The notes under the pieces were generated by a model. That model did no database searches and was not told where the DNA came from. It worked only from the letters and a program-made list of their open reading frames with translations. From NCBI RefSeq assembly GCF_023716925.1, contig NZ_JAMQQG010000019.1, positions 1-64,000 of the forward strand: a stretch of 64,000 nt of DNA, in the 5' to 3' direction. A program made the position numbers and the translations under genes. Origin of the DNA: Frankia sp. R82. GTDB taxonomy: Bacteria > Actinomycetota > Actinomycetes > Frankiales > Frankiaceae. Shown here piece after piece: positions 1-64,000 of this stretch (positions within the stretch are counted from its first letter, which is position 1; the number at the start of each line of letters is the position of its first letter).

Positions 1-97
1 CCTGGCCAGGCGGCGTCCACCTGTGCCGCCTGGGTCCGCAGCAGGTCCAGCGCGGCCTTGTCATCGAAGGCGGGGGTGAGCCGGATATCGACGTTGA

Positions 98-730
98 ACG
101 TGCACAGATCCGGGACCGCCGAGTATCCCTCGCCGCCGCGGAGAACCCGTTCACCTCACCGGGCTGATCTTCGCGCGTGCGGATGGCCGGTACCTGTCTC
201 CGGCCTACGTGTCCCAGCACATGCAGGTGATTGCCCGGAGAGTCGGGCTGTGCACCGCGTTGGTGCGTCCGGCCGATCGCGGGGCGACAACGCTGACTGT
301 CGGTCGGCGCCATCGCCCACCGGAGGGCGCGTGGACGGTGTACCGGGACCGGGAACCCTGCGGGGAGGTGACGGTCCTGGGCTGCACACGCCGCCGCGGG
401 GCCGGCGCCGTGCTGCACCTCGCCGGCCCGCTGCCGTTCGACCTCGCCGCGGGGGTTGAGCTCGGCGACGACCTGCTGCCCCGGCAGCGGCTGCACGGGC
501 TGCGGCACAGCAACGCGTCCATCCAGATCCGGGAGGGCGTCGACCTGGCGCTGATCTCGAAACGGCTCGGCCACTCGAACCCGTCGATCACCGCGCGGCT
601 GTACGCGCACCTGTTGCGGTCTACCGGGCAGGCGGTCGCGGAGACGGTGGTCAGGGCGGTTCCGCGGCGTGTAATGCGCCCTTCTCACCCACAGTCCACC
701 CACAACGATCATCGCAGTGCGAGCGAGTAG
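98..730 (+). pseudogene. C-terminal remnant of a tyrosine site-specific recombinase
   Basis: The frame encodes only the catalytic end of a phage-type integrase. It contains HGLRHSNAS, the HxxR box of the family, then ISKRLGHSNPSITARLYAHL with the LGH motif and the presumed nucleophilic tyrosine. In-frame stops at 77-79 and 95-97 remove the N-terminal arm and core-binding domains. The first possible start, GTG at 209, lies inside the catalytic domain. Between the strand before the HxxR box and the box itself there is about 80 extra residues, which is unusual. It is probably the scar of an integrated element and is consistent with the DUF2637 gene that follows. An active enzyme is unlikely. Confidence 0.75.
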
Positions 731-875
731 GTAGGAAATGCCAATTATGCAGGTCCTGAACCCGCCTTCGGGTGGACCATGTGTACCAGCATCCGAACCG
801 TTCGATCATGGTTTCTGGCCCCGAAATCACTGTCCGGCCGGTCGCTACCCGGGCCCTGACCAGGGACGATGCCCG

Positions 876-1655
876 ATGACCGCGCCGACTTCTACATCAT
901 CTAGCGAATCGAACATATGTCCCGAATTTCGAGTGGGGTTGGATGCTTCGGCCCGTCTCGTGACCGTGATCGTCGGTGTGGTGGTCGCGTTGACGTTTCT
1001 GTTCGGCTTCGGGAACAGCTTCGCGCTCGGGGTGCGGCTGGGGGTTCCGATCTGGGTGGCACCGTTGGTCGCGCCTGCGGTGGACCTGTCCGTGGTCGCG
1101 CTGCTGCTGGGCACCAGATACCTTTCAGTACACGACGGGCCGGCGGAAGTGCTGCGCGCGGCGCGACGCCTGCTGCTGTTCGCCAGCCTCGTCACCCTGT
1201 CTCTGAACATCGCCGAGCCGTTGATTGCCGGTCACTACGGGCGTGCCGCGTTTGACGCGGTCGGCCCGCTGCTCTTGATCGGCTGGGGCGAAGTGGCACC
1301 CGACCTCCTCCAGGCCATGCAGACCACGGACATGGATGCTTCTCGGCCCGGCTCGCCGGCATCCTTCACCCCGTCTGACCCAGCCGAGCAGGATCAACCC
1401 GCCCCTTCGCTCTCTCGACCCGGCAGGCCTGAAACCCGGACGAGAGAAGCCCGAGACCAGGATTTGCTGCACCGGGCGCGAGCCGAGGACGTCTTGCACT
1501 GGCAGACCCACCAACGACCTATTTCCGCCGAGACGCTCCGTAAACGTCTCCATGTCGGAACCGGGACGGCCCGGGAACTGGTCGCGCGGGTCCGCGACGA
1601 CACCCACGCCACCCTTCACGACCGAGCGACACGGCGCTCCTCGACGCAGCCTTGA
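876..1655 (+). CDS. DUF2637-type membrane protein with C-terminal HTH-like tail
   Basis: The protein has 259 residues. I chose ATG 876 because AGGGA lies about 10 bases upstream and the frame further upstream looks non-coding. About four hydrophobic segments can be seen, roughly residues 28-47, 58-80, 98-116 and 128-143. This resembles DUF2637 proteins, some of which (SpdB-like) are linked to plasmid spread in actinomycetes. After a proline-rich linker comes a charged helical tail that looks like a helix-turn-helix (LHRARAEDVLHWQ, then LRKRLHVGTGTAREL). The same tail occurs alone at 1805-1885 and 3808-4044. Together with the neighbouring recombinase remnant this suggests an old integrative element. 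Confidence 0.7.
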   Translation: MTAPTSTSSSESNICPEFRVGLDASARLVTVIVGVVVALTFLFGFGNSFALGVRLGVPIWVAPLVAPAVDLSVVALLLGTRYLSVHDGPAEVLRAARRLLLFASLVTLSLNIAEPLIAGHYGRAAFDAVGPLLLIGWGEVAPDLLQAMQTTDMDASRPGSPASFTPSDPAEQDQPAPSLSRPGRPETRTREARDQDLLHRARAEDVLHWQTHQRPISAETLRKRLHVGTGTARELVARVRDDTHATLHDRATRRSSTQP

Positions 1656-1804
1656 CGGCTGCTGCGACGCGGGCCACCTGAAACCAGGCGGCGTGTTCCG
1701 CCACGACGCTCGCCCTACCCGTCAAGATGAGGTGAGTCAGGTGATGGTTATCATCTTGTAACCTGGGTGGGTAGGGAGAGGGAGATCGTGACTGTGGTGG
1801 GGAC

Positions 1805-1885
1805 GGGACAGCACGAGGACTGGTAGCGCAGTTGCGCAGCGATACCCACACGACCCTTCACAGCCGAGCGCCACAACCGTCCTAG
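1805..1885 (+). pseudogene. Fragment of the DUF2637 protein tail (second copy)
   Basis: A short open stretch reads ARGLVAQLRSDTHTTLHSRA and then stops. It matches the end of the preceding protein (ARELVARVRDDTHATLHDRA). No start, ribosome-binding site or upstream half of the domain is present, so it is a duplicated fragment. Confidence 0.6.
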
Positions 1886-1946
1886 CCGTAGCCGAGCCTG
1901 CGCAGCTCCGGTGGACGCTTGGCACCTGCGCCGCTTCCACGAGGCG

Positions 1947-2066
1947 ATGACCGGAGCCGCACACTGCCTCCACGCCACGGCCACGATGCTGGAGGTCGAA
2001 ATCGACACCCGCGCGGAGACTGAGGCGGCGTTCGCCCCAGACGTGGATGACGACCGCTGGTCGTGA
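1947..2066 (+). CDS. Possible 39-residue small protein
   Basis: The open frame starts at ATG 1947 and gives an acidic, mostly helical peptide ending DVDDDRWS. The frame stays open upstream of the ATG without an obvious ribosome-binding site, so it may be the end of a degraded gene. No family is recognised. Confidence 0.25.
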   Translation: MTGAAHCLHATATMLEVEIDTRAETEAAFAPDVDDDRWS

Positions 2067-2081
2067 GCCATCATGCCGCCG

Positions 2082-2291
2082 TTAGGGGCGCGGCGAACCG
2101 GGCCGGCGGCGGATAAGGGCAGTCGGCGCTCCCGCTGGCGACTTCATGGCCGTGGCATTGAGCAGGCGCACCACGTCAGCGTTCGGCAACTTTGCCCAGC
2201 GCTGGGCCAGGACGGCGACGATGAACAACGCAAGGCACGCCGCGCACCAGACGACGACGGGTGAGGCCACAAGGACGGCCCAGGGGAACAT
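2082..2291 (-). CDS. Small single-span membrane protein, unknown
   Basis: This is a 69-residue frame with a strong N-terminal hydrophobic segment (residues 2-30, containing VLVASPVVVWCAACLALFIV) followed by a basic tail. It would sit in the membrane with its C-terminus probably inside. There is no clear ribosome-binding site. It lies 105 bases downstream of the truncated nuclease-like gene on the same strand. No family is recognised. Confidence 0.35.
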   Translation of the reverse strand: MFPWAVLVASPVVVWCAACLALFIVAVLAQRWAKLPNADVVRLLNATAMKSPAGAPTALIRRRPGSPRP

Positions 2292-2395
2292 CGCGTACCC
2301 GCACTCCAGGGGAGCGACCGGACTCCCCGTGATGCTCGGCGGGAAGGGATCTACGAGCGTCGCGAAGGTCGTGCCGGTCCAGCGCCCGCTGCTCG

Positions 2396-3139
2396 TCAGA
2401 CGGCGAGAGTCGGCGGTGCAGTAGGCGTGTAGGCGCCGCGGAGCGGCAACAGATCACACGGCCGGTGCGGAGCTGACGCCAGGACGCGGGCTGCCCGGCT
2501 GATGCGGGCGAAGGCCCGGGAGAAGTAGGAAAGGAGTATCTGGCGCCAATGTCGGGCACCGGCACGGCTATGCCCCCGGAGCCGTCCGGCGAGGTAGTCG
2601 AGCCGTGCCAGCACGGCGCGCGAAAGCCACGTCGGCTCGCGCCGGATCCCGGGCGCCGCAATGTCGCTCGTCTGGGAGAACACCGGCGCGAGGTCGGGCG
2701 GCCAGATGTCCGGTCTCTGGGCCAGATCGCGCGCGTAGGCCGGGGCGGCAATCAGCGGGTGCAGCGCCCGGCTGGGGTCGGTGGCTAGCTCGGTGGGCGG
2801 GGTCTCGACAGATGAAGGTTCGACGCAGGAGCGAAGCCACGGCGTGACGGCACGCGCAGGAGCGACGGGCTCGGTGTGATCGCGACCTGACTTATCGTGG
2901 AGCAGGTAGTGAGCCAGCTCGTGACTCAGGCTAAACGCCGGGTGGCCTTTGGCCGCATCGTGGGACTGCCATAGAAGGCGGAAAGCGTCCGCCATCCGCT
3001 CCGTCTCGAAGATCAGACGGAGTCCTTCGGCGATCAAGGACATGCCCGACTCGTTCCGGCCGAGGTGAGGCGGGCGCCACGTCTTAGCCTCGATGAGCAG
3101 CACCAACCCATCGTGGCTAAGGGCCACGTAGTCTGGCAT
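2396..3139 (-). CDS. Truncated nuclease-like protein with an HExxH motif, unknown function
   Basis: The 247-residue frame begins MPDYVALSHDG and continues LVLLIEAKTW. This PD...E-x-K pattern is that of PD-(D/E)XK nucleases. About 60 residues later comes FSLSHELAHYLLH, an HExxH pattern as in ImmA/IrrE-type metallopeptidases. The rest is unfamiliar and arginine-rich. The frame is open upstream of ATG 3139 (residues TWLRGTS still look like nuclease sequence), but that DNA runs into a hydrolase fragment on the other strand. The gene has therefore probably lost its true N-terminus. No good ribosome-binding site is visible. Neither activity is proven. Confidence 0.4.
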   Translation of the reverse strand: MPDYVALSHDGLVLLIEAKTWRPPHLGRNESGMSLIAEGLRLIFETERMADAFRLLWQSHDAAKGHPAFSLSHELAHYLLHDKSGRDHTEPVAPARAVTPWLRSCVEPSSVETPPTELATDPSRALHPLIAAPAYARDLAQRPDIWPPDLAPVFSQTSDIAAPGIRREPTWLSRAVLARLDYLAGRLRGHSRAGARHWRQILLSYFSRAFARISRAARVLASAPHRPCDLLPLRGAYTPTAPPTLAV

Positions 3140-3143
3140 TGAG

Positions 3144-3365
3144 GTGCCACGAAGCCAGGTATGGCGCGTTGCCACACATCCAGCCGCCGTTGGCGCTTCG
3201 CCCAGCATGGGGTCGATCATAGGACTCGATCCCGACACCGCAGTCCACGCCCTCACAGCCACAGCCGACACCATCACGGGGGCCGGACACTATGCACACG
3301 AGGAGCAGCCGGTCGAGTTCTGGAAGGCGATCAGCCACTGGCTCGCGTCTCATGCAGGCGGGTAG
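3144..3365 (+). pseudogene. C-terminal fragment of an alpha/beta-hydrolase
   Basis: The end of this frame reads ITGAGHYAHEEQPVEFWKAI. This is the usual last part of epoxide hydrolase or haloalkane dehalogenase-like proteins, with the catalytic histidine in GAGH and the EEQP turn after it. The nucleophile elbow and all N-terminal parts are missing. It overlaps the open upstream extension of the minus-strand nuclease-like gene, so the junction between the two broken genes lies near 3140-3230. Confidence 0.6.
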
Positions 3366-3807
3366 CTGACTCCGTGAGCCGCCCCTGGTTTCCGAGTAGG
3401 AACAGCGCACCGGCGCGGAAGGAAGCACTGACGGACGGTGTGATCACGCTGCGCCGCCGGGCGGAACACGACGCCACTGCGTCCCTCGCTGGTGAGGACG
3501 ACTCCCTGATCCGGTGACTCTCCGGTAGGCGCGGCTGGCTGGACCGACCCTCTGCCTAGGTTCTGCCAGAACCGCGAACAGCGGGCGACAGGCTGCTTCT
3601 GCAGGGAACTTCGGCGTCGTCGACGTCGCGTCCACCGCCCTCGTCGGCAACGCCGACGCGCACCTCCACTCGCCGTTCCGGCACCGCACCGACGCTCCTT
3701 CGAGCAGCATCCATCTGGCATGACCTGTGCCGACACGACAGTCACGCCATCGGCCCGCAGGCCGACCGAAAAGACAGCTTCACCGTCCGAGGCGACGCGC
3801 CGTCACG
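3366..3807. other. Intergenic stretch without a recognisable gene
   Basis: Short overlapping frames occur here on both strands but none has a plausible start, ribosome-binding site or family resemblance. It lies between a hydrolase fragment and a duplicated DUF2637 tail and is best read as debris. Confidence 0.5.
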
Positions 3808-4044
3808 ATGGCTTGGTGGCGGGAGCAGGATGTGCTGCATCGTGCACGCGCCGAGGATGTGTTGCACTGGCAGCAGCACCAGCGGCCGATCTTCGCCGAG
3901 ATGCTGCGCAAACGACTACATGTAGGCGCAACCTCGGCGCGCTCCCTGGTCGGGCAACTGCGGGCCGACACGCACAGCGCCCTTGGCCGTCAATCTCCCG
4001 CTGCGTCGTGCCAGGAGCGCCGATGCCCACTGGGTCCGGAATAA
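3808..4044 (+). CDS. Free-standing copy of the DUF2637 HTH-like tail (78 residues)
   Basis: From ATG 3808 the frame reads MAWWREQDVLHRARAEDVL and continues through LRKRLHVGATSARSLVGQL. About 55 residues are nearly the same as the end of the protein at 876-1655, without its membrane part. It may be a solo DNA-binding remnant or simply a duplicated fragment. A hairpin followed by T-rich DNA lies about 50 bases after its stop, so it could form a short transcript. Confidence 0.4.
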   Translation: MAWWREQDVLHRARAEDVLHWQQHQRPIFAEMLRKRLHVGATSARSLVGQLRADTHSALGRQSPAASCQERRCPLGPE

Positions 4045-4095
4045 CGCACGATTCGCGGCGGCCGTATGGCCATCTGATGATAATGTGGCGTGCGG

Positions 4096-4135
4096 GCCGC
4101 CCGGCACCCCCCGAGCTGGGCGGCTTCTTCTATCT
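4096..4135 (+). terminator. GC-rich hairpin with 15-nt C6 loop, then T-rich tract
   Basis: Arms GCCGCCC (4096-4102) and GGGCGGC (4118-4124) enclose the loop GGCACCCCCCGAGCT. T-rich sequence follows on the plus strand, as expected for an intrinsic terminator. The same loop recurs at 63595-63609 on a different stem, so it may be more than a terminator. Confidence 0.55.
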
Positions 4136-4142
4136 TGTCGTT

Positions 4143-4502
4143 CTAGCGTGTGGCTGGTGCCAGGTGGGGGCTTGTGTGTCGGCTTTCCTGTAGCTGGTCG
4201 AATTCGCCGTTGCCGACGCCGGTGAGGAAGGCGTCCCATTCGCTGCGGGTGAAGGTGAGAGCTGTCGGTCCTTGGCGTATCTGGGCTCCGCCGTCGGCAA
4301 GAGGGCGGATGGTGTCTGTGGGGTCGCCGGCGAGCAGAGCGGTGCACAGTGCCGCCCAGGCGGTGGGGGTGAAGGCGGCGACGGGTCCGTCGCGGTCTTT
4401 GCTGTCGCGGACCTCGACGACGTCTGCGCCGGGGAAGACTTCGACGCAGTTTCCGCCGTCGGGCCCGCTCGCGGTGCTTTTACGGAAGGTTTTTGTGGTC
4501 AT
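4143..4502 (-). CDS. DUF397 domain protein
   Basis: The 119-residue protein opens MTTKTFRKSTASGPDGGNCV and contains VEVRDSKDRDGPVAAFTPTAW, the standard DUF397 pattern. A second, weaker DUF397-like half follows (GAQIRQGPTALTFTRSEWDAF). These small proteins usually accompany a DUF5753-type XRE regulator in actinomycetes. Here the start codon overlaps the stop of that regulator by four bases (ATGA), so translation is coupled. The likely role is as regulator partner or antitoxin-like protein; this is inferred from the family and the context. Confidence 0.88.
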   Translation of the reverse strand: MTTKTFRKSTASGPDGGNCVEVFPGADVVEVRDSKDRDGPVAAFTPTAWAALCTALLAGDPTDTIRPLADGGAQIRQGPTALTFTRSEWDAFLTGVGNGEFDQLQESRHTSPHLAPATR

Positions 4503-5350
4503 GGGTTTTCCCTGCCGAGTTGGTGGATCCGGTCGTGTGAGGCCTGTGGGGACAGGGCTACTGCGCGGAGGTGGTCGAGGCGGCTGGCGAAGCGGCGGAC
4601 GATGGGTGGGCGTTCGAGGTAGTTCGCGCCTTCGGTTTCCTCGACGTAGACCAGCGGTGGCTGGTCCACATTGAAGGTGAGCATGGTGAAGCCGGCGCCG
4701 AGGGCTGGGTGGACGCCGGCGGACAGGGGCACGACCTGCAGGTTGACGCGGGGGCGGGCGGCGACGGCGAGCAGGTGGCGGAACTGCTCGGCCATGACAG
4801 TCGGGTTGCCTGCCGGGCGCAGCAGCACGGACTCTTCGAGGATCACCCACAGTCGGGGTGGGTTCGGTCCGTCGAGAAGCTTCTGGCGGCGTAGGCGAGC
4901 CTCGGCCCGGCGGTTGACGCTCTCGGGAGTGGTGTCCGGGTCCGCGGCCAGGACAGCGGACGCGTACGCCTCGGTCTGCAGCAGACCGGGAACGAGCTGG
5001 GGTTCGTAGGTCGCGATCTCCCGGGCGGTGTCCTCAAGGTCGAGCAGGCGATGGAACCAGGGCGGAAGGTCACCGCGGTAGGGATGCCACCAGCCCGGCT
5101 TCCCCGACGCGCGGTGCAGCTCGGTCAGCTCCCGCCGCACATCGTCGTCCACCTGGTAGAGCGCCAGCAGCGCGGCGAGCACAGGGCCTTTCGGTCGGGT
5201 GTCGGCGGTTTCGATGCGGCTGATGGTCGACAGGGACACGTCGATGCGCTCGGCGGTGGCCTGCGCGGTCAGACCGGCGGCGGCGCGTAGCTCGCGTAGC
5301 CGGCCGCCGAGCTGACGGCGTAGCGCGGTAGGGCCGGCGCCGCTGGACAT
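4499..5350 (-). CDS. XRE-family regulator with C-terminal DUF5753-type domain
   Basis: The 283-residue protein starts at ATG 5350 behind GGAGAGGAG. Residues about 12-65 form an XRE helix-turn-helix (LRELRAAAGLTAQATAERI, then LSTISRIE). The C-terminal 170 residues match the ligand-sensing DUF5753 type (YEPQLVPGLLQTEAYASAVL; later VLRP-like and YVEETEGANYLE). It forms an operon with the DUF397 gene. Known relatives (WhiJ-like) control development and antibiotic production in Streptomyces. Its target here is unknown. The divergent region towards the sigma factor gene contains TTTGCA repeats that could be its operator. Confidence 0.9.
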   Translation of the reverse strand: MSSGAGPTALRRQLGGRLRELRAAAGLTAQATAERIDVSLSTISRIETADTRPKGPVLAALLALYQVDDDVRRELTELHRASGKPGWWHPYRGDLPPWFHRLLDLEDTAREIATYEPQLVPGLLQTEAYASAVLAADPDTTPESVNRRAEARLRRQKLLDGPNPPRLWVILEESVLLRPAGNPTVMAEQFRHLLAVAARPRVNLQVVPLSAGVHPALGAGFTMLTFNVDQPPLVYVEETEGANYLERPPIVRRFASRLDHLRAVALSPQASHDRIHQLGRENP

Positions 5351-5494
5351 GACGCGCTCCTCTCCCAAGTCCCCGCCCAGTCTGCCACCTCCACCCCGCC
5401 GACCAGCCGGCATGATCTGCAATCCCACTTTGTGGCCCCCGCACACAGCAACGATCGCGGCGGGACGACCCCCTCCAACATGCGATCATATGGA

Positions 5495-5514
5495 TTTGCA
5501 TTTTGCACTTGCAC
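5495..5514. promoter_or_regulatory. TTTGCA direct repeats in the divergent XRE/sigma promoter region
   Basis: TTTGCA occurs at 5495 and 5502 and TTGCA at 5509, a 7-base period in an unusually AT-rich patch. The patch lies about 145 bases upstream of the XRE start and 80 upstream of the sigma factor start. Repeats at this spacing could be an operator for the XRE protein. This is inference. Confidence 0.35.
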
Positions 5515-5595
5515 TTTGGGTGGGGTGTGGGTCATGGTGGGCCCGTACGCGGGGTACTCGGGAGCGTGCCGGGTGCCATGCCGGACGGAGAGATC

Positions 5596-6159
5596 ATGAC
5601 CGAGGAACAGGTGTCGTCGCCGCCCATCCCCACGGGCGCCAACGAGACGGACACGCGCGCGTCCCTGACCGCGCTGTACCTGGAGCACTACCAGCAGCTG
5701 GTCGGGGTGGCGTGCCGCTATCTCGGCGACGGTTCTCGCGAGGATGGCGAGGACGTGGTCCAGGACGCCTACCTGCGGGTATGGGCACGGTGGGACCAGG
5801 TCGATCCGCGTACCGGGCGGGCGTACCTGTTCCGGGCCGTGGCGAACCTGGCCTGCAGCGCTGTGCGGCGGCGGGCTGTCGCCGCCTCGCATCGGCCCTC
5901 GTCAACGGCGGTGTCCGCCAGCGCGGAGGAGACGGCGCTGAGCGGCCTGCTGCCCGCCGGCATCGTCACGGCGATCGGTGAACTGCCGCCCCGCGAACGT
6001 CAGGCCGTCCTGCTACGCCACTATCTCGACCTCGGCCAGCACGCCGCCGCGACCGCGATGCACTGCACACCGGCCACCGTGCGCGGCTACACCTTCCGCG
6101 CACTGGCCACCCTCGCCCGCCAGGCCCACCCACCCGCGGACACCGCGAGGGCCGCGTGA
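5596..6159 (+). CDS. ECF-type RNA polymerase sigma factor
   Basis: The 187-residue protein starts at ATG 5596 with GGAGAG eight bases upstream. Region 2 is clear (LYLEHYQQLVGVACRYLG, then EDVVQDAYLRVWARW). Region 4 holds the HTH for the -35 element (LPPRERQAVLLRHYLDLGQ, CTPATVRGYTFRALATL). It is a short two-domain ECF sigma. The next gene overlaps its stop and encodes an ATPase-like protein that may act on it. No Zn-type anti-sigma is adjacent. Confidence 0.88.
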   Translation: MTEEQVSSPPIPTGANETDTRASLTALYLEHYQQLVGVACRYLGDGSREDGEDVVQDAYLRVWARWDQVDPRTGRAYLFRAVANLACSAVRRRAVAASHRPSSTAVSASAEETALSGLLPAGIVTAIGELPPRERQAVLLRHYLDLGQHAAATAMHCTPATVRGYTFRALATLARQAHPPADTARAA

Positions 6160-6665
6160 TGCGCCCGTCCCCTCACTATCCAGCACCGACCACCGGTGGC
6201 CGTCCCCGCTGGGCCAGGCAATGCCACGCCCGACCGTCCAGCGCGGCCCACACCGGTGACCGCGCGCTGCCGGCGACCGAACACCCGCCGTACGACACGC
6301 AGGTGGCCGCCACCAGCGGCAGGATCGGCACGGTCAGCCTGGCCGTGGCACGCCGGGAGATCACCCGGGTCCTGACCCTGTGGGGAGAACCAGCGGCGGT
6401 ACGCCAAGCGGTGGTGCAGGTCGCCGCCGAACTGCTCGCCGCCCACCGCGACAGCCAGTCCCTCCACGTGCAGCTCACCTCCACGCCTACCGCTGTGCGC
6501 GTCACGGTCACCGCCGACGGCGCCTCCGGTAGCCCGCTGTCCGACGAGGCGGTCTGGCGCATGGCGCTGCTCACCGCCCTGGCCTGTCGTGTGCAGACCC
6601 GCCGCAACGGCGACCGCCAGGTGTGCACCTGCGACGTGCCCGTCGCCGTGCAGCCCGGCCGCTAA
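6159..6665 (+). CDS. Small protein resembling a degenerate ATP-binding regulatory (RsbW-like) protein
   Basis: The 168-residue protein starts at ATG 6159, overlapping the sigma factor stop (GTGATG). Its core resembles actinomycete ATP-binding regulators: a helix with a run of V/A/L before VVQVAAELLAAHRDSQSL, then the strand VQLTSTPTAVRVTVTADG. The N-box and G-box residues needed for ATP binding are not obvious, so kinase activity is doubtful. The tight coupling to the ECF gene suggests a role in controlling that sigma factor. The family call is tentative. Confidence 0.5.
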   Translation: MRPSPHYPAPTTGGRPRWARQCHARPSSAAHTGDRALPATEHPPYDTQVAATSGRIGTVSLAVARREITRVLTLWGEPAAVRQAVVQVAAELLAAHRDSQSLHVQLTSTPTAVRVTVTADGASGSPLSDEAVWRMALLTALACRVQTRRNGDRQVCTCDVPVAVQPGR

Positions 6666-6865
6666 GCCCTGCCATCTGCCATACGAGCCCCAGCCCCTTA
6701 CCCGCCACTTCGGCGTGCCAGTCGGCGCGTTACTCGGCCCGGTGTCCGCCGTCCCACGCGACCTGCACCACCGTCTTCCCGGCACTCGGATCTTTCTCTC
6801 GCCTGCCGAGGGCGGCCTGGCTGGCTACCAGGCTGGTTCCACCAGCAGCACCGGGCCCGCGTTGC

Positions 6866-7780
6866 TTACGGCCGTTCGTGCTCCGACTGCAGGACAAACG
6901 CGATAGCCGCGTCGAGGCAGAGGGTGTCGGCGGCGTGCGGGGTGGCTGCCGCCCGCTCGGCGACCTGTCGGACCTTCGCGGCGATAGCAGGCCAGCGGCC
7001 CGTGTAGTCCGCCGCGCGGCCGGTCAGTTCCCCGAGAACCTCCGGAGCGTGCGGGTACGTCCGGAACACCGTGTGCAGGTCTGCTGCGGCGCACTGCCAG
7101 GCCAGTGTCCGGGCGAGAACGGGGCGCGGGTCGTTGGGTGGCAGCAGAAGCTCCCCGGGCCCACCGATCGGCGATCTTGGTGCTGTACCGCGGGGAACCT
7201 TCACAGCTTCGAGATAGAAGTGGTCCACCAGCTCCGTGTCCCGGTCGATACCGGCGGTGTGTGGTGGGCTCCATTGCACGTCTGTGATTCGTGCGGGAGT
7301 GGGCGGCTCCGGGTGGTTCCAGTCCGACCGGGCAAGTACCCGATCTCCCAGGCAAAGTCCACCGAGGCCTCGCAGCCGTTCGGCGTCGACGGCCCGTTTC
7401 GCCATCCGCTGTACCGTGCGGTGCTGATCGAGGAGCGGCGGATTGTCAGGTCGCCTGCCGTCGACGTCCTCGACCCACAGCAGATCCTTCTCACCGCAGC
7501 GTTGCCTGTCGGCATACAGCTGGGACTGCAACGCGGGCCCCGGCGAGATCATGGCGAGATAGGCGGTGACACGCTCCGGGGAGCCCAGCCGGTAGCCCGT
7601 GGCCGCAAGCGGCACCTCGTCCGCGGCCATGCCCAGTTCACGGGCCTGCGCGAGGAACACGCTGACAAGCAGCCGCTCGGCCTGCGCCCGCCAGGCCACC
7701 GGGGCCAGGCCGGCGAGGAGGGCCTCCGCCCGCCGCCAGGCACGCTCGACCTCCGACGGCGGTGAAGAACCCGAGGTCAC
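6866..7780 (-). CDS. Conserved-looking protein of unknown function, coupled to a 2H phosphoesterase
   Basis: The 304-residue protein starts at GTG 7780, which overlaps the stop of the upstream gene (GTGA), so the two are co-translated. The frame is longer upstream, but that part is a shadow of the phosphoesterase gene. The sequence looks like a soluble alpha/beta protein with no membrane segment or known catalytic motif (typical stretches LARSDWNHPEPPTPARITDV and VLARTLAWQCAAADLHTVF). I do not recognise a family. Co-expression with a 2H phosphoesterase suggests an RNA- or nucleotide-related task. Confidence 0.6.
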   Translation of the reverse strand: MTSGSSPPSEVERAWRRAEALLAGLAPVAWRAQAERLLVSVFLAQARELGMAADEVPLAATGYRLGSPERVTAYLAMISPGPALQSQLYADRQRCGEKDLLWVEDVDGRRPDNPPLLDQHRTVQRMAKRAVDAERLRGLGGLCLGDRVLARSDWNHPEPPTPARITDVQWSPPHTAGIDRDTELVDHFYLEAVKVPRGTAPRSPIGGPGELLLPPNDPRPVLARTLAWQCAAADLHTVFRTYPHAPEVLGELTGRAADYTGRWPAIAAKVRQVAERAAATPHAADTLCLDAAIAFVLQSEHERP

Positions 7781-8403
7781 GGTGCGCTGCCCCGACCGGC
7801 TGTCGGCGTGCCCGCGGCAGGGCCGGTGAAGTCGACATGGGCCTGGGGTGTCCACCGGTACTGGCGTGCCTGAAGATCCTGAACCTGATCGACCAGGCTG
7901 ACACCGCTGACGGTGATCTCCACCGGGGGTGGGTGTCGGGCATCCAGCCACGCCTGCAGAGCGCTGTCGTCGGCCTGGTCGCGCGTGCCATAGCCGAGAG
8001 AGACATGTGGGCGAAACGACGCGGACTCCACCATCCCGAGCGCCCCCACGATCGCCTGATACAGCGCGACGACAGGCGCCTCCGGCGCGACCCGCAGCAG
8101 CACCCCGCTGCGCGCGACGTAGGCCGGACCCAACGTCAGCCGGACCGGTGCCAGGCCGGCGCACCGCTCGGCGACAGCAGCGACCATCTCCGTGGGCGAG
8201 GCAGCGCCGATCGGGCCAACGCTGAGCAGCGTCAGATGCATCCACCCGGCCGGGACCGCGTCGACCTCGGGACATACGCCGAGCTCGTAGGCATCCACCA
8301 GCCGCGTGGCCGCCTCGGGCGGTGGCAGCAGATGCCAATGCCAACGCCTCTCACCTGCCGGCCACAGATGCCGCCCCCAGAAGTCACGCACCGCACCCTC
8401 CAC
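7777..8403 (-). CDS. 2H phosphoesterase (2'-5' RNA ligase / cyclic phosphodiesterase superfamily)
   Basis: The 208-residue protein carries the two HxT/S motifs that form the active site of this superfamily: HLTL in GWMHLTLLSVG and HVSL in FRPHVSLGYG, about 90 residues apart. Members open 2',3'-cyclic phosphates or join or cleave 2'-5' bonds in RNA and nucleotides. Length and motif spacing fit. It is the first gene of a two-gene operon with the unknown protein downstream. The exact substrate cannot be read from sequence. Confidence 0.8.
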   Translation of the reverse strand: MEGAVRDFWGRHLWPAGERRWHWHLLPPPEAATRLVDAYELGVCPEVDAVPAGWMHLTLLSVGPIGAASPTEMVAAVAERCAGLAPVRLTLGPAYVARSGVLLRVAPEAPVVALYQAIVGALGMVESASFRPHVSLGYGTRDQADDSALQAWLDARHPPPVEITVSGVSLVDQVQDLQARQYRWTPQAHVDFTGPAAGTPTAGRGSAP

Positions 8404-8496
8404 TCCGAACGACCCGCGGCATCTGCAGGAACGGTGGTCTGTGGGCGACGTGTCTCACCGCCCGCGCCGACACCAGCACCACCCGTCCCGGGGCCA

Positions 8497-9711
8497 TCAG
8501 GACAGGTCCGATGGGCGCTGGTCCGCCGGCCGCAGCGCCGCCTTAGCCCGGTGGACAACCCTGCGGAACATCAGATGTGCACAGCCGACGACGAGCAGAA
8601 GCCCCACCAGAAGCACCCCCTCCGCCCCCAGCCGCGCACCCATCGACCAGTCATCACCAACGGTGAGCGTGACTCCTACGACCACGACCACCATCACCAG
8701 GGTGGACACCACCCAGATCGCCAGGACCCCGCGGTACAGCCCGCCGCCCGCCACGGCGGCCACGCCAGGGCGGTCCTCCGGCTGCACGGGAACGGCCGCA
8801 GCGAGCCCATTCATCAGATCCTGGATCTTTTCTCGCTCACCGATATACCGTTCCTGGAAATGCTCATGGCTGATTCGGCTGCCAAGAGCAGGCAGCAGCA
8901 CCAGCGCCCGCGTGATGCTGGCCAGCGCCTCGTCGAGATGGCCACACAGACGCTGCGCGCGGGCAAGCCGATAGATCATTCCATGATCAGGGAATTCGTA
9001 GGCGGCGGCGGTGGCGTGCTCCAGCAGTTCGCGGACCTGGCCGGGCGAAGGCGAGGCGATATCCAGGGCATGCACGCACACATCGACCACAGCGCGAGAC
9101 CGGCCCGGCGCCACCCAGGCGGTACCCAGCAGGGTTCGCCCCTCGGCCGTGTCGCCTCGACCGAGGCTGGCGAACGCGCGTAGCGCGGTGAACAGCGGCT
9201 GCTCCCGATGCTCGCCGGCGGCGATGGCCAGCAACGACCGATCCAGGAACAGGTGAAGCTCGTCATACCAGAAGTCAGCCCGCAGCTTCCCGGCATGATA
9301 AAGCATCGCGAAATAGCAGATGTCCGGCGCGCCTCTGTATGTTTCGACGATACGGCCGGTGGCTAGGGTGATGTCCTCACGCGACTCGACGTTGTCCCGG
9401 GTGATGAACGCATATCCCAACGCCCAGATCTCCGCGATCCGGGCGCGGGCCTGGTCGTCGGTGTGATCGGCCAGCCAGCGGGCGCAGGACGCCGCGGTTT
9501 CGATGGTCGGAGCGCGTAGAAACCGCAACCGCCAGTAACGATCCGCGCAAATCAACTCCGGGTCCGCCCCGAGATCCACCGTGGCGATCATGAACTGCGG
9601 TTGGATGCTGGCGGCGATCAGCTCGGCCGCAACCTCATCGCACACCCGGTCCCTCGCGCCGGGACCCTCGGACGCCGCCCGCCGAAGCCGCGTGATGATC
9701 GCTTCGTCCAT
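8497..9711 (-). CDS. TPR-like helical protein with two C-terminal membrane helices
   Basis: The 404-residue protein starts at ATG 9711 behind a perfect AGGAGG. The first 300 residues are helical repeats of TPR type (alanine-rich pairs such as RARIAEIWALGYAFI, MIYRLARAQRLCGHLDEALA). Near the end are two hydrophobic segments (GVLAIWVVSTLVMVVVVVGV and EGVLLVGLLLVVGCAHLMF) followed by a short basic tail, so the repeats face the cytoplasm from a membrane anchor. No enzymatic motif is present. It could be a sensor or scaffold; the function is unknown. Confidence 0.7.
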   Translation of the reverse strand: MDEAIITRLRRAASEGPGARDRVCDEVAAELIAASIQPQFMIATVDLGADPELICADRYWRLRFLRAPTIETAASCARWLADHTDDQARARIAEIWALGYAFITRDNVESREDITLATGRIVETYRGAPDICYFAMLYHAGKLRADFWYDELHLFLDRSLLAIAAGEHREQPLFTALRAFASLGRGDTAEGRTLLGTAWVAPGRSRAVVDVCVHALDIASPSPGQVRELLEHATAAAYEFPDHGMIYRLARAQRLCGHLDEALASITRALVLLPALGSRISHEHFQERYIGEREKIQDLMNGLAAAVPVQPEDRPGVAAVAGGGLYRGVLAIWVVSTLVMVVVVVGVTLTVGDDWSMGARLGAEGVLLVGLLLVVGCAHLMFRRVVHRAKAALRPADQRPSDLS

Positions 9712-9852
9712 GAGCCTCCTACCCCCTGACGCCGAGCACCAGTTTCCCCTATGTACCAGAAAACGGCGGTCGAACGGACAGATGCAGGTCGACTCGGGCA
9801 GGGCGCTCCCGCGCGATGCGCCGGCGGAAGACATGCTGGCGGTAGTCAGCAG

Positions 9853-10253
9853 CTACCCGGTCACCTTGAGCGCCGCGAGACCGGAAGGAGCTCCACTCCG
9901 CCGAGCGGGCTTCACGCACAGCAGCGCCCAGGCCGCGAGCGAGGATGCATCCACGATCTCGCCTGCCGCGAGCATGGCCGCCCACTGCTCGTGACGGGCC
10001 GGTGCGGCACCGAAAGGGACAAGCGTGCCTGCGCGGGGATGACAAGGGGATCGATTACCGGCGGGCCGAGGGCCTGGACGACGGCTTGGGTATCGGTCAG
10101 GGCTGCGAGGTGGGCGACAACGGCGTGGAGTCGTCCGGCGTCGGTGGTCGGGTGTACCAGCGGGCGCGGTGGGTAGGCGTCAGCATCCCGGACCTTGTGG
10201 ACCGGTGAGCACCGGTCAGGCAGGACGCCCTGTGGTCGGAGATCGCCCCCCAC
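9853..10253 (-). pseudogene. Frameshifted gene of unknown family
   Basis: Reading leftwards, good coding sequence runs in one frame (GRLHAVVAHLAALTDTQAVV through IDPLVIPAQARLSLSVPHRP). It then continues one frame over (EQWAAMLAAGEIVDASSLAA to GLAALKVTG and a stop at 9853). The switch is near 9993. Neither piece alone looks like a complete protein, so this is one gene broken by a single-base indel, or a sequencing error. No family is recognised. Confidence 0.5.
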
Positions 10254-10870
10254 CGTCAGCCTCCCTGCAGGTGGCGCGACACCCTGCGAACTCCCAGCGG
10301 AAACGTTCCTTCTCGTCCGGGCGATGCTGTACAGCGAGAGACCGCAGGAGTGTCACCAGACGTCCCCGAAGATCCTCGGACAGGTGGGGCCAGGCCAGCG
10401 AACGCGGTGTCGACGGCCACGATCAGCACGGGTGGTCCAAGATCGGCTGTCACGTCGGTCAGGACCGCGGCGGCCGAACGGCTCGCGGTTTCCAATACGT
10501 CGACGGGTCCCCAGCGGCGCAGGCCACCGGTGCCGTTGTCGACCGGTCGAACAAACACCGGGCGACCGGGAAGGCCGGTCAGCATGCGGTGATGCCAGCC
10601 TGGCTGGTGCTGCGAACTCGCCGGTGACAGCTGGATAGGCAGGACCACGAGCCGCACCGAGGGGTCCAGGACGTGGTGGGCAGGGGTGGGTGGTCGGTGA
10701 ACGTCTAGATAGGGATGTTCATGGTCGGGCCGGACGAGGACGGTGTCGCTGATGGTGGGTAGGCCCAGCGCGCGCAGACGGCAGGCGTCCGTCGGCGCGG
10801 CCAGGAGATTGATCGTCCTCGGATGCCGTAGGAATCCTCCGGAGCCGCGGCCGGTCCGCTCGCAGTGTGG
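10216..10870 (-). pseudogene. Second frameshifted gene downstream of the folate enzyme, unknown family
   Basis: One frame gives HPRTINLLAAPTDACRLRAL through LGPPVLIVAVDTAFAGLA. The sense then moves to another frame (WPHLSEDLRGRLVTLLRSLA, then PDEKERFRWEFAG) and stops at 10216. No start codon fits at the right-hand end, where it overlaps the tail of the cyclo-ligase gene in a different frame. A deletion or frameshift near 10870 therefore probably fused or trimmed both genes. The family is not recognised. Confidence 0.45.
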
Positions 10871-11570
10871 CCAGGACGGGGATTGCGCTGATGGTGGCGC
10901 CGTCGAGGTCCTGCCAGTAGAGGCCCTCGGGGCGGCGAGGTGGCCCGCAGGTGATGGTGCGGGTGGGGGTGACGATGAGGTCGACGCTGAAGTCGTGGCG
11001 GGTTTCTGGAAGATCGTCGTCGACGACCTGAAGGTCGTGGACGGTCGTGACGATGGTGGTGGTGGGTCGGATGAGTCCGGCTTCCTGGAGAAGCGCGAAT
11101 TCGAGGTCGGAGTAGCCTGCGCCTTTCCCCAGCCGAACGCCGTGTGGGTTGACCGCGACACTGCCACAGACGACGAGGTCGACGGGGTGCATGTCGTTCA
11201 CGCCGACCGGGTGGGCGACGGCGGCGGCGACGTGCCGGTCGGCGGTCTGTTCGGGAGGCAGGGGCAGCGTGGCGGGGTCGAGACGGTAGAAGGGCAGCTG
11301 TTCGGCCAGTCTGGGGACGGCCATGTAGAGGGTCTTGCCGTCGCGCAGGGCGTGGGCGCGGACGGGTTGTTGGGCCCGGTCGGGAACGGCTTTGACGATC
11401 CGCGCCGATGCCCAGGCTGGTAGGGCGGCGAGTCGTGCGGCGGCTTCGTCGGCGCCGGTAAACGCGGGGATGTAGCCGTGGACGTCGGGTGGCGCGGCGT
11501 GTTCGCGTGCCAGCAGGGTCCAGATCCGGTCGCGGACGCGCTGTTTGGCGTCGCGGACGTCGCGGTTCAT
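10719..11570 (-). CDS. 5-formyltetrahydrofolate cyclo-ligase family protein
   Basis: The frame gives 283 residues. The first 235 match the cyclo-ligase family, which converts 5-formyl-THF to 5,10-methenyl-THF with ATP: N-terminal AKQRVRDRIWTLL, central NPHGVRLGKGAGYSDLEFAL with the GxGxGYxD motif, and TTVHDLQVVDDDLPE. The last 45 residues are arginine/proline-rich and overlap another coding frame. The natural stop was probably lost by a frameshift. ATG 11570 overlaps the stop of the XRE-TPR gene (ATGA), so the enzyme is translationally coupled to that regulator. Confidence 0.8.
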   Translation of the reverse strand: MNRDVRDAKQRVRDRIWTLLAREHAAPPDVHGYIPAFTGADEAAARLAALPAWASARIVKAVPDRAQQPVRAHALRDGKTLYMAVPRLAEQLPFYRLDPATLPLPPEQTADRHVAAAVAHPVGVNDMHPVDLVVCGSVAVNPHGVRLGKGAGYSDLEFALLQEAGLIRPTTTIVTTVHDLQVVDDDLPETRHDFSVDLIVTPTRTITCGPPRRPEGLYWQDLDGATISAIPVLATLRADRPRLRRIPTASEDDQSPGRADGRLPSARAGPTHHQRHRPRPARP

Positions 11571-13096
11571 GAGGCTGTGTGGGCTGGGGAGGCCATGACG
11601 TCGAGGAGACGGTCGCAGGCGTCGGCGACGGCCGGCATGTGGCGCCAGGGCCTCAGTTCGCGGCTGATCGTGAACGCCATCGTGATGCCGCCGCCGCCCC
11701 AGGTGCGGGTGACCACGTCGAGGGCCTGATGGAAGGCGTGCGCGGCCTCGTCGGGTTTCCGTTGGCGGATGTGGGCGAGCGCGAGGTTCCCCAGGACGAT
11801 CGCGTCAGCTTTGGCCGGGTTGCGCGAGTGGGAGTAGGCGCGTGTCAGGAGATCCTCGGCCTTTTTCGGCTGGCCGAGGGCCAGGTAGCAGGATCCGGCT
11901 ATGCGCGGGATGTGGCTGGGTGAGTACAGGTAGCTCGCCTCGTCCGCGGTGGTGGCGCTGCCCAGAAGGTGTTCGGCTTGGCCGAGGAGTTCTTCGCATC
12001 CGGTGGTGCTGCGTTGCATGGCATATGCCTCGGCGGCGTGCAGCGTGGCCAGGCCGGTGAGCGCATCGCTGGAGCCCGCGGTCACCGTCATGCAGCGGCC
12101 AGCGAGATCGAGCGCAGATTGTGGGTCCCGCTCGCCGTACAAGGCGACGATCGTGGACCGCAACAGCGCGAATCCCTCCAGGATCGGATTGCGCAGCTCG
12201 CGGCCTGCGGCGGCGGCCCGGCCCAGATAGGTGTGGGCCTGGTGGTGGTCGCGTCGTTGGGAGGCGTCCCAGATGAGCTGACCCATGAGGATCGCCGCTT
12301 CGGCCTCCGCGGTCAGCAGCTCCCGGTGCAGCCGCATGGTCGGAGACTGGGAGCGCAGAAAGCTTGCGAGGGTGAGCATCTGGCCCGCCTCGGGCAGCAG
12401 TTCTGTCGGCGGCGTGCGGTCGTAGCGGGCATCGAGGTCCTCGACCCGTTGGCGCAGGAGCGCGATGGTCACCAGGTCCACGGATCGGGGCTGGTCACGG
12501 ACGTGGCGCAGACGCTCCTCGACGGACTCCTGCGGACCCGCCGCCTGGACAGGCCATGTCACGGGATCGAGAGCCGGTGTGTGGGCCGGCCGGTCCGGCG
12601 ATCGGTCGGCTGCGGGCGGGGCCGGGTTCAGCGGTCCGGCCAGAGCCGGCTGCGGCGGAGCCGGCGTGGAGGGTGCCCGTAGGGAGGCGCCCATGCTGGC
12701 CAGGAGAAGCCGATCCGAGGGACTGAGATGGTCATGGTCGTCGAGGTCGAGCAGGGCGTGGACCTCGGTCCCGTAGACACCGGCGAGCAGGGCCAGGGTC
12801 TGGGGCATGAGCCGACGCACACGCGACCTCGGAAAGTTCTCCAGCTCGCTGAGCTTCGGCTCGGACATCGGCGCCTTGCCCGCGGGGTCGAGTCCGTGTT
12901 CGGCGGCGTAGGCGTTGATCCGGTCGGCGGCCTGTGTCAACGTCCAGCCGAACGCATGCCGATGCGCCGCCCGGGGGCGATACCGGTAGCGACGAGCGAA
13001 CTCCACGGCGATCTCCTGATGCGTTCTCCCACGATCCCGCATCCGACTGCGCAGGTCGTCCTGTTCGGCGCGCAGGCTCGCCTTGGGCCTGGACAT
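11567..13096 (-). CDS. XRE-like regulator with long TPR domain (paralogue 1 of 3)
   Basis: The 509-residue protein starts at ATG 13096 with GAGGGGGA upstream. The N-terminal 130 residues are the conserved block shared with 17982-19685 and 25600-27111: EIAVEFARRYRYRPRAAHRH, GWTLTQAADRINAYA, then PKLSELENFPRS and LLDLDDHDHLSPSD. This reads as an atypical DNA-binding domain. After a proline-rich linker come about 330 residues of TPR-like helices (ALDLAGRCMTVTAGSSDALT, GNLALAHIRQRKPDEAAHAF). The family probably senses a ligand or peptide through the repeats. It is coupled to the folate cyclo-ligase gene. Confidence 0.8.
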   Translation of the reverse strand: MSRPKASLRAEQDDLRSRMRDRGRTHQEIAVEFARRYRYRPRAAHRHAFGWTLTQAADRINAYAAEHGLDPAGKAPMSEPKLSELENFPRSRVRRLMPQTLALLAGVYGTEVHALLDLDDHDHLSPSDRLLLASMGASLRAPSTPAPPQPALAGPLNPAPPAADRSPDRPAHTPALDPVTWPVQAAGPQESVEERLRHVRDQPRSVDLVTIALLRQRVEDLDARYDRTPPTELLPEAGQMLTLASFLRSQSPTMRLHRELLTAEAEAAILMGQLIWDASQRRDHHQAHTYLGRAAAAGRELRNPILEGFALLRSTIVALYGERDPQSALDLAGRCMTVTAGSSDALTGLATLHAAEAYAMQRSTTGCEELLGQAEHLLGSATTADEASYLYSPSHIPRIAGSCYLALGQPKKAEDLLTRAYSHSRNPAKADAIVLGNLALAHIRQRKPDEAAHAFHQALDVVTRTWGGGGITMAFTISRELRPWRHMPAVADACDRLLDVMASPAHTAS

Positions 13097-13368
13097 CCAA
13101 GATTCCCCCTCGCCGGCAGCGGGCATTCCCAGGGGAGAACCCGCATCAGCAATCAGTCCGTCTTAACGGTAGCCGTACAGTCACGTCCTCCGCAGGTACA
13201 GCCGAGATGGTGGTCCGGGCGTTGCGCGGTGTACTCGCGAGCTAGGCGGCTGTCGCGGCGTACCGGAGCCGGCAGCCTTGAGTAACCAGCAGGAAGATCG
13301 TGCTCGACTCGCGCGGGGGCTTCCGGGCAGCGGCCGGCGCCGTCACCTTTCGCTGGCAGCATGGCCGC
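13097..13368. other. Divergent promoter region
   Basis: This 272-base gap separates the minus-strand XRE-TPR gene from the plus-strand kinase gene and must hold both promoters. A GGGAATG occurs on the minus strand at 13120-13126, but the half-site upstream of it is not at the spacing of the 29-bp element described elsewhere, so I do not count it. Confidence 0.4.
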
Positions 13369-13947
13369 GTGCAGGACAATTCGATGGTCGGCTCGGCCGC
13401 CACCACACTGGTCGTGATCAGGGGCAACTCGGGATCGGGGAAGAGCTCGGTCGCCCGGTCGCTGCGGGCACAGGCCGGCCGCGGTGTGGCGTGGGTGGAG
13501 CAGGACTATCTGCGCCGCGTCCTGCTGCGCGAGCGGGACCGGCCCGGCGGGGTGGCGCCGGGTCTGATCGAACAGACTGTCCGCTTCTGCCTTGATCACG
13601 GCTATCACGTCCTGCTGGAAGGCATCCTCGCCGCGTCATCTCACTCCAAGATGATCAGCGGTCTGCTCCGGGCTCATCGGGGGCGCAGCTTCGTGTTCTA
13701 TCTCGACGTGTCCTTCGAGGAGACGCTGCGTCGGCACGCCACCCGACCCCAGGCGGCGGAGTTCAGCGGCGAGGACATGCGGGGCTGGTACCTGGCCCGC
13801 GATCTGCTGGGGGTTGACGGCGAGCGGGTCGTTCCCGAGCATTTCACGCTTGCGCGAACCGTCGCGTTCCTCAGGAACACTACGGGGCTGCTGTCGTCCC
13901 TCGCCTCGTTCGATGGCCCGGTCGATCCTGACGGTGTTTGCCGCTGA
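13369..13947 (+). CDS. P-loop small-molecule kinase-like ATPase
   Basis: The 192-residue protein has a Walker A motif at its start (VVIRGNSGSGKSSVARSL), the switch-like WVEQDYLRRVLL, and HVLLEGILAASSH and FVFYLDVSFEETLRRH further on. This is the pattern of AAA_33/zeta-toxin-like or gluconate/chloramphenicol kinase-type phosphotransferases. I take GTG 13369; ATG 13384 is a second option. The substrate is unknown. It is transcribed away from the XRE-TPR gene. Confidence 0.75.
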   Translation: MQDNSMVGSAATTLVVIRGNSGSGKSSVARSLRAQAGRGVAWVEQDYLRRVLLRERDRPGGVAPGLIEQTVRFCLDHGYHVLLEGILAASSHSKMISGLLRAHRGRSFVFYLDVSFEETLRRHATRPQAAEFSGEDMRGWYLARDLLGVDGERVVPEHFTLARTVAFLRNTTGLLSSLASFDGPVDPDGVCR

Positions 13948-14148
13948 GTTCGTCGGCTGCGGCCACGCCGTCGGGGCGCTCAGGCGTTCGGCGGGGACTG
14001 CATGCGGCTCGGTGTGTGTCGGCGGTCGAATCGCCGACCCGATTCCGGCGGCCGGACGATCACGTCTCGCATCCTCGGCGGTGGTGCCGGCTCGAAGTAA
14101 CGGCCGCCTCCGCGAGTGTTTCTCCTGGTCAGCAGGGGTCCTGTCGGA

Positions 14149-14177
14149 CGAACAGATTCTTCGTCGCGGCGGGAATG
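14149..14177 (+). promoter_or_regulatory. 29-bp CGAA-N7-TTCG-N7-GGGAATG element, copy 1
   Basis: CGAA (14149) and TTCG are 7 bases apart and form a perfect inverted repeat. Seven bases later is GGGAATG. It lies 95 bases upstream of the SAM methyltransferase start. Six further copies with identical spacing occur in the window. Confidence 0.7.
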
Positions 14178-14272
14178 ACTGGCCGTCACCGTCAGGGCGA
14201 TGGTGTAACGGTTCCCCTGTGCCTACCGTCAGTGAGGGCCGTTTCCATGATGAGGATCGACTGCGCGACGTC

Positions 14273-15166
14273 ATGTCACCGCCCCGTCGGCGCCAGACGC
14301 GGACCGGACGACAGACTGGGACGGCCACGCCGATCACCGAGGGGCGCACTCGTCGGGGCCGGACAGCCCTCACGGGGGCGGTCCTGATGGAGCCCGAGCA
14401 CCCGAGCGTGGCCCGGGTCTACGACTACTTCCTCGGCGGAGCGCACAACTTCCGCGCCGATCGGGAAGCTGCGGCACGGGTGGTCGAGACGTGGCCACAG
14501 ATCCGGGACACTACCCGGGTCAACCGCCTGTTCCTCGGCGAGGCGGTCGGCTTTCTCACCGGCGAGGTCGGCCTTCGTCAGTTCCTCGACATCGGTTCCG
14601 GCATGCCGACGATGGGCAACGTCCACGAGGTCGCCCAACGCGTAGCGCCGGAGGCGCGCGTCGCCTACGTGGACCACGACCCGGTCGCGGTCGCGCACAG
14701 CCAGATCCTGCTCGCGTCCAATCCGAACGCGCTGGCGGTGGACGCTGATCTGACCCGCCCCGAGGAGATCCTGGCCCACCCGGAGATCACGGGCCTGCTG
14801 GATCTGTCCCAGCCGGTCGGGCTCCTGCTGGTGGCGATCCTGCACTTCTTCCCCGACAACACTCATCCGCAACGCCTGGTCGCCGCCCTGCGCGACGCGC
14901 TGCCGGCGGGCAGCTATCTGGTCCTCACCCACGCGACCGGGGACGGACAGGACCGCGACGTCGCGGACGCGGCCGAGGTGTACCGGCGCACCACCGCGCC
15001 GTTCCAGCTGCGCAGCCGTGAGGAGGTCGTGCGGTTCTTCGACGGCACGGACCTGATCGAGCCCGGCGTGGTCCTGCTGCCCGGCTGGGACGACGACCGG
15101 CGGCGCCGGGCGACGACGACCGAGACTCGACTGCCGGTTTACGCCGGCGTCGGGCGTATCCGATGA
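14273..15166 (+). CDS. SAM-dependent methyltransferase, Methyltransf_19 (DUF574) family
   Basis: The family signature is at the N-terminus (PSVARVYDYFLGGAHNFRAD), followed by the SAM motif FLDIGSGMPTMGNVHEVAQ, YVDHDPVAVAHSQILL, and the later block LLVAILHFFPD. Many actinomycete genomes carry dozens of these enzymes, often in specialised metabolism; substrates are rarely known. ATG 14273 (297 residues) or ATG 14387 (after GGGGCGG, giving MEPEHPS) may be used; the second has the better ribosome-binding site. The stop overlaps the next start (ATGA). A copy of the 29-bp element lies upstream. Confidence 0.88.
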   Translation: MSPPRRRQTRTGRQTGTATPITEGRTRRGRTALTGAVLMEPEHPSVARVYDYFLGGAHNFRADREAAARVVETWPQIRDTTRVNRLFLGEAVGFLTGEVGLRQFLDIGSGMPTMGNVHEVAQRVAPEARVAYVDHDPVAVAHSQILLASNPNALAVDADLTRPEEILAHPEITGLLDLSQPVGLLLVAILHFFPDNTHPQRLVAALRDALPAGSYLVLTHATGDGQDRDVADAAEVYRRTTAPFQLRSREEVVRFFDGTDLIEPGVVLLPGWDDDRRRRATTTETRLPVYAGVGRIR

Positions 15167-16383
15167 GCCCTCCGTCCGGCTGCCCGACCTGCTGGCCGGC
15201 GGCCGACGTCCGCCGGCTGCTGCGGCACGCCGATGCCCGGATCGCTGACGCGACCGCGGCCCTGTGGCCGGACGCCGAGACGACCTTCCGCCCGATGGTC
15301 ACCGCCGGCGGCGCGCTCCTGCGACAGGTGCGGGTCGACGGACAGATGCTGTGCGCGACGGCGCGTCTGGCCGGCGCGGTGCATTGGGGAGTGGTCCTCG
15401 GCGACGACGGTGATTGTGCCGCTCTGCTGGCCGCTGATGGTGCCGGAGTGGACGCGACGGTCCAGGAAGCCGACCAGCTCACCGCCCTGGCCACCTACAG
15501 CAGGCTGCGGGTCGCTGCCCCGACCGCCACGGCGAACGGGGTCCTGTTCACCGCCTGGTTGTCCGGCCCGAGCCTGGCCAGCCGGCTGGACGAGCACCCC
15601 GCGGACCTCACCGGGCTGCTGACGGGCCTCCTCGACGAGCTCGGCGAGGTGCATCATGCTCCGGCGGAGCAGCTGCGGCAGGTCGCCGCGCCAACCGGCA
15701 TCCGGACGCACCCTCAGATCGTCGACCAGGCACTGGCCCGCCCGACGGAGCACATCCACCCAGACCCCGCACAGCCTGCCGCGGCCGGCGAGCTGCGCGC
15801 GCTCCTGGGAAGCCTGTCGCTGCGGCTGGAACGGCTGGCCGCCCAGCTCGACCCACTGCTCCTCGCCCACGCCGGACTCGCGTTCGGGAACCTCACCCCC
15901 CGCCACGTGCTGTACCCGGACTCCACACCGCGGCCGGTGCTGACGTCACCCGACCTCGGACCGGGCGGAGAACCCACCGACACCGGAACACTGCTCAGCC
16001 ACCTACACCTGCTGACCCTCGACAGCCCACCGACGGTACGGACGGACCTCGTCGACGGCATCGAGGCGTGGCTCGCCGGCCGGCTGGCCGCCCAGGGCGC
16101 CGACTGGCGCAGCTGGCTGAACACCGTGTTGACGATCTGGGCAGCCAGCCTGTACGACACGGTCCTCAGCGCGCTGACGCTGCCCGCCGTGCTACCCCTC
16201 GACGCGGACACCAGCCGTCTCGCGGCCCGTCCGCGCCCTGCGCTGGATGGCCTCAAGGTCCTCACCGCGGAACTGCGCCGCCGCGGCGCCGGGGCCGCGC
16301 TGAACGCGACCCTCGCCGCGCTCGCCACCACCCCTGCAGGCCACGACGACGCCGACGCGGCCACGACGACCGCCCGCTGCTGA
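15163..16383 (+). CDS. Aminoglycoside phosphotransferase-fold protein lacking catalytic residues
   Basis: The 406-residue protein is coupled to the methyltransferase. Its C-terminal half shows the APH layout, but where active kinases have HGD...N it reads LLAHAGLAFGNLTPRHVLYP: the aspartate is missing and only the histidine and asparagine positions remain. The metal-binding DFD/DWE is replaced by SPDLG. It is therefore likely a pseudokinase, perhaps a binding partner of the methyltransferase. The fold assignment rests on motif order only. Confidence 0.5.
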   Translation: MSPPSGCPTCWPAADVRRLLRHADARIADATAALWPDAETTFRPMVTAGGALLRQVRVDGQMLCATARLAGAVHWGVVLGDDGDCAALLAADGAGVDATVQEADQLTALATYSRLRVAAPTATANGVLFTAWLSGPSLASRLDEHPADLTGLLTGLLDELGEVHHAPAEQLRQVAAPTGIRTHPQIVDQALARPTEHIHPDPAQPAAAGELRALLGSLSLRLERLAAQLDPLLLAHAGLAFGNLTPRHVLYPDSTPRPVLTSPDLGPGGEPTDTGTLLSHLHLLTLDSPPTVRTDLVDGIEAWLAGRLAAQGADWRSWLNTVLTIWAASLYDTVLSALTLPAVLPLDADTSRLAARPRPALDGLKVLTAELRRRGAGAALNATLAALATTPAGHDDADAATTTARC

Positions 16384-16547
16384 TCGCAGCGTTCCCGGAC
16401 CGCACACGGAAGGCGCCCGTCCATGGTCACGACACCGTACCGACCACCGGGAAGCCAGCCACAGCCCACACCGCGACCTTCCTCCAGGCCCGACCCGGTG
16501 ACCGCGGACTTCGAAGGCCCCCTCCGTCGACAGACACCGACACCGCC

Positions 16548-16988
16548 GTGATCACTACCAGGCGGCAAGCGGACGAACCCCCGCATAGCGAGGATCCCGG
16601 CCCGCTGGACCGCGCCTTCGATCAGCTTCGATGCGCCGCGATCGAACTGCTCAACACCTACGTCCGCCGCCCAGGTCGCCTCTGCGCCAGCGGGGGGCGC
16701 AGATGGCCGTGCGACGCCGTCCTGCTCGCCGATCACAACCCGACGCTAGTCACTCCGCTTCCCCCAGAACCGTGTGCCAGGAGAACCTATGATCACCGCA
16801 CTCGCCCCTGCCTCGTCCACAGCACCCGATCCACCTGCCGGCCGACTGCCGCAGCACGTTCGGCACTATCCAGCCACACCGCGCACCGCCAGCGCCGCCC
16901 GTCGCGACGCCACCGCGCAGCTGCACCGCTGGGGCCTCGACACGGTGACCGACACTGTCACCCTTGTGCTGTCGGAACTGATCACTAA
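16548..16988 (+). CDS. Small cysteine-containing protein or its remnant
   Basis: From GTG 16548 the frame reads plausible protein for about 70 residues (LDRAFDQLRCAAIELLNTYV, RRPGRLCASGGRRWPCDAVL, LADHNPTLV). The RLCA...RWPC block looks like a short metal- or redox-type motif. No stop follows; the frame runs on over the start of the next gene to 16988, so the natural end has probably been lost. Expression is uncertain. Confidence 0.4.
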   Translation: MITTRRQADEPPHSEDPGPLDRAFDQLRCAAIELLNTYVRRPGRLCASGGRRWPCDAVLLADHNPTLVTPLPPEPCARRTYDHRTRPCLVHSTRSTCRPTAAARSALSSHTAHRQRRPSRRHRAAAPLGPRHGDRHCHPCAVGTDH

Positions 16989-17502
16989 TGCGCTCGTGGC
17001 CAGCAGCCGCCCTTCTGGCGTGCACGGGGCCGACGAGGCGGCGTCCCGGGTTGCGATGCGCCTGACCTACAGCCACCGCGACCTGATCGTCGAGGTGTGG
17101 GACGGCGGCCCCGGCCGCCCGACCTGCCGGACCACCGACACCGACACCGACGGCGGCCGAGGGCTGCACATTGTCGCCACCGTCGCCCGAGCCCTCGGCT
17201 ACTACCCGGTCCGCGTCCGCAGCCCGGACGGATACCGAACCAGGGGCAAGATCGTCTGGGCCGCGCTGTCCCACGAGACTCCGGCCACCCCGCACCTCCT
17301 CCACAGCCCGGCCGAGCAGCTGCCACGCCGTATCCCGGCGTCCCCCACCGCCGAGGCCACGCTGAATCCGGACAGTTACGACCACGCGCTGCTACAACGC
17401 GTCCTCGACGGACTACGCAATCTTGACACCTGGACACCGTCCACCGCACCCACCAGCCCCGCGCACCATCCAGTCATGCGAGAACAGGAGGCCACACCAT
17501 GA
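16789..17502 (+). CDS. ATP-binding regulatory protein (RsbW-type histidine-kinase-like ATPase)
   Basis: The 237-residue protein starts at ATG 16789 behind AGGAGA. The HATPase_c_2 fold is clear: N-box VTLVLSELITNALVAS, G1-type LIVEVWDGGPGRP, and G2 GGRGLHIVATVARALGY. Such stand-alone ATPases act as serine kinases or anti-sigma factors in actinomycetes and are usually cytoplasmic. The C-terminal 60 residues are extra and disordered. The stop overlaps the next start (ATGA). Confidence 0.82.
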   Translation: MITALAPASSTAPDPPAGRLPQHVRHYPATPRTASAARRDATAQLHRWGLDTVTDTVTLVLSELITNALVASSRPSGVHGADEAASRVAMRLTYSHRDLIVEVWDGGPGRPTCRTTDTDTDGGRGLHIVATVARALGYYPVRVRSPDGYRTRGKIVWAALSHETPATPHLLHSPAEQLPRRIPASPTAEATLNPDSYDHALLQRVLDGLRNLDTWTPSTAPTSPAHHPVMREQEATP

Positions 17503-17855
17503 ACGCCCCGGCGGGCACCGCCTGCCCACCGTGGTGCGACCAGCCTGCCGGCCACCTCCACGTCGACGTCGCTGGCCCCGGCGACTATCACGTCTCCGCA
17601 TTCGCTCTGGTCGGCCTGCCGGAAATCCCCGGAATACGCGAGGGCACCACCCTCCAGGTCGCGATCGAACAGTACGTGACCTCCACGATCACCTACGATC
17701 CCTTGATCTCGCTCGGGATCGGGGACGACGACCCTGACAACGAGGCCCTCACCCTCGACGAAGCCGACGCCCTCGCCGCCGCTCTCATCAAGGCGGTTGC
17801 CAGAGCTCGTGCCACTGGAACCGGCCAACCCTCGAATGACGCTGGCCCCGCGTGA
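17499..17855 (+). CDS. Small actinomycete protein of DUF6907-like type
   Basis: The 118-residue protein opens TACPPWCDQPAGHLHVDVAG; the CPxWC...H pattern is the usual mark of these small proteins. The rest is acidic with LTLDEADALAAALIKAV near the end. No function is known for the family. It is translationally coupled to the ATP-binding regulator upstream. Confidence 0.6.
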   Translation: MNAPAGTACPPWCDQPAGHLHVDVAGPGDYHVSAFALVGLPEIPGIREGTTLQVAIEQYVTSTITYDPLISLGIGDDDPDNEALTLDEADALAAALIKAVARARATGTGQPSNDAGPA

Positions 17856-17981
17856 CGCAGCGCCCGAGACCCGGCTCTGTTCCGATGGGTGGCGGGGCGG
17901 TTACGGTGAACATGGACGGCGGGCTGTCCGGAGGCAATGGATCGGTATCCGGGGGCAGATCCGGGGCCGCAGGGAGGTGGC

Positions 17982-19685
17982 GTGCCTAATCCCAGCAAGC
18001 ATGCGGAGCGCGACGAGCTGCGGACCCGGATGCGCGCTGCGGGCATGTCCCACGACGAAATCGCTGTCGAGTTAGCCCGCCGCTACCGCTACCGTCCCCG
18101 CGCCGCCCACCGCCACGCTCGCGGCTGGACCCAGGAACAGGCCGCGAACCGTCTCAACGCCTACGCCGCCCACGCCGGCCTCGACCCCGACGGCACCGCG
18201 CCCATGACCGGCCCGAAGCTGTCGGAGATCGAGAACTGGCCGCTACCGAACAACCGCAGAAGGCCCACCCCCCAGATCCTCGCCCTGCTTGCCGAGGTCT
18301 ATGACACCAGCATCCACGCCCTGCTCGATCTCGACGATCGAGAACACCTCAGCCCCGCCGATATCCTCCTCCTCGACAAGATGCCGAGAGCGGCGCGGAC
18401 GCAGCCCACCGGGCCGGCGGCGCAGATGACGCACCAGAGCGGCGAAACCGCTGCCGGCGTCATGGTTGAGCCCGCGGTCGTTGGGGGAACGCCGTCGCTG
18501 CTGGAGCTGCGCTCGACACCTGTCGGCAACCTGCCCGTTCAGACGACAGGCATCACGGCATGGGAAGCGGCACCAACAACGGAAGTGGTAGACAAGATCA
18601 CCAGGAATGATCTCGCGCTTGATCGCCGTGAGGCGGTGCGCGTCATGGCGGACGTGGTCGTCGGCGCTGCGCTTCTCGAAGGCGTGGAACGCTGGTTGAA
18701 CACCACCGAGCCGCTCGCGAGTCAGCGTCGCACTGCCGGCGTCGGCATGGAGGAAGTCGAGGAGATCGAGCTGGCCGCGCGGACCTTCCGGGCGTGGGAC
18801 AACCAGTTCGGCGGAGGTCTTCGGCGTAAGGCGGTCGTGGGTCAGCTCGCCGAGATCGCGGATGAGCTTCGCGACTTCTCACATCCGCAGGACCTGACCC
18901 GGCGGCTGCAGAGCGTGATGGCTGATCTCGCTGAGACCGCCGCGACGATGTCCTGGGACTCGGGGCACGGCGGGATTGCGCAGCGCTACTACCTGCTCGC
19001 TCTTCGGTCAGCCAAGGCGGCGGGCGATCCCGTGTTCTGCGCGAACATCCTCGCCGGCATGGCACGGCAGCAGTTCTATCTCGACCGGACGACCGAAGGA
19101 CTGGAACTCGTCCGCCTCGCACAGGACGTCGCCGGCGCTCGGGCGACCCCGGCGGTGCGCGCGATGCTGTTCACGCGCGAGGCATGGGCATACGCCCGGC
19201 AAGGCCGGCTCTCCGCATTCCGGCGCACGACGAGCCGGGCGGAGGACACCTTCAGTGACGTCGACGCGGCCGTCGAGCCGTACTGGATCTCCTACTTCGA
19301 CCCGGCGGAGCTGGCGGGCGTCACCGGAGGCCGTCTTCTCGACATCGCGCACCAGGCGCCCAAGTATGCCGACGAGGCAGCCGCCTGGCTGAACCAGGCC
19401 GTCGAGGCTCGGGACGTCGGCAGCGTCCGCAGCACAGCCCTCGATCAACTTGGGTATGCCGAGATCAGACTCGTGCAGGGCGAATTCGACGAGGCGGCGC
19501 GGCTGGGCCACGCCGCCGTGACGACGGTCGAGCAGACACGTTCCAGCCGCGTGCGGATCAAACTAGGCGAGTTCTACCGGCACGCCGAATCCCGAACGTC
19601 CGCTCGTCCCATCGCCGACCTGTGCGCGAGGATCACACCCATACTTCACACCGAACGAACCGCGGCCCGGACAGACGAGGCGTGA
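17982..19685 (+). CDS. XRE-like regulator with TPR domain (paralogue 2 of 3)
   Basis: The 567-residue protein starts at GTG 17982 after GGGAGGTGG. The N-terminal block (EIAVELARRYRYRPRAAHRH, PKLSEIENWPLPNNRRRPTP, LLDLDDREHLSPAD) is shared with paralogues 1 and 3. The rest is TPR-like, with repeats such as AQRYYLLALRSAKAAGDPVF and EIRLVQGEFDEAARLGHAAV. A SLOG-like nucleotide-binding protein follows 13 bases downstream, probably in one operon. No copy of the 29-bp element is seen upstream. Confidence 0.82.
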   Translation: MPNPSKHAERDELRTRMRAAGMSHDEIAVELARRYRYRPRAAHRHARGWTQEQAANRLNAYAAHAGLDPDGTAPMTGPKLSEIENWPLPNNRRRPTPQILALLAEVYDTSIHALLDLDDREHLSPADILLLDKMPRAARTQPTGPAAQMTHQSGETAAGVMVEPAVVGGTPSLLELRSTPVGNLPVQTTGITAWEAAPTTEVVDKITRNDLALDRREAVRVMADVVVGAALLEGVERWLNTTEPLASQRRTAGVGMEEVEEIELAARTFRAWDNQFGGGLRRKAVVGQLAEIADELRDFSHPQDLTRRLQSVMADLAETAATMSWDSGHGGIAQRYYLLALRSAKAAGDPVFCANILAGMARQQFYLDRTTEGLELVRLAQDVAGARATPAVRAMLFTREAWAYARQGRLSAFRRTTSRAEDTFSDVDAAVEPYWISYFDPAELAGVTGGRLLDIAHQAPKYADEAAAWLNQAVEARDVGSVRSTALDQLGYAEIRLVQGEFDEAARLGHAAVTTVEQTRSSRVRIKLGEFYRHAESRTSARPIADLCARITPILHTERTAARTDEA

Positions 19686-19698
19686 GGAGCTCCACGAC

Positions 19699-20187
19699 GT
19701 GACCCGCATCGGCATCGCCGGCCACATGGACCTCACCCCCGCGACCGTTGTCCTCGTACGGGCCGCCCTCGTGGAGGCGCTCACGCCGTACGCGCCAGAC
19801 CTGACCGGCGTCAGCTGCATCGCCGCCGGCTCCGACAGCATCTTCGCCGACGTCGTCCTGGACCTCGGCGGCACACTCGATGTCATCATCCCAGCTGCTG
19901 ACTACCGCGCGAGGAAGGTCAAACCCGAACACGCCGACCTGTTCGACGACCTTGTCCGTCGGGCCGCCACCGTGCGGGTCCTGCCCCACGAGGTCTCGGA
20001 TCGGGCGGCGTACGAGGCCGCGAACAACGCACTCGTCGACGACGTTGATCTGCTCATGGCGGTCTGGGACGGCCAGGCTCCGGTCGACCGGGGCGGCACA
20101 GCGACCACGGTCGCGCACGCCCACGCAAACCATCGCACCGTCCAGATCATCTGGCCTACCGGCGCGGCACGACAGCGGCGACGGTAA
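19699..20187 (+). CDS. SLOG-superfamily-like nucleotide-binding protein
   Basis: The 162-residue protein starts at GTG 19699 behind GAGGAG. It opens with TRIGIAGHMDLTPATVVL and has IAAGSDSIFADVVLDLGG and LLMAVWDGQAPVDRGGTATT, the glycine-rich Rossmann-like layout of SLOG or nucleoside 2-deoxyribosyltransferase-like proteins. In Streptomyces-type genomes such proteins often follow an XRE-TPR gene. Whether it binds or cleaves a nucleotide is unknown. Confidence 0.6.
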   Translation: MTRIGIAGHMDLTPATVVLVRAALVEALTPYAPDLTGVSCIAAGSDSIFADVVLDLGGTLDVIIPAADYRARKVKPEHADLFDDLVRRAATVRVLPHEVSDRAAYEAANNALVDDVDLLMAVWDGQAPVDRGGTATTVAHAHANHRTVQIIWPTGAARQRRR

Positions 20188-20542
20188 ACCTTGCTGCACT
20201 GCGCGACCTCTGGTTCGCACCATCAGCAACCACATGACCTCGTGCGATCACATACGGGCATTTTCGCTCCGCGCAATGGATCGATAACCTAACGCGTGGT
20301 AGCGGTGATCGCTTTGGTTGGGGCGGTGGCGTACGGCGGAAGTGGACACCCGAGACTCTGGCCGGATGTTGGACACGGCGCGAAGGCGATCGGACGGTGC
20401 GCACCCGACAGAAATGTGTCCCGCTCGCGTCCACAGCGAACGCGTGCCACACCAGCGGCTCGCCGCTGTGACGCCATCACGCCGGCCGAATCCGCGGCAG
20501 AAGACCACTGCGACGCTGCAACGATATCCGTGAGAGGAATGC
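20188..20542. other. Intergenic region, no gene seen
   Basis: No frame here has codon structure or a ribosome-binding site that would support a gene. It presumably holds the terminator of the XRE-TPR operon and the promoter of the ITPase gene. AGAGG just before ATG 20543 is the ribosome-binding site of the next gene. Confidence 0.5.
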
Positions 20543-21157
20543 ATGACAGACGACGTCACGCTCGTCACTAGTAACGACGGTAAGGCCCGCGAGTTCACCC
20601 GCCTGCTGGGTATCGAGGTCACCACGACCACGATGGACCTCGTCGAGATCCAGTCCCTGGATGTCGCGGCCGTCGCGGAACGAAAGGCCGCCGACGCCTA
20701 TGCGCAACTGCGACGCCCCGTGCTCGTTGACGACTCCGGCCTGGCCCTGGCGGCCTGGAACGGGCTGCCCGGCGCGCTCATCGCCTGCTTCCTCGACACC
20801 GTCGGCGTCCACGGCCTCCTCGCGATGGCAACAGGTCTCACCAACCGCCGCGCCACCGTGACGACCGCGCTCGGCTACGCCGACGCCACCGGCGTCCACG
20901 TCGTGACCGGCGCCGTGCACGGCACCCTGACCACCGAACCTCGTGGCAGCAACGGCTTCAGCTACGACACCGTCTTCGTACCTGCCAGCGGCACGCAGAC
21001 CTTCGCCGAGATGCCCAACGAGCAGAAGAACGAGATCTCACCTCGCCGACTGGCCACCGACGCCCTCCGCGCACACCTCGGACTCGCTGATCCTCCAACC
21101 CCGTGCCAGAGCTCGCTGTCGCAAGCCGGAGAGGTTCAGCGAGCACCGCTCACCTGA
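20543..21157 (+). CDS. Ham1/RdgB-family non-canonical purine NTP pyrophosphatase
   Basis: The 204-residue protein has the family blocks in order: TLVTSNDGKAREFTRLLG (substrate loop), RRPVLVDDSGLALAAWNGLPG, and FSYDTVFVPASGTQTFAEMP. The enzyme hydrolyses ITP, dITP or XTP to the monophosphate and PPi. The usual SHR near the end is SPR here, so specificity may differ. The C-terminal 25 residues are extra. It is apparently monocistronic. Confidence 0.85.
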   Translation: MTDDVTLVTSNDGKAREFTRLLGIEVTTTTMDLVEIQSLDVAAVAERKAADAYAQLRRPVLVDDSGLALAAWNGLPGALIACFLDTVGVHGLLAMATGLTNRRATVTTALGYADATGVHVVTGAVHGTLTTEPRGSNGFSYDTVFVPASGTQTFAEMPNEQKNEISPRRLATDALRAHLGLADPPTPCQSSLSQAGEVQRAPLT

Positions 21158-21366
21158 TCCACGCCGGTGCGCCGACCACGCCCGCGATGCAGCACCCGAG
21201 AAGCCGCTCGGCTGCCGCCTGGGGATACCAGCGGTAGCCGTACACCCTGGACTCCCGGATGCTTCCCACGTCAGCCTGCGCGATGAAGGCAGACGGTGCG
21301 GCACGTGTGCCATCCTTTGCGTAGTGAGCGTCAGGTGGCGCGGGCGCCGGACCGGGAGGAGTCAGC

Positions 21367-22254
21367 GTGGTCACCAGCGCCGCAGCGGCCCGGATCGCGG
21401 TGCTCATCGACGCGGAGAACGCACCGTCGTGGTCCGTGGGACTGGTGCTCGCCGACGTTGCCCGCCATGGGAAAGCGCAGGTGAAGCGTGCCTATGGCGA
21501 CTGGACGATGCTGACGAGCTGGAAGAAGGCCCTGCTGGATCTGTCCATCCGACCTGTGCAGGTGTTCGCCGCGGTCAAGGGGAAGAACGCGGCGGACCTG
21601 GCGTTGGCGATCGACGCGATGGACTTGCTGCACTCCGGGGCGGTCGACAGGTTCGCCCTGGTCTCGTCGGACAGCGACTTCACTCGGCTGGCCGAACGGA
21701 TCCGTGAGGCCGGCCTGACCGTCCACGGGTACGGCGAGGAGAAGAAGACGAATCCGGGCCTGCCCGCCGCCTGCGACCTGTTCGTCTTCGTCGAGTCCCT
21801 CGCCGTGGCAGCGCCGCCCACGCCGGCCGCGACGCCCGACCAGGTGCTCGTCCCCGCCCGTGCCACCACGCCGACGCGGGCCCCGCTCGCGGCGGCGGGT
21901 GATTCCGCGACGTCGATGTCGACGCCGGCTCCGGCCGCTGCCGTCGCCCCGCCGAAGAAAAGCAAGAACGCCAAGACAGCCTCGACAGCGCCGCCGAGCC
22001 GGGCGACGACCGCGGCCCTGCGGGCGGACACCGTCCTGATGCGCCGCCTGCGTGAGGCGGTCACGGCGAATTCCGGCCCTGACGGATGGACCCATCTGGC
22101 GGCCGTGGGGTCGGCCATCCGCAAGCATCCCGTGGTCGTGCTCAAGACCTACGGCTACTCGCGCCTCAAGGACCTGATGGTCGCCACCGACCTGTTCGAG
22201 GTTCAGCGCAGCGGCCCAGGAAAGTCCGGCGCCGTCCACGCACGCATCAAGTAG
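21367..22254 (+). CDS. NYN-domain ribonuclease-like protein with C-terminal OST-HTH/LOTUS domain
   Basis: The 295-residue protein starts at GTG 21367 behind GGGAGGAG. The NYN (PIN-like) domain fills residues 8-150 with the acidic active-site positions in VLIDAENAP, DLALAIDAMDLL and LVSSDSDFTRLAERIREAG. After an alanine/proline linker rich in lysine, the last 75 residues are an OST-HTH (LMRRLREAVTANSGPDGWTH, KTYGYSRLKDLM). Such proteins are thought to process or bind RNA. They occur widely in actinomycetes; targets are unknown. Confidence 0.85.
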   Translation: MVTSAAAARIAVLIDAENAPSWSVGLVLADVARHGKAQVKRAYGDWTMLTSWKKALLDLSIRPVQVFAAVKGKNAADLALAIDAMDLLHSGAVDRFALVSSDSDFTRLAERIREAGLTVHGYGEEKKTNPGLPAACDLFVFVESLAVAAPPTPAATPDQVLVPARATTPTRAPLAAAGDSATSMSTPAPAAAVAPPKKSKNAKTASTAPPSRATTAALRADTVLMRRLREAVTANSGPDGWTHLAAVGSAIRKHPVVVLKTYGYSRLKDLMVATDLFEVQRSGPGKSGAVHARIK

Positions 22255-22296
22255 ACGCTCACCGCGCCGCAGCGGCAGTGCATCCGCCGGCCCCGG

Positions 22297-23565
22297 CTAG
22301 GACCGTGCCCACGGGGTAGGCGGCCTCTGGCCGCGGTGGCCCTGCCGTGCGTCCGGGTGGATCGCGCCGACGGCTGCGGTCTGCCTGGTCAGCGCCCGGT
22401 ACGGCAGCAGCGTGATGCTGGCCGTGCAGGCGAGCCCCGCGACGAGCAGCGCGGTCCTGACGCCGGCGAGCGCGGCGAGCCCGCCACCGGCGAGGATGAA
22501 CAGCGGCTGCACGGTCTTGGCGCTGATTCCCCAGGCGGTGCGTACGCGGGCCATGTAGGCGTCGGCGGTGACCTCCATCCGGTAGGTCGCGAATATCGGG
22601 TTGAACACCCCCGCGCAGATCAGCATCGCCGTGTCCGCCACCACGATGATGACCAGACCGGTCGGGCCATGGGGTGCGAGCGGGTACAGCAGCAGCCAGG
22701 GAGCGCGCGCCGCGCCGGCGACGAGCAGCACGCGCCGCTGCCCGAACCGGCGCGCGAGAGCGGGCGCGAGCCGGGCGCCGACGATCCCGGCGAGGCAAGG
22801 CAGGCCCAGGGACAGCCCGTAGGCATACGCGGGCAGCCGAAGTCCGTCGAGGATGAGGACCGCGAGCAGCGGGCCGGTCATGACCACGGGCCCACCGAAC
22901 AGCATCGCGTTGAGGAACAGGCGTCGCAGCCCGGGGTGGGCGAGAAGGTAGCGCCATCCCTGGCGGATGCCGGCGTCGGCGCCGCGGGCGGGTGGCGGCG
23001 GTTCGGGTGCGCGGATGCGCCGCACACCGGCGGCGGAGCCGAGGTAGGACGCGGCATCGAGCGCCATCGTTGCCGTAGCCCCGAAGCCGCCGATCAGCAG
23101 CCCGCCGACCGGCGGGCCGGCCGCACCCGAGGTCCAGTCGACGGTCTCGAACCAGCTGTTCGTCGCCAGACACCCGTCCGTGTCCGTCATCGCTTTCAGG
23201 TGCGCCCCGCTGGCGGCGGCGAAGGCGGTCGATGCGATCGAGGAGAGGGCACCGACCGCGACCAGGTGCCCGAAGGTGAGCAGATGCAGCGCGGCAGCCA
23301 CCGGCACGCTCGCGAGCGCGATGAACCGCACCAGATCCGCCGCGATCATGACGGGTCGTTTGCGTCGGTGTTCGATGCCGGCCCCCAGCGGGAGCAGAAC
23401 AGCCGCGGCGGTGAGCCCGGCCAGGCCGGACAGCATCGACACCTCGAACGCGGAGGCATGCAGGACGAGGATCGCGACGATCGGCAGCGACCCCGACCCG
23501 ACACCGCTGCCCGCCGCGCTGATGGTGTAGGCGACGAGGAGGTTGCGGCGATCACGATCCCGCAC
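22297..23565 (-). CDS. Major facilitator superfamily exporter
   Basis: The 422-residue protein has about 12 hydrophobic helices and the EntS/DUF894-type layout of MFS drug or siderophore exporters (LSGLAGLTAAAVLLPLGAG; EHRRKRPVMIAADLVRF is the cytoplasmic loop 2-3). It is convergent with the NYN gene and divergent from the FxLD-type methyltransferase at 23890. Export of the lanthipeptide made further downstream is possible, since that cluster has no transporter of its own, but this is inference. Confidence 0.82.
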   Translation of the reverse strand: MRDRDRRNLLVAYTISAAGSGVGSGSLPIVAILVLHASAFEVSMLSGLAGLTAAAVLLPLGAGIEHRRKRPVMIAADLVRFIALASVPVAAALHLLTFGHLVAVGALSSIASTAFAAASGAHLKAMTDTDGCLATNSWFETVDWTSGAAGPPVGGLLIGGFGATATMALDAASYLGSAAGVRRIRAPEPPPPARGADAGIRQGWRYLLAHPGLRRLFLNAMLFGGPVVMTGPLLAVLILDGLRLPAYAYGLSLGLPCLAGIVGARLAPALARRFGQRRVLLVAGAARAPWLLLYPLAPHGPTGLVIIVVADTAMLICAGVFNPIFATYRMEVTADAYMARVRTAWGISAKTVQPLFILAGGGLAALAGVRTALLVAGLACTASITLLPYRALTRQTAAVGAIHPDARQGHRGQRPPTPWARS

Positions 23566-23788
23566 CGGCGGACGCTACCACTCCCGATCTCCGCTCCAGC
23601 CCAACATCGCCGCACTTCAGCGCGCGGAATCCGATGCAGATAGCGGCCCGTACGGAAGATCACATGCTGCCGTTCGGACGGGCGACGTTGCCGGCGGTCG
23701 CGTCGCGACCCACACAACAAGGGGTGCAGCCCACGAAGAAGTGGGCCCGCTCCGGATCGTCGTCCCAGGTCAGAGCCATCCTGGGACG

Positions 23789-23817
23789 CGAACGGAATGT
23801 TCGTCGTCTGGGGAATG
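23789..23817 (+). promoter_or_regulatory. 29-bp element, copy 2
   Basis: It has a perfect CGAAC-N5-GTTCG inverted repeat followed at the fixed distance by GGGAATG. It lies 72 bases upstream of the first FxLD-type methyltransferase in an otherwise gene-free 325-base gap. Confidence 0.75.
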
Positions 23818-23889
23818 TGCGCACCGCTGCGATCAGGCAGAGTGACAGCGTCCAGTCGCGATCACGATCTGTAGTAGGGATGTTGCCCT

Positions 23890-25170
23890 GTGGATGTGGT
23901 TCAGGAGCAGACAGTAGAAATACCCGACCAGGAGCACCCGGAGGTGCTGCGTACGCGGCTGGTCGACGGCCTGATCTCGGGCGGCTGGATCAGGACGGCA
24001 GACGTCGAGGCGGCGTTCCGGACCGTGCCACGGCACCTGTTCGCGCCCGAGGCGTCGGTGAAGGCGGCGTACGCCGACGATGTCGTGCGCACGAAGTTCG
24101 ACTCCGACGGGACGGCGGTCAGTTCGGTGTCCGCGCCCTGGTTGCAGGCGACGATGATCGAACAGGCACGTCTGGCAGCCGGGATGCGCTGCCTGGAACT
24201 GGGCTCGGGTGGCTACAACGCGGCCCTACTCGCGGAACTCGTCGGCCCGACCGGTGAGGTGACCACCGTCGACATCGACCCGGACATCACCGACAGAGCC
24301 ACCCGCCTGCTCACCGCGGCGGGCTACGACCAGGTCCGGGTCCTGACCCGCGACGGCTGGTACGGCGCGGCCGAACACGCCCCGTTCGACGCGATCATCG
24401 TCACCGCGCAGGCCGTGGACCTCCCACCGGCCTGGGCCGACCAGCTCGTCGACGGCGGCCGGCTCATCGTCCCGCTGCGGCTACGCGGCCTCGGCCGCGG
24501 CGTCGCGTTCGAGCGGCACGGCAACCACCTCGTCAGCCGCGAGACGCAGATGTGCGGCTTCGTCCGCATGCAGGGCGCCGGCGCGCACCCGATGCGGCGC
24601 CTCGCGCTGCGCGGCGACGACATCGGCCTCCGGTTCGACGGCAACTACCCGGCGGAACCCGAGCTGTTCGACCGCATCCTCGACAGCCCCCGCGTCGACA
24701 TCTGGACCGGCGTACGGCTCGGGCCCAGGGTTCCGTTCGACACGCTCAAGCTCTGGCTCGCCACCATGTTCGACGGCTACTGCGGCATCGACGTCGCGAA
24801 GGACGCGGCCACGGAATCCCTCGCACCCGAAGGCCACCGCCCTCCCGGCGACGCGGTCGTCAACGGCGCCACCCTCGCCTACTTCACCTGCCCCAAGATC
24901 GCCGAAGCGCTGTACGAGTTCCGCGTCCACGCCTTCGGCCCCGACGCCACCACCCTCGCCGACGATCTCGCCCACCAGATCCGCATCTGGGACCGCGACC
25001 ACCGACACGGCCCCGACCCCCTCGTCACCGCCCACCCCGCCGGAACCCCAGACCGCGACCTGCCACCGGGCCGAACCCTCGACCGGCCCCACGCCCGCAT
25101 CACCATAACCTGGCCACACCCAGATGACCCGGACGCGACCTTCCACGGCTCCCGCCCGACGCCCAGCTAG
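23890..25170 (+). CDS. PIMT-like methyltransferase of the FxLD lanthipeptide type (orphan)
   Basis: The 426-residue protein starts at GTG 23890. Residues about 20-230 form a protein-L-isoaspartate methyltransferase domain (SSVSAPWLQATMIEQARLA, the SAM motif LELGSGGYNAALLAEL, TVDIDPDITDRATRLL). The C-terminal 190 residues are the extension typical of the FxLD-type enzymes (LKLWLATMFDGYCGIDVAKD, HQIRIWDRDHRHGPDPLVT). Family members methylate an aspartate of the modified lanthipeptide. No precursor with an FxLD motif lies next to it, so its substrate may be the peptide at 29215 or a distant one. Confidence 0.82.
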   Translation: MDVVQEQTVEIPDQEHPEVLRTRLVDGLISGGWIRTADVEAAFRTVPRHLFAPEASVKAAYADDVVRTKFDSDGTAVSSVSAPWLQATMIEQARLAAGMRCLELGSGGYNAALLAELVGPTGEVTTVDIDPDITDRATRLLTAAGYDQVRVLTRDGWYGAAEHAPFDAIIVTAQAVDLPPAWADQLVDGGRLIVPLRLRGLGRGVAFERHGNHLVSRETQMCGFVRMQGAGAHPMRRLALRGDDIGLRFDGNYPAEPELFDRILDSPRVDIWTGVRLGPRVPFDTLKLWLATMFDGYCGIDVAKDAATESLAPEGHRPPGDAVVNGATLAYFTCPKIAEALYEFRVHAFGPDATTLADDLAHQIRIWDRDHRHGPDPLVTAHPAGTPDRDLPPGRTLDRPHARITITWPHPDDPDATFHGSRPTPS

Positions 25171-25432
25171 AACTCGATCGTCGGGTGAGTTTCGGCAGGC
25201 CAGTCGGCCCCGCTTCGGTCAGTTGATCTATCCTCACCCGGGTCCGGAGTGGGGCCAACTCAGGTGATCGCGGTGGGGCCAGGCGACCTGACCGAAGACA
25301 GGAGGACACCCGCGCCGCCGCCGCGATTCTCCGTTCCGGTACGGTCTCACGATACGAAGAGATGCACCCTCCAACGACGAACAGATGGCCCGGTCAAACA
25401 CCATTCCCGCAGGTCAAACCAGGTGTGGCGTG

Positions 25433-25461
25433 CGAAGAAAACTCTCGGCTTGCGGGGAATG
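25433..25461 (+). promoter_or_regulatory. 29-bp element, copy 3
   Basis: CGAA and CTCG are spaced by 7 bases, then 7 bases and GGGAATG. It lies 138 bases upstream of XRE-TPR paralogue 3, which may therefore control itself. The remainder of the 430-base gap holds no gene that I can support. Confidence 0.65.
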
Positions 25462-25599
25462 ACACACTCCACCCCATCGGGCCATCATCATGGTCCATCA
25501 GCCTCGACGCGGGCAGCACCACCGACGACCGGAGTGACGTGCCCGCTTCGACGGGGCCGGCCGATGCCGATCCGCGAACGGGCTCGGAGGAGATGTGGC

Positions 25600-27111
25600 A
25601 TGAGCAGGGCGAGTCTGCGGGCCGACCAGGACGAGCTGCGGACGCGGATGCGCGCCGCCGGGATGAGCCACGACGAGATCGCCGTCGAGTTCGCCCGCCG
25701 CTACCACTTCCGTCCTCGCGCCGCCCACCGCCACGCCCACGGCTGGACCCAGGCGCAGGCCGCAGACCACATCAACGCCCACGCCGCCCGCGCCGGCCTC
25801 GACCCGGATGGCACCGCGCCCATGAGTGGCCCGAAACTGTCCGAAATCGAAAACTGGCCCCAGCCGAACAACCGCAGAAGGCCCACACCCCAGCTCCTCG
25901 CCCTGCTCGCCGAGGTCTACAACACCAGCATCCACAACCTCATCGATCTCGACGACCGCGAACAGCTACCCCCAGCTGATCTATTCCTCATCAACGCCGC
26001 ACGTAGGCGCCGTGCGGCGAGCCCGGAATGTCGATCACCAGCGGCCCCTGTTCTCCCGGATGGGGCAGGCCGGCCCCGTAGTGGCGAACGGATCGCCGTG
26101 TCTGGCCTACCAGCTGCACAGGCCGTCAGGCTGGCGGACGCTATGGGAACAGTCATGCACGACATCGACCGACGGAATTTCGTTGCTTCGACGGCCACCG
26201 CGCTCGCGTTCGAGAGGACCACCTCCCGGCACGTCGACCCGGCACTCGTCGGCTACTTCAGCGAGCAGTTGGAGGGTCACTACCGAGCGGACATGATGCT
26301 CGGTCCTCGCGAGCTGATCAGTACCGTCACTGCCCAGCACACGCTCATCAGCAACCTGGTGGCGACAGCCCGTGGGGAGACCCGGCTGGCTCTCCTGCGT
26401 GCCAGCGCGGCTTACGCCTCGCTGGTGGGCTGGCTTCATCAGGACGCCGGCGACCTTCCCAGTTCGTCCGTCTGGCGCGGTGTTGCCCTGGAGGCCGCAC
26501 AACGCTCTCAGGACCACCAGCTCGTCGCCTACTCACTGCTCAACCACGCGTCGGTCCGCACGGATCTTGCTGACGGCTTCGGCGCGCTCGACCTTTGCGG
26601 CGCGGTCCTGGCCGATGCCGGCCGGCTCAGCCCGAAGATGCGGGTGATGGCGCTCCAGCAGCAGGCCCACGGCGCGTCGCTCGTCGGAGATCGTGAGACC
26701 GTCGACTCTGTCCTGGACCAAGCGGCTCCGCTCGTCGAGAGTTGTGACGATGGCTTGCCATGGGGCAATGCCTGCCGTCGAACTCCGGGCTACGTGGAGG
26801 TTCAACGCGCCACCTGCTACGGACGTCTGGGACTAGCCAAGGCCGCTGCTGGCCTGTGGCAGCAGGTCCTTGTCACGACGCCTGCCCATGCCCGACGAGA
26901 CCGCGGCGTCTACCTCGCCCGGCAGGCCGTCGCATGTGTTCAGAGCGGCGACGTCGGGCGCGCGGTCGAGGCCGGGCGGCTCGCGGCGGACCTGGCGGTG
27001 GAAACTGGGTCTGTGCGAATTCTCCGTGAGCTCTCCGGCCTGCGGGAAGCCGCACAGCCCTGGAAAGGTACGGCCGCCGGCCGCGACCTCGACGAGATCT
27101 TCGTCCTCTGA
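25600..27111 (+). CDS. XRE-like regulator with TPR domain (paralogue 3 of 3)
   Basis: The 503-residue protein starts at ATG 25600 behind GGAGGAG; the frame upstream is open but unlike protein. The conserved N-terminal block is very close to paralogue 2 (RTRMRAAGMSHDEIAVEFAR, PKLSEIENWPQPNNRRRPTP). The C-terminal 330 residues are TPR-like (QVLVTTPAHARRDRGVYLAR, AVEAGRLAADLAVETGSVRI). It has the 29-bp element upstream and a pterin dehydratase gene 12 bases downstream. Among the three paralogues this one sits closest to the lanthipeptide genes and is the best candidate regulator. Confidence 0.84.
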   Translation: MSRASLRADQDELRTRMRAAGMSHDEIAVEFARRYHFRPRAAHRHAHGWTQAQAADHINAHAARAGLDPDGTAPMSGPKLSEIENWPQPNNRRRPTPQLLALLAEVYNTSIHNLIDLDDREQLPPADLFLINAARRRRAASPECRSPAAPVLPDGAGRPRSGERIAVSGLPAAQAVRLADAMGTVMHDIDRRNFVASTATALAFERTTSRHVDPALVGYFSEQLEGHYRADMMLGPRELISTVTAQHTLISNLVATARGETRLALLRASAAYASLVGWLHQDAGDLPSSSVWRGVALEAAQRSQDHQLVAYSLLNHASVRTDLADGFGALDLCGAVLADAGRLSPKMRVMALQQQAHGASLVGDRETVDSVLDQAAPLVESCDDGLPWGNACRRTPGYVEVQRATCYGRLGLAKAAAGLWQQVLVTTPAHARRDRGVYLARQAVACVQSGDVGRAVEAGRLAADLAVETGSVRILRELSGLREAAQPWKGTAAGRDLDEIFVL

Positions 27112-27123
27112 AGGAGACGTGAC

Positions 27124-27462
27124 GTGGCGGATGCGCCCGTGCCCCTGGCCGACGACGAGATCGAGGCCCGGCTACGCGAGCTACCCGGCTGGGCCCTGGC
27201 CGGCCAGGAGATCACCAAGACTTTCCGCATCCGCTATCACGGCGGAGTCGCTCTGATCGTGCACGTCGCCGACGTCGAGCGGCTGATCGGCCACCATGCG
27301 GACATTGACTTGCGTTGGGACACCATCCGCTTCGGGATCACCACCCACGACGCCGGGCACCGGATCACTGAGGCCGATTTCGATCTCGCGCGACGCATCG
27401 ACGCCATCGCCCTAGCCCACACCACGGGACCGGCCGCATCGTCGGTGGGACGTGGCGGCTGA
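27124..27462 (+). CDS. Pterin-4a-carbinolamine dehydratase (PCD/DCoH family)
   Basis: The 112-residue protein starts at GTG 27124 with AAGGAG upstream. It matches the small PCD family: LRELPGWALAGQEITKTF at the start, the active-site block IGHHADIDLRWDTIRFGITTH reduced to HHADID...TTHDAG, then ITEADFDLARRIDAIA. The enzyme removes water from 4a-hydroxy-tetrahydropterin. In the window it is the second pterin/folate gene that is paired with an XRE-TPR regulator. Confidence 0.88.
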   Translation: MADAPVPLADDEIEARLRELPGWALAGQEITKTFRIRYHGGVALIVHVADVERLIGHHADIDLRWDTIRFGITTHDAGHRITEADFDLARRIDAIALAHTTGPAASSVGRGG

Positions 27463-27753
27463 CGGAGCGATGACGACGCGGCAACCGCGTGGCCGGCTTG
27501 TTGGTTAGTTGCATGGATCTGGCCGGAGACCTGATCCGGGTCGGCACCATGTGCCAGACGCGCACCGCCGAGGCTGCGGGGCGCGACCGATGAAGGACGA
27601 GCCGGATCGACGCCGGCTCCTCCGATGAGGACCGATCTGGGGCCCCGCGGATAACTTGGCGGGTGAAGATTTCGACCCTTCTACCTGTCCGACAGGCCGA
27701 ACCGGAGCAGGTGCCGATCGCTATCTCCGCAGGTCAGTGGTCCTCTTGAGGCC

Positions 27754-27782
27754 CGAACGAAATCTTCCCATCGCGGGGAATG
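27754..27782 (+). promoter_or_regulatory. 29-bp element, copy 4
   Basis: CGAA-N7-TTCC-N7-GGGAATG lies 90 bases upstream of the methyltransferase that opens the lanthipeptide operon. Nothing else recognisable is in the 410-base gap. Confidence 0.72.
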
Positions 27783-27872
27783 TGTTGCTCCTTCGAGTGG
27801 GGCATTGTTGCGAGGCGTTCACTCCTGTCCGTGGACGATCATGAAGTGCCCAGCATGTGAAGGAGGAGCTTG

Positions 27873-29126
27873 GTGCCTACCCCAGCAGCCGACGCCATCC
27901 CTGATCAGGACGATGTTCGGCCGGAGGATGTCGCCCGGTTGAGTGAGCAGCTCGTGCGGGAACTGCGCGAGCTGAAGGCGATCGTGACACCCGAGGTCGA
28001 GCGGGCGGTGCGGGCGGTGCCGCGGCACCTGTTCGTCCCGGAAGTCCCGTTGGAGAAGGCGTACGCCGCCGAGCATCACTATGTGACGAAGAAGGACGAG
28101 CACGGGGTCAGCATCAGCTCGGTGTCCGCCGCGCGGGTCCAGGCGATGATGCTGGAGCAGGCCGGGGTGCGGCCGGGCATGCGGGTCCTGGAGATCGGGA
28201 GCAGCGGTTACAACGCGGCGCTGCTCGCCGAGCTGGTCGGCAAGGACGGCGAGGTCGTCTCGATCGACATCGATCCCGACGTCCTGGACCGGGCTCGCCA
28301 GCTACTGCCGGCCGCCGGATATGACGAGGTCATTCTCCTGCGGGCGGACGGCGAGTTCGGTGCGCCGCAGTACGCGCCCTTCGATCGGATCATCGTCACG
28401 GCCGGCGCCTGGGACATCCCGCCGGCGTGGGTCGACCAGCTGGCCCCTGGTGGCCGGATCGTCGTCCCGCTACGGATGCGGGGTCTGACCAGGAGCATCG
28501 CGTTCGACCTCGACGGCGACCGCCTCGTCGCCCGGGACTACCAGCTGTGTGGCTTCGTCCCGATGCAGGGTGTCGGGGAGAACCGCACGAGTCTGGTACT
28601 GCTGCACGGCGCCGAGGGCGAGGAGGTCGGCCTGCGCCTCGACGAGGGGCAGCAGGTGAACGCTCCCGCGCTGGCCCGAGCGTTGCATCAGCCTCGGGTG
28701 GAACGCTGGTCGGGCGTGACGGTCGGTGGCTTCGAGCCGTTCGACAACCTCGATCTGTGGCTGGCCACTGTCCTGGACGGCTTCGTCCTGCTGACGGCGA
28801 AGCCGCAGGCCCGGGAGCGCGGTCTGGTCGCGTCCGTCTCCCCGCTGGGCGTGGCGACGCTGGCCGACGACGACAGCTTCGCCTACCGCACGGTGCGACC
28901 AACCAGCGAGGAACGGACCCTATTCGAGTTCGGGGTCTACGGCCATGGCCCGAACGCTGATGCCCTCGCGGACCGGCTGGCCGAACAGATCCGCCTCTGG
29001 GACCGCGACTATCGCCAGGACCAAGCCCGCATCGAGGCCCATCCCCTCGGCACACCCGCCGAGGAGCTTCCCGCCGGTCGTCTGATCGACAAGCGGCACC
29101 GTCGGATCACGATCTCCTGGCCGTGA
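27873..29126 (+). CDS. FxLD-system methyltransferase (PIMT-like, LanS_A type)
   Basis: The 417-residue protein starts at GTG 27873 behind AAGGAGGAG. It has a PIMT-like domain with VLEIGSSGYNAALLAELVG and VSIDIDPDVLDRARQLLPAA, then the FxLD-specific C-terminal domain (LDLWLATVLDGFVLLTAKPQ, EQIRLWDRDYRQDQARIEA). Family members act after LanB/LanC and convert an aspartate to its methyl ester, leading to isoaspartate or a succinimide. The FxLD precursor lies 88 bases downstream, so this is the cognate enzyme. It is a clear paralogue of the protein at 23890. Confidence 0.9.
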   Translation: MPTPAADAIPDQDDVRPEDVARLSEQLVRELRELKAIVTPEVERAVRAVPRHLFVPEVPLEKAYAAEHHYVTKKDEHGVSISSVSAARVQAMMLEQAGVRPGMRVLEIGSSGYNAALLAELVGKDGEVVSIDIDPDVLDRARQLLPAAGYDEVILLRADGEFGAPQYAPFDRIIVTAGAWDIPPAWVDQLAPGGRIVVPLRMRGLTRSIAFDLDGDRLVARDYQLCGFVPMQGVGENRTSLVLLHGAEGEEVGLRLDEGQQVNAPALARALHQPRVERWSGVTVGGFEPFDNLDLWLATVLDGFVLLTAKPQARERGLVASVSPLGVATLADDDSFAYRTVRPTSEERTLFEFGVYGHGPNADALADRLAEQIRLWDRDYRQDQARIEAHPLGTPAEELPAGRLIDKRHRRITISWP

Positions 29127-29214
29127 CCGGAGTCCCTCCGCGCACCAGCAGGGACTCGCACCTGTCCAGCACCGCCCTCTCTATCCGCCATTGTCCTTCG
29201 GAAGGGAAACCACC

Positions 29215-29370
29215 ATGGAAACGACCCTCACCCCGGCGCCCGCCGACTTCGACCTGGACGTGGAGATCGCCACGCAGGGCGCGATCATTCCCGATCTCCT
29301 GAACAGCACCAGCGACAACTGCACGAGCACCTGCCAGAGCGCGTGCTCCAACAGCACCTGCGTCGCCTAG
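29215..29370 (+). CDS. FxLD-family lanthipeptide precursor peptide
   Basis: The peptide has 51 residues, with GGAAGGGA in front of ATG 29215. The leader (about residues 1-28) holds FDLDVEI at 12-18, the F-D-L-D box that names the family and is recognised by class I enzymes. The core has cysteines at 36, 40, 44 and 49 and many Ser/Thr (31-33, 37-39, 42, 45, 47-48), enough for up to four lanthionine rings. Asp34 is the only aspartate after Asp27, so it is the likely target of the methyltransferase. The leader cleavage site is not obvious and no protease gene is nearby. Confidence 0.92.
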   Translation: METTLTPAPADFDLDVEIATQGAIIPDLLNSTSDNCTSTCQSACSNSTCVA

Positions 29371-29387
29371 CCGACCGGCTCGGCCAC

Positions 29388-29420
29388 GTGCTGGAACCCG
29401 CGAGCCGCGGGTTCCAGCAC
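29388..29420 (+). terminator. Perfect 15-bp hairpin between precursor and lanB
   Basis: GTGCTGGAACCCGCG (29388-29402) is followed by the loop AGC and its exact reverse complement. There is no T-run, so it is probably a partial terminator or RNA-stabilising hairpin that gives more precursor than enzyme mRNA, as is common in lanthipeptide operons. Confidence 0.75.
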
Positions 29421-29451
29421 GACAGGAGATCACGAGGAGGAGGCGTCTCCG

Positions 29452-32400
29452 GTGTATCGGATGGTCGACACGGCCCTCGTCCGCGCCGCGTCCCACACCG
29501 CCGAGTCGGAGTCGATGACCTGGCCGGATCTCACGGGCGACTCGGCAGCGGACGTGGAACGCTGGCGGGACTGGATCAAGCAGGTGTGGTCCCAGGAGTC
29601 GATTGCCCAGGCAGTCGAGGCTGCCAGCGCGCTGTTCGCCGGCCGTGTCCAAACGGTCCTCGACGGGCGGGTACACGAGCCTCGGCCGGTGCGGCGGGTG
29701 ACGGCCACGCTGATCCGCTATCTGCTGCGGAGTCGGCATCGGGCGACCCCCTTCGGCCTGTTCGCCGGAGTCGCCCCAGTCCGTTTCGACCAGCGCCTCA
29801 CCGTGCGCTGGGGTGCGGAGCACCGAGTCGTGGCCAGAGTGGACGCGGCCTGGCTCGCGGACGTCGTCGCCAGCCTGGAGCGGTGCCCCGAGCTGGTGCG
29901 TCGCCTACCGGTCATGGTCGATCCGACCCACCTGGTCCGGGGCGGCAGACTGATCATCCCCTGTCAGCAGCCGGGCGCCGACGGAGCGGACGGGCCGGCA
30001 GAGGTCTCCCTGCGGTACACGCCTGCGGTGGCGAGAGTCCTAGACGCCGCGCGGGTTCCGGTCCGGGCCTCGGTGCTGGCCCAGGAGATCGCGAACGCCT
30101 ATCCCGGGGTAGCGGCGTCAATGGTCGATGGGCTTCTCGGTGAGCTGGTGGCACGTCGCGTTCTGTTGACTGGCCTACGCCCTCCAATGACGGCCACCGA
30201 TCCGCTCAGCCACGTCGCCGCCGCACTGTCCGAGGCCGATGCCACCTCGATCCCGGCCATCGCCGGCACCCTCACCACGCTGATCGCCATCCACGAGGTG
30301 CTCACCGAGCACAACCGCGCCGCCGCCCAGGAACAGCCGCCTCTCCGACGCGCCGCACACCGAAAGATGACCAGGCTGGCGACTGGAGAGACAGCGACCA
30401 CCGCTCTCGACCTGCGCCTCGACTGCGATCTCATGCTGCCCGTTCACGTGGCGAGGGAAGCAGAGAAGGCGCTGAGCGCGATCATGCGCCTCACTCCGTT
30501 TCCATTCGGCCCACCAGCATGGCGCGACTACCACGGCCGTTTCCTCGATCGATACGGGCCGGGCGCCGTGGTTCCGCTGCGAGACCTGGTCGACCCGGAT
30601 ATCGGCCTCGGGTTCCCCGCCGGCTACCGAGGCTCCACCATCGACCGTCCCCCGCCACGGTTGGCCCCGCGAGACGATCGGCTTCTCGCGCTCGCTCAGC
30701 GTGCCGCCCTCGACGGCGTTCGGGAGATCGAGCTTGACGACCGCTTGCTCGACGAGCTCCGCGAGCCCACCGCCGATGATCAGAAGGCCGCCTTGCCCGC
30801 GCACCTCGAACTGTGCTTCCACCTGCATGCCCCGACCACCGCGGCATTGGAACGCGGCAGCTATGACCTCGTCGTCAATGGGCTGTCCCTGGCCGCGGGG
30901 ACCCTGACGGGCCGATTCCTCGATCTGCTCGACCCGGCGGACCGCCGCCGCGTAGCCACGGCCTACGCAGGGCTGCCCACGCAAGACGCCGGAGCTGTCC
31001 GGGCGCAGGTCTCCTGCCCGCCGCTGCGGCTACGCACCGAGAACGTGAGCAGAGCCGGCGTTGTCCTGCCGCACGTGATCTCTCTGGGTGAGCACCGGAG
31101 CGAGAACGACACGATGCCGCTGGACGATCTGGCGATCAGCGCCGACGCCCGCCGCCTCTTCCTGATCTCCCGACGCGACGGGCGCAGGATCGAACCGGCG
31201 GTGTTTAACGCGGTGGAGCTCACCAACGTCGCGCATCCGTTGGCCCGGTTCCTGTGCGAGCTTCCGCGGGCCGGATCGGCCGTGCTCATCCCGTTCTCCT
31301 GGGGAGTCGCCGCGACGATGCCGTTCCTGCCCCGCGTCCGATATGGCCGGACCGTGCTCTCTTCGGCGTGCTGGCGGCTGACCACCGCCGACGTCGCACC
31401 GGCCTCTGCCTCCTGGGAAGTGTGGGAGGACAGCATGGCCCGTTGCCGGGCGCGTTACCGGCTTCCTGATGCCGTTGACCTGGGCGCGGCCGATCAGCGG
31501 CTACGTCTGGACCTCACGGAGAAGGCCCATCTCCAGCTGCTACGCGCCGACCTGGACCGATGGGGGCAGGTTACCCTGCACGAGGCGCCCGACTCCACCG
31601 CATGCGGCTGGTTCGACGGCCACGCCCACGAGATCACCGCGGCGTTCGCCGCCACCCAGAAACCCTCTCGTCCCGAGCCGTCGCCGACCCGCCGACCCGC
31701 CGTGATCTTACGGAGCCACGGCTACCTCCCCGGCGGCTCCGGCTGGGCCTACGTCAAGCTGTATGGCCACCCGGACCGCGCCACGACGATCCTCACCGCC
31801 TACCTGCCCGCGCTGTTCGACGCCTGGGACACGCCGCCCGCGATGTGGTTCCTCCGCTATCGCGATCCCGACCCGCACCTGAGGCTCCGCTTCCGGCTGA
31901 CCGAGCCCGGCGACTTCGCGCACGTGGCGCGACGAGTCGCCGCCTGGGCGGCGCATCTGCGAGAGGACGGGCTCGTCGCCCGCGTCCAGTGGGACGCCTA
32001 CCTTCCCGAGACCGGTCGTTATGGCACCGGACCGACTATGGTAGCGGCCGAGACCGTGTTCACCGCCGACTCTTCCGCCGCGCTCGCCCAGCTCCTGCAC
32101 CCCATCGGATCCACCAGGCCCGGTCAGGCCGCCGTCCCTGTGACCGTGGCCAGTCTCGTCGACCTGGCGATCTCCTTCACCGGGGAGCTCGACGAGGCGA
32201 TGCGCTGGTTGGGCCGCAGTGTGACGACCCGGACCGGTCCCACTCTGGACCGGTCGGTCCGGGACGAGACTCTGCGGCTCGCTGATCCACATAAGGACTT
32301 CGCACAGCTCCGCACCATCCCCGGTGGATCACAGATCGTCGACTCGTGGGCACGCCGACGCGAGGCACTATCCCACTACCGAGACCGGCTGCGCACCGGA

Positions 32401-32547
32401 GGCGGGCCGGACCCCAGCACGATCCTTCACTCGCTGCTCCACATGCACCACATCCGGGTGAACGGACTCGATGAGGCCGCCGAACAGGAATGCCGTCGGC
32501 TTGCCCGCGCCACGGCCCTCGCCTGGGCCGCCCGGAGCCGGGCATGA
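29452..32547 (+). CDS. Class I lanthipeptide dehydratase LanB
   Basis: The 1031-residue protein starts at GTG 29452 behind GAGGAGGAGG. The N-terminal glutamylation domain (to about residue 660) contains the signature RHRATPFGLFAGVAPVRF and, later, VVLPHVISLGEHRSEND. The C-terminal elimination domain (about 750-1020, SpaB_C type) opens LRSHGYLPGGSGWAYVKLYG and has RYRDPDPHLRLRFRLTEPG. LanB dehydrates Ser/Thr of the core using glutamyl-tRNA. Both domains are present, so it should be self-sufficient, although a second SpaB_C-type protein is encoded at 33767. The stop overlaps lanC by four bases. Confidence 0.92.
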   Translation: MYRMVDTALVRAASHTAESESMTWPDLTGDSAADVERWRDWIKQVWSQESIAQAVEAASALFAGRVQTVLDGRVHEPRPVRRVTATLIRYLLRSRHRATPFGLFAGVAPVRFDQRLTVRWGAEHRVVARVDAAWLADVVASLERCPELVRRLPVMVDPTHLVRGGRLIIPCQQPGADGADGPAEVSLRYTPAVARVLDAARVPVRASVLAQEIANAYPGVAASMVDGLLGELVARRVLLTGLRPPMTATDPLSHVAAALSEADATSIPAIAGTLTTLIAIHEVLTEHNRAAAQEQPPLRRAAHRKMTRLATGETATTALDLRLDCDLMLPVHVAREAEKALSAIMRLTPFPFGPPAWRDYHGRFLDRYGPGAVVPLRDLVDPDIGLGFPAGYRGSTIDRPPPRLAPRDDRLLALAQRAALDGVREIELDDRLLDELREPTADDQKAALPAHLELCFHLHAPTTAALERGSYDLVVNGLSLAAGTLTGRFLDLLDPADRRRVATAYAGLPTQDAGAVRAQVSCPPLRLRTENVSRAGVVLPHVISLGEHRSENDTMPLDDLAISADARRLFLISRRDGRRIEPAVFNAVELTNVAHPLARFLCELPRAGSAVLIPFSWGVAATMPFLPRVRYGRTVLSSACWRLTTADVAPASASWEVWEDSMARCRARYRLPDAVDLGAADQRLRLDLTEKAHLQLLRADLDRWGQVTLHEAPDSTACGWFDGHAHEITAAFAATQKPSRPEPSPTRRPAVILRSHGYLPGGSGWAYVKLYGHPDRATTILTAYLPALFDAWDTPPAMWFLRYRDPDPHLRLRFRLTEPGDFAHVARRVAAWAAHLREDGLVARVQWDAYLPETGRYGTGPTMVAAETVFTADSSAALAQLLHPIGSTRPGQAAVPVTVASLVDLAISFTGELDEAMRWLGRSVTTRTGPTLDRSVRDETLRLADPHKDFAQLRTIPGGSQIVDSWARRREALSHYRDRLRTGGGPDPSTILHSLLHMHHIRVNGLDEAAEQECRRLARATALAWAARSRA

Positions 32548-33794
32548 GCGTCGACGCCCGCGCCGACCTCGCTGATGCTGTCGCGGCCCGGCTGACCGTC
32601 CCCACCACGGTCGGCCCCAGCGCCGCGGAGCTCTCCCAGTCCCTGGCCCGGGGCGCGCCCGGCACCGCACTGCTGCACATCGAACGCGCCCGCGCCGGGC
32701 GCGGCGATTGGAGCACCGTCCACGCCTGGCTGGCCGCCGCCACCCGCACCCCGATCAACGCCGGGCCAGATGCCAGCCTGTATGTCGGTGCTCCGGCCGT
32801 CGCCTTCGCCGTCCACACCGCCGCCGCGAGGTCAGAGCGTTACCAGCGTGCCCTCACCACCCTGCACGCCACGGTCCGCCACCTCACGCGGGACCGACTC
32901 GACCGTGCCCACCGGCGCCTCGCCCGCGGCGACCCGCCCGCGTTCACCGAGTTCGACCTTCTCTATGGCCTGACCGGGCTCGGCGCCTACCACCTCCAGG
33001 TCGATCCTGACGGCGACGACCTCCGCCAGGTCCTCCGCTACCTCGTTCGCCTCACCAAGCCGATCCGCCGTCACGGCGACCAGTTCCCGGGCTGGTGGAC
33101 CGATCTGTCCCCCACCCGCCAGCGCTCGGCCGACTTCGCCGGCGGCCATGGCAACCTCGGCATGGCCCACGGCATCGCCGGCCCGCTGGCTGTGCTCGCC
33201 CTCGCTGCCCGCCGCGGAATCGTCGTGGACGGCCACCGAGACGCCATCGAACAGATCTGTTCCTGGTTCGACGCCTGGCGGCAGGACCCTGGACCGGGCC
33301 ACACCGGGCCATGGTGGCCGCAGTGGATCACTGACGGTGAGAGGCGGGCGGGGCAGATACGCCAGCTGGTACCGACCCGGCGCACCGCGTCCTGGTGCTA
33401 CGGAACGCCCGGGATCGCGCGGGCACAGCAGCTCGCCGCGATCGCCACCGGCGATCAGCCCCGCACGCTGGCCGCCGAACACGCCCTCGCCAGCTGCCTG
33501 GCCGAAGCTGTCCGGCCCGGCCGCGTCGTTGACGCCGGCCTCTGCCACGGCTGGGCGGGACTGATCCTGACCGCGCGCCGCGCCGCGGCCGACGCGACCA
33601 CCGGCACAGCTGGCCACCCGATCAGCGCCTTCCTTCCTCGGCTGACCGATGCCCTCATCCGGCACGTCCGCGCCGGCAGCGGCGAGGACGAGGGCCTCCT
33701 CGATGGTGACGCCGGCGTCGCCCTCGCCCTGCACACCGTCGACCTCAACGGATTTCCGTCATCCGGATGGGACACATGCCTCCTGATCGCCTGA
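32544..33794 (+). CDS. Lanthionine synthetase C-like cyclase LanC
   Basis: The 416-residue protein starts at ATG 32544, overlapping the lanB stop. The LanC marks are present: GHGNLGMAHGIAGPLAVL, the zinc ligand in SWCYGTPGIARAQ, and the second and third ligands in GLCHGWAGLILTARR. The enzyme adds cysteine thiols to dehydrated residues to close lanthionine rings. Length is usual for stand-alone LanC. Confidence 0.92.
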   Translation: MSVDARADLADAVAARLTVPTTVGPSAAELSQSLARGAPGTALLHIERARAGRGDWSTVHAWLAAATRTPINAGPDASLYVGAPAVAFAVHTAAARSERYQRALTTLHATVRHLTRDRLDRAHRRLARGDPPAFTEFDLLYGLTGLGAYHLQVDPDGDDLRQVLRYLVRLTKPIRRHGDQFPGWWTDLSPTRQRSADFAGGHGNLGMAHGIAGPLAVLALAARRGIVVDGHRDAIEQICSWFDAWRQDPGPGHTGPWWPQWITDGERRAGQIRQLVPTRRTASWCYGTPGIARAQQLAAIATGDQPRTLAAEHALASCLAEAVRPGRVVDAGLCHGWAGLILTARRAAADATTGTAGHPISAFLPRLTDALIRHVRAGSGEDEGLLDGDAGVALALHTVDLNGFPSSGWDTCLLIA

Positions 33795-34849
33795 TTGGCA
33801 CCCCGCCCGAGAGCCGGAATGTCGCGGCACGTGACGCTGAGACAGCGGTGCTGGCCGTCCTCGCTGGCACGCCGATCACCACCGCCGCAGCCCGCATCGG
33901 CCTGCCGGCCGCCCACCTCGCTGACGCCGTCGAGCTCTACCAGGCCGCAGGTCAGGCCGCGCTCGCGGCCCAGACCGCGCTGTCCGGCTGGTACCAGGTG
34001 CACGTCGCGTTCCCCGACCGGGCGACCGCCGAGACCGCGATGGCCTCGCAGGTCCGCCCACCAGTTCGCGACGCAGAGGCCGAGGGAACCATCGACTCCT
34101 GGTGGTTCATCCGCAAGACGCCCTTCTGGCGCCTGCGGTTCCAAACCACGAGGTCAGCGGACACCCAGGCGCTCGTCCGGCGCGTCCTCGACGACATGAC
34201 TGCGAAGAACCTGGTCACGCGATGGTGGCCGGGCATCTACGAGCCCGAGACTGCGGTGTTCGGCGGCACCGCCGCGATGGACATCGCCCACCAGCTCTTC
34301 CACGCCGACAGCAGCGTCGTCCTCGACTACCTGCACCGCTACGATGCGGCCACGTCGGCGATGAAGCTGATCGGCCGACGCGAGCTGTCCCTACTGCTGT
34401 GCAGTGCCCTGATGCGCGCCGCCGGCCAGGACTGGCATGAGCAGGGCGATATCTGGCACCGCGTGACCCAGATGCGTCCCCTCGACACCGGCCAAGACTC
34501 CGACCGGATAGCCGGCACGACGAGGAACGTGCGCCGCCTCCTCACCCTCGACACAGGAGCGGAATCGGATCTTTTGGCCGAGGACAAGCCACTGACGTTC
34601 GCCCGGCCGTGGTTCACCGCCTTCACGACCGCCGGCAGCCAGCTGGCCAGCGCCGTCCACGACGGCTCGCTGAGGCGCGGCATCCGCGACGTCCTCGCCC
34701 ACCATGTGATCTTCCACTGGAACCGTTTTGGACTGTCCGGCCCAGCCCAGGCCGTCCTCGCGCAAGCCGCCGCTGACGGCATCCTCGGATCACCTGTCCG
34801 CCCGGTCGAACCGCAGGCAGCGGCAGCGGACGATGTGGCCAGAACCTGA
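33767..34849 (+). CDS. Stand-alone SpaB_C-type (thiopeptide-type bacteriocin biosynthesis) protein
   Basis: The 360-residue protein starts at ATG 33767 or 33776, inside the end of lanC. After a short helical N-terminus comes LSGWYQVHVAFPDRATAETA, WWFIRKTPFWRLRFQTT and RWWPGIYEPETAVFGGTAAM, the pattern of the elimination/lyase domain of split LanB enzymes. The LanB here already carries such a domain, so this protein is either a second lyase, an accessory subunit, or an enzyme for another modification. It is translationally coupled to lanC. Confidence 0.85.
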   Translation: MGHMPPDRLIGTPPESRNVAARDAETAVLAVLAGTPITTAAARIGLPAAHLADAVELYQAAGQAALAAQTALSGWYQVHVAFPDRATAETAMASQVRPPVRDAEAEGTIDSWWFIRKTPFWRLRFQTTRSADTQALVRRVLDDMTAKNLVTRWWPGIYEPETAVFGGTAAMDIAHQLFHADSSVVLDYLHRYDAATSAMKLIGRRELSLLLCSALMRAAGQDWHEQGDIWHRVTQMRPLDTGQDSDRIAGTTRNVRRLLTLDTGAESDLLAEDKPLTFARPWFTAFTTAGSQLASAVHDGSLRRGIRDVLAHHVIFHWNRFGLSGPAQAVLAQAAADGILGSPVRPVEPQAAAADDVART

Positions 34850-35702
34850 CCAGCCAGCCGTCGTCCATCGGATGCGAGCCGCCCACACAAAGGCATGCAT
34901 CGCCCTCGACGTCGGGCCCGCACCCGACGCCGTCGACCACTGGGGCTGGCAAGGCAGAACCCTCGGACGACCCGTGTCCGCCGAGCATGGCGCCTGCTGG
35001 CTTCGCCTTGCCAGCTCACCGGCCGACGAGATCGTCACGACCTTCTGGGACGGAGCGGTCGAAGCGCAGCGGCAGCTCCCCCGCTCCCTGCCCCGCCCGC
35101 AACTCGTCGGCTGTCACGACTGGACCGCCGGCCGGTGGGCCTACCGCGCCGAGCTATACGATCTCGTATCCGGTCGCGTCCTCGCCCCTTCCGCGATCCT
35201 GACGACAGCGGCGGATCTTCCCGCGTCCTGGTGGGCTGCCCTACGCGAGGCGCTCGACGCCATCGCTGCCGTCCCGACGGACCGTCTGACGATCCATCGG
35301 AGCTATCTCTCCAGGGTCATGCTCCGCCACCTGGGCGCGCAGGCATTCGGCAGTGAGGTGACCGCCCCATGGACGACGGCCCACGGCGATCTTCACTTCG
35401 CGAACCTGGTCGGCCCTGACCTTCATCTGCTCGATTGGGAAGGCTGGGGCAGCGCCCCGGCCGGCTACGACGCCGCGACACTCCACGGCTACAGCCTGCT
35501 CGTACCCGCCACCGCCGCCCGCGTCCGCCACGAACTCGCCCACATCCTCGACACCCCAGCCGGCCATTACGCCGAACTCGCCGTGATCAGCGAAATCCTG
35601 GACAGCACCACACACGGCGAGAACCTCGCGCTGGCAGAGCCGCTACGCCGCCGCGCGGCTCTCCTCCTCAAAGACACAGCGGGCCCCCGCCCCCAGACAT
35701 AG
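34833..35702 (+). CDS. Aminoglycoside phosphotransferase-like kinase at the end of the lanthipeptide operon
   Basis: The 289-residue protein starts at ATG 34833, overlapping the SpaB_C-type gene. Its catalytic loop is intact, TAHGDLHFANLVGPDLHL, followed by the metal site LLDWEGWGSAPAGYDAATL. It should therefore be an active kinase, unlike the related protein at 15163. It could phosphorylate the peptide or a small molecule. Its place in the operon suggests a peptide-linked role, but no direct evidence exists in the sequence. Confidence 0.78.
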   Translation: MWPEPDQPAVVHRMRAAHTKACIALDVGPAPDAVDHWGWQGRTLGRPVSAEHGACWLRLASSPADEIVTTFWDGAVEAQRQLPRSLPRPQLVGCHDWTAGRWAYRAELYDLVSGRVLAPSAILTTAADLPASWWAALREALDAIAAVPTDRLTIHRSYLSRVMLRHLGAQAFGSEVTAPWTTAHGDLHFANLVGPDLHLLDWEGWGSAPAGYDAATLHGYSLLVPATAARVRHELAHILDTPAGHYAELAVISEILDSTTHGENLALAEPLRRRAALLLKDTAGPRPQT

Positions 35703-35942
35703 ACGATCCGCACGCCCGACGAGAGGACCCGCCGGTCAGTAGCCTCGGGCACTGGGCGGCCTTGGGCGCCGTCGACGGGCATAGCGGCACCGTTGATCCA
35801 GATGGCGCGGTCGCCCCCGAACCCAAGGTCCTCGGCATCGCTCGGATCAGGGGTTCCCTGCGCACCTGGACCGAAGTGAGCCGCACGGTGCACGCGCTCA
35901 CGCCGTGGGTCGCGCGGCCTTCGGTGCGCGATCTGAAAAACG

Positions 35943-36794
35943 CTACGGTGACGGCCAGTCTTCCGCTCGCAGCTGCGCACCGGCCCAGTCCGCCACGGTA
36001 CGGATGACCGATGCCTGCCAGATCTGGGTCTGGGGGTCGGCGTAGGCGGGGTCGTCGTGGACCGCGATGCCGTGCTGCGCCCCGTCCACCGCCACCAGGC
36101 GGACCTCACCTCCGAACCGGTCGACGGCGGCCCGCGAGCTGTCCACGGGGACGAAGGTGTCCTTCGTACCATGCACGATCAGCGTCGGAGCGGTCACAGC
36201 ACCGAGTTCGCGGTCCGGTCGCAGGTAGAAGACCTCGTTGAGCAGCGGGCGGCCGAGCAGGAAGGTCGGCGAGTGCTCCAGGTATCCGTCGTCCGTCAGA
36301 TGCCGTCCCGCGTCCTCGTCGATCTGGTCGTCGTGCCAGTAGGGCTTCTGGTCGATGAACCTGTTCTTGTAGTCCAGGAGTGGATTGAAAAGCACCAGGC
36401 TGCGGACCTGCTCGGGATGGCGGGCGGCGAACAGCGCGCTTATCCCGCCGCCGAAACTGGCGCCTACCAGAACCACCGTGTCCGTACCGATCGCTCCTGC
36501 GGCATGCGAGGCAGCGGCCAGGATGTCACCGAGGATCCCGGCGATCGTAAGGTCCTCCATCCGTCCCTGGCTCTCGCCGTGCGCTCGGAAGTCGAACCGG
36601 AGCGACGCGATTCCAGCCTCTGCCAGGCCGTGCGCGAGTCGGGTGAAGAAGCCCCCTTCCTCTCTCGTCACACCTCCGCCGTGCACCAGGACCGCGACCC
36701 CCAAGGGGCGGTCCGACGGCCTCAGCAGGCTCCCTGCCAGCAGCAGCCCGTCAGGACTGCGGAACGTCACGGCCTTTTCGAGATCTCGGGTCAT
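35943..36794 (-). CDS. Alpha/beta-hydrolase (serine hydrolase / dienelactone hydrolase-like)
   Basis: The 283-residue protein starts at ATG 36794 with AAGGAG upstream. The nucleophile elbow is VVLVGASFGGGISALFAA, the oxyanion region is VAVLVHGGGVTREEGGFF, the acid is near LIVHGTKDTFVPVDS and the catalytic histidine is in VDGAQHGIAVHDD. It is probably a carboxylesterase or acyl hydrolase of the cytoplasm. It is convergent with the lanthipeptide operon and probably not part of it. Confidence 0.85.
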   Translation of the reverse strand: MTRDLEKAVTFRSPDGLLLAGSLLRPSDRPLGVAVLVHGGGVTREEGGFFTRLAHGLAEAGIASLRFDFRAHGESQGRMEDLTIAGILGDILAAASHAAGAIGTDTVVLVGASFGGGISALFAARHPEQVRSLVLFNPLLDYKNRFIDQKPYWHDDQIDEDAGRHLTDDGYLEHSPTFLLGRPLLNEVFYLRPDRELGAVTAPTLIVHGTKDTFVPVDSSRAAVDRFGGEVRLVAVDGAQHGIAVHDDPAYADPQTQIWQASVIRTVADWAGAQLRAEDWPSP

Positions 36795-37152
36795 CCCACT
36801 CCTTGAGCCGCGCGGTCCTGGCTCTGCCCGCCAGCCATCGAATGTCGGCCCGCGCTCGACCATCATGATCCGTGGACGTCCGGGTGCTGTCCACGCACGT
36901 CTCCGCGAGCGGAACCATCACATCACGGTCGCCGATCGCCTCGTATGGCTGCGACCAGGAGACCAGCGACGAGCGTGCCCTCCTTGACGCGTCAGCCTGA
37001 CCAGGCCAACACACCCCGGCAGCCCCGGCGCGGGGCGCCGCGCACAGGAGCGCTACAAGCTCCCACGAGGACACGAACGGATCATCGCCGGCGAGACGAA
37101 AATGTCAACTCGACGGATTACATCCTGGCAGGTCAGACACCATGCCGACACG

Positions 37153-37181
37153 CGAATCAGATGTTCGCCCTGCGGGGAATG
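37153..37181 (+). promoter_or_regulatory. 29-bp element, copy 5
   Basis: CGAA-N7-TTCG is a perfect inverted repeat; N7 later comes GGGAATG. It lies 121 bases upstream of the radical SAM gene, in a 508-base gap between that gene and the divergent hydrolase that otherwise shows nothing I can name. Confidence 0.75.
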
Positions 37182-37302
37182 ACTGCGGTGTGGATCGCTT
37201 GGGACGCTGGAGGCGTTCAGCGTCGGCGCCGCAGTTCGCCGTCACGAAGGGTGGCGGTCAGCTGGCCTGGTCGCCGCTCGCGCCTACGTCGAGAAGGACC
37301 TG

Positions 37303-38343
37303 ATGATCGCATCCTCCCCACCTGTACCTGCGGTCAATCCCGCCGCGCGGCCCGCCAGCGACGAGGGTCTTACTCGCGCTGCTGAACCTGTGGTCTTCAC
37401 CGACGGGCACCACTTCGACCTCGCGGCGTCCTTGGACCTGGAGACGGTCGCCTCCGCGGCGACCGGTCCACTGTCGGTGATCCTTCAGGTGACGAAGCGG
37501 TGCAACTTCGACTGCTCGTTCTGCTCCGAGACCTCGCAGGAGCCCGATCCGACGCTGGCCGCGCTGGAGCGGATGCGCGACAACCTGGCTGGAGTACCGC
37601 GGGTGTTCCTCTCCGGCGGCGAGCCACTGCTACGCCGGGACATCGTCGACGTCGTCAACATGTTCGCCGGCACAGTGATCGGCCTGCCGACCAACGCGAC
37701 GCGTGGGCTCCAGCACGCACGTGACCTGGCCGGCAAGGTCGCGTTCGTCAACGTCGGCCTAGAGGGGCCGCGGGCCACGACGAACCGGGTCCGTGGCGAC
37801 TACGACAAGGTCATGGAAGGGGTGCGGGCGTTCCAGGCCGCGGGGCTGCCACTGTCGCTGTCGGCGGTCGTCTACCGCTCGACGCTGACGGCGCTGCCCT
37901 TCACCCTTCAGATCGCCGACGTGCTCGACGCCGGGAAACTCAAGCTGATCATGCCGCTGCGCAAGGGCAACGCGCTCGATCTCGCCGACCACGAGTTCCT
38001 CACCATCGAGGAGGCCACGGCGGCATTCGATCGCCTGGCTGGTCTGCGCACGGCGCACGACTGGCGGCCGGCGCTGCGGCTGACGGCCTGGACGGCGGAC
38101 ACCGAAGGCCACATGATCGTGGTCAGTCCGCGGGGGCTGGCGAGTGCCTGGCCGGTCTACGACGCCCCCGACCTGCTGGAACCGTTGGGCAGCCTGCTCG
38201 ACGAGCCGATCAGCCAGATCTGGGCGCGGTACCGGTTCAAACGCAACCACTACGCCAAATATTTGGGCCAGTCGATTCACACAGTCGGCCGCGCCGGACG
38301 GCCCTTGTCGCCGCGCCGTTCGTTGCGGATTGCGCATGCGTAA
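37303..38343 (+). CDS. Radical SAM protein
   Basis: The 346-residue protein starts at ATG 37303 with GAGAAGGA upstream. The cluster-binding CxxxCxxC is in VTKRCNFDCSFCSET, followed by the GGE motif in RVFLSGGEPLLRRDIVD and VGLEGPRATTNRVRG. There is no SPASM extension, but the C-terminal 60 residues are basic. The substrate is unknown. It overlaps the next gene and heads an operon with an unknown protein, a very small ORF, a P-loop kinase and a broken Nudix gene. Confidence 0.85.
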   Translation: MIASSPPVPAVNPAARPASDEGLTRAAEPVVFTDGHHFDLAASLDLETVASAATGPLSVILQVTKRCNFDCSFCSETSQEPDPTLAALERMRDNLAGVPRVFLSGGEPLLRRDIVDVVNMFAGTVIGLPTNATRGLQHARDLAGKVAFVNVGLEGPRATTNRVRGDYDKVMEGVRAFQAAGLPLSLSAVVYRSTLTALPFTLQIADVLDAGKLKLIMPLRKGNALDLADHEFLTIEEATAAFDRLAGLRTAHDWRPALRLTAWTADTEGHMIVVSPRGLASAWPVYDAPDLLEPLGSLLDEPISQIWARYRFKRNHYAKYLGQSIHTVGRAGRPLSPRRSLRIAHA

Positions 38344-39031
38344 GGCGAGCAACCTGAACTGGGCCGACACCCCGTTCGGCGGCGCACGGCGCCCGTTCGC
38401 CGACCGGACCTCCCTGCTCGCCGCCTTCTCGGTCACCGCAACCGACAGCTCGCCTGCCGCCGCCGCGGCCGTGTACCTTCCGCTGCCACGGGCACGCTCG
38501 CTGACCGTGACCGACACGACGGTGCGGTTCGGCTTCCACGCCCTCGCCGCCGAGGAGCCCGCGGAGACGCCTGCCGTCGTAGCGTCTGTCGACGCGCTAC
38601 TTGTCCAGGCTCGACGTCAGGCTGCGATCCTCGCCGGCCACCGCCTCGGCGACCAACTCGCGGCCCTGACCGCCGTAGGCACCGGCCAGGCCACGCGCGG
38701 GATCGCCGCCGTGCGCGACGCCTGGCACGGCCAGCCCTTGGAACGCGGTGTGGCTCGCCTTCACGACACGAGCAGCCAGCCAGGGCCGGCCACGCTGGCG
38801 GACATCTGCGCCGGCTACGACCTCCACACGCTGCCCGCCGAATTCCCTCCGGCCGGGACTGACCCGACAACCCCACAGATCCTTCGGCAGCACGTCACGT
38901 ATGCACTGGCAATCGCACTGATCGCCGCACGAAACGCAGACCACTACCAGTGGGATGCCCTCCACCTCGATGCCATCGTCGATGCCGCGGCCTGGGACCA
39001 GCTCACCTACCTGCCGCCGCGCATCCCATGA
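38336..39031 (+). CDS. Unknown protein in the radical SAM operon
   Basis: The 231-residue protein starts at ATG 38336, inside the end of the radical SAM gene. It opens MRKASNLNWADTPFGGARRP; the middle is alanine-rich and helical (VDALLVQARRQAAILAGHRL), and the end has TYALAIALIAARNADHYQWD. No signal peptide or motif is recognised. Because it is coupled at both ends, it is likely to work with the radical SAM enzyme. Confidence 0.6.
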   Translation: MRKASNLNWADTPFGGARRPFADRTSLLAAFSVTATDSSPAAAAAVYLPLPRARSLTVTDTTVRFGFHALAAEEPAETPAVVASVDALLVQARRQAAILAGHRLGDQLAALTAVGTGQATRGIAAVRDAWHGQPLERGVARLHDTSSQPGPATLADICAGYDLHTLPAEFPPAGTDPTTPQILRQHVTYALAIALIAARNADHYQWDALHLDAIVDAAAWDQLTYLPPRIP

Positions 39032-39135
39032 GCGGCACAGACGGCACGTCCGACCGGACCCGGCGCCTGCCGCCTTCGCGTACCGTCCCCGCCGATCGCG
39101 GCGACCAGCTGCTGGGCGTGGAAGGAACCCGCTGA
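39028..39135 (+). CDS. Possible 35-residue coupled small ORF
   Basis: ATG 39028 overlaps the preceding stop (ATGA) and its own stop overlaps the kinase start (TGATG). The peptide is rich in Arg, Thr, Asp and Gly and lacks cysteine. It may be a real small protein, or only a translational bridge between two genes. It is too short to judge from composition. Confidence 0.35.
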   Translation: MSGTDGTSDRTRRLPPSRTVPADRGDQLLGVEGTR

Positions 39136-39749
39136 TGCTGCGCACCTGCCTGGTCGTCGCGGTCGAAGGCACCCACGCCTCCGGCAAGACCACGCTGACC
39201 CACGCCCTCGCCGCCCACTACCGGGAACGCGGCGTACACGTCGCCTGCGTCCCCGAACCGGCACGCAACAGCCCGTTCATCGAGGAGATCGTCGTGCACG
39301 GCCGCGGTGAGTTCGACCTGGAGACCGAGGTCGACCTGTTCGCCGCCCAGCTGTCCAGCCAGCTCCGCGTCGCCCGCCAACACACGATGATCATCTGCGA
39401 TAAGACAATCGCGAACGTCCTCGCCTACGCCTGGCTCGTCCTGCCCGGCGGCCCCGAGGGTCCACATGCCCCCGTGTTGCACGCGATGGAGACCTTCTGC
39501 CGGGCCTGGGCGCACGTCTACGACGCGGTGTTCTACTGCTGCGACCGCTTCGACCAACAGCAGGCAGGTGACCCCTACCGGTCGAAGGTCCTCGATATCC
39601 AGCCCGCCGCCGATCGGGTCGTGCGCAGCATCTGCGCCACCGTGGGGCAGCGGATCTACGACATCCCGCCGAACATGTCCACCGGCCAGCGGGTCGGCTG
39701 GATAGCCGAGCAGCTGACCGCCCTCGGCCTCGACCCAACCACCCGCTGA
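39135..39749 (+). CDS. P-loop kinase (thymidylate kinase-like)
   Basis: The 204-residue protein starts at ATG 39135. It has Walker A VAVEGTHASGKTTLTHALA and the dTMP-kinase-like layout with VPEPARNSPFIEEIV and MIICDKTIANVLAYAWLVL (DK in place of the usual DR). The end has DIPPNMSTGQRVGWIAEQL. It probably phosphorylates a nucleotide or nucleoside-like metabolite made or used by the operon. It is followed 26 bases later by the N-terminal part of a Nudix gene. Confidence 0.78.
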   Translation: MLRTCLVVAVEGTHASGKTTLTHALAAHYRERGVHVACVPEPARNSPFIEEIVVHGRGEFDLETEVDLFAAQLSSQLRVARQHTMIICDKTIANVLAYAWLVLPGGPEGPHAPVLHAMETFCRAWAHVYDAVFYCCDRFDQQQAGDPYRSKVLDIQPAADRVVRSICATVGQRIYDIPPNMSTGQRVGWIAEQLTALGLDPTTR

Positions 39750-39775
39750 CCTGCCTCCCTGGGAGACTGCGCGCC

Positions 39776-39874
39776 ATGGCGTATACCAGTGTCATCGACG
39801 TCATGCTCCTGCTCATCCGAGACGACGCCGTCCTGCTCGCGCTACGGGCCGGCACCGGATTCGCCGCTATCTAG
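39776..39874 (+). pseudogene. N-terminal fragment of a Nudix hydrolase, cut at the island's left border
   Basis: The frame begins MAYTSVIDVMLLLIRDDAVL and reaches RAGTGFAA, then stops within foreign sequence. Intact Nudix proteins in the window continue TGYADGQ...PSGHLE and the Nudix box. The break is just before the box. A C-terminal fragment starting right at the box lies at 57903. The two together would make one Nudix protein, consistent with an insertion between them. Confidence 0.78.
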
Positions 39875-39935
39875 ACCTGTCCGTCCTTACACATACCGTG
39901 ACCTGCTGCGATGTGTCGCTGACACTGCCAGGCAC
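39863..39935 (+). repeat. 73-bp element-end repeat, copy 1
   Basis: Starting at the GCC of the broken Nudix gene, 73 bases align without gaps to 42448-42520 with 55 identical positions. The best-kept parts are GCCGCTA, GACCTGC, CGATGT and CAGGCAC. Similarity goes beyond the Nudix coding part, so it probably marks the end of the inserted element. Confidence 0.6.
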
Positions 39936-40074
39936 ATGAGTGCGGGCAGTCTCGGTCGGGATCGGATCTTCTCGTCGCCACGCCCGACGGTCGAGTTGCT
40001 CGGCCCTGTCGGGGGTGGCCAGTACCCTCGACGAAGATCGACTCAAATAGGTCGTGTCGGGCAGAGGAGGCATA

Positions 40075-40821
40075 GTGGCGAGCGCGAGTGATCTCAACCG
40101 GGCGCTTCGTGCCGCGCAGCGGCAAGCCGAGCAGCAGCTGAGGCGTGACCTGAAACGGGTCGAGGCCCAAGCTCAACGAGAAGTCGATGCTTATAACCGC
40201 AAGGTTGAAGCCCACAACCGCAAAGTTGTTAGTGACTACAACCGCACTGTTGATCAGCAAAATCGTCGCGCGGTTGCGCACAACAAGAAGGTGATCGACG
40301 ATATCAATCGTCGTCTCGCGGCGCAGGGCCAGCCGCAGGTCCGCTATACGCCACAGGAACAGAAACTGGTCGATCGACTCCACAGCGCGATACCAGTTGA
40401 CGGCCGCGAGTACGACATCTTTCTTAGCTATGCACATATTGACGGCTATGATGTAGCAAACGAACTCTGCACGCGACTCCGAGGGTTCGGGCTCGCCGTC
40501 TGGTTCGACGAGGTGCGAATTCGTCCAGGCAAGAGCCTGTCACGGCAAATGGATGACGGTCTTCGTAAGGCGCGTGCAGGCGTAGCCCTTCTCACGCCTG
40601 CCTATCTGGCCGGACGCTTCTGGACCGAGCGCGAGCTTGGAGCTCTCCTACACAAGGAGACGCTGATCCCAGTCTTGCACGGTACAACTATTGATGACGT
40701 CAAAGAATACAGCGGGATCCTGCCTGATCTCGCTGGATTCAGCACGGCGACCGACACGGTGCTTGACATAGCAGCGAAGATCGCCGGTGCGGTCCTGGAG
40801 GAGGTCGCCGGTTCGAGGTGA
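40075..40821 (+). CDS. Coiled-coil TIR-domain protein
   Basis: The 248-residue protein starts at GTG 40075 behind GAGGAGG. Residues 5-85 are a charged coiled coil with an Asn-Arg-Lys repeat (NRKVEAHNRKV, YNRTVDQQNRRAVAHNKKV). Residues 112-245 are a TIR domain: YDIFLSYAHIDGYDVANEL, AVWFDEVRIRPGKSLSRQ, then LTPAYLAGRFWTERELGALL with the probable catalytic glutamate. Bacterial TIR domains make or cleave NAD-derived signals in anti-phage defence. It is AT-richer than the flanking genes and is probably island cargo. Confidence 0.85.
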   Translation: MASASDLNRALRAAQRQAEQQLRRDLKRVEAQAQREVDAYNRKVEAHNRKVVSDYNRTVDQQNRRAVAHNKKVIDDINRRLAAQGQPQVRYTPQEQKLVDRLHSAIPVDGREYDIFLSYAHIDGYDVANELCTRLRGFGLAVWFDEVRIRPGKSLSRQMDDGLRKARAGVALLTPAYLAGRFWTERELGALLHKETLIPVLHGTTIDDVKEYSGILPDLAGFSTATDTVLDIAAKIAGAVLEEVAGSR

Positions 40822-41046
40822 TGCCAGTCCGTTCAGTTCTATCTCTCGCCTTGTGCAGGAGAATTGTAGCGGCAGCCCCGGAAGGGTTTAGGAAGAATCC
40901 GCCGAAGAAGCTGATCAAATTTGGTTTCGAGGCCATCCGCAGTAGGCGGCATCTAAATGAAACATTAGTTCAGCGTAGACCGGGGCGATAGATTTCCCTG
41001 CCCTCGCAGTGTTGCGCCGAGGTAGCCGAGATAGTAGGGCGATTAC

Positions 41047-42216
41047 ATGTTTGTTCTAGGAACCTGGCAGCAGGCGGATGGACAGCGCGGGTTCGACGTC
41101 CATCCGCTCGTCGATATTACAAGGCAGGAGTTCGATGCCTATCTCGAATCAATCGCCACTTATCGAGCAGTTACCGAGCGCCATACTTACCAGCTACTCC
41201 ACCGCAACTGGAATCAGCTGACCTCTATGCACCGCATGTATGCGAATATCGAGCGAGTCGGGGGAACATTTCGCACTGTAGATAAGCGGGTGATTTCAGT
41301 AGGCTTTATGAGCCTGGTCACGAACTGGCTAACCGCAACCCGCCTATACCTGGAGGCAAATCGCGACTCGATTTCCCAGCGCTTCGGCGAGGCGAGCGAC
41401 GAGTTCCGCCGGTACAAGGCGGCGACCAATGGGGTCTTTGATTCGAACGTGGGCTATCGTTTTCTATACAATCTACGCGATTACGCACAGCATTGCGGTC
41501 CGCCGCTGGGCGGTCTCGTTGTCGCCGCGAATGCCGACGGCTCGCGATCGCTCCAACTCTATCTAAGCCGGTCCGATCTTCTCCTCGCGAAATTCAACTG
41601 GAGCAAACACGCGCGCAAGCTTCTGGATGGTTGGCCGGACAAGATTTTTCTCCTTCCCCTAATAGAGGAAGCGATGTCCGGGTATCGCAAGATCGAGAAC
41701 GAGGTCCTCGCGCTCCTGTTGGAGTACTGCGGAACGGCAATCCCGCGACTACGGGAAGGAATCGGCCGGGTCGGGGTCGCAGAAGGACATCCAGCGGTCT
41801 TTCAGATACAGCGCGAAGTGCCGCGCGAAGAAAGTGGCCAATTCGCATTTCAATCCTTTCCAACAATCTCGATGATCGATGTCGTCGAAGACGCTCTGAG
41901 TAAACAAGATCCGATCTCCGTGTTGCGTACAGATCGAACGCAAGAAGGTGAACCTCGTACGGAGCCGGGGATGCTCCATAGCGACGACCAAGCCGCAGCG
42001 GTCGTAGGAACATGGCTTACTTATGGGTCGGGACCGGAGTTGAGTGGAACCATTGATCGAATCTTGCGTGAAGATCGGGACGTGACGCCACTAGTCAGCG
42101 GGCTTGTAAATATGAGCGTCTTTCTGTTGGAGATGCTCGCGCAGTCCCTCGGCGCCTCGAAGGAGGACCTGCTCGGCACTTTCGTTTCCGATCGGCATCG
42201 CCGTGACGGGCGCTGA
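41047..42216 (+). CDS. Unknown AT-richer island gene
   Basis: The 389-residue protein starts at ATG 41047. It looks soluble and mostly helical, with aromatic-rich stretches (YQLLHRNWNQLTSMHRMYAN, RYKAATNGVFDSNVGYRFL, YNLRDYAQHCGPPLGGL). No catalytic motif or transmembrane segment is seen. Codon use is more AT-rich than the chromosomal flanks. It lies 225 bases after the TIR gene on the same strand, so the two may form a defence pair; this is a guess from position. Confidence 0.6.
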   Translation: MFVLGTWQQADGQRGFDVHPLVDITRQEFDAYLESIATYRAVTERHTYQLLHRNWNQLTSMHRMYANIERVGGTFRTVDKRVISVGFMSLVTNWLTATRLYLEANRDSISQRFGEASDEFRRYKAATNGVFDSNVGYRFLYNLRDYAQHCGPPLGGLVVAANADGSRSLQLYLSRSDLLLAKFNWSKHARKLLDGWPDKIFLLPLIEEAMSGYRKIENEVLALLLEYCGTAIPRLREGIGRVGVAEGHPAVFQIQREVPREESGQFAFQSFPTISMIDVVEDALSKQDPISVLRTDRTQEGEPRTEPGMLHSDDQAAAVVGTWLTYGSGPELSGTIDRILREDRDVTPLVSGLVNMSVFLLEMLAQSLGASKEDLLGTFVSDRHRRDGR

Positions 42217-42354
42217 TTTTGCCTGCACGGTCGAGCCCTGGCAGCAAGAGACAATTCGTGCAGGGTATGTAACCGCTGTTGAAGGTCAACTGACCACCCG
42301 ATCGACTGCCCCGGCGAGACAATTTTCTCAGTTGATGCTCGGAGGTCCGTTCAC

Positions 42355-42480
42355 GTGAAGGAACGATACGGCAGCATCGTGGATGTTCATCTCATCCTGC
42401 GTCGTGAGGGAAGGATCTTGCTTGCGAAGCGTATCAATACCGGCTTTGCCGCTAGCTGGACCGATCCGTCTCTCGATAGA
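42355..42480 (+). pseudogene. N-terminal fragment of a second Nudix gene, broken at the same codon
   Basis: GTG 42355 begins KERYGSIVDVHLILRREGRI and reaches INTGFAAS, then leaves the Nudix sequence. It is nearly the same as the first 35 residues of the intact gene at 44283. The break falls at the same TGFA position as in the fragment at 39776, and a similar 73-base sequence follows. Confidence 0.75.
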
Positions 42481-42520
42481 ACGCGACCTGCGACGATGTT
42501 TTGCTGGCACTGTCAGGCAC
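42448..42520 (+). repeat. 73-bp element-end repeat, copy 2
   Basis: It aligns without gaps to 39863-39935 (55 of 73 positions identical) and, like that copy, begins at the GCC codon of a broken Nudix gene. Confidence 0.6.
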
Positions 42521-42632
42521 GCATCGCTGGCGCCTCGGTACCTTCATATCAGGCCAGAATTCCCGTAACGAGTGCTGATCGGCCTGCAAAGTCCCAGCCT
42601 GGATCAACAGGCAGTCCATACATACATTAAAG

Positions 42633-43973
42633 CTAACCGGAGCGCCGTTGCTCAAGAATAGCCTTAGCCGAGTAGTAATCTTCTTGTGTTCTGGCCTCCG
42701 CTTGCTCGGCTTCCCTGCTCGCCATCCGAGCGGCATCCGCCCTCGTTTGGCTGACCGCAATCTCGGCGCGGAGCGCCTCGATCATTTGCTCAATTTGCCC
42801 GATTTCTCTCGTCAGCCTCAGCTCATCCTCGGCGACACCGCCCGTTTCTGAGCCTCTTCCGACAAGTCGGAGTATACCTTTCTGTCTCAATCTTAGAGAT
42901 TCCAGCTGCGCGGAAGCGGCCGCGTGTCGACTGATGGCGTCTTCAGCCTCCCGTCTACGTACTGCCGCCTCCATCTGTGCTTGCTCTGCCATCTTGCGTG
43001 CGTCCGATGCACGCATTTCTGCCTCAGCCAGCCTGCTTTTGTATTGGCGCTCAGACTCTTCGGCCTCAAGAAGCGTTGAATCACTGACATGAACCTGTAG
43101 AAAATCGCGCCCCTGGCGGAGAAGTGTCCGACTGTTCATTATATGAAACTTGACGCCCGCGACGTCCGACATCTCTTCTTTAAGCTCAGATCGCGGGCCG
43201 ATGGTAAATCCCTGATGGCGAGTTATCCAGTCTTCCTTAACGTCGTTCGTAACCAGGATTACAGGCAGCTTTCGCTTTTTTGCCTCGTCAAGGATCTCTT
43301 TCCATAGGAGGTAGTCTCCAGATGCTCGTTCGCCATCTTTCCCGCCGTCAAAGTCCTTGTACCCCGGGGGAATTCTCGACTTGGCGCGTCGCGCCGCCTC
43401 CTGAACGGCAGCAGCTATACTATCTGCCGATGGCCGGAGCCCTATGTGTCCATCGAAAAGTCTCTCTAGTACGTCAAGCACCGGGTCGCCAGACGTAGCT
43501 TCCGGCAATCTGAGATCGTATTCACTTTGAATGGTTCGAAAGTGAGCGTCGATCGATGAATAAGCCTGACCTAACGTCGCCAGTAGACGTTCTACATCTT
43601 CGCTATCCACGCCGAATCGGCGTCCGAATTCGCCAACGCACGAGACTGCCCCCTCGTGCGTCTTGGCCAGCCTTGCGATGTACCCCTCCGGCTCCCTCAT
43701 TCTCTCACCGATGACAGGCATCCGATTTTGATGAAATTCTAATGCAACTTGATAAGGAATCCACAGACGATCCCCGAACAGCTCCAATAGACCAAGAAGC
43801 TCCCCGCGGGCTTCTTTGGTGTATCGATAAAGATCCAAGAGGACATTAGTATCAAGTACAACGAGTCCAGATTGGAGTATTTCTGCCTGCTCAACGGTCG
43901 ACAACTGATAGAAGCCAGGGAACAAGCTTCGAAAGCTTCCGCCGATCGGTTCGGCTGGTTTGGCGGGATCCAT
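42633..43973 (-). CDS. PIN-like domain protein with C-terminal coiled coil
   Basis: The 446-residue protein starts at ATG 43973. Residues 10-260 fit the PIN_8-type nuclease: FPGFYQLSTVEQAEILQSGL leads to VVLDTNVLLDLYRY with the first acidic residue, IPYQVALEFHQNR carries the second, and LPVILVTNDVKEDWITR the last. After about residue 290 a long coiled coil follows (SRLAEAEMRASDARKMAEQA, EIGQIEQMIEALRAEIAV). PIN proteins cut RNA; this type is often found in defence or toxin contexts. It lies opposite in direction to its neighbours, between two Nudix copies. Confidence 0.82.
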   Translation of the reverse strand: MDPAKPAEPIGGSFRSLFPGFYQLSTVEQAEILQSGLVVLDTNVLLDLYRYTKEARGELLGLLELFGDRLWIPYQVALEFHQNRMPVIGERMREPEGYIARLAKTHEGAVSCVGEFGRRFGVDSEDVERLLATLGQAYSSIDAHFRTIQSEYDLRLPEATSGDPVLDVLERLFDGHIGLRPSADSIAAAVQEAARRAKSRIPPGYKDFDGGKDGERASGDYLLWKEILDEAKKRKLPVILVTNDVKEDWITRHQGFTIGPRSELKEEMSDVAGVKFHIMNSRTLLRQGRDFLQVHVSDSTLLEAEESERQYKSRLAEAEMRASDARKMAEQAQMEAAVRRREAEDAISRHAAASAQLESLRLRQKGILRLVGRGSETGGVAEDELRLTREIGQIEQMIEALRAEIAVSQTRADAARMASREAEQAEARTQEDYYSAKAILEQRRSG

Positions 43974-44282
43974 GTCGCTATGGTAGACCCGACCTGCACG
44001 CACAAGCTATCGGGCGTCGGCGAAAAATCTGTTGATCAACATGAAAGGCTTGCCGACCTGCAGCGACGCGCCCCTGCGCAGACAGCGGACTGGCAGCCAG
44101 CCGATGGCTCGTGCGGCAGTCTGATCGTTGCCGGCCTCAGTGCATCTCGATCTACCCGACCTTAGGCGCTCGTGGCCTCGGTCAATGCTCGGTATCCTAT
44201 TGCTGCCGACTGATGGAGCGAGTTCGCTTACCAGCTTCCCCCTACGCGCCGCCCCATGGTTGAAATTTGGAGGTTCACCAAC

Positions 44283-44726
44283 ATGAAGGAACGGTACGGC
44301 AGCATCGTCGATGTTCATCTCGTCCTTCGACGGGAAGGCAAGGTCTTGCTGGCGAAACGACTGAATACCGGTTTTGGTGACGGGTGTTTTAATCTGCCGA
44401 GCGGACACCTGGAACGAGGTGAGTCGGTCATCGACGGCGTAATCCGGGAGGCGAAGGAGGAGATCGGTATTGTAGTGGAGCCGGCGGCGCTAAGGTTCCT
44501 GCACGTCATGCACCATCGTGGCGGCTCTGGTGACGCGAGGATCGGTTTCTTCTTCGAGGCCGAGAGGTGGGAGGGTGAGCCGACAAACCTGGAGCCGGAC
44601 AAGTGCGGCGGCCTGGTGTGGGCGGATCCGGATACGCTTCCAGAAAACACAGTGTCCTATCCGGCGGCGGGTATCGCGCAGTGTCAGAGTGGCGCGCCGT
44701 TCTCGGTGGATGGTTGGGACCGCTGA
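44283..44726 (+). CDS. Nudix hydrolase, intact island copy A
   Basis: The 147-residue protein starts at ATG 44283 with TGGAGG upstream. The Nudix box is complete: GHLERGESVIDGVIREAKEE followed by IG (GX5EX7REUXEEXGU). The rest, with FFFEAERWEGEPTNLEPDKC and LPENTVSYPAAGIA, matches copy B at 54760. These enzymes cleave nucleoside diphosphates linked to another moiety. Its last 43 bases overlap the antisense end of the tnpC-like gene, so the recombinase module abuts its 3' end exactly. Confidence 0.88.
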   Translation: MKERYGSIVDVHLVLRREGKVLLAKRLNTGFGDGCFNLPSGHLERGESVIDGVIREAKEEIGIVVEPAALRFLHVMHHRGGSGDARIGFFFEAERWEGEPTNLEPDKCGGLVWADPDTLPENTVSYPAAGIAQCQSGAPFSVDGWDR

Positions 44727-45127
44727 GGGCCACGGGTGCGACGTAGGTCGCGAAGTTGGCCGAGCGCGGTCGCGAGTTCGTGGTTGAGCCGGGCGTTCTC
44801 GGTGGTGAGGCGGCTGATCCGGTTGCGGAGGGCACGGACGACGTGCTCGTGTGATTCGGCGGAAATGCGATGTCCGGCGGGCCGTGCAGACCGCGTGCTG
44901 CTCTGGTCACGGCCGGCCGCGATTCCGCGGAGCCGGGCGAGGAGAGCCTGCTGAGCTGGGTCGTAGAGGAAGGTGCGGGAGACATTGGCTTTGGCGGCGA
45001 CGGCCGCGACGCTGACAGGGTCGGCGGTGTGTTCGAGGTCGTCGAGGATGGCGTGGACGCGGGCGGTGCAGGCGAGGCTGCGTTGCTGGGCTGCGGCGGC
45101 GAGATGGTGGCTGTTGTCAGCAAGCAT
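44684..45127 (-). CDS. TnpC-like accessory protein of a Tn554-type module
   Basis: The 147-residue protein starts at ATG 45127, 11 bases inside the end of the tnpB-like gene. It has an HTH-like part (VSVAAVAAKANVSRTFLYD) and a C-terminal coiled coil (RALRNRISRLTTENARLNHE). Size, position and fold match the small third protein of Tn554-like transposons (DUF6262 type), which guides the two recombinases. The 3' end runs into the Nudix gene on the other strand. Confidence 0.72.
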   Translation of the reverse strand: MLADNSHHLAAAAQQRSLACTARVHAILDDLEHTADPVSVAAVAAKANVSRTFLYDPAQQALLARLRGIAAGRDQSSTRSARPAGHRISAESHEHVVRALRNRISRLTTENARLNHELATALGQLRDLRRTRGPQRSQPSTENGAPL

Positions 45128-47432
45128 CGGCCGCGGTGTCCAGGACGAGGGCGGGGCCGGTGCGCCTGTCTGCGTGGTGGTTCTCCTCGGTGCGGATGCG
45201 GGTGATGAGGTGGGAGACGGCGTCGGCGAGGCGGGCGTTCTTCTCGGCGACGCGGGTCCGGCCGGTTCTCTCGGCGTCGGCTTGGAGCTGGCGGGTGCGG
45301 GCGAGGGTGTCTTCGTGGATGGGGAGCAGGTCGGGGGTGGCCTGGAAGTCGGGGCAGGTGTAGCAGCCGTCGGCAGCGTTCTTCGGGCAGGCACGGGCGA
45401 GGTGCCGACCGCACCAACCGCCGGCGACGGCGTGGAGCCGGCGGCCAATCTGTTCGGCGAGCCACTCCACTCCACCCAGATCGGCGTCCGGTCGAATGCG
45501 GACGGCCTCGCCTTTCCGGTTGAAGCGGACCTCGTATTTCTCCTCGTACTCGCGGCGCAGGGTGTCGTCGGCGATGCGGGAGTAGTGCTCCTGCATGGAC
45601 CAGGAGGTGTGGCCGAGGACCTCGCGGATAGTACGGCCAGACACGCCGGCGTTCGCCATCCGGGTGCCGAGGGTGTGGCGGAACTGGTGCCAGTTTACGG
45701 TGGCACGCCGGCCGTGGGCGTCGGCGAGCTGGATGCAGTCCAGCCAGGCGTCAAACCGCTTCGTCAGGGTGGTGTAGGAGACGAAGTAGAACCCGTCGGG
45801 GTTCTGGTTGATCCCGGGAAACAGCCACCCGCACCGGTCCCCGAACCGAGCGTGGACCCGTTGGACCTGGCCGTGGACGGCGTCGACGACCGTGGCGGAG
45901 GCGGGGATCGCCCGGTAGCTCTTGTCCTTGCTCTTGTAGTGCACCAGCGCCCACCGGCCGGACGGCAGCTTCCGCAGGCAGTCAGTCTTCAGAGTGAGCG
46001 CCTCGCCGATGCGCAGTCCTTCGTCGCGGCAGATGAGGACCATCGTGCGGGTTTCGGGATCGAGCAGGGCCAGGTTCTCCTCGGCTTCGATCTGCGCCAT
46101 GAGGTACTCGTCGATGAAATTCGCGTTCAGCCCGGCGACGCGCGGCAGGTCGTCGACGTAGATGTGAGCGTCGTCGGGGAGCCGGGGCGTCCAGCCGTAG
46201 CGCCGCCACGCCTCCAGGAAGCCCTTCAGCTTGGACAGGTGCAGCTTGCGGGTGCGCGCGGCGAGGGTGCGGCCGTGGAACTTCCCCGGCCGCTGGTCGC
46301 GGGCGTCGACCAGCCAGCCGACATACTGCTCCAGCGTGGGCCTGTCGAGTACGGCTGGGTCGTGCTGCCGGTCGGCCCGGCAGTCGGCAAGAAACCGGGA
46401 GAGCCAGTGGAACGACGACAGCTGCCCGGCGACGCTACGCAGCTCTACCGTGGCCAGGCGCAGCCGGAAGTAGCGTTTGACCAGCTCCCGCAGCCACGGC
46501 TGCGAGATCCGGTCGAAGTGCAGCGGCGGCACGCCTCGGCGGGCTTCCAGGTCGAAGCCGAGCCGGTCGGGCCTCCAGACGTCCCTGTCCCATTCACGGC
46601 CAGGGTTGTGCAGGTCGTCGAGGGCGTCGAGGAGCATGCGGAACAGACCGCGGGCGACGCAGCCCCGTCGGATCTGGCCCTGCCAGTAAGCCAGGTCCCG
46701 GTCACGGACCGAGATGACGCCGGCAGCGGTGACCAGCCGGACCGCCTGGTTCCAGTCGCCGAGGGGAATGTGGCTGCGGCGGGTGTCGGTGCGGACTTGG
46801 AGCAGGTACTGGAACTCCAACCTGGCCAGGGGAGGCAGGCCGCGCAGGGTGTAGCCGGGGTAGCGCAGTGCCTCGACCGCGGCCGGCAGCTCGGCCAGCG
46901 GTGGCCGGCCCAGCCTGGTCCACCGGTAACGGTGGCCGTCACACAGGCCGTCCTGGCTCGTCGGGAAGCCGCAGCCGGGGTAGCCACATGGTTCGGCCGT
47001 CGGCCGCGGGATGACCGGCGGGTTGCCAGCTACATAGTCGACGGTGGTGACCCCTGCGGTGATCGTCGGTGTGCTGTGGCGGCGGTGTTCGTCGCACAGC
47101 CCCCATCCGCCCTGCGAGTGCGGACAGCCCGCGACGGGGCAGGGACGAACTGGCCCGGCCCAGCCGACGTCCACGTTGGCCGGGTCAGCGACCCAGACCG
47201 TCAGATCCGGGCGGCCGGCTGTTTCCCAGGCGTGGCAGTGCAGGGGACACAGACCGTGCGCGTGCGTCCCGCCCGGACATCCTTCGATCACGCAGACCTT
47301 CGGGGTCAGGAAGTGACCGGCCGGCGGCATGAACCGGTGGACCTGGAACTCCGGCCGCAGCACCGCCAGGATCGCCGCCACCCGAGGGTCCGCGGGTTCC
47401 CGGAGGGCGAGGACTGCCGCAGGCGGGCTCAT
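45117..47432 (-). CDS. TnpB-like tyrosine recombinase with N-terminal zinc motifs
   Basis: The 771-residue protein starts at ATG 47432, overlapping tnpA (ATGA). Residues 45-190 hold three C-x4-C...C-x2-H units (CVIEGC...GLCPLH, CPVAGC...GLCDEH, CGYPGC...GLCDGH), probably zinc-binding. The catalytic domain has RIGEALTLKTD with the first arginine, HQFRHTLGTRMANAG with HxxR, and LGHTSWSMQEHYSRI with LGH and the tyrosine. The end has another cysteine cluster (ARACPKNAADGCYTCPDF). It is the second gene of a Tn554-like trio. Confidence 0.85.
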   Translation of the reverse strand: MSPPAAVLALREPADPRVAAILAVLRPEFQVHRFMPPAGHFLTPKVCVIEGCPGGTHAHGLCPLHCHAWETAGRPDLTVWVADPANVDVGWAGPVRPCPVAGCPHSQGGWGLCDEHRRHSTPTITAGVTTVDYVAGNPPVIPRPTAEPCGYPGCGFPTSQDGLCDGHRYRWTRLGRPPLAELPAAVEALRYPGYTLRGLPPLARLEFQYLLQVRTDTRRSHIPLGDWNQAVRLVTAAGVISVRDRDLAYWQGQIRRGCVARGLFRMLLDALDDLHNPGREWDRDVWRPDRLGFDLEARRGVPPLHFDRISQPWLRELVKRYFRLRLATVELRSVAGQLSSFHWLSRFLADCRADRQHDPAVLDRPTLEQYVGWLVDARDQRPGKFHGRTLAARTRKLHLSKLKGFLEAWRRYGWTPRLPDDAHIYVDDLPRVAGLNANFIDEYLMAQIEAEENLALLDPETRTMVLICRDEGLRIGEALTLKTDCLRKLPSGRWALVHYKSKDKSYRAIPASATVVDAVHGQVQRVHARFGDRCGWLFPGINQNPDGFYFVSYTTLTKRFDAWLDCIQLADAHGRRATVNWHQFRHTLGTRMANAGVSGRTIREVLGHTSWSMQEHYSRIADDTLRREYEEKYEVRFNRKGEAVRIRPDADLGGVEWLAEQIGRRLHAVAGGWCGRHLARACPKNAADGCYTCPDFQATPDLLPIHEDTLARTRQLQADAERTGRTRVAEKNARLADAVSHLITRIRTEENHHADRRTGPALVLDTAADAC

Positions 47433-48526
47433 CGGGCTGTCTCCGTGGTGTCCCAGAAGCCGACTCGGACGAGCTCGTCGGCCATGTCGTCAGCGTCTAC
47501 GTGCACGTAGGTGTCGGCGGTGGTCCGCGCCGAGCGGTGGGTAAGTAGTTCGGCAACCATCTCCAGTCGGACCCCGGCGCGCAGCAGCGCCGTGGCGTGG
47601 GTGTGGCGGAATAGGTGCGGGTGGAAGTCGACCCCGGTGCGGCAGCGGAGCCGTTTGACCAGGCTCATCACACCCCAGTAGGTCATCGGCGCCCCGACCG
47701 GTCCGTCCCACAGGTTCACGAACACGTAGTCCGACTCCAGCTCGCCGTACTCGGCGAACAGGTAGTCCACGTAGAGATCGCACAGGGAACGGCGGACCGG
47801 GATCTCTTTGGGCTCCCGGTTCTTCCCCCGCGCCCGGTTCACGTTGTCCTCTCGCGGCAGCAGGACGATCGACCGCCGATCAGTGTCGATGTCCTCGTGG
47901 CGCAGGCCCAGCGCCTGTCCTATCCGACAGCCGGTCTCGAACATCAGCGCCATCAGGAACCGGTCGCGCAGCCGCACGCAGCCGTCCAGAACAGTCTGCA
48001 CCTGTCCGTCGGTCAACGTCGCCGGACGACGTTTGACCGTCTTCAGCTTCGTCGGGCGAACCGCCGAGGTGCTCGGAGCGATACCGGCCAGGAAGCTGCG
48101 ATCCTCACCCCCGACCCGGCGGCGCACCACTACCAACTGGGCGGCGACCTCGACGCCGCGCCGGGCCAGAAACTCGTAGAACATGTAGACGCTGTCGAGC
48201 GCCCGGTTGACCGTCGTCGCCTCCCGGACCGGGAACACCGAATCTGCGGCCACCAATCTGCCCGCATCGACCGGCCGCCGCAGCCAGCCGGCGAACTGGT
48301 CAACGTGCTCCGCGGACGCGGCCGACAGTTCGACGTGGACAGCCGCAAGAAACCGCAGCCACAGCACCAGATCGTGCGCGCGGGCCCGGATCGTGTTCGG
48401 GGAGTACTCCCGGTCCGTGCACATCGCCAGGAAGTCATCCACCGGCTCGACCACGTGGCCGTCATCGCCGACGACCGTGTATGTCTCCCGCCGGGCACCG
48501 CACCCGACCACTCGCCGAACCCGCAC
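47429..48526 (-). CDS. TnpA-like tyrosine recombinase
   Basis: The 365-residue protein has the N-terminal SAM-like core-binding domain (EYSPNTIRARAHDLVLWLRF) and a full catalytic domain: GCRIGQALGLRHED, HPHLFRHTHATALLRAG and LLTHRSARTTADTYVHV, in which the LGH histidine is kept as LTH. Length equals Tn554 TnpA. It is the first gene of the minus-strand module; the start is one of several options near 48526. Confidence 0.85.
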   Translation of the reverse strand: MRVRRVVGCGARRETYTVVGDDGHVVEPVDDFLAMCTDREYSPNTIRARAHDLVLWLRFLAAVHVELSAASAEHVDQFAGWLRRPVDAGRLVAADSVFPVREATTVNRALDSVYMFYEFLARRGVEVAAQLVVVRRRVGGEDRSFLAGIAPSTSAVRPTKLKTVKRRPATLTDGQVQTVLDGCVRLRDRFLMALMFETGCRIGQALGLRHEDIDTDRRSIVLLPREDNVNRARGKNREPKEIPVRRSLCDLYVDYLFAEYGELESDYVFVNLWDGPVGAPMTYWGVMSLVKRLRCRTGVDFHPHLFRHTHATALLRAGVRLEMVAELLTHRSARTTADTYVHVDADDMADELVRVGFWDTTETAR

Positions 48527-48732
48527 CCACCGGTCTCCCGTCGCTCCCCGTCGTGAACAGTGGTCAGCAACGTACTGTCAGCTACGGAGCAGAAGGGGTG
48601 CGGAGTCGCACGTGGCGGGCGTGTCTGACAGTGGCCCGTCAGGTCCAAATAGTCGCGGACGGCCAGTACAACGTTCCGGAGGTTCTCTAGGCTTCGCTTT
48701 GTTGTCGGTTCGAGAGCCTCCGGGAGATCGTG
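48527..48732. promoter_or_regulatory. Divergent promoter region between the two recombinase modules
   Basis: This 206-base gap must drive tnpA leftwards and the three-recombinase set rightwards. It contains CTGTCAG near 48565 and its reverse complement CTGACAG near 48632, a possible recombinase or regulator binding pair. CTGTCAG also occurs in the 73-bp repeat at 42510. Confidence 0.4.
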
Positions 48733-50298
48733 ATGGAGAACAGCGCGTCCTGGATAGTTGAATTCTATGACCTTACAGCCAAGCTTCCTCAGGCTGAGGT
48801 TGACGGGATCGGCGGGCTGGGTGATATACACGAGCGGGCGGCGCGTAACGGCGCGCGGCATGGCACGCCGCTTATCATGAAAACGTCCGGGATGGCCGAT
48901 GCCCGGCTTAACCTGTTCTTCCGCACCGGTCCGATGGCCGCGGCGCAGCCGTCGACATGGCGGCGGTACGCCTACTCGCTGGTGGTCTGGCTGAATTTCC
49001 TGGAGGTGTTCGGGCGGCAATGGGACGCGGCGACTGCGGGCGATGTGGAGGGGTTCAAGGACTGGCGGGTGACCGACCGGGCGAACGACGGCCGGGTCGC
49101 GCCGGCGAGTTTCGACGCGGACCGGGCGGCGCTGAACTGCTTCTACTCGTGGGCGGCGGTGCGCTACGGCGTGGCCAACCCGGTTCCCTCCGGCCGGTGG
49201 GCGCGTGCCGGCCGGCCAGGTGACGATGTCGATGGCCGGCGTGGGTCTCGGGACCCGCTGCGTCCGGCCGGGGCGACACGGCGGCAGGTGAAGTGGCTGT
49301 TGCGGTCGGCGTTCGAGCAGTGGCGGGACATCGGCCTGCGTGGCTACGGCTTCGACGGCGTCCGTCGGTCGAATTGGTGCGGCCCGTATGAGGATCGGGA
49401 TGCCGCGTTCGTCGACGGGCTGTATGGGACGGGGCTGCGGCTGACCGAGTGGGCGAGCATCCTCGACGTGGAGCTTCCCGGCGAGGGCGAGGATCGTTTT
49501 CCTCGGGCGTGGCTGGCGGCGGCGTGTGCGAAGGGTGGCCGGCACGGGCGGGTCTACCGGATACCGCGTCGGGTGCTGACGGCGGTGCGCGGTTACGTGG
49601 ACCCTCAGGAAGGCTCACGGGGCGAGAGGGTCCGCTGGGCGCAGCACGCCGGCCGCTACGAACAGCTGACCGTCCGGCGGATCGTCACCGGCTACAACGC
49701 CCGCTCCCGCATCCTCACGCTGGAGGGTGTGGATGGGCCGGTCCGTATGTCGGTGGACGTGCTGAGCCCGCATGAGCGCCGCGGTCTGTTCCGCCGGACG
49801 GATGATGGTCTGGAACCGCTGGCTGTGTGGCTGGGACGCGATGGGCTGCCGAAACATGCGCACGGCTGGGAGGACACCTTCACCGCCGCAAACCGCCGTG
49901 TTGCAGGGGCGTGGACGGCTGCGGGCCGGGTGGGGCATGTGCCGTTGTGGTGCACGCCGCATATGTGCCGGCACAGCTTCGCACTGAAATGGTTCTCTAT
50001 CCTGTCGATGGTATGGGACAACCGATTGGCGGGTTTCACTGCCGAGGAGCTGAAGGACTACCGGGCCCAATTCGGCGATATCTGGTATCAGCTCGCCGGC
50101 CTTCTTGGGCATGCCGATCCGTCGACGACCCGCGACCATTATCTGGAACCGTTCACCCGTCTGGACGTCGACTATCTGATGGCTCTGCTGGACGGCGAGG
50201 AGCAGACCGCCGTCGAGGTGCTGCTGCGCGCGGTGGCCGTCGACAGCGGCCGTGTGCTCACGGGGATGGACCTGACCAGCCCGGCGGGCGCCGGGTGA
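48733..50298 (+). CDS. Tyrosine recombinase 1 of the plus-strand trio
   Basis: The 521-residue protein starts at ATG 48733 (GTG 48730 is an alternative) behind GGGAGA. The core-binding domain has TWRRYAYSLVVWLNFLEVFG. The catalytic marks are GTGLRLTEWASI (first arginine, near residue 235), CTPHMCRHSFALKWF (HxxR, near 410) and LLGHADPSTTRDHYLEPF (LGH and tyrosine, near 465). All residues are present, so it should be active. It is the first gene of a four-gene overlapping set. Confidence 0.85.
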   Translation: MENSASWIVEFYDLTAKLPQAEVDGIGGLGDIHERAARNGARHGTPLIMKTSGMADARLNLFFRTGPMAAAQPSTWRRYAYSLVVWLNFLEVFGRQWDAATAGDVEGFKDWRVTDRANDGRVAPASFDADRAALNCFYSWAAVRYGVANPVPSGRWARAGRPGDDVDGRRGSRDPLRPAGATRRQVKWLLRSAFEQWRDIGLRGYGFDGVRRSNWCGPYEDRDAAFVDGLYGTGLRLTEWASILDVELPGEGEDRFPRAWLAAACAKGGRHGRVYRIPRRVLTAVRGYVDPQEGSRGERVRWAQHAGRYEQLTVRRIVTGYNARSRILTLEGVDGPVRMSVDVLSPHERRGLFRRTDDGLEPLAVWLGRDGLPKHAHGWEDTFTAANRRVAGAWTAAGRVGHVPLWCTPHMCRHSFALKWFSILSMVWDNRLAGFTAEELKDYRAQFGDIWYQLAGLLGHADPSTTRDHYLEPFTRLDVDYLMALLDGEEQTAVEVLLRAVAVDSGRVLTGMDLTSPAGAG

Positions 50299-52160
50299 CC
50301 GCCGGCGTGGGTGGCCGGCGTGCGACGCAGCCGGCGGCGGGTTGGCGGCCACCGCAGCGGCTGGCGGCGGACGGGGGCGGCCTGCGGGTGCGGTTCGTTG
50401 AGGAGTCCGGCCAGCGGGAGCGGACGTTCGATTTCGCCGGTCTGCCCGTCGAGCGAGACGTGCAGCTCTGGCTGGTCCGGGTGTTCGTCCGCCGGGCCGG
50501 TCCGCGGTCGGCGACGAAACGGATGAGCACCGCCGTGGGACACTTCGACATCCTGCGAGGCTTCGCCGCGTCGCTCGCCACGGCGTCGCCGCCCCCGCGC
50601 GGCCCGGCCAATCTGCGGCCCGCGCACCTCACCGGGTTTCTCCTGCGCTACCGTGGTCAGCCCAGCGAGCGGGAGTATCTCAAGCGGCTGCGGGTGCTGC
50701 TGCGGGACGATCCGGAGCTGCCGGAGCCCACGCGGAGCGCGCTGGTGTCCGCGCGGCTCGCGCCAGCGGCGCCGGTGAGCCCAGTTGTCGGCTACGGCGA
50801 CACGGAATGGCAGCAGATCATGACCGTGGTGCGGCAGGATGTGCGGCTGGCCCGGGACCGCATCCGGGCCGGCCGCCGGCTGCTCGATCGTTTCCGCGCC
50901 GGTGGCCTGCCCTCCGATAGCCCGGAGGCCGGGCTGGGGGTGTTGTTGGATGTCTTCGATCGCACCGGTGATTTTCCTCGGGTCGGCTCGGGCGTGCATT
51001 CCCGGGCTGTCCAGAAGGCCGGTGGCATGACCGGCCTCGGCAGGCGGCTGTGCCTGTCCAGCGATGAGGCGGTCGCGTTCTGCCTGCTGCTGGTCGCGTT
51101 GACCGGGGAGAACTTCGGCACGGTCGCCGCGTGGCCGGCGGCACACCACCGGCCGGACGGCGGCGACGGCGACACCAGTGTTGCTCTGGTCGAGGAGGTC
51201 AAGCCGCGGCGCGGGCCTGACCGGGAGCACATGGTCATCGCGTTGGAGGACCTGCCCGCCGGCGTGCCCGCAGTGCTGGAGGCAGCCGGTGAGGAGACAC
51301 GACTGTTCCGCTCTCCGCTGCGGGTCTACCAGCTGCTGGTGGAACTGACCGAGCTCTCCCGCCGGCACGGCGGCCACACCCTGGCATTCAGCACCTTCGT
51401 GCCCCGGCCCGGCCCGCTCGGCTCCCGCTGGACCGAAGGGGTCAACGCCACGGACCTGCTGTGGTGGGCCCGGCGCCGCGGCTTCCCGGCCGCCGCCGAG
51501 GCGGGTCCGGATACGAAGCCGGCGGTGCATGTCGGACGCCTGCGCCAGACTGTGATCGAACGCCGCCGGCAGCCGATCGCCCATACCCGGCAGACCATGA
51601 ACGACCACTATCTGCGGCGCAGCCGCACGGTCCAGGACGACAGCCGCATGGTGGTCGGTGCCGCGCTGCGCGAGCAGGTCGACAGCGCGCGGGCAGCCCA
51701 GGGCATGCCGGTGCTCACCGTGGCCTTCCTGGACCATGCCCGCCGCGATCCGGCCGCCGCGGCGGCTACGGCCGGGATGGAGCCGGACACCCTTCGCCGC
51801 CTGATCTCCGGGGTGCAGGACACCGCTCTTGCCTCCTGCACCGACCATCGCAACGGCCCGCACGCCGCAGCGGGGCAGCCGTGCCCGGTGTCGTTCCTGG
51901 ACTGTTTGGACTGCTCGAACGCCCGCGCGCTGCCGCATCAGCTCGGCGTGCAGATGCTGGCCGCCGAGCGGCTGCGCGGGCTGCGGCCGAACCTCACCCT
52001 GGCTGTCTGGGAGGCGCACCTGCGTCGACGTCTCGACCAGCTGGAGGAGATCCTGAACCACTACACTGCGGCCGAACGCGACCAAGCGCGCGCCGCGGTG
52101 ACTGCCCGCCAGCAGCAGCTCGTGGACGACCTGCTCGACGGCCGCTGGGACCTACGATGA
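50295..52160 (+). CDS. Degenerate tyrosine recombinase 2 of the plus-strand trio
   Basis: The 621-residue protein starts at GTG 50295, overlapping the previous stop. It has the same general layout, but the first arginine region reads LTGENFGTVAAW with no arginine, and the HxxR box is HVGRLRQTVIERR. HTRQTMNDHYLRRS keeps a histidine and tyrosine. The end carries a CxxC-type cluster (PCPVSFLDCLDCSNARALP). It probably binds the element ends without cutting, as the middle member of a recombinase trio. Confidence 0.72.
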   Translation: MTAGVGGRRATQPAAGWRPPQRLAADGGGLRVRFVEESGQRERTFDFAGLPVERDVQLWLVRVFVRRAGPRSATKRMSTAVGHFDILRGFAASLATASPPPRGPANLRPAHLTGFLLRYRGQPSEREYLKRLRVLLRDDPELPEPTRSALVSARLAPAAPVSPVVGYGDTEWQQIMTVVRQDVRLARDRIRAGRRLLDRFRAGGLPSDSPEAGLGVLLDVFDRTGDFPRVGSGVHSRAVQKAGGMTGLGRRLCLSSDEAVAFCLLLVALTGENFGTVAAWPAAHHRPDGGDGDTSVALVEEVKPRRGPDREHMVIALEDLPAGVPAVLEAAGEETRLFRSPLRVYQLLVELTELSRRHGGHTLAFSTFVPRPGPLGSRWTEGVNATDLLWWARRRGFPAAAEAGPDTKPAVHVGRLRQTVIERRRQPIAHTRQTMNDHYLRRSRTVQDDSRMVVGAALREQVDSARAAQGMPVLTVAFLDHARRDPAAAAATAGMEPDTLRRLISGVQDTALASCTDHRNGPHAAAGQPCPVSFLDCLDCSNARALPHQLGVQMLAAERLRGLRPNLTLAVWEAHLRRRLDQLEEILNHYTAAERDQARAAVTARQQQLVDDLLDGRWDLR

Positions 52161-54277
52161 CCACCGCGGCGCAGGCGCATACCGAGGATGCCGCCGGCTG
52201 GCCGGACGACGACACGACCGTGCTGGCAAGCCGGCCGCTGCGCCCCGGCACCGACGACACGCTGCTGTCCCGCTTCGGTGACATGATCTGGCAGCTGAGC
52301 CCGGCGCATCCCGACGCGCACGTCACCGTCACCGCGCTGGACTGGCGGCGCTACCCGGCGCGGCTGGTCCGGCCGTTCAAATCGTTCTTCCACGCGGCGC
52401 TGGAACAGCCCTACCCGGCGTCGCCGACCGGGCAGCGGCCCGGTAAGCGGCCTAGCGTTGCCACGCTCAGCTACTGGTTTGTCGACGTGCTGGTCTTCGC
52501 CACCTGGCTCGACGAGCACGCCATCGGCGGCCTGAGCGAGGTCACCGCTGCCGACCTGGACGCCTACCGGTCCCACATCCTCGGGCTGGGCCGCAGCCCC
52601 GCCCGCCAAGCGGATCTCCTCGCGGCCGTCCGCACCCTCTGGCTCTACCGCGACCGTCTTCCGGCCGCATGCCAGCTCGAAGTCTGCCCGTGGGACGGAC
52701 TCGCGGCCAAGGACCTGGTCCGCCTCCCACCCGCCGGCAGGGAGAACGCCACCCCCCGGATCGCCCCCGCGACGATGGACGCTCTGCTCGCCTGGGCGCT
52801 ACGCATGGTCGAAATGCTTGGCCCGGACATCCGCGACGCCTGGCACGAGTTCCACGACCTCGACGCGGGCACCCACCCCTCCCAGCAGATCTACGACGGG
52901 CTGGGCATCCCCGACCGCCTGGATCTGTTCCTTCACCACGCCCGCAGACGCGGAAGCCCGCTGCCCGGACGGCACGACCCCGCCCGGGGCACCGCCGTCA
53001 ATGGAGCTCACGTTCTGCGCCTGGTCGGGGTTCCCCCGGACAAACGCGCCGGGCTGCCCCCGCGGCAGCGGGCGCTGCTGGAAAACGCGGGCCTCCCGAT
53101 CGCCGCCGACACCACCGTCGGTGGCATCACCGCACGGATCGACGGCGTCCCCTGGCGGCCCGGACCGATCAGCATCCGCGAACTGCCCACCCTGGTGCGG
53201 CTGCTCTACGCCTCCGCCTTCACCGTCATCTGCTATCTATCGGGCATGCGCCCCGGTGAGGTCCTCACCCTGCCCCACGGCTGCTCCGGCAGCGACCCCC
53301 GCACCGGTGAGCTGCTGGTGCACGGCCGGCGCGGCAAGGGCTACGACCGCAGCCCCCTGACCCCCGGGCAGGCCGAACCCGACCGGCCCTGGGTCGTCGT
53401 CGCCCCGGTCCACACCGCCGTGCAGCTGCTGGAGACCCTCGCCAACTTCCCGTTCCTGTTCCCCGCCAGCCCGATCGCCGCCCACACCAGCCGGGCCAAC
53501 ACCACCCACGCCCGCTCCACCGCCGCCATCAACCAGGACCTGGAAGACCTCGTCACCTGGGTCAACACGACCTTCACCCACCCGGGCGGCACCCCACCGA
53601 TCCCACCCGACCCGACCAAGCACCTCCACGCCACCCGCTTCCGACGCACACTCGCCCACACCATCGTCCGCCGCCCCCGCGGCCTCATCGCAGCCGCCCT
53701 GCAATACGGACACGTCCACACCAAGGTCACCCTGAACTACGCGGGCGCTGCGGACATCTCCTGGCTCGACGACCTCGCCATCGAACGCCTGGAAATGGTC
53801 ATGGAACAGATGCAGACCGACGCCCGGCGCCTCGCCAACGGCGAACACGTCAGCGGACCCGCCGCCACCGAATACCGCGCCCGCGTCGCGAGGTTTCACG
53901 GCCGGGTCGTCAACCAGACTCGCAACGCCCGCCGGCTCCTCACCAACTCGGACCCCGACGTCCACCACGGCGACGGCCTGACCTGCGTCTACCGCGCCGA
54001 GACCGCCGAATGCCGCCGCATCCTCGCCGGGCAGGGGATCACCCCCGATGGGCCCCAGGAGTCCCACTGCCGTTCAACCTGCTCCAACCTCGCCTACACC
54101 GACCGCAGCATCGACCAGCTTCGCGCCCGGCTCGGCCTCTTGGGCGCCGCCATCGGCGACCCCCTGACACCGCAGCCACTCCGCGACCGCGCCCACGCAC
54201 AGGCCCAAACCGCGAGAGCCACCATCGACCGGCACGTCTCATCCTCCCCCGATCGGGCAGACCAGGCAGGCCACTGA
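52157..54277 (+). CDS. Tyrosine recombinase 3 of the plus-strand trio
   Basis: The 706-residue protein starts at ATG 52157, overlapping recombinase 2. It has an N-terminal core-binding domain (YWFVDVLVFATWLDEHAIGG). The catalytic residues are in YLSGMRPGEVLTLPHG, HLHATRFRRTLAHTIV and LQYGHVHTKVTLNYAG. A cysteine pair (HCRSTCSNLAYTD) near the C-terminus may bind zinc. The large insert between core-binding and catalytic parts is usual for TnpB-like members. It should be active. Confidence 0.84.
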   Translation: MTTAAQAHTEDAAGWPDDDTTVLASRPLRPGTDDTLLSRFGDMIWQLSPAHPDAHVTVTALDWRRYPARLVRPFKSFFHAALEQPYPASPTGQRPGKRPSVATLSYWFVDVLVFATWLDEHAIGGLSEVTAADLDAYRSHILGLGRSPARQADLLAAVRTLWLYRDRLPAACQLEVCPWDGLAAKDLVRLPPAGRENATPRIAPATMDALLAWALRMVEMLGPDIRDAWHEFHDLDAGTHPSQQIYDGLGIPDRLDLFLHHARRRGSPLPGRHDPARGTAVNGAHVLRLVGVPPDKRAGLPPRQRALLENAGLPIAADTTVGGITARIDGVPWRPGPISIRELPTLVRLLYASAFTVICYLSGMRPGEVLTLPHGCSGSDPRTGELLVHGRRGKGYDRSPLTPGQAEPDRPWVVVAPVHTAVQLLETLANFPFLFPASPIAAHTSRANTTHARSTAAINQDLEDLVTWVNTTFTHPGGTPPIPPDPTKHLHATRFRRTLAHTIVRRPRGLIAAALQYGHVHTKVTLNYAGAADISWLDDLAIERLEMVMEQMQTDARRLANGEHVSGPAATEYRARVARFHGRVVNQTRNARRLLTNSDPDVHHGDGLTCVYRAETAECRRILAGQGITPDGPQESHCRSTCSNLAYTDRSIDQLRARLGLLGAAIGDPLTPQPLRDRAHAQAQTARATIDRHVSSSPDRADQAGH

Positions 54278-54717
54278 TGACCCGACAACCCCGGAATCTG
54301 CTGGCGGAAAGATCTGCCATCGAGGCAGCGACCGCGCGTCTGCTTGCCGGAACCCCGGTGCGCTCTCGCTCCGGCAAACTCACCATCACCGAACTGATCG
54401 TCGAATCCGGCCTACGCCGCGACGTCGTCTACGCCGACCACTCCCACCTGGTCGAGGTCTTCCATACCCTGGTCAAGGTCCAGAACTCCGCACCCAGCAC
54501 CATGCAGGACCTCGCCGACGAGAATGCCGACCTCACGCAGAAACTCGCAGCATCCAGAGCCGAGCTGGCCGAGGAACGCGCCTCCGCAGCGACCTTGCGC
54601 AGACTCATCGTCGAGCTGTCTCTGGAACTGAGCCAAGCGCACGACCAAGGACGTGATCAGAGGAACGTCGTCCGTCTCAGGTCACGCACAGACCCGCACC
54701 TCATCGGCCCCTGCTGA
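54277..54717 (+). CDS. TnpC-like accessory protein of the plus-strand set
   Basis: The 146-residue protein starts at ATG 54277, whose first base is the last base of the previous stop (TGATG). It has an HTH-like part (LTITELIVESGLRRDVVYAD) and a coiled coil (ENADLTQKLAASRAELAEER). It has the same size, order and fold as the protein at 44684-45127. It ends 43 bases before a complete Nudix gene. Confidence 0.7.
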   Translation: MTRQPRNLLAERSAIEAATARLLAGTPVRSRSGKLTITELIVESGLRRDVVYADHSHLVEVFHTLVKVQNSAPSTMQDLADENADLTQKLAASRAELAEERASAATLRRLIVELSLELSQAHDQGRDQRNVVRLRSRTDPHLIGPC

Positions 54718-54759
54718 CGAACCCCCTTCTCGACCCAACCAAATGTTGCGAGGAGACCT

Positions 54760-55239
54760 GTGCCGGAACGTTACCGCAGCATCGTTGACGTCTATGTCCT
54801 GCTCCGAAAAGACAGCAAGATCCTCCTCATGGAACGCGCCAACACCGGATACGCCGACGGCCAACTCTGCCCACCCAGCGGCCATCTCGAAGAGGGTGAG
54901 TCTGTTGTCGACGGTGCGGTGCGAGAGGCCGCGGAGGAGGTCGGAATTACACTCCATCCGGATGATCTTCAGTGTGTGCACGTCGTACATCACCGCAACC
55001 CGCAAGGTCAAGGGCGGATCGGTTTTTTCTTCTCCGTCGACCGTTGGGAGGGTGAACCGGAAAACCAGGAGCCCCACAAATGCGCTAACCTACTCTGGGT
55101 CGACCCTGATTACCTACCATCAAATACGGTTGAGTACACAGCTGCGGCCGTTGCTCAAATCCGAGCTGGCTGCACATTTTCGACTCACGGCTGGGAGGAA
55201 AGAGGGCATTTCCATGCCGTAGCAGGCCCAGTTCCGTAG
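54760..55239 (+). CDS. Nudix hydrolase, intact island copy B
   Basis: The 159-residue protein starts at GTG 54760 behind GAGGAGA. It has the complete Nudix box GHLEEGESVVDGAVREAAEE followed by VG, then FFFSVDRWEGEPENQEPHKC. It is closely similar to copy A and to both fragments. It stands directly downstream of the plus-strand recombinase set, just as copy A abuts the minus-strand set. Confidence 0.88.
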   Translation: MPERYRSIVDVYVLLRKDSKILLMERANTGYADGQLCPPSGHLEEGESVVDGAVREAAEEVGITLHPDDLQCVHVVHHRNPQGQGRIGFFFSVDRWEGEPENQEPHKCANLLWVDPDYLPSNTVEYTAAAVAQIRAGCTFSTHGWEERGHFHAVAGPVP

Positions 55240-55276
55240 CTGTCTGATGTAGCTCGGCACAGCTTGGAGCGAGTTT

Positions 55277-57322
55277 TTACGTGCTGCCTTTATTGATGAA
55301 CGAGATCAGCCATCTCGCGACGTTAGCGAGTACCTGTTCGGCTTCCTCCTCCGAGAGTGAGGCCAAGGTCTTACCTCCCGGATTTGCGTGCTGGAAGCGG
55401 GACAGTTCCGGTGTTTGACTGAATGCGCTTGCGCGTACCAGGATGGGAACGACTCGGCAGCCACCACCCTCAGCGGCGGTGAGCAGAGCGGGTAGCTCCA
55501 CACGGCGAATGAAGTCGGAGGCTAGAAAGTCGGCGCTGATCAGCAGTATCGCGAAGCGGGCGCGGTCCAGCGCATAAGTAATCTCATCTTCCCAGTTGGC
55601 GCCTATCTCGATACGTTTGTCCGACCAGACGTCTATAACACCCATACGTTCCAGGGGGTCGAGGTGCATTAGGAGGCGCTCCTGCCAACCCGTGTCTGCG
55701 TGGCTGTAGCAGACGAACGCGTGATCGCGGGGCGTCGGCAGTCGTTTACCTACCTCTGACATGAGCGTGTCCCGTCTCAGCTGGCGTAGATAGAAGAGGA
55801 GTTGTGGATCGTCTGCCATGACCCGATTACTGCGGGCGTCATAGAAGAAGTGCCGCGCCAGTAGGCTCTCAGGCGGATCTTGACCGGCAGTAGGACCGAT
55901 TCTTTTCAAGGCCATCATGAGAGACAATGACTGCGTGCGCGCGTTGTCGAGAGCCACGACTCCGTCGTCAGTACGACCTATTTCGAGGAGCAGGTCGACG
56001 CAGGTCGCTTCGTTGGGTGCATCCATCGCCGCAAACTCGTACACGGCCGCTCTGTACTTTATTCTCAACTCATCAGCGACCTGCGCCCGCACGGCGTGCA
56101 GGTCCGTCTGCACGACAGTCTGCTCGGGCATCGTCTCCTCGACGCCTGCGAGTGCCGCTAGATGTGAACACAGCGACTGAGCAGTTATTAAGCTACCGGC
56201 CGAGGTCCGAATGATTTGTTTCTTATTCTTGAACGAGATATTGAGCGCGCCCTCGCCTTTAGCTATCAGCTCGCCGATCTGCTTGCGACTCGCCGGGCCA
56301 AGACGGAATACTCGGATGCGGTTTGCGACGTCGAAACTTGCACTGACCAGGGATGCCGCCGTTTCAGGGATGCCGATAATGACGAGCTTGCCGGAAGAAT
56401 TTGGATCATCCGCGAGTCGCTTCAGATAGTCAACCAGTAGACGCTGAGTATCGTCCGGCAGGCGGTGGAAGTCGTCTATCACGATGATTCCGATGTGCCC
56501 GTCGAGTGGAAGTCGCTTGATAAGCCCGACGTCATCCGGCTTGCGGGCGGTGTAGGTCACGACCGGCCCGAGGCGCGCGGAGTCTTGGCTCACCGCCCAG
56601 TCTAGCAGCGTCGTTTTTCCGATTCCGGAAGGTCCCTCAACTACCACGCAAAGGCCGCGCTGTCGTAGAGCCAGGCGAAACGGGATGTACTCCTTGGGTG
56701 CGACGAAGGTTACCGAAGGTACGCCAACCGGCTGGAAGACATCCTCCAGCCGACTCGTCTGGCGTTCTCCGAACGGCGCTTCACGCCCTACCGGAAAGTC
56801 AGGTTCAGCAGCAGGCTTCCTCCTGTCCGATGGCGGCAGGGAATGAGGCTGTGGAAACTCTGGCGCCATCTTCGCTTTCGATCTTCCGGAAAGGGCCGCT
56901 GAGAGTCCGGAAAGCAGTCGATCTCTCGCTGCGGACTCGCTGAGTCCTGCTAGGTTAAGATAAACGAGACTGCTCAGCAGGCCCGGCGGAGGAGTATAAG
57001 TGTCATCGACCTTAACGGGGAGGATCCGTCGCCTGGAACCGTCGGGGTCGCTACTCCAGGCAGCTTGCCATTCACCCTCACTGAACACCGAGTCGGTGTA
57101 GGCGGCGGAGAGGATTACGAGCACCGTCCTGGAGAGGGAGATGCCCTGACTGAGCCGCGATTCCCACGAGCTGCCAGGGGTGAAGTCCCACGCCTGAATA
57201 AGTACCCTGTAGCCTGCCTCCTCAAGAGTCCAAGCGATCCACTCGGCCCATCCTCTGTCTGCGTCGGCGTAGGAAATAAAGAAGTCCTGTGCTGCGGCTT
57301 CCTCTCCAGCCTCTCGACCCAT
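55277..57322 (-). CDS. TIR - P-loop NTPase - TIR protein
   Basis: The 681-residue protein starts at ATG 57322. Residues 12-145 are a first TIR domain (QDFFISYADADRGWAEWIAW, SQGISLSRTVLVILSAAY, FSEGEWQAAW with possible catalytic Glu). Residues about 195-480 are a STAND/AAA-type NTPase: Walker A EGPSGIGKTTLLDW at 229-242 and Walker B IGIIVIDDFHRLPDD at 277-291. Residues about 530-665 are a second TIR domain (HAFVCYSHADTGWQERLLMH, DVWSDKRIEIGANWEDEI, DFIRRVELPALL). A sensor-switch-effector protein of anti-phage type is likely. Two TIR domains at opposite ends are unusual. Confidence 0.84.
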   Translation of the reverse strand: MGREAGEEAAAQDFFISYADADRGWAEWIAWTLEEAGYRVLIQAWDFTPGSSWESRLSQGISLSRTVLVILSAAYTDSVFSEGEWQAAWSSDPDGSRRRILPVKVDDTYTPPPGLLSSLVYLNLAGLSESAARDRLLSGLSAALSGRSKAKMAPEFPQPHSLPPSDRRKPAAEPDFPVGREAPFGERQTSRLEDVFQPVGVPSVTFVAPKEYIPFRLALRQRGLCVVVEGPSGIGKTTLLDWAVSQDSARLGPVVTYTARKPDDVGLIKRLPLDGHIGIIVIDDFHRLPDDTQRLLVDYLKRLADDPNSSGKLVIIGIPETAASLVSASFDVANRIRVFRLGPASRKQIGELIAKGEGALNISFKNKKQIIRTSAGSLITAQSLCSHLAALAGVEETMPEQTVVQTDLHAVRAQVADELRIKYRAAVYEFAAMDAPNEATCVDLLLEIGRTDDGVVALDNARTQSLSLMMALKRIGPTAGQDPPESLLARHFFYDARSNRVMADDPQLLFYLRQLRRDTLMSEVGKRLPTPRDHAFVCYSHADTGWQERLLMHLDPLERMGVIDVWSDKRIEIGANWEDEITYALDRARFAILLISADFLASDFIRRVELPALLTAAEGGGCRVVPILVRASAFSQTPELSRFQHANPGGKTLASLSEEEAEQVLANVARWLISFINKGST

Positions 57323-57902
57323 GCCGTTATTGTGCCACCCGCGTCCCCGGTTCCGTGGATCGGCACCGTCGGGTGCTAGACGAGATCCCCACCATGCGGG
57401 CAAGGGCTGTCTGGACGAGAGGGCGCCGGCGCTCCGCTGCCGCGGACGTGTCCGGTCGCGGTACCTGTTCCGAGCACCATCTGGAGACCAAAGACCTTGG
57501 GGCGGTCTGAAGTGGACGTAGGTGTCGGACGTGACGAGATGCTCGGTGAGCCGCTGTGGTGCGGCCGAGGCCGCTGATCCGGCTCGTGCTCAGGCATCCG
57601 GTATCGAGGACGACCGCCCATCGATGATCGGGTGACGCCTAAGGCGATCTTACCGGTCCGACCGAGGCGCTGTGCCGCAGCAGAACCGCCAATCGCGTTG
57701 TTCGTTACCTCGGGTGACCTGCTGGAGGCAGCAGGACAGGCTGGTTGCGGCGAACGGTTGCGGGTGTCACCGATGCAAGTTGGTATCAGGACGCCGGACG
57801 GCTCAGAGCTCCAGCGCGATCTTGACGCAGGTATGTGACACCCGGGAGTGCCCCTGATCGAGATCCCGCAGCCTAGAAGGCGACAGCCTGCTTGCCTACT
57901 GA
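57323..57902. other. Gap at the right end of the island
   Basis: It has no gene I can support; a 68-codon frame at 57632-57838 has no family or ribosome-binding site. It should contain the right end of the inserted element. I saw no clear reverse or direct copy of the 73-bp left-end repeat here. Confidence 0.45.
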
Positions 57903-58247
57903 ACCTCCGGCAAACTCGAAGATGGTGAGGACGTCGCCAGCGCGGTATGCCGCGAAGCCCGCGAGGAGATCGGCCTCGACCTGACCCCGGCGTCGCTCAC
58001 CCTCGCATCCACCGTCCACTACCGGAACGAACACGGGGACGCGAGACTGGGCCTGTTCTTCCGCCCAGATCACTGGCAAGGCGAACCGGTCAACGCCGAA
58101 CCGCACAAATGCGCCCACATAGCCTGGTACCCCCTGGGAGCGCTGCCCGACAACACCTACCCCTACACGCGGATCGGTGTCGAGCTGCATCGGAAGCGGC
58201 AGAACTTCGCCGCCACCGGGTGGACACCTGCCGACACCAGTAGGTGA
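57903..58247 (+). pseudogene. C-terminal fragment of a Nudix hydrolase, right border of the island
   Basis: The frame starts at SGKLEDGEDVASAVCREARE and EIG, a complete Nudix box, then LFFRPDHWQGEPVNAEPHKC and NTYPYTRIGVELH, and stops at 58245. The N-terminal strand and the start codon are missing, and stops occur just upstream. It begins almost exactly where the fragment at 39776 ends, so the two were probably one gene; about six residues are missing between them. Confidence 0.8.
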
Positions 58248-58444
58248 CGTCGCGCGGCGCGGACGGCCGCGTAGGTGGGCAGCAGGCGGACCTGGTGAAC
58301 CGGGCGCCAACCTGCTCCATCGGCTGCCCAGGTGTTCGCCACGGTGGTCAAGAACGTCCGACCGTTCGACGCGAAGTCGACGCCGCGGCCGAAGTTCTGG
58401 GCGCTGTAGGCCCCGTCTGCGCAGGTGACGGCCCTGCCAGGTGG

Positions 58445-58473
58445 GGAACTACTTGTTCGCGTTGCAGGGAATG
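58445..58473 (+). promoter_or_regulatory. 29-bp element, copy 6
   Basis: GGAAC-N5-GTTCG, then N7 and GGGAATG. It lies 116 bases upstream of the second radical SAM gene. The rest of the 342-base gap shows no gene. Confidence 0.7.
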
Positions 58474-58589
58474 ACCAACCTGGTTGATGTCGCGGACAGT
58501 GACAGGTGCTACACGCACACCGTCGAGGCCGGTCCCATCCGGGGCCATCCGTACGGCGGTGGAGCACCGTCCGTCCGGAAGGCATCGCC

Positions 58590-60731
58590 GTGGAGCATCC
58601 CCCTGAGCCCTTCGCCCGCCTGGTCACCGCTGTGCGCCTCGCCGGCGCCCGTCCGACTGCGGGCCCACCCGATCACAGTGAGCTGCTGCTCGATCCACGC
58701 GCGCTTCGCAGCTGGGTGGAGCGGCATTGCGCCGGTGAAGTGAGGCGGGTGCGGGTCGCGGGAGCGCTCGATCGCCGTCTGCTCTTCGTCGAGCGCAGTG
58801 CGGGCCGGTGGGTGGTGGCAGACCTGTCCGGCCGGCCGCACCGCACACGGATCTGGCCAGCTTGGGCACGGGACACGGTGATGCTGGACAAGCCGGCGTC
58901 CTGGCTGTCGCTCGCCGACGTGGACGAGCCGGGCGTGGAGCGGCTTTCGCGGCCGGGCGTGCTGCTGGCAGCGCTATATCACCCGGAGACGTTCCCGCTG
59001 CCGCGGTTTCCGCTGGGGATCAGCACGGTGGCGCGCGCGGCCCGCGAGACGCTGCTGGGCACGGTGTCGCTGGCTGACATGCAGCTCGGGCTCAGCCTCG
59101 ACGGGCTGGCCGCCCGCATCGAGGCTGACCGGCCGGACGTACTCGGGGTGTCGGCGACGTTCGGCCAGTACGACCTGCTGGTCCAGCTGCTGGAATCGGT
59201 CTACGCCCAGAATGATCCGCCGCTGGTCGTCGTCGGCGGCAGCCTGACCGCGCGGGTCGAGCGGATCCTGCTGGACCGGTTTCCCCAGCTGCTGGTCGCC
59301 AGAGCGGGAGGGGAGTCCACGATCAGCGCGCTGCTGGCGCACTGGCACGGCGACCGCACCCTCGACGAGGTTCCCGGCCTGGGATATGTGGGAGCACCCC
59401 GCGGGGGTGGGCTGGCGGTCGGGCGACGGCGGACCGCCAAGACCGTCACCAACGACGTGACGGCCGACGTCGTTCCCGAACTTGATCTGCTGCCGGCAAC
59501 GCTGGACCGTCACGGTGTCGCGCAGCTGGAGACCAGCCGCGGCTGTACCAGCTACTGCTCGTTCTGCCCGCGTGATCACAAGGGCAGCTGGGCGGGGGCC
59601 GGTACGGGCCGGCTGCCGTGGCTACTCGGAGAGCTTGCGGCGGTCTACGACCGCTACCCGCAGGTGTCACGGACGCTGTACCTGGTCGACGAAGAGTTCG
59701 TCGGCCGTGACGCGGACGCCACAGACAGGGTGTTGGGACTGGCCGGCCTGTTACACGAGGCGAAATTCGGCTGGGAGTCCAGCTGCCGGGTCGATCAGAT
59801 CGTCGATCCCGACCGGGACCAGGGCTGGCACGTCGAGCGGGCCGAAATGTGGCGGACGCTGGTCGCCCGGGGCCTGCGGCGGATGCTGTTCGGCGTCGAG
59901 TCCGGCGTCGACAGCATCCTGGACCGGTTCGCGAAGAACACCACCGGCGAGCAGAATCTCCTTGCAGTCCGAACCCTGTCCGCGTTGGGCGTGCCGACTC
60001 GGTTCACCTACATCACCTTCGACCCGCTGATGACCCTGGACGAGCTGAAGGCCACCCATGCGTTCCAGGGCCGCACCGACCTGCTCCTGGCCCCGCAACC
60101 CGATCTATCACCTGCCGAGGTCGTGCGCGGGGTCCACGACGCGCAGTTCGTCACGGCGACGGGCACCGGCCAGCCGTTCTACCGGGGGATCTCCTACCTG
60201 CTGGTCAGCATGGAATGCCTGATCGGTGCCGCCTACACCCGCCGGGTGCAGCAGGCAGGCCTTGCCGGGACGGTGACGCCATCGATGGGCCGGGTGGAAG
60301 CCCGCTACGCCGACTGGCGGATCGGGGTCGCTGCCGGCTGGGCGCAGCGCTGGATCGACCGCCACTTCGCCCTCGACTACACGTTCAAATCGTTGGAGAA
60401 GATTCTTGACGGCGACCCACGCCGCCAGGTCCGCGAAGCCCGCGGCGTGCTCAAAGACGCCAGCTACGCCGTGCTCGGCGACCTGATTGCCGAGATCGGC
60501 ACCCACCCGCTGCACCATGATCCGGCGAACGAGGCGGTCCTGGATGCGCGGATCTGGCAGCGGGCCGAGAACCGTCTCACTCTGCTCCGGGGCGTTCTTA
60601 CCGCCGCGGTGCATGACCTGCTGCCGGATCTCGGCCAAGAGCACGCCGCACTGCTCGTCACCGAACACCGGCGATGGTCTACGGCCAGCGGCTGGACATT
60701 GATCAACGCGGCGGACTCCTGTGCCAGCTGA
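58590..60731 (+). CDS. B12-binding-type radical SAM protein
   Basis: The 713-residue protein starts at GTG 58590 with GGAAGG upstream. Residues about 170-290 look like a cobalamin-binding Rossmann domain (DVLGVSATFGQYDLLVQLLE, PPLVVVGGSLTARVERIL), though the His of the DxHxxG motif is not seen. The radical SAM core has CTSYCSFC in QLETSRGCTSYCSFCPRD and MLFGVESGVDSILDRF. The last 200 residues are helical and of unknown role. The substrate is unknown. It follows the Nudix fragment in the reconstructed ancestral order. Confidence 0.82.
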   Translation: MEHPPEPFARLVTAVRLAGARPTAGPPDHSELLLDPRALRSWVERHCAGEVRRVRVAGALDRRLLFVERSAGRWVVADLSGRPHRTRIWPAWARDTVMLDKPASWLSLADVDEPGVERLSRPGVLLAALYHPETFPLPRFPLGISTVARAARETLLGTVSLADMQLGLSLDGLAARIEADRPDVLGVSATFGQYDLLVQLLESVYAQNDPPLVVVGGSLTARVERILLDRFPQLLVARAGGESTISALLAHWHGDRTLDEVPGLGYVGAPRGGGLAVGRRRTAKTVTNDVTADVVPELDLLPATLDRHGVAQLETSRGCTSYCSFCPRDHKGSWAGAGTGRLPWLLGELAAVYDRYPQVSRTLYLVDEEFVGRDADATDRVLGLAGLLHEAKFGWESSCRVDQIVDPDRDQGWHVERAEMWRTLVARGLRRMLFGVESGVDSILDRFAKNTTGEQNLLAVRTLSALGVPTRFTYITFDPLMTLDELKATHAFQGRTDLLLAPQPDLSPAEVVRGVHDAQFVTATGTGQPFYRGISYLLVSMECLIGAAYTRRVQQAGLAGTVTPSMGRVEARYADWRIGVAAGWAQRWIDRHFALDYTFKSLEKILDGDPRRQVREARGVLKDASYAVLGDLIAEIGTHPLHHDPANEAVLDARIWQRAENRLTLLRGVLTAAVHDLLPDLGQEHAALLVTEHRRWSTASGWTLINAADSCAS

Positions 60732-60753
60732 CCCGCAGGGACCCGCCAGGGGT

Positions 60754-61374
60754 TCAGCTGCCGGTCTTCTCCGGGATCGGCACCCAGTGGAACTCCGGGC
60801 AGAACCGGGCGTAGGTGACCAGCTTCCACGCCGCATAGTCATCAAGCCGGCCGGACCGGCGCAGCAGGTGCTTGACCCAGGTATGGCAGACCCGTTCGTC
60901 GTGGCTCATCGCGGTGTCGATCTGGTCGAGCATCCGGCAGGCGACCGCGAAGTCGTCGACCGTCAGTGCGCTCAGGTCGATCTCTACCTCGTCCACGGTG
61001 AACGCGAACACCAGCCGGGTGGAGGAGAAGCTGGTGTAACGCTCGCCGAGGAACCGCGCCTGGCCTTCAAGGGCGGCCATCAGCTCACCGCGGCGCTCGA
61101 CCGGGTAGCCGATACCCAGGTCCAGGTCGGAGGTTTCCAGGTTCAGCCCGGTCCCGAACGAGCCGACATCGCGCGGCTGATGCCCGGTCCAGTTCTCGAT
61201 GAGCTCCGATGCCTTCGCGCGTACCGCGTGCAGTCGTGCATCGTGGGCACGCATCGACACGTAGAACGCCTCGGCGCGCGCGAACTCGGCGTCGGGGACA
61301 TCGCTACGGTCGGCCCACCCTTTCGCCCTGATCGCGTCCAGGTCCAGCACAGTGACAGGGTCCGGAGTCGTCAT
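60754..61374 (-). CDS. Nucleotidyltransferase-fold protein
   Basis: The 206-residue protein starts at ATG 61374. It shows the NT superfamily pattern GSFGTGLNLETSDLDLGIG with two aspartates, and the third in EVEIDLSALTVDDF. Members add NMP to a protein, RNA or small molecule. It is divergent from the aldo/keto reductase and convergent with the radical SAM gene. The partner substrate is not apparent. Confidence 0.75.
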   Translation of the reverse strand: MTTPDPVTVLDLDAIRAKGWADRSDVPDAEFARAEAFYVSMRAHDARLHAVRAKASELIENWTGHQPRDVGSFGTGLNLETSDLDLGIGYPVERRGELMAALEGQARFLGERYTSFSSTRLVFAFTVDEVEIDLSALTVDDFAVACRMLDQIDTAMSHDERVCHTWVKHLLRRSGRLDDYAAWKLVTYARFCPEFHWVPIPEKTGS

Positions 61375-61457
61375 GCCGGTGACCCTAACGTCACAGCCAG
61401 CAGCACCCGCACACAGGCCGATCCCAAAGACAGCCGGCAGACCACGAAGGGAACGAG

Positions 61458-62558
61458 ATGACGGCACCGAGTCTTCTGGGCGCCCGGCGGCTGGCCGGCG
61501 GGCTGACCGTCCATCCGATCGGTGTCGGCTGCTGGGCCATCGGCGGCCCGGCCCACAACCTGAGCCTGCCGATGGGCTGGTCCACCGCCGACGACACCGC
61601 CTCCCGCGAAGGGCTGGAAACCGCCTACACGCTGGGCGCGAATTTGTTCGACACCGCCGACGTCTACGGCCACGGCCACTCCGAACGCCTCCTCGGCCGC
61701 CTCGTCACCCAGGTCGACCGGAACAGCCTCGTGCTCTCCTCCAAGGTCGGCTACTTCACCGGCACCGTCGACCACGCCTACCTACCCTCGGCGATACGCC
61801 GCCAGCTGGAGACCAGCCTGACGAACCTATGCACCGACCGGCTCGACATCTACTTCTTCCACCACAACGAGTTCGGACCCGACGACCGCTACCTCGACGA
61901 CGCGATCGCCCAGATGCGCGACTTCCAACGCCAGGGCCTCATCCGCTGCGTCGGCATGCGCGGCCCCCACCGCTACGCCCCCCACCGGCACACCCAGCCC
62001 CACGCCGACCGGCCGGACAAGCACACCCGATTCCAGACCCTGTTCCACCGCATCCGCCCCGACTACCTCGCCCTGCGCCACAACCCGCTGACCCCACCCC
62101 CACCGGCAGGTCAGCCGGACATCTTCGCCCTCGCCGCCGACCACCACACCAGCATTCTGATCAACAAACCGCTCGGACAGGGATTGCTCACCGGCAAATA
62201 CGACCCGCGCCGACCACCCCACTTCGCCGACGGGGATCACCGGCGGCGCAAACGCTGGTACACCCCCGACGCGCTCGCACTCGTCGAGCGCCACCTCACG
62301 CCACTGCGCGAACGGTTCGGCATGTCGACCCGCGACCTGGTCCGGGTAGCCCTGGCCTACAGCCTCCAGCGCAGCGACAACGCGGCCGTCCTCGTCGGCT
62401 TCACCACCCCCGAGCAGATCCGGGAGAACCTCACCGCCGTCGACGCGCCGCTGTCCACCGGCGACCTAAGCGTCGTCCGCGCCGCCCTCGGCCAGCTCCA
62501 GCAGGACCTCGACGCCGCCGGCCAGGTCTTCCTCGACGAAACAGCCCCACCCGTATGA
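61458..62558 (+). CDS. Aldo/keto reductase
   Basis: The 366-residue protein starts at ATG 61458 with AACGAG upstream. The AKR tetrad is seen: Asp and Tyr in NLFDTADVYGHGHSERLLG, Lys in LVLSSKVGYFTG, and His in IYFFHHNEFGPDD. The end has the cofactor-binding pattern ALAYSLQRSDNAAVLVGFTT. It should be an NADPH-dependent oxidoreductase of the cytosol. It is coupled to the next gene (ATGA). Confidence 0.87.
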   Translation: MTAPSLLGARRLAGGLTVHPIGVGCWAIGGPAHNLSLPMGWSTADDTASREGLETAYTLGANLFDTADVYGHGHSERLLGRLVTQVDRNSLVLSSKVGYFTGTVDHAYLPSAIRRQLETSLTNLCTDRLDIYFFHHNEFGPDDRYLDDAIAQMRDFQRQGLIRCVGMRGPHRYAPHRHTQPHADRPDKHTRFQTLFHRIRPDYLALRHNPLTPPPPAGQPDIFALAADHHTSILINKPLGQGLLTGKYDPRRPPHFADGDHRRRKRWYTPDALALVERHLTPLRERFGMSTRDLVRVALAYSLQRSDNAAVLVGFTTPEQIRENLTAVDAPLSTGDLSVVRAALGQLQQDLDAAGQVFLDETAPPV

Positions 62559-63418
62559 ACCGGCAGCAGTCCCTATTCCCGGACCCGCCCACACCGGCCG
62601 CTGCCACCTCCACAGCCGAGCTGCGGCTGGTCACGTTCAACGCCCAGCACGCCGGACCCGACCGGGCCCGCCGGCAGGCCGCTTGGCTCAGCCAGCAACC
62701 CGACGCCGATGTTGTGGTGCTCACCGAGGTCGGCCACGGGCCCGGCGGCCACGCGCTGCTCGACGCCCTCACCCAGCACGGCTACCCCCACCTCCACACC
62801 TCGACACCGGACGGGCCCGACTACCGCACGGTCATCGCCTCCCGCCAGGCGCCCCTCGAACCCGTGCCCACGGGCATCGACGTCCTAGCCCACCGCGCAC
62901 CTGCCGTCGACCTCCAGATCGGTGCCCAGCGACTGCGCCTGATCGGCCTCTACGTCCCGTCCCGCGGGCCAGCTGAACGCCGCAACCAGAACAAACGCGC
63001 CTTCCAACACGCCGTCACCCGCGCGCTGCCTGGCATCCTCGCCGCCGCCGACGGGCCGGTCGTTGTCACCGGCGACCTCAACGTCGTCGAACCCGGCCAC
63101 GTCCCGCACTACCCGGTCTTCGGAGCGTGGGAGTACGACTTCTACCGCTCGTTCACCGACGCCGGCCTCACCGACGCCTACCGGGCCCTGCACCCCGACA
63201 CCCCGGGGCACAGCTGGTATGGCCGCGGCGGCAACGGCTACCGCTTCGACCACACCTTCCTCACCACCCGCCGGCTCCACCTGACCAGCTGCGACTACGT
63301 CCACACCCCCCGCCTCGACGGGCTCAGCGATCACGCCGCCCTGTCTCTCACCGCCCATCCTTCGGCCGCCGCGACCGACCCCTTCTCCTTCGACAAGGCC
63401 GCGGGAACCGGGATCTAA
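62555..63418 (+). CDS. Endonuclease/exonuclease/phosphatase family protein
   Basis: The 287-residue protein starts at ATG 62555, overlapping the reductase stop. EEP marks in order: LRLVTFNAQHAGPDRARR, ADVVVLTEVGHGPGG with the metal-binding glutamate, VVVTGDLNVVEPGH (GDxN), FDHTFLTTRRL and LSDHAALSLT (SDH). It hydrolyses phosphodiesters or phosphomonoesters; the substrate is unknown. Confidence 0.85.
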   Translation: MNRQQSLFPDPPTPAAATSTAELRLVTFNAQHAGPDRARRQAAWLSQQPDADVVVLTEVGHGPGGHALLDALTQHGYPHLHTSTPDGPDYRTVIASRQAPLEPVPTGIDVLAHRAPAVDLQIGAQRLRLIGLYVPSRGPAERRNQNKRAFQHAVTRALPGILAAADGPVVVTGDLNVVEPGHVPHYPVFGAWEYDFYRSFTDAGLTDAYRALHPDTPGHSWYGRGGNGYRFDHTFLTTRRLHLTSCDYVHTPRLDGLSDHAALSLTAHPSAAATDPFSFDKAAGTGI

Positions 63419-63522
63419 CTGGTCTCCCCACCGTCCGTTCGACGACGGCCAGATCCGGCATCCTCTCGCAAGACTTCGCAGATCAGATCAGCGTCCGCGC
63501 AGGTCACGGCCCTACGGACCGG

Positions 63523-63551
63523 GGAAAGACTTCTCCGTGTCCCGGAGAATG
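63523..63551 (+). promoter_or_regulatory. 29-bp element, copy 7 (weaker)
   Basis: GGAA-N7-TCCG-N7-GAGAATG keeps the spacing with two changes in the half-sites and one in the last box. It lies 261 bases upstream of the last gene; two hairpins lie in between. Confidence 0.5.
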
Positions 63552-63583
63552 TTTTCTGCTGCATCGCGCGGCAGACTGGAGTT

Positions 63584-63620
63584 GTCCGGTCGCCGGCACC
63601 CCCCGAGCTGGCGGCCGGAC
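63584..63620 (+). ncRNA. Hairpin with the C6 loop also found at 4103-4117
   Basis: Arms GTCCGGTCGCC and GGCGGCCGGAC (one G-T pair) enclose the loop GGCACCCCCCGAGCT, which equals the loop at 4103-4117 although the stems differ. The loop with six cytosines recalls the actinomycete 6C RNA motif, but only one hairpin of the pair is seen here. Confidence 0.4.
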
Positions 63621-63668
63621 GTGCTGGCCCGAGCGTTCTGGACGTCCCATCGGGGGTGCGTCCGAGAC

Positions 63669-63694
63669 AGCCGCCTAGCCCCGGCTAGGCGGCT
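63669..63694 (+). terminator. 12-bp perfect inverted repeat upstream of the last gene
   Basis: AGCCGCCTAGCC and GGCTAGGCGGCT are separated by two bases. No T-run follows. It could be a terminator for the EEP operon or a leader hairpin (attenuator) of the last gene. Confidence 0.5.
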
Positions 63695-63812
63695 CCCATT
63701 CTGTCCTGCCGGCGCTGCGGGAGCCCGTCCCTGTTTTCGGCGCGGGTTCAAGGGCCGTGTGAGGACCGCGGGCAGGACAGTTCCATTCAGCTATTCATCC
63801 CTCTTGGAGACA

Positions 63813-64000
63813 ATGATGGTGCACCCGAACACGCTCGCTACCGCTGCAACCGGCGTGGCGACGGTCGACAACCTTCTCGCGTTCGAGTTCCACCACGCGG
63901 AGGAGCTCGACCTCAGCCCCGAACAGCTCCCGAAGCTCGTCTCCCTCTGCGCCGAGTACACGACAACGGTCCGACCGAAGATCAACTCAATGGCCGCGTT
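63813..64000 (+). CDS. Partial gene at the window end, unknown
   Basis: It starts at ATG 63813 (or 63816) with TTGGAG upstream and is open to the last base, giving 62 residues of an acidic helical protein (LAFEFHHAEELDLSPEQLPK, LVSLCAEYTTTVRPKI). No family can be named from this part. The 29-bp element and two hairpins precede it. Confidence 0.6.
   Translation, partial: MMVHPNTLATAATGVATVDNLLAFEFHHAEELDLSPEQLPKLVSLCAEYTTTVRPKINSMAA

Follow-up and report, generated by a model that had tools for sequence, protein, structure and literature searches.

We describe here an FxLD class I lanthipeptide cluster in a 64,000-nucleotide window (the whole stretch of Frankia sp. R82 DNA that was analysed); by sequence the locus is of a known and very common actinobacterial kind, and what is unusual is an active-looking kinase that probably adds phosphate to the peptide, along with a second protein similar to the glutamate-removing domain of LanB but missing residues on which that activity depends. 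The reading we lean towards, with a little less than even confidence, is that an accessory kinase phosphorylates the peptide within a class I lanthipeptide ('lanthimiditide') pathway. Few peptide clusters are commoner in actinobacteria than those for class I lanthipeptides with a methyltransferase. The genes form one operon (27870-35702), with overlaps between genes:

27870..29126, + strand, PIMT-type methyltransferase of the FxLD system (TIGR04364 559.2 bits, cut-off 320; PF01135 147.6 bits)
29215..29370, + strand, precursor peptide of 51 aa, with an FDLD leader and a core with STSDNC and four Cys (TIGR04363 44.7 bits, cut-off 30)
29387..29421, + strand, inverted repeat lying between precursor and LanB, with perfectly matched 16-nt arms around a 3-nt loop
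29452..32547, + strand, full-length LanB dehydratase with N- and C-domains (PF04738 711 bits, PF14028 162 bits)
32490..33794, + strand, LanC cyclase with WCYG and CHG motifs (PF05147 142.8 bits)
33767..34849, + strand, free SpaB_C protein (TIGR03891 199.9 bits, cut-off 48.45)
34833..35702, + strand, APH-fold kinase of 289 aa, its start overlapping the SpaB_C stop and its catalytic residues complete

All of the genes named in a preliminary description of this DNA (FxLD methyltransferase, FDLD precursor with four cysteines, LanB, LanC, SpaB_C and kinase) are present, those with profiles scoring well above the cut-offs, and the precursor, LanB (PF04738 and PF14028), LanC (PF05147) and TIGR04364 each place the locus by sequence in FxLD class I. 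LanB matches MibB (5ehk) at 333 bits and retains the equivalents of NisB R784, R786, R826 and H961, while the WCYG and CHG motifs of LanC presumably form its zinc site. The same description saw no protease or exporter in the operon, and neither the open reading frame list nor profile searches revealed one between 27870 and 35702. In precursor motif, LanB, LanC, PIMT-type methyltransferase and a core Asp before Gly/Asn, the locus resembles the OlvA/OlvSA-type 'lanthimiditides', from which it differs in its additional APH-fold kinase and its STSDNC core.

By analogy with known families, LanB would glutamylate and then eliminate Ser/Thr, and LanC would close the thioether rings, after which the methyltransferase is predicted to methylate Asp34, leading to aspartimide and isoAsp. 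Asp34 was put forward as the only aspartate of the core; it is indeed the sole Asp downstream of precursor Asp27, and thus likely the only one, the core start depending on the presumed cleavage site. Rather than being a second glutamate lyase, the free SpaB_C protein would assist the methyltransferase around Asp34, either as an enzyme or as a substrate-binding partner. Our main proposal is that the kinase would phosphorylate a peptide hydroxyl left undehydrated, perhaps that of Ser33 next to Asp34, so that either an intermediate or the product would carry phosphate. Walker (2020) describes the mature form of the methyltransferase-bearing class I lanthipeptide studied there as unknown (PMC7268733, available text). 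Between precursor and LanB, the inverted repeat is likely an attenuator that adjusts precursor output relative to the enzymes (the RNA of 29365-29460 folds with z -5.96); a scan of 27400-36100 found no sigma-70-like promoter.

The kinase starts at 34833 rather than at the upstream TTG at 34728. No Pfam or NCBIfam profile matched it, PF01636 (APH) included, and PF01636 does match a relative in locus L090 (28.4, cut-off 23.2). Searching solved structures by sequence gave only chance globin matches, and the fold was assigned from an AlphaFold model (pLDDT 95.8), which is an APH fold. Its closest solved fold is APH(4)-Ia (Z 17.5, 13-15% identity), here in a context of peptide maturation instead; AmiN (6sui) is also among the best, and LxmK, the Ser/Thr kinase of the class V lexapeptide, scores Z 14.9 with 16-17% identity. 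By itself the modelled fold would not point to a peptide substrate, the nearest solved structures being small-molecule kinases.

The complete HGD/DWE kinase that had been described holds up well: the motifs HGDLHFAN and LDWEGW are present, and H184, D186, H188, N191, D201 and E203 are invariant in 62/62 aligned relatives. This bears on whether the protein could be a catalytically dead kinase fold that serves as a cyclase, as RosX does in class V lanthipeptides. Some kinase-like proteins of lanthipeptide clusters are indeed cyclases, and RosX itself, as the available text of PMC12291118 reports, is missing the catalytic and Mg-binding residues, which are intact here; nor was a LanD-type decarboxylase seen in the operon. 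We therefore set aside such a pseudo-kinase as highly improbable.

APH enzymes silence aminoglycosides, and AmiN amicoumacin, by phosphorylation. The kinase might likewise protect the producer by silencing an active peptide inside the cell; its best folds include both of these antibiotic kinases, and profile searches revealed no immunity gene in the operon. We nevertheless judge this rather unlikely, as most sister clusters do without the kinase and its family also occurs in another peptide cassette. We know of no bioactivity for this peptide.

Among FxLD clusters the kinase is a minority accessory, found in 4/33 of those bearing LanB and at 3/44 SpaB_C sites in a class-wide sample. Where it occurs, its position is constant: in all 14 public loci it lies directly 3' of SpaB_C, no more than about 35 bases separating its start from the SpaB_C stop, and in 11 of them the two overlap or abut. 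A branch with SH-aLRT 97 separates the 17 FxLD-linked kinases, which come from seven actinobacterial families, from the rest of the tree. A single gain was rejected, the kinase requiring three changes on the LanB tree and three on the SpaB_C tree even though the kinases are one clade; their history would involve either several losses or exchange. Phosphorylation of the peptide, raised in the preliminary description as an intermediate, is plausible. The description also considered that kinase and SpaB_C protein might both be absent from most FxLD clusters, which is true of the kinase and false for SpaB_C.

T-[ST]-D-[GN]-C-x-[SK]-T, a signature defined post hoc and reflecting few independent events, occurs in all 14 kinase clusters whose precursor could be read and in 0/26 clusters without kinase; on the tree this link comprises two to three independent pairs only, too few for significance. 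Of 12 distinct kinase-cluster cores, 10 have Ser/Thr three positions ahead of Asp, against none of 22 others. Ser before Asp is found without kinase in seven of the 22 cores, two cores missed by the pattern included (p 1.4e-4), and a cluster without kinase in the same genome (L010) has TSDGC. A kinase retained in a defined sub-clade, together with a core signature, allows a direct test for phosphate as a new modification, with the residue named.

The free SpaB_C protein, presented earlier as a special feature, is present but is the rule for this family, occurring in 30/33 LanB-bearing FxLD clusters examined. SpaB_C-type proteins in PIMT-bearing class I clusters were reported by Walker (2020), who suggested another activity for the extra protein (PMC7268733, available text). 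A search of solved structures by sequence returned no match; the fold, assigned from a model (pLDDT 85.5), is that of the LanB elimination domain (MadB Z 21.0, MibB 20.9, NisB 19.9-20.1), with an added helical N-terminus of about 70 residues. Two of the four residues retained by LanB are lost, however. We take NisB R826 and H961 to be essential for elimination, and R786 presumably to have a role as well, the positions being matched to printed alignments. In the alignment the R826 and H961 equivalents are absent from 43/43 free copies (Val and Ile in the window protein), whether or not a kinase is present, while the R786 equivalent is retained in 43/43 and that of R784 is kept also. Thus the protein has the fold of a stand-alone glutamate-elimination enzyme without these two residues; because they are lost in every copy, a second or back-up glutamate lyase is improbable and was set aside. 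A role in Asp/isoAsp chemistry seems likelier, since SpaB_C is fused to the methyltransferase in three clusters (L011, L072 and L073). The uniform loss makes Walker's suggestion of another activity testable. The thiopeptide [4+2] cyclases TbtD, PbtD and TsrL are likewise stand-alone members of the fold family (Z 16.2-17.7), a likeness by fold alone; unlike in their clusters, no azole-forming gene was seen in the window operon.

Kinase and free SpaB_C protein might instead make up a second, phosphate-based dehydration, as class V LanK does with a lyase, the kinase phosphorylating Ser/Thr and SpaB_C eliminating. The two genes are adjacent and mostly overlap, SpaB_C keeps R784/R786 and the elimination-domain fold, and LxmK, among the structural matches of the kinase, shares with it the APH fold, a complete catalytic site and a lanthipeptide operon. 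Yet most clusters have SpaB_C without a kinase, the R826/H961 equivalents are missing in either case, and the kinase here, unlike LxmK, belongs to a class I system that is already complete, so that with LanB complete a second route is unneeded. Compared with class V LanK, the catalytic residues are there, but LanX and a LanY-like protein were not seen in the operon, whose other genes are all assigned elsewhere. We regard this route as unlikely.

Most related kinases (66/80) lie outside lanthipeptide loci. In 33 of these 66, a short peptide with S-D-G-G-[SG]-T-G is encoded just 5' of a JmjC gene, an aldo-keto reductase and the kinase; a limited literature search found no description of this peptide family with its SDGG core. 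In another context, where no peptide was seen, a TIGR04364 methyltransferase is fused to other domains and accompanied by glycosyltransferase, LmbE and NUDIX genes. This peptide-free setting, like the nearest solved structures, would suit a passenger kinase with a small-molecule substrate, but given a single clade that stays beside SpaB_C across seven families we think this quite improbable. A doubtful extension of the peptide-kinase reading is that one APH-fold family phosphorylates Ser-Asp-(Gly/Asn) across two or more unrelated types of peptide natural product (FxLD and JmjC/aldo-keto-reductase SDGG), the FxLD phosphate lying beside isoAsp and SpaB_C being an Asp-processing enzyme. A literature search that included the core letters, with coverage mostly below full text and many subscription papers outside it, found no mention of FxLD clusters that contain a kinase. 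In term look-ups within available text, 'kinase' occurred in PMC7268733 only where other lanthipeptide classes are treated, and was absent from PMC13001092 and PMC10787088.

Upstream of the operon lie further genes that touch on the FxLD system:

23890..25170, + strand, second, separate FxLD-type methyltransferase (TIGR04364 483.7 bits)
25249..27111, + strand, NsdA-family regulator (NF053720 164.5 bits)
27124..27462, + strand, small protein, which we take to be pterin dehydratase-like

The second methyltransferase probably belongs to a neighbouring locus rather than to the lanthipeptide operon, since it is 79-83% identical to orphan copies in loci L067, L068 and L071; the conserved short frames included no recognisable precursor for it. 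As an exporter, the MFS gene at 22297-23565, earlier named as the nearest candidate, is a weak one, because its closest counterparts are found chiefly beside orphan methyltransferases (L067, L068) and only once near a LanB cluster (L049); it also lies on the strand opposite to the operon. The cluster itself may extend upstream, as NsdA-family regulators resembling 25249..27111, possibly the regulator of this cluster, recur near many other FxLD clusters, and the small protein is a neighbour of such a regulator in several further FxLD loci.

The cluster belongs to a known family and carries, as an accessory, a kinase that is rarer and conserved. All of the genes named in the preliminary description were recovered, as follows:

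27870-29126, +, FxLD-type methyltransferase (TIGR04364)
29215-29370, +, precursor
29387-29421, perfect inverted repeat between precursor and LanB
29452-32547, +, LanB
32490-33794, +, LanC
33767-34849, +, free SpaB_C protein
34833-35702, +, kinase (start set from relatives, overlapping the SpaB_C stop at 34849)

In profile searches of the window, the methyltransferase, precursor and free SpaB_C exceeded curated cut-offs, LanB and LanC matched PF04738, PF14028 and PF05147, and the kinase had no family match by sequence. The inverted-repeat region folds as RNA with a z of -5.96; hairpins of this kind act as attenuators in lanthipeptide operons.

TIGR04364 methyltransferases occur in 28 of 35 genomes of the host family, and the 6.9 Mb genome containing the window has five over the cut-off. 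Among 44 family-level regions (the window, three others from its own genome and 40 from elsewhere), 33 contain LanB, and 30 of these 33 also contain a free SpaB_C; it is missing in L056 and L057, both of which end at a contig edge, and in L060. A kinase lies directly behind SpaB_C in four of the 33 (the window, L048, L050 and L052), with the L052 frame cut short after LDW. Of the two accessories singled out in the preliminary description, the SpaB_C protein is present in most of these LanB-bearing FxLD clusters and the kinase is absent from most. A more distant kinase, outside the FxLD-linked clade, lies about 5 kb further on in L046, and the window kinase is the only strong match in its own genome. 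Across a class-wide sample of 148 genomes, which overlaps the family sample, free-type SpaB_C was found in 25 genomes (44 places) and the kinase family in 13 (25 places), the two adjoining by coordinates at three of the 44 SpaB_C places (G000, G003, G131). One locus, L042, carries an FxLD methyltransferase (11765-13293) with the precursor TDDNCGTTCQSAC; LanB and LanC were absent from the 19 kb examined.

The free SpaB_C is ordinary in its presence and not ordinary in its residues. NisB positions were transferred through printed alignments onto 43 free SpaB_C proteins and 37 LanB C-terminal domains. The equivalents of R826 and H961 are found in 37/37 and 35/37 LanBs and in none of the 43 free proteins; those of R786 and R784 are found in 24/37 and 25/37 LanBs, and in 43/43 and 42/43 free proteins. 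The window LanB retains all four. Eleven LanBs (L010, L043, L044, L046, L053, L058, L059, L080, L083, L088, L119) have lost both R784 and R786 equivalents, each having its own free SpaB_C with R786; judged from these alignments, the two proteins may share or split an active site in such clusters. The window SpaB_C model (pLDDT 85.5) is closer to the elimination domains of MadB, MibB and NisB (Z 19.9-21.0) than to [4+2] cyclases (Z 16.2-17.7), and three clusters (L011, L072 and L073) encode SpaB_C and the methyltransferase as one fusion protein. We therefore read the free SpaB_C as tied to Asp chemistry. Walker 2020 (PMC7268733) describes class I clusters with extra elimination-domain proteins and PIMT proteins, records the same fusion type in other genomes, allows the extra proteins another activity, and gives the mature product of its studied case as unknown. 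OlvSA acts after LanB and LanC, yielding aspartimide and then isoAsp, according to an aspartimide review (PMC13001092).

Six kinase residues (H184, D186, H188, N191, D201, E203) are invariant in 62/62 aligned sequences. Among solved structures, the AlphaFold model (pLDDT 95.8, pTM 0.91) best matches APH(4)-Ia, at Z 17.5 with an rmsd of 3.6 over 252 residues; the lexapeptide kinase LxmK is also among the best matches (Z 14.9, rmsd 4.0 over 245). Given the invariant catalytic residues and solved-fold matches, the kinase should be an active phosphotransferase; its modelled fold gives no indication of substrate.

A GTDB genome scan gave 427 relatives of the kinase, of which the top 80 were kept; SpaB_C directly precedes the kinase in 14 of these (L103, among the relatives, is the same contig as L048). 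A tree of 85 rows separates the 17 FxLD-linked kinases from the rest by a single branch (SH-aLRT 97). Their hosts belong to Frankiaceae, Streptomycetaceae, Nocardiopsidaceae, Streptosporangiaceae, Thermomonosporaceae, Pseudonocardiaceae and Promicromonosporaceae. On neither the LanB nor the SpaB_C tree do the kinase-bearing clusters group together (three changes each), so the kinase must have been lost or exchanged more than once. Relatives occur in 72 plasmid records, 67 of them Streptomyces; a thiopeptide-type SpaB_C gene adjoins the relative in one of the ten plasmid records listed.

The precursors of kinase clusters carry a core signature: T-[ST]-D-[GN]-C-x-[SK]-T occurs in 14/14 from kinase clusters and 0/26 from clusters or loci without a kinase, the leading T being judged by eye. 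Ser/Thr immediately precedes Asp in 12/12 distinct kinase cores vs 5/22 others by pattern (Fisher 2.3e-5), or 7/22 once two pattern-missed cores are counted (p 1.4e-4), and Ser/Thr lies three before Asp in 10/12 vs 0/22 (p 5e-7); the patterns were chosen post hoc and related clusters are not independent. Only two to three independent pairs bear on the link, none contrary. Three kinase loci (L085, L086 and L114) yielded no precursor. The leading interpretation for now is that the peptide is phosphorylated near Asp34, a tentative one with slightly less than an even chance. TxDGC occurs in most lanthipeptide precursors (Lee 2023, PMC10787088), and RosX is reported in Xie 2025 (PMC12291118). The word 'kinase' does not appear in the available text of Lee 2023 or of the aspartimide review, and a literature search of partial coverage found no report of a kinase in FxLD clusters.

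The other 66 of the 80 kinase relatives lie at non-lanthipeptide loci. A short frame with an SDGGSTG-like ending is present in 25 and the SDGGGTG form in eight more (33/66), the peptide ending in SDGG[SG]TG plus an acidic tail. The order is short peptide, JmjC_2 (PF08007), aldo-keto reductase (PF00248), kinase, with domains confirmed in L090 and assigned by similarity in the rest. These loci and those of a further context are:

SDGG loci: L089-L093, L096-L102, L104-L108, L111, L115, L117, L126-L128, L131, L133, L141, L145, L147, L151, L152, L154, L158, L160
Third context: L132, L134, L140, L144, L148, L149, L159

The SDGG arrangement looks like a separate, putative peptide cassette, of which we found no published description; Ser-Asp-(Gly/Asn) with a later Thr is common to its peptides and the kinase-type lanthipeptide cores. 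In the third context a 791-residue protein immediately precedes the kinase and carries a TIGR04364 domain, which scored 339 bits in the L144 copy; putative glycosyltransferase-like and LmbE-like genes follow the kinase, NUDIX genes are nearby, and no short peptide was seen.

Elsewhere in the window, a second FxLD-type methyltransferase (23890-25170), with no recognised precursor, has orphan counterparts at 79-83% identity in L067, L068 and L071, which have no LanB nearby. Radical SAM proteins lie outside the cluster at 37303-38343 and 58506-60731, the latter with a weak B12-binding match. Two adjoining phage-integrase-family genes at 45117-48526 (minus strand) are a sign of a mobile element.

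Follow-up and report, generated by a model that had tools for sequence, protein, structure and literature searches.

A probable Tn554-related transposon terminus repeated at one codon of two Nudix genes in Frankia sp. R82

The window analysed here, a stretch of 64,000 nucleotides from Frankia sp. R82, contains a 73-base tail that follows two truncated Nudix genes. This tail is very probably the cargo-side terminus of a Tn554-related TnpA/TnpB/TnpC transposon, of which two insertions occurred at the same Nudix codon, with a second element located 24 bp further on in the same host gene. The ends, the cores, the reconstruction of the empty site and the linkage to the recombinases are established from the nucleotide sequence itself, and the positions of all features are collected in Table 1.

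Table 1. Features of the nested elements and of the host Nudix gene in the window.
Feature	Position	Strand	Basis
N-terminal fragment A of host Nudix gene, ending in core TCGCCG	39776..39866	+	86-89% identical to intact Nudix genes of relatives
Left (cargo-side) terminus A	39867..39939	+	CTATCTAGACC...CTGACACTGCCAGGCAC; 55 of 73 bases shared with terminus B; end also present in three copies inserted in DUF4158
TIR-domain protein	40054..40821	+	Pfam TIR_2 8e-18; PADLOC 1e-35, candidate PDC-S66, ThsB-like TIR
Cargo protein without Pfam or PADLOC match	41047..42216	+	Pfam and PADLOC searches
N-terminal fragment B, element-type Nudix gene, ending in core TTGCCG (42446-42451)	42355..42451	+	82% DNA identity to Nudix C up to break
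Left (cargo-side) terminus B of element bearing tnpCBA	42452..42524	+	Alignment to terminus A
PIN_8 domain protein	42633..44003	-	Pfam PIN_8 2e-56
Intact Nudix C, in first element beside tnpC	44283..44726	+	Pfam NUDIX 2e-16; 57% identical to Nudix D
tnpC (DUF6262, Tn554 TnpC-like)	44684..45121	-	Pfam DUF6262 1e-5; position as in relatives
tnpB, long tyrosine recombinase, 771 aa	45117..47432	-	Phage_integrase 4e-18; HxxR and Y motifs; 61% identity to L180 tnpB
tnpA, tyrosine recombinase, 365 aa	47429..48526	-	Phage_integrase 4e-29; 72% identity to L180 tnpA
Right (tnpA-side) terminus, ending in GGTCCAAATAG (48642-48652), then core TCGCGG (48653-48658)	48527..48658	+	96% identical in G033; 11-bp inverted repeat with left terminus
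30-bp middle piece of host Nudix gene, encoding FADGQYNVP and separating the two elements	48653..48682	+	Joining with A and E restores frame
Second tyrosine-recombinase element, four-gene module plus cargo	48683..57903	+	tnpA-side end TTCTCTAGGCT at 48683; far end GCCTACTGAA at 57894-57903, less certain
Second-element recombinase genes	48730-50298, ~50157-52160, ~52157-54277, small 54274-54717	+	Tyrosine-recombinase motifs; homologues on actinobacterial plasmids
Intact Nudix D, in second element	54760..55239	+	Pfam NUDIX 2.5e-18
TIR-AAA-TIR protein, Thoeris-type TIR by PADLOC	55277..57403	-	Pfam TIR_2 1e-49; PADLOC ThsB 1e-21
C-terminal fragment E of host Nudix gene	57910..58247	+	73% identical to C-half of L004 Nudix; L003 continuous over site
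Target sequence at Nudix insertion point			TTCGCCGAC; Nudix codon region TTCGCCGACGG

The repeated 73-base tail

The original prediction had noted two Nudix fragments broken at the same codon and followed by a common 73-base sequence, and this is confirmed. Fragments A (39776) and B (42355) end at the same codon, and the ungapped alignment of 39863-39935 with 42448-42520 contains 55 identities over 73 positions (blastn E = 4e-11), while the next-best ungapped 73-mer on either strand of the window reaches 37. The first four bases of the tail (GCCG) are part of a 6-bp core, TCGCCG at 39861-39866 for A and TTGCCG at 42446-42451 for B, and the element proper therefore begins at 39867 and 42452, respectively. 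Every tail also contains a near-perfect dyad, CTGACA-N-TGTCAG (39918-39930 and 42503-42515 in the window, and in the other tails), which is likely to be a protein-binding site.

Coding for one conserved protein, which had been named beforehand as a competing cause of the similarity, was checked and ruled out, since the mismatches are spread evenly over the codon positions (7, 5 and 6) and stops are present in most reading frames. Duplication of a block of Nudix gene plus tail was rejected as well. Fragment B shares 82% DNA identity with the intact Nudix C (44283) up to the break and fragment A does not; fragment A is the host gene of a kinase-Nudix locus, an arrangement that is also present in related genomes. 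Because A and B are different paralogues with the tail alone in common, the tail is not the remnant of a simple duplication, and conservation of the tails exceeds what the neighbouring genes would lead one to expect.

Cargo genes and short conserved sites follow each other in an array-like order, as would be expected if the tail were an integron-like attC site and the Nudix fragments were cassettes. This is scarcely credible, given that the single-strand hairpin is no stronger than those of shuffled sequences in three of the four copies, that there is no integron integrase and that the tail pairs with the other end of the transposon.

Ends, cores and genes of the first element

That other end is on the tnpA side. 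In the window it reads GGTCCAAATAG, TCGCGG and ACGGCC and runs on into Nudix codons, and in genome G033 it reads GGTCCAGATAG, TCGCCG and ACGGCTGGTTCAACCT. The left tails begin with CTATCTAGACC and CTAGCTGGACC, and the right ends, taken as reverse complement, begin with CTATTTGGACC and CTATCTGGACC, forming an inverted repeat. The proposal that the 73 bases are an element end is thus borne out: the tail pairs with the tnpA-side end by this 11-bp repeat, and the same end is found in the Streptomyces copies L180 and G591. In addition, copies of CACTGTCAG.CAC are present in both element ends. The 6 bp flanking each end (TCGCCG, TTGCCG and TCGCGG) are the Nudix codons F-A-D, just before the Nudix box.

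Between 42452 and 48652, the first element has the features of a Tn554-related transposon. It encodes the tandem tyrosine recombinases TnpA and TnpB, one of them long, with a small downstream TnpC (DUF6262), and its TnpA and TnpB are homologous to the staphylococcal and enterococcal TnpA/B. The DUF6262 match of the window's TnpC (E 1e-5) is below the curated cut-off, and that of its counterpart in L198 is above it. The position of tnpC is matched in L180, L198 and a staphylococcal Tn554-family element, and L180 and L186 agree with the window in both the position and the annotation of this gene. The element is flanked by a 6-bp core with no other target duplication, and in the window copy the left and right cores (TTGCCG/TCGCGG) are not identical, with at least one base different between them. 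The insertion site is fixed within a protein-coding gene, being the same codon in Nudix A, Nudix B and G033, and the same DUF4158 codon in three copies. The targets are Nudix and DUF4158, not radC. As radC is the site of the Firmicutes members, this places the first element outside the radC-specific branch, with its kinship to the wider Tn554-related group kept.

The host Nudix gene and its empty site

The relative L003 carries a single intact Nudix gene that is continuous over the insertion site. Its DNA matches 38272-39864 (86%) and 57898-59392 (84%) of the window, with a gap of only 14 bases between the two matches, and approximately 18 kb is therefore located inside one Nudix gene in Frankia sp. 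R82. Fragment A, 48653-48682 and the sequence from 57910 onward, when joined, give an open 150-aa Nudix protein (MAYTSVIDV...TGFADGQYNVPEGKLEDGED...; Pfam NUDIX 7e-15), with spacing exactly as in five relatives. With the alternative 6-bp core CCTCCG, the joined gene would read PSGK, not PEGK.

An element that brings a Nudix 5' half and regenerates a complete Nudix gene at its right, with Nudix C as the regenerated target, would give the observed order of N-half, tail, cargo, N-half, tail, cargo and complete Nudix C, and would fit the 82% identity between the N-parts of B and C. It is very unlikely, however, because A and E join in frame via the 30-bp piece at 48653, which makes E, and not the C-part of Nudix C, the host C-half. 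Moreover, the element end at 48652 is well past Nudix C, and in G033 what directly follows the tnpA end is a Nudix C-half on its own.

In G004 (L004 1953-3046), an intact Nudix gene is directly followed by the region corresponding to window 63097-64000, and the right side of the Nudix locus thus also varies among relatives.

Copies in other genomes

Window 47684-48672 has a 95.7% identical counterpart in G033, which at the same codon passes into a Nudix C-half. The tnpA copy of G033 is 96% identical at the amino acid level, and the identity extends upstream of the gene and stops at the Nudix C-half. The tnpA end and the Nudix C-half are all that G033 retains; at this locus (L148 8640-9960) the 5' part of tnpA is fused to the Nudix C-half. 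In the Nudix piece there, the frame shifts by one base at PSG, where the second element inserts. Outside the window, no Nudix gene was found that holds a complete element, with its two ends and the two halves of the gene.

A Streptomyces plasmid (L180) has tnpA (72% amino acid identity), tnpB (61%) and a gene for DUF6262, arranged as in the window. Its left end reads GATGAGC, AGGCCG and TTATCTGGACC, with the tail at the tnpC side, and its right end reads GTACAGATAG, AGGCCG and AGGCGTACGG, so that the core AGGCCG is present at both ends. This 4.5-kb element is inserted in a Tn3-family DUF4158 gene, and the joined flanks restore the frame (Pfam DUF4158 3e-15). The G004 tail likewise follows the first codons of a DUF4158 gene and is located at the codon used in L180. 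A further copy, G591, came from a search of 354 Streptomyces genomes with tnpA as the sole query, and a tail model built from four known tails, with G591 left out, matched it at the predicted element side (E=2.6e-14). The G591 tail is located in a DUF4158 gene together with the recombinase trio, with the cores AGGCTG and AAGCTG (L198). The expectation that the tail always follows a truncated Nudix gene was therefore wrong, as G004, the Streptomyces plasmid and G591 have the DUF4158 gene of a Tn3-family transposase instead; the expected company of recombinases does hold in both Streptomyces cases, which carry the same trio.

In G004, the tail is approximately 100 bp from an IS1634-type transposase gene and could be taken for the end of such an insertion sequence or of another passenger. 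This is extremely unlikely, since no such transposase accompanies the tail in the window, L180 or L198, and both complete Streptomyces copies end exactly at the tail and the tnpA end, with matching cores.

Tail copies elsewhere were found by profile and pattern searches, which were needed because plain DNA searches of the family genomes and plasmids gave nothing outside the window. A 20-base tail pattern was present only at the three known places in 35 family genomes. Weak R2 matches in G029, G181, G219, G352 and G360 (E 0.003-0.01) are probably due to chance. Two weak tail-like matches of equal score (E 0.004) are located 600 bp apart in G029 (L191, L196; G029:C61:67233-67893). No tnpA relatives were found in viral contigs. 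Relatives with a more distant tnpA have CAGATAAC as their end, and at least two of them border on transposase fragments; upstream of tnpA in L157 and L159 (G039 and G037), transposase gene fragments of DDE_Tnp_1_4 and IS3-type HTH_21 are present.

The second element

A pattern search showed that 48730-54717 encodes three tyrosine-recombinase-type proteins and one small protein, for which Pfam matches were weak or missing; this is the layout of GInt/SE-type elements. The sequence TTCTCTAGGCT directly follows the 30-bp host Nudix piece, just upstream of the first module gene, and also occurs in four homologous plasmid modules. The putative far end, GCCTACTGAA, was placed from a 9/11 inverted repeat, weak as a match alone, at the point where the host Nudix gene resumes. 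Of the proposed link between the tail and the recombinases at 44684-54717, the part concerning tnpA/B/C (44684-48526) stands, and the part concerning 48730-54717 falls, since those genes belong to this second element with different ends.

In a Streptomyces plasmid relative (NZ_CP108490.1; L181 4900-5480 and L187 near 9.5 kb), an unrelated Nudix gene is split at LPG/G of the Nudix box. This relative is in the opposite orientation and carries TetR and MFS genes as cargo, and the plasmid record starts inside the element. Of this relative and three others, this one was seen to lie in a Nudix gene. Two other Streptomyces plasmids (L183 and L184, 500-7050) carry two four-gene modules back to back, with NUDIX and MFS genes between them.

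Cargo and carried Nudix genes

The TIR (40054), TIR-AAA-TIR (55277) and PIN_8 (42633) proteins make the cargo phage-defence-like. Nudix C and Nudix D are each located beside the tnpC of their own element, and the broken Nudix B probably held the tnpC-adjacent place in the first element formerly. A recognisable Nudix gene was not found in the Streptomyces DUF4158 elements. Nudix C-like genes were also considered as general partners of such recombinases, and this was rejected, as loci in Nocardia and others have none of the window's recombinases within approximately 8 kb.

Three genes at this one locus suggest that the carried Nudix may compensate for the broken gene or may act in exclusion, as has been reported for Pif of pSAM2 (PMC3218068). 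A broader and rather doubtful idea is that two unrelated tyrosine-recombinase transposon families converged on adjacent codons at the Nudix box, each with an intact Nudix gene of its own that would provide compensation or Pif-like immunity and would also serve as a fresh landing site, resulting in the nesting of defence genes.

Proposed mechanism and history

The recombinases would exchange strands at the 6-bp target core, which is TCGCCG, TTGCCG or TCGCGG in this lineage, and movement would follow the Tn554 or a copy-out route. The predicted product is target N-half, core, CTATCTRGACC...tail...cargo...tnpC<-tnpB<-tnpA...GGTCYARATAG, core, target C-half. One element would have entered the host Nudix gene (terminus A), and another, whose transposase genes are kept, would have entered a Nudix gene carried by an element, at the corresponding codon (terminus B). 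The evidence supports the earlier suggestion that two Nudix genes were each entered at the same codon by an element of one family. In the simplest history, the second insertion took place in the Nudix gene of the first element, and the stretch between the two right ends was then lost. The four-gene element may have entered the host gene afterwards, or may already have been there.

A second right-end-like sequence was not found in the window, including between the two left ends. With one tnpA-side end left, recombination between ends has probably deleted the copy that lay between, and two left termini with one right terminus argue that the history was not a simple pair of complete insertions. 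The same distribution of ends would be seen if terminus A were the solo end of a defective or partial element and 39867-48652 now moved as one composite using terminus A. This is a serious possibility, if not the favoured one; there is no direct counter-evidence, and it is a variant of the best explanation with regard to history, not to the identity of the tail as a cargo-side terminus.

Comparison with known systems

Tn554 relatives carry tnpABC, use a fixed radC site and leave the target unduplicated (PMC3788773), and the 6-bp core of the Tn554 family may differ between the ends (PMC7843796). Like this family (Tn554, Tn558, Tn559, Tn5406 and Tn6188), the first element has a tnpA (about 361 aa in theirs), a long tnpB and a tnpC with DUF6262, as well as a fixed site inside a protein gene, a 6-bp core and variable cargo. 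Unlike the family, it has a longer TnpB (771 aa, with an N-terminal extension), targets Nudix or DUF4158 instead of radC, carries TIR/PIN genes and a Nudix gene, and has a defined 73-bp end on its cargo side. A staphylococcal plasmid tnpA/tnpB/DUF6262 set adjoining a RadC (JAB) fragment matches the TnpB of the window. Of the target-site rule that the original prediction had considered new, the fixed site with a 6-bp core is already the Tn554 rule, and the Nudix target is the new part; Tn554 together with Nudix was not found in the open literature.

In the available part of Van Houdt et al. 2012, actinobacterial Tn554-related transposons are defined from plasmids and chromosomes, with one abnormally long and one normal tyrosine recombinase and often a TnpC, as in the window (PMC3414803). 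That part gives no termini, core or target gene for these elements, unlike those of the window element, and includes among its plasmids pNOCA01, which carries L182, a relative of the second element (PMC3414803). A paper from 2023 gave Staphylococcus and Enterococcus as the only hosts of Tn554-related elements and described their movement as untested (PMC10214605). The second element resembles GInt/SE-type elements in its layout of one small gene beside three of recombinase type. A 6-bp fingerprint is left by SEs, which have been reported from Gammaproteobacteria only (PMC5385486, PMC10214605), whereas the second element is actinobacterial. The Nudix gene mutT is likewise disrupted by site-specific insertion of Streptococcus ICEs (PMC4701971), but these are conjugative and use serine-integrase triplets, which are unrelated enzymes.

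Exact ends, cores and targets can now be given for actinobacterial Tn554-related transposons, which were formerly recognised mainly by their recombinases. The defined ends make these transposons searchable, as the four-copy terminus model that found a fifth illustrates, and the Tn554 mechanics (6-bp fingerprint, excision and circle junction) become testable outside the Firmicutes. The locus also shows a defined route by which phage-defence-like genes may stack at one gene, a single housekeeping Nudix. The first element belongs to a known kind, the actinobacterial Tn554-related transposons; what appears to be new is the use of Nudix and DUF4158 genes as targets, the defined end on the cargo side and the presence of two element families nested within one gene.
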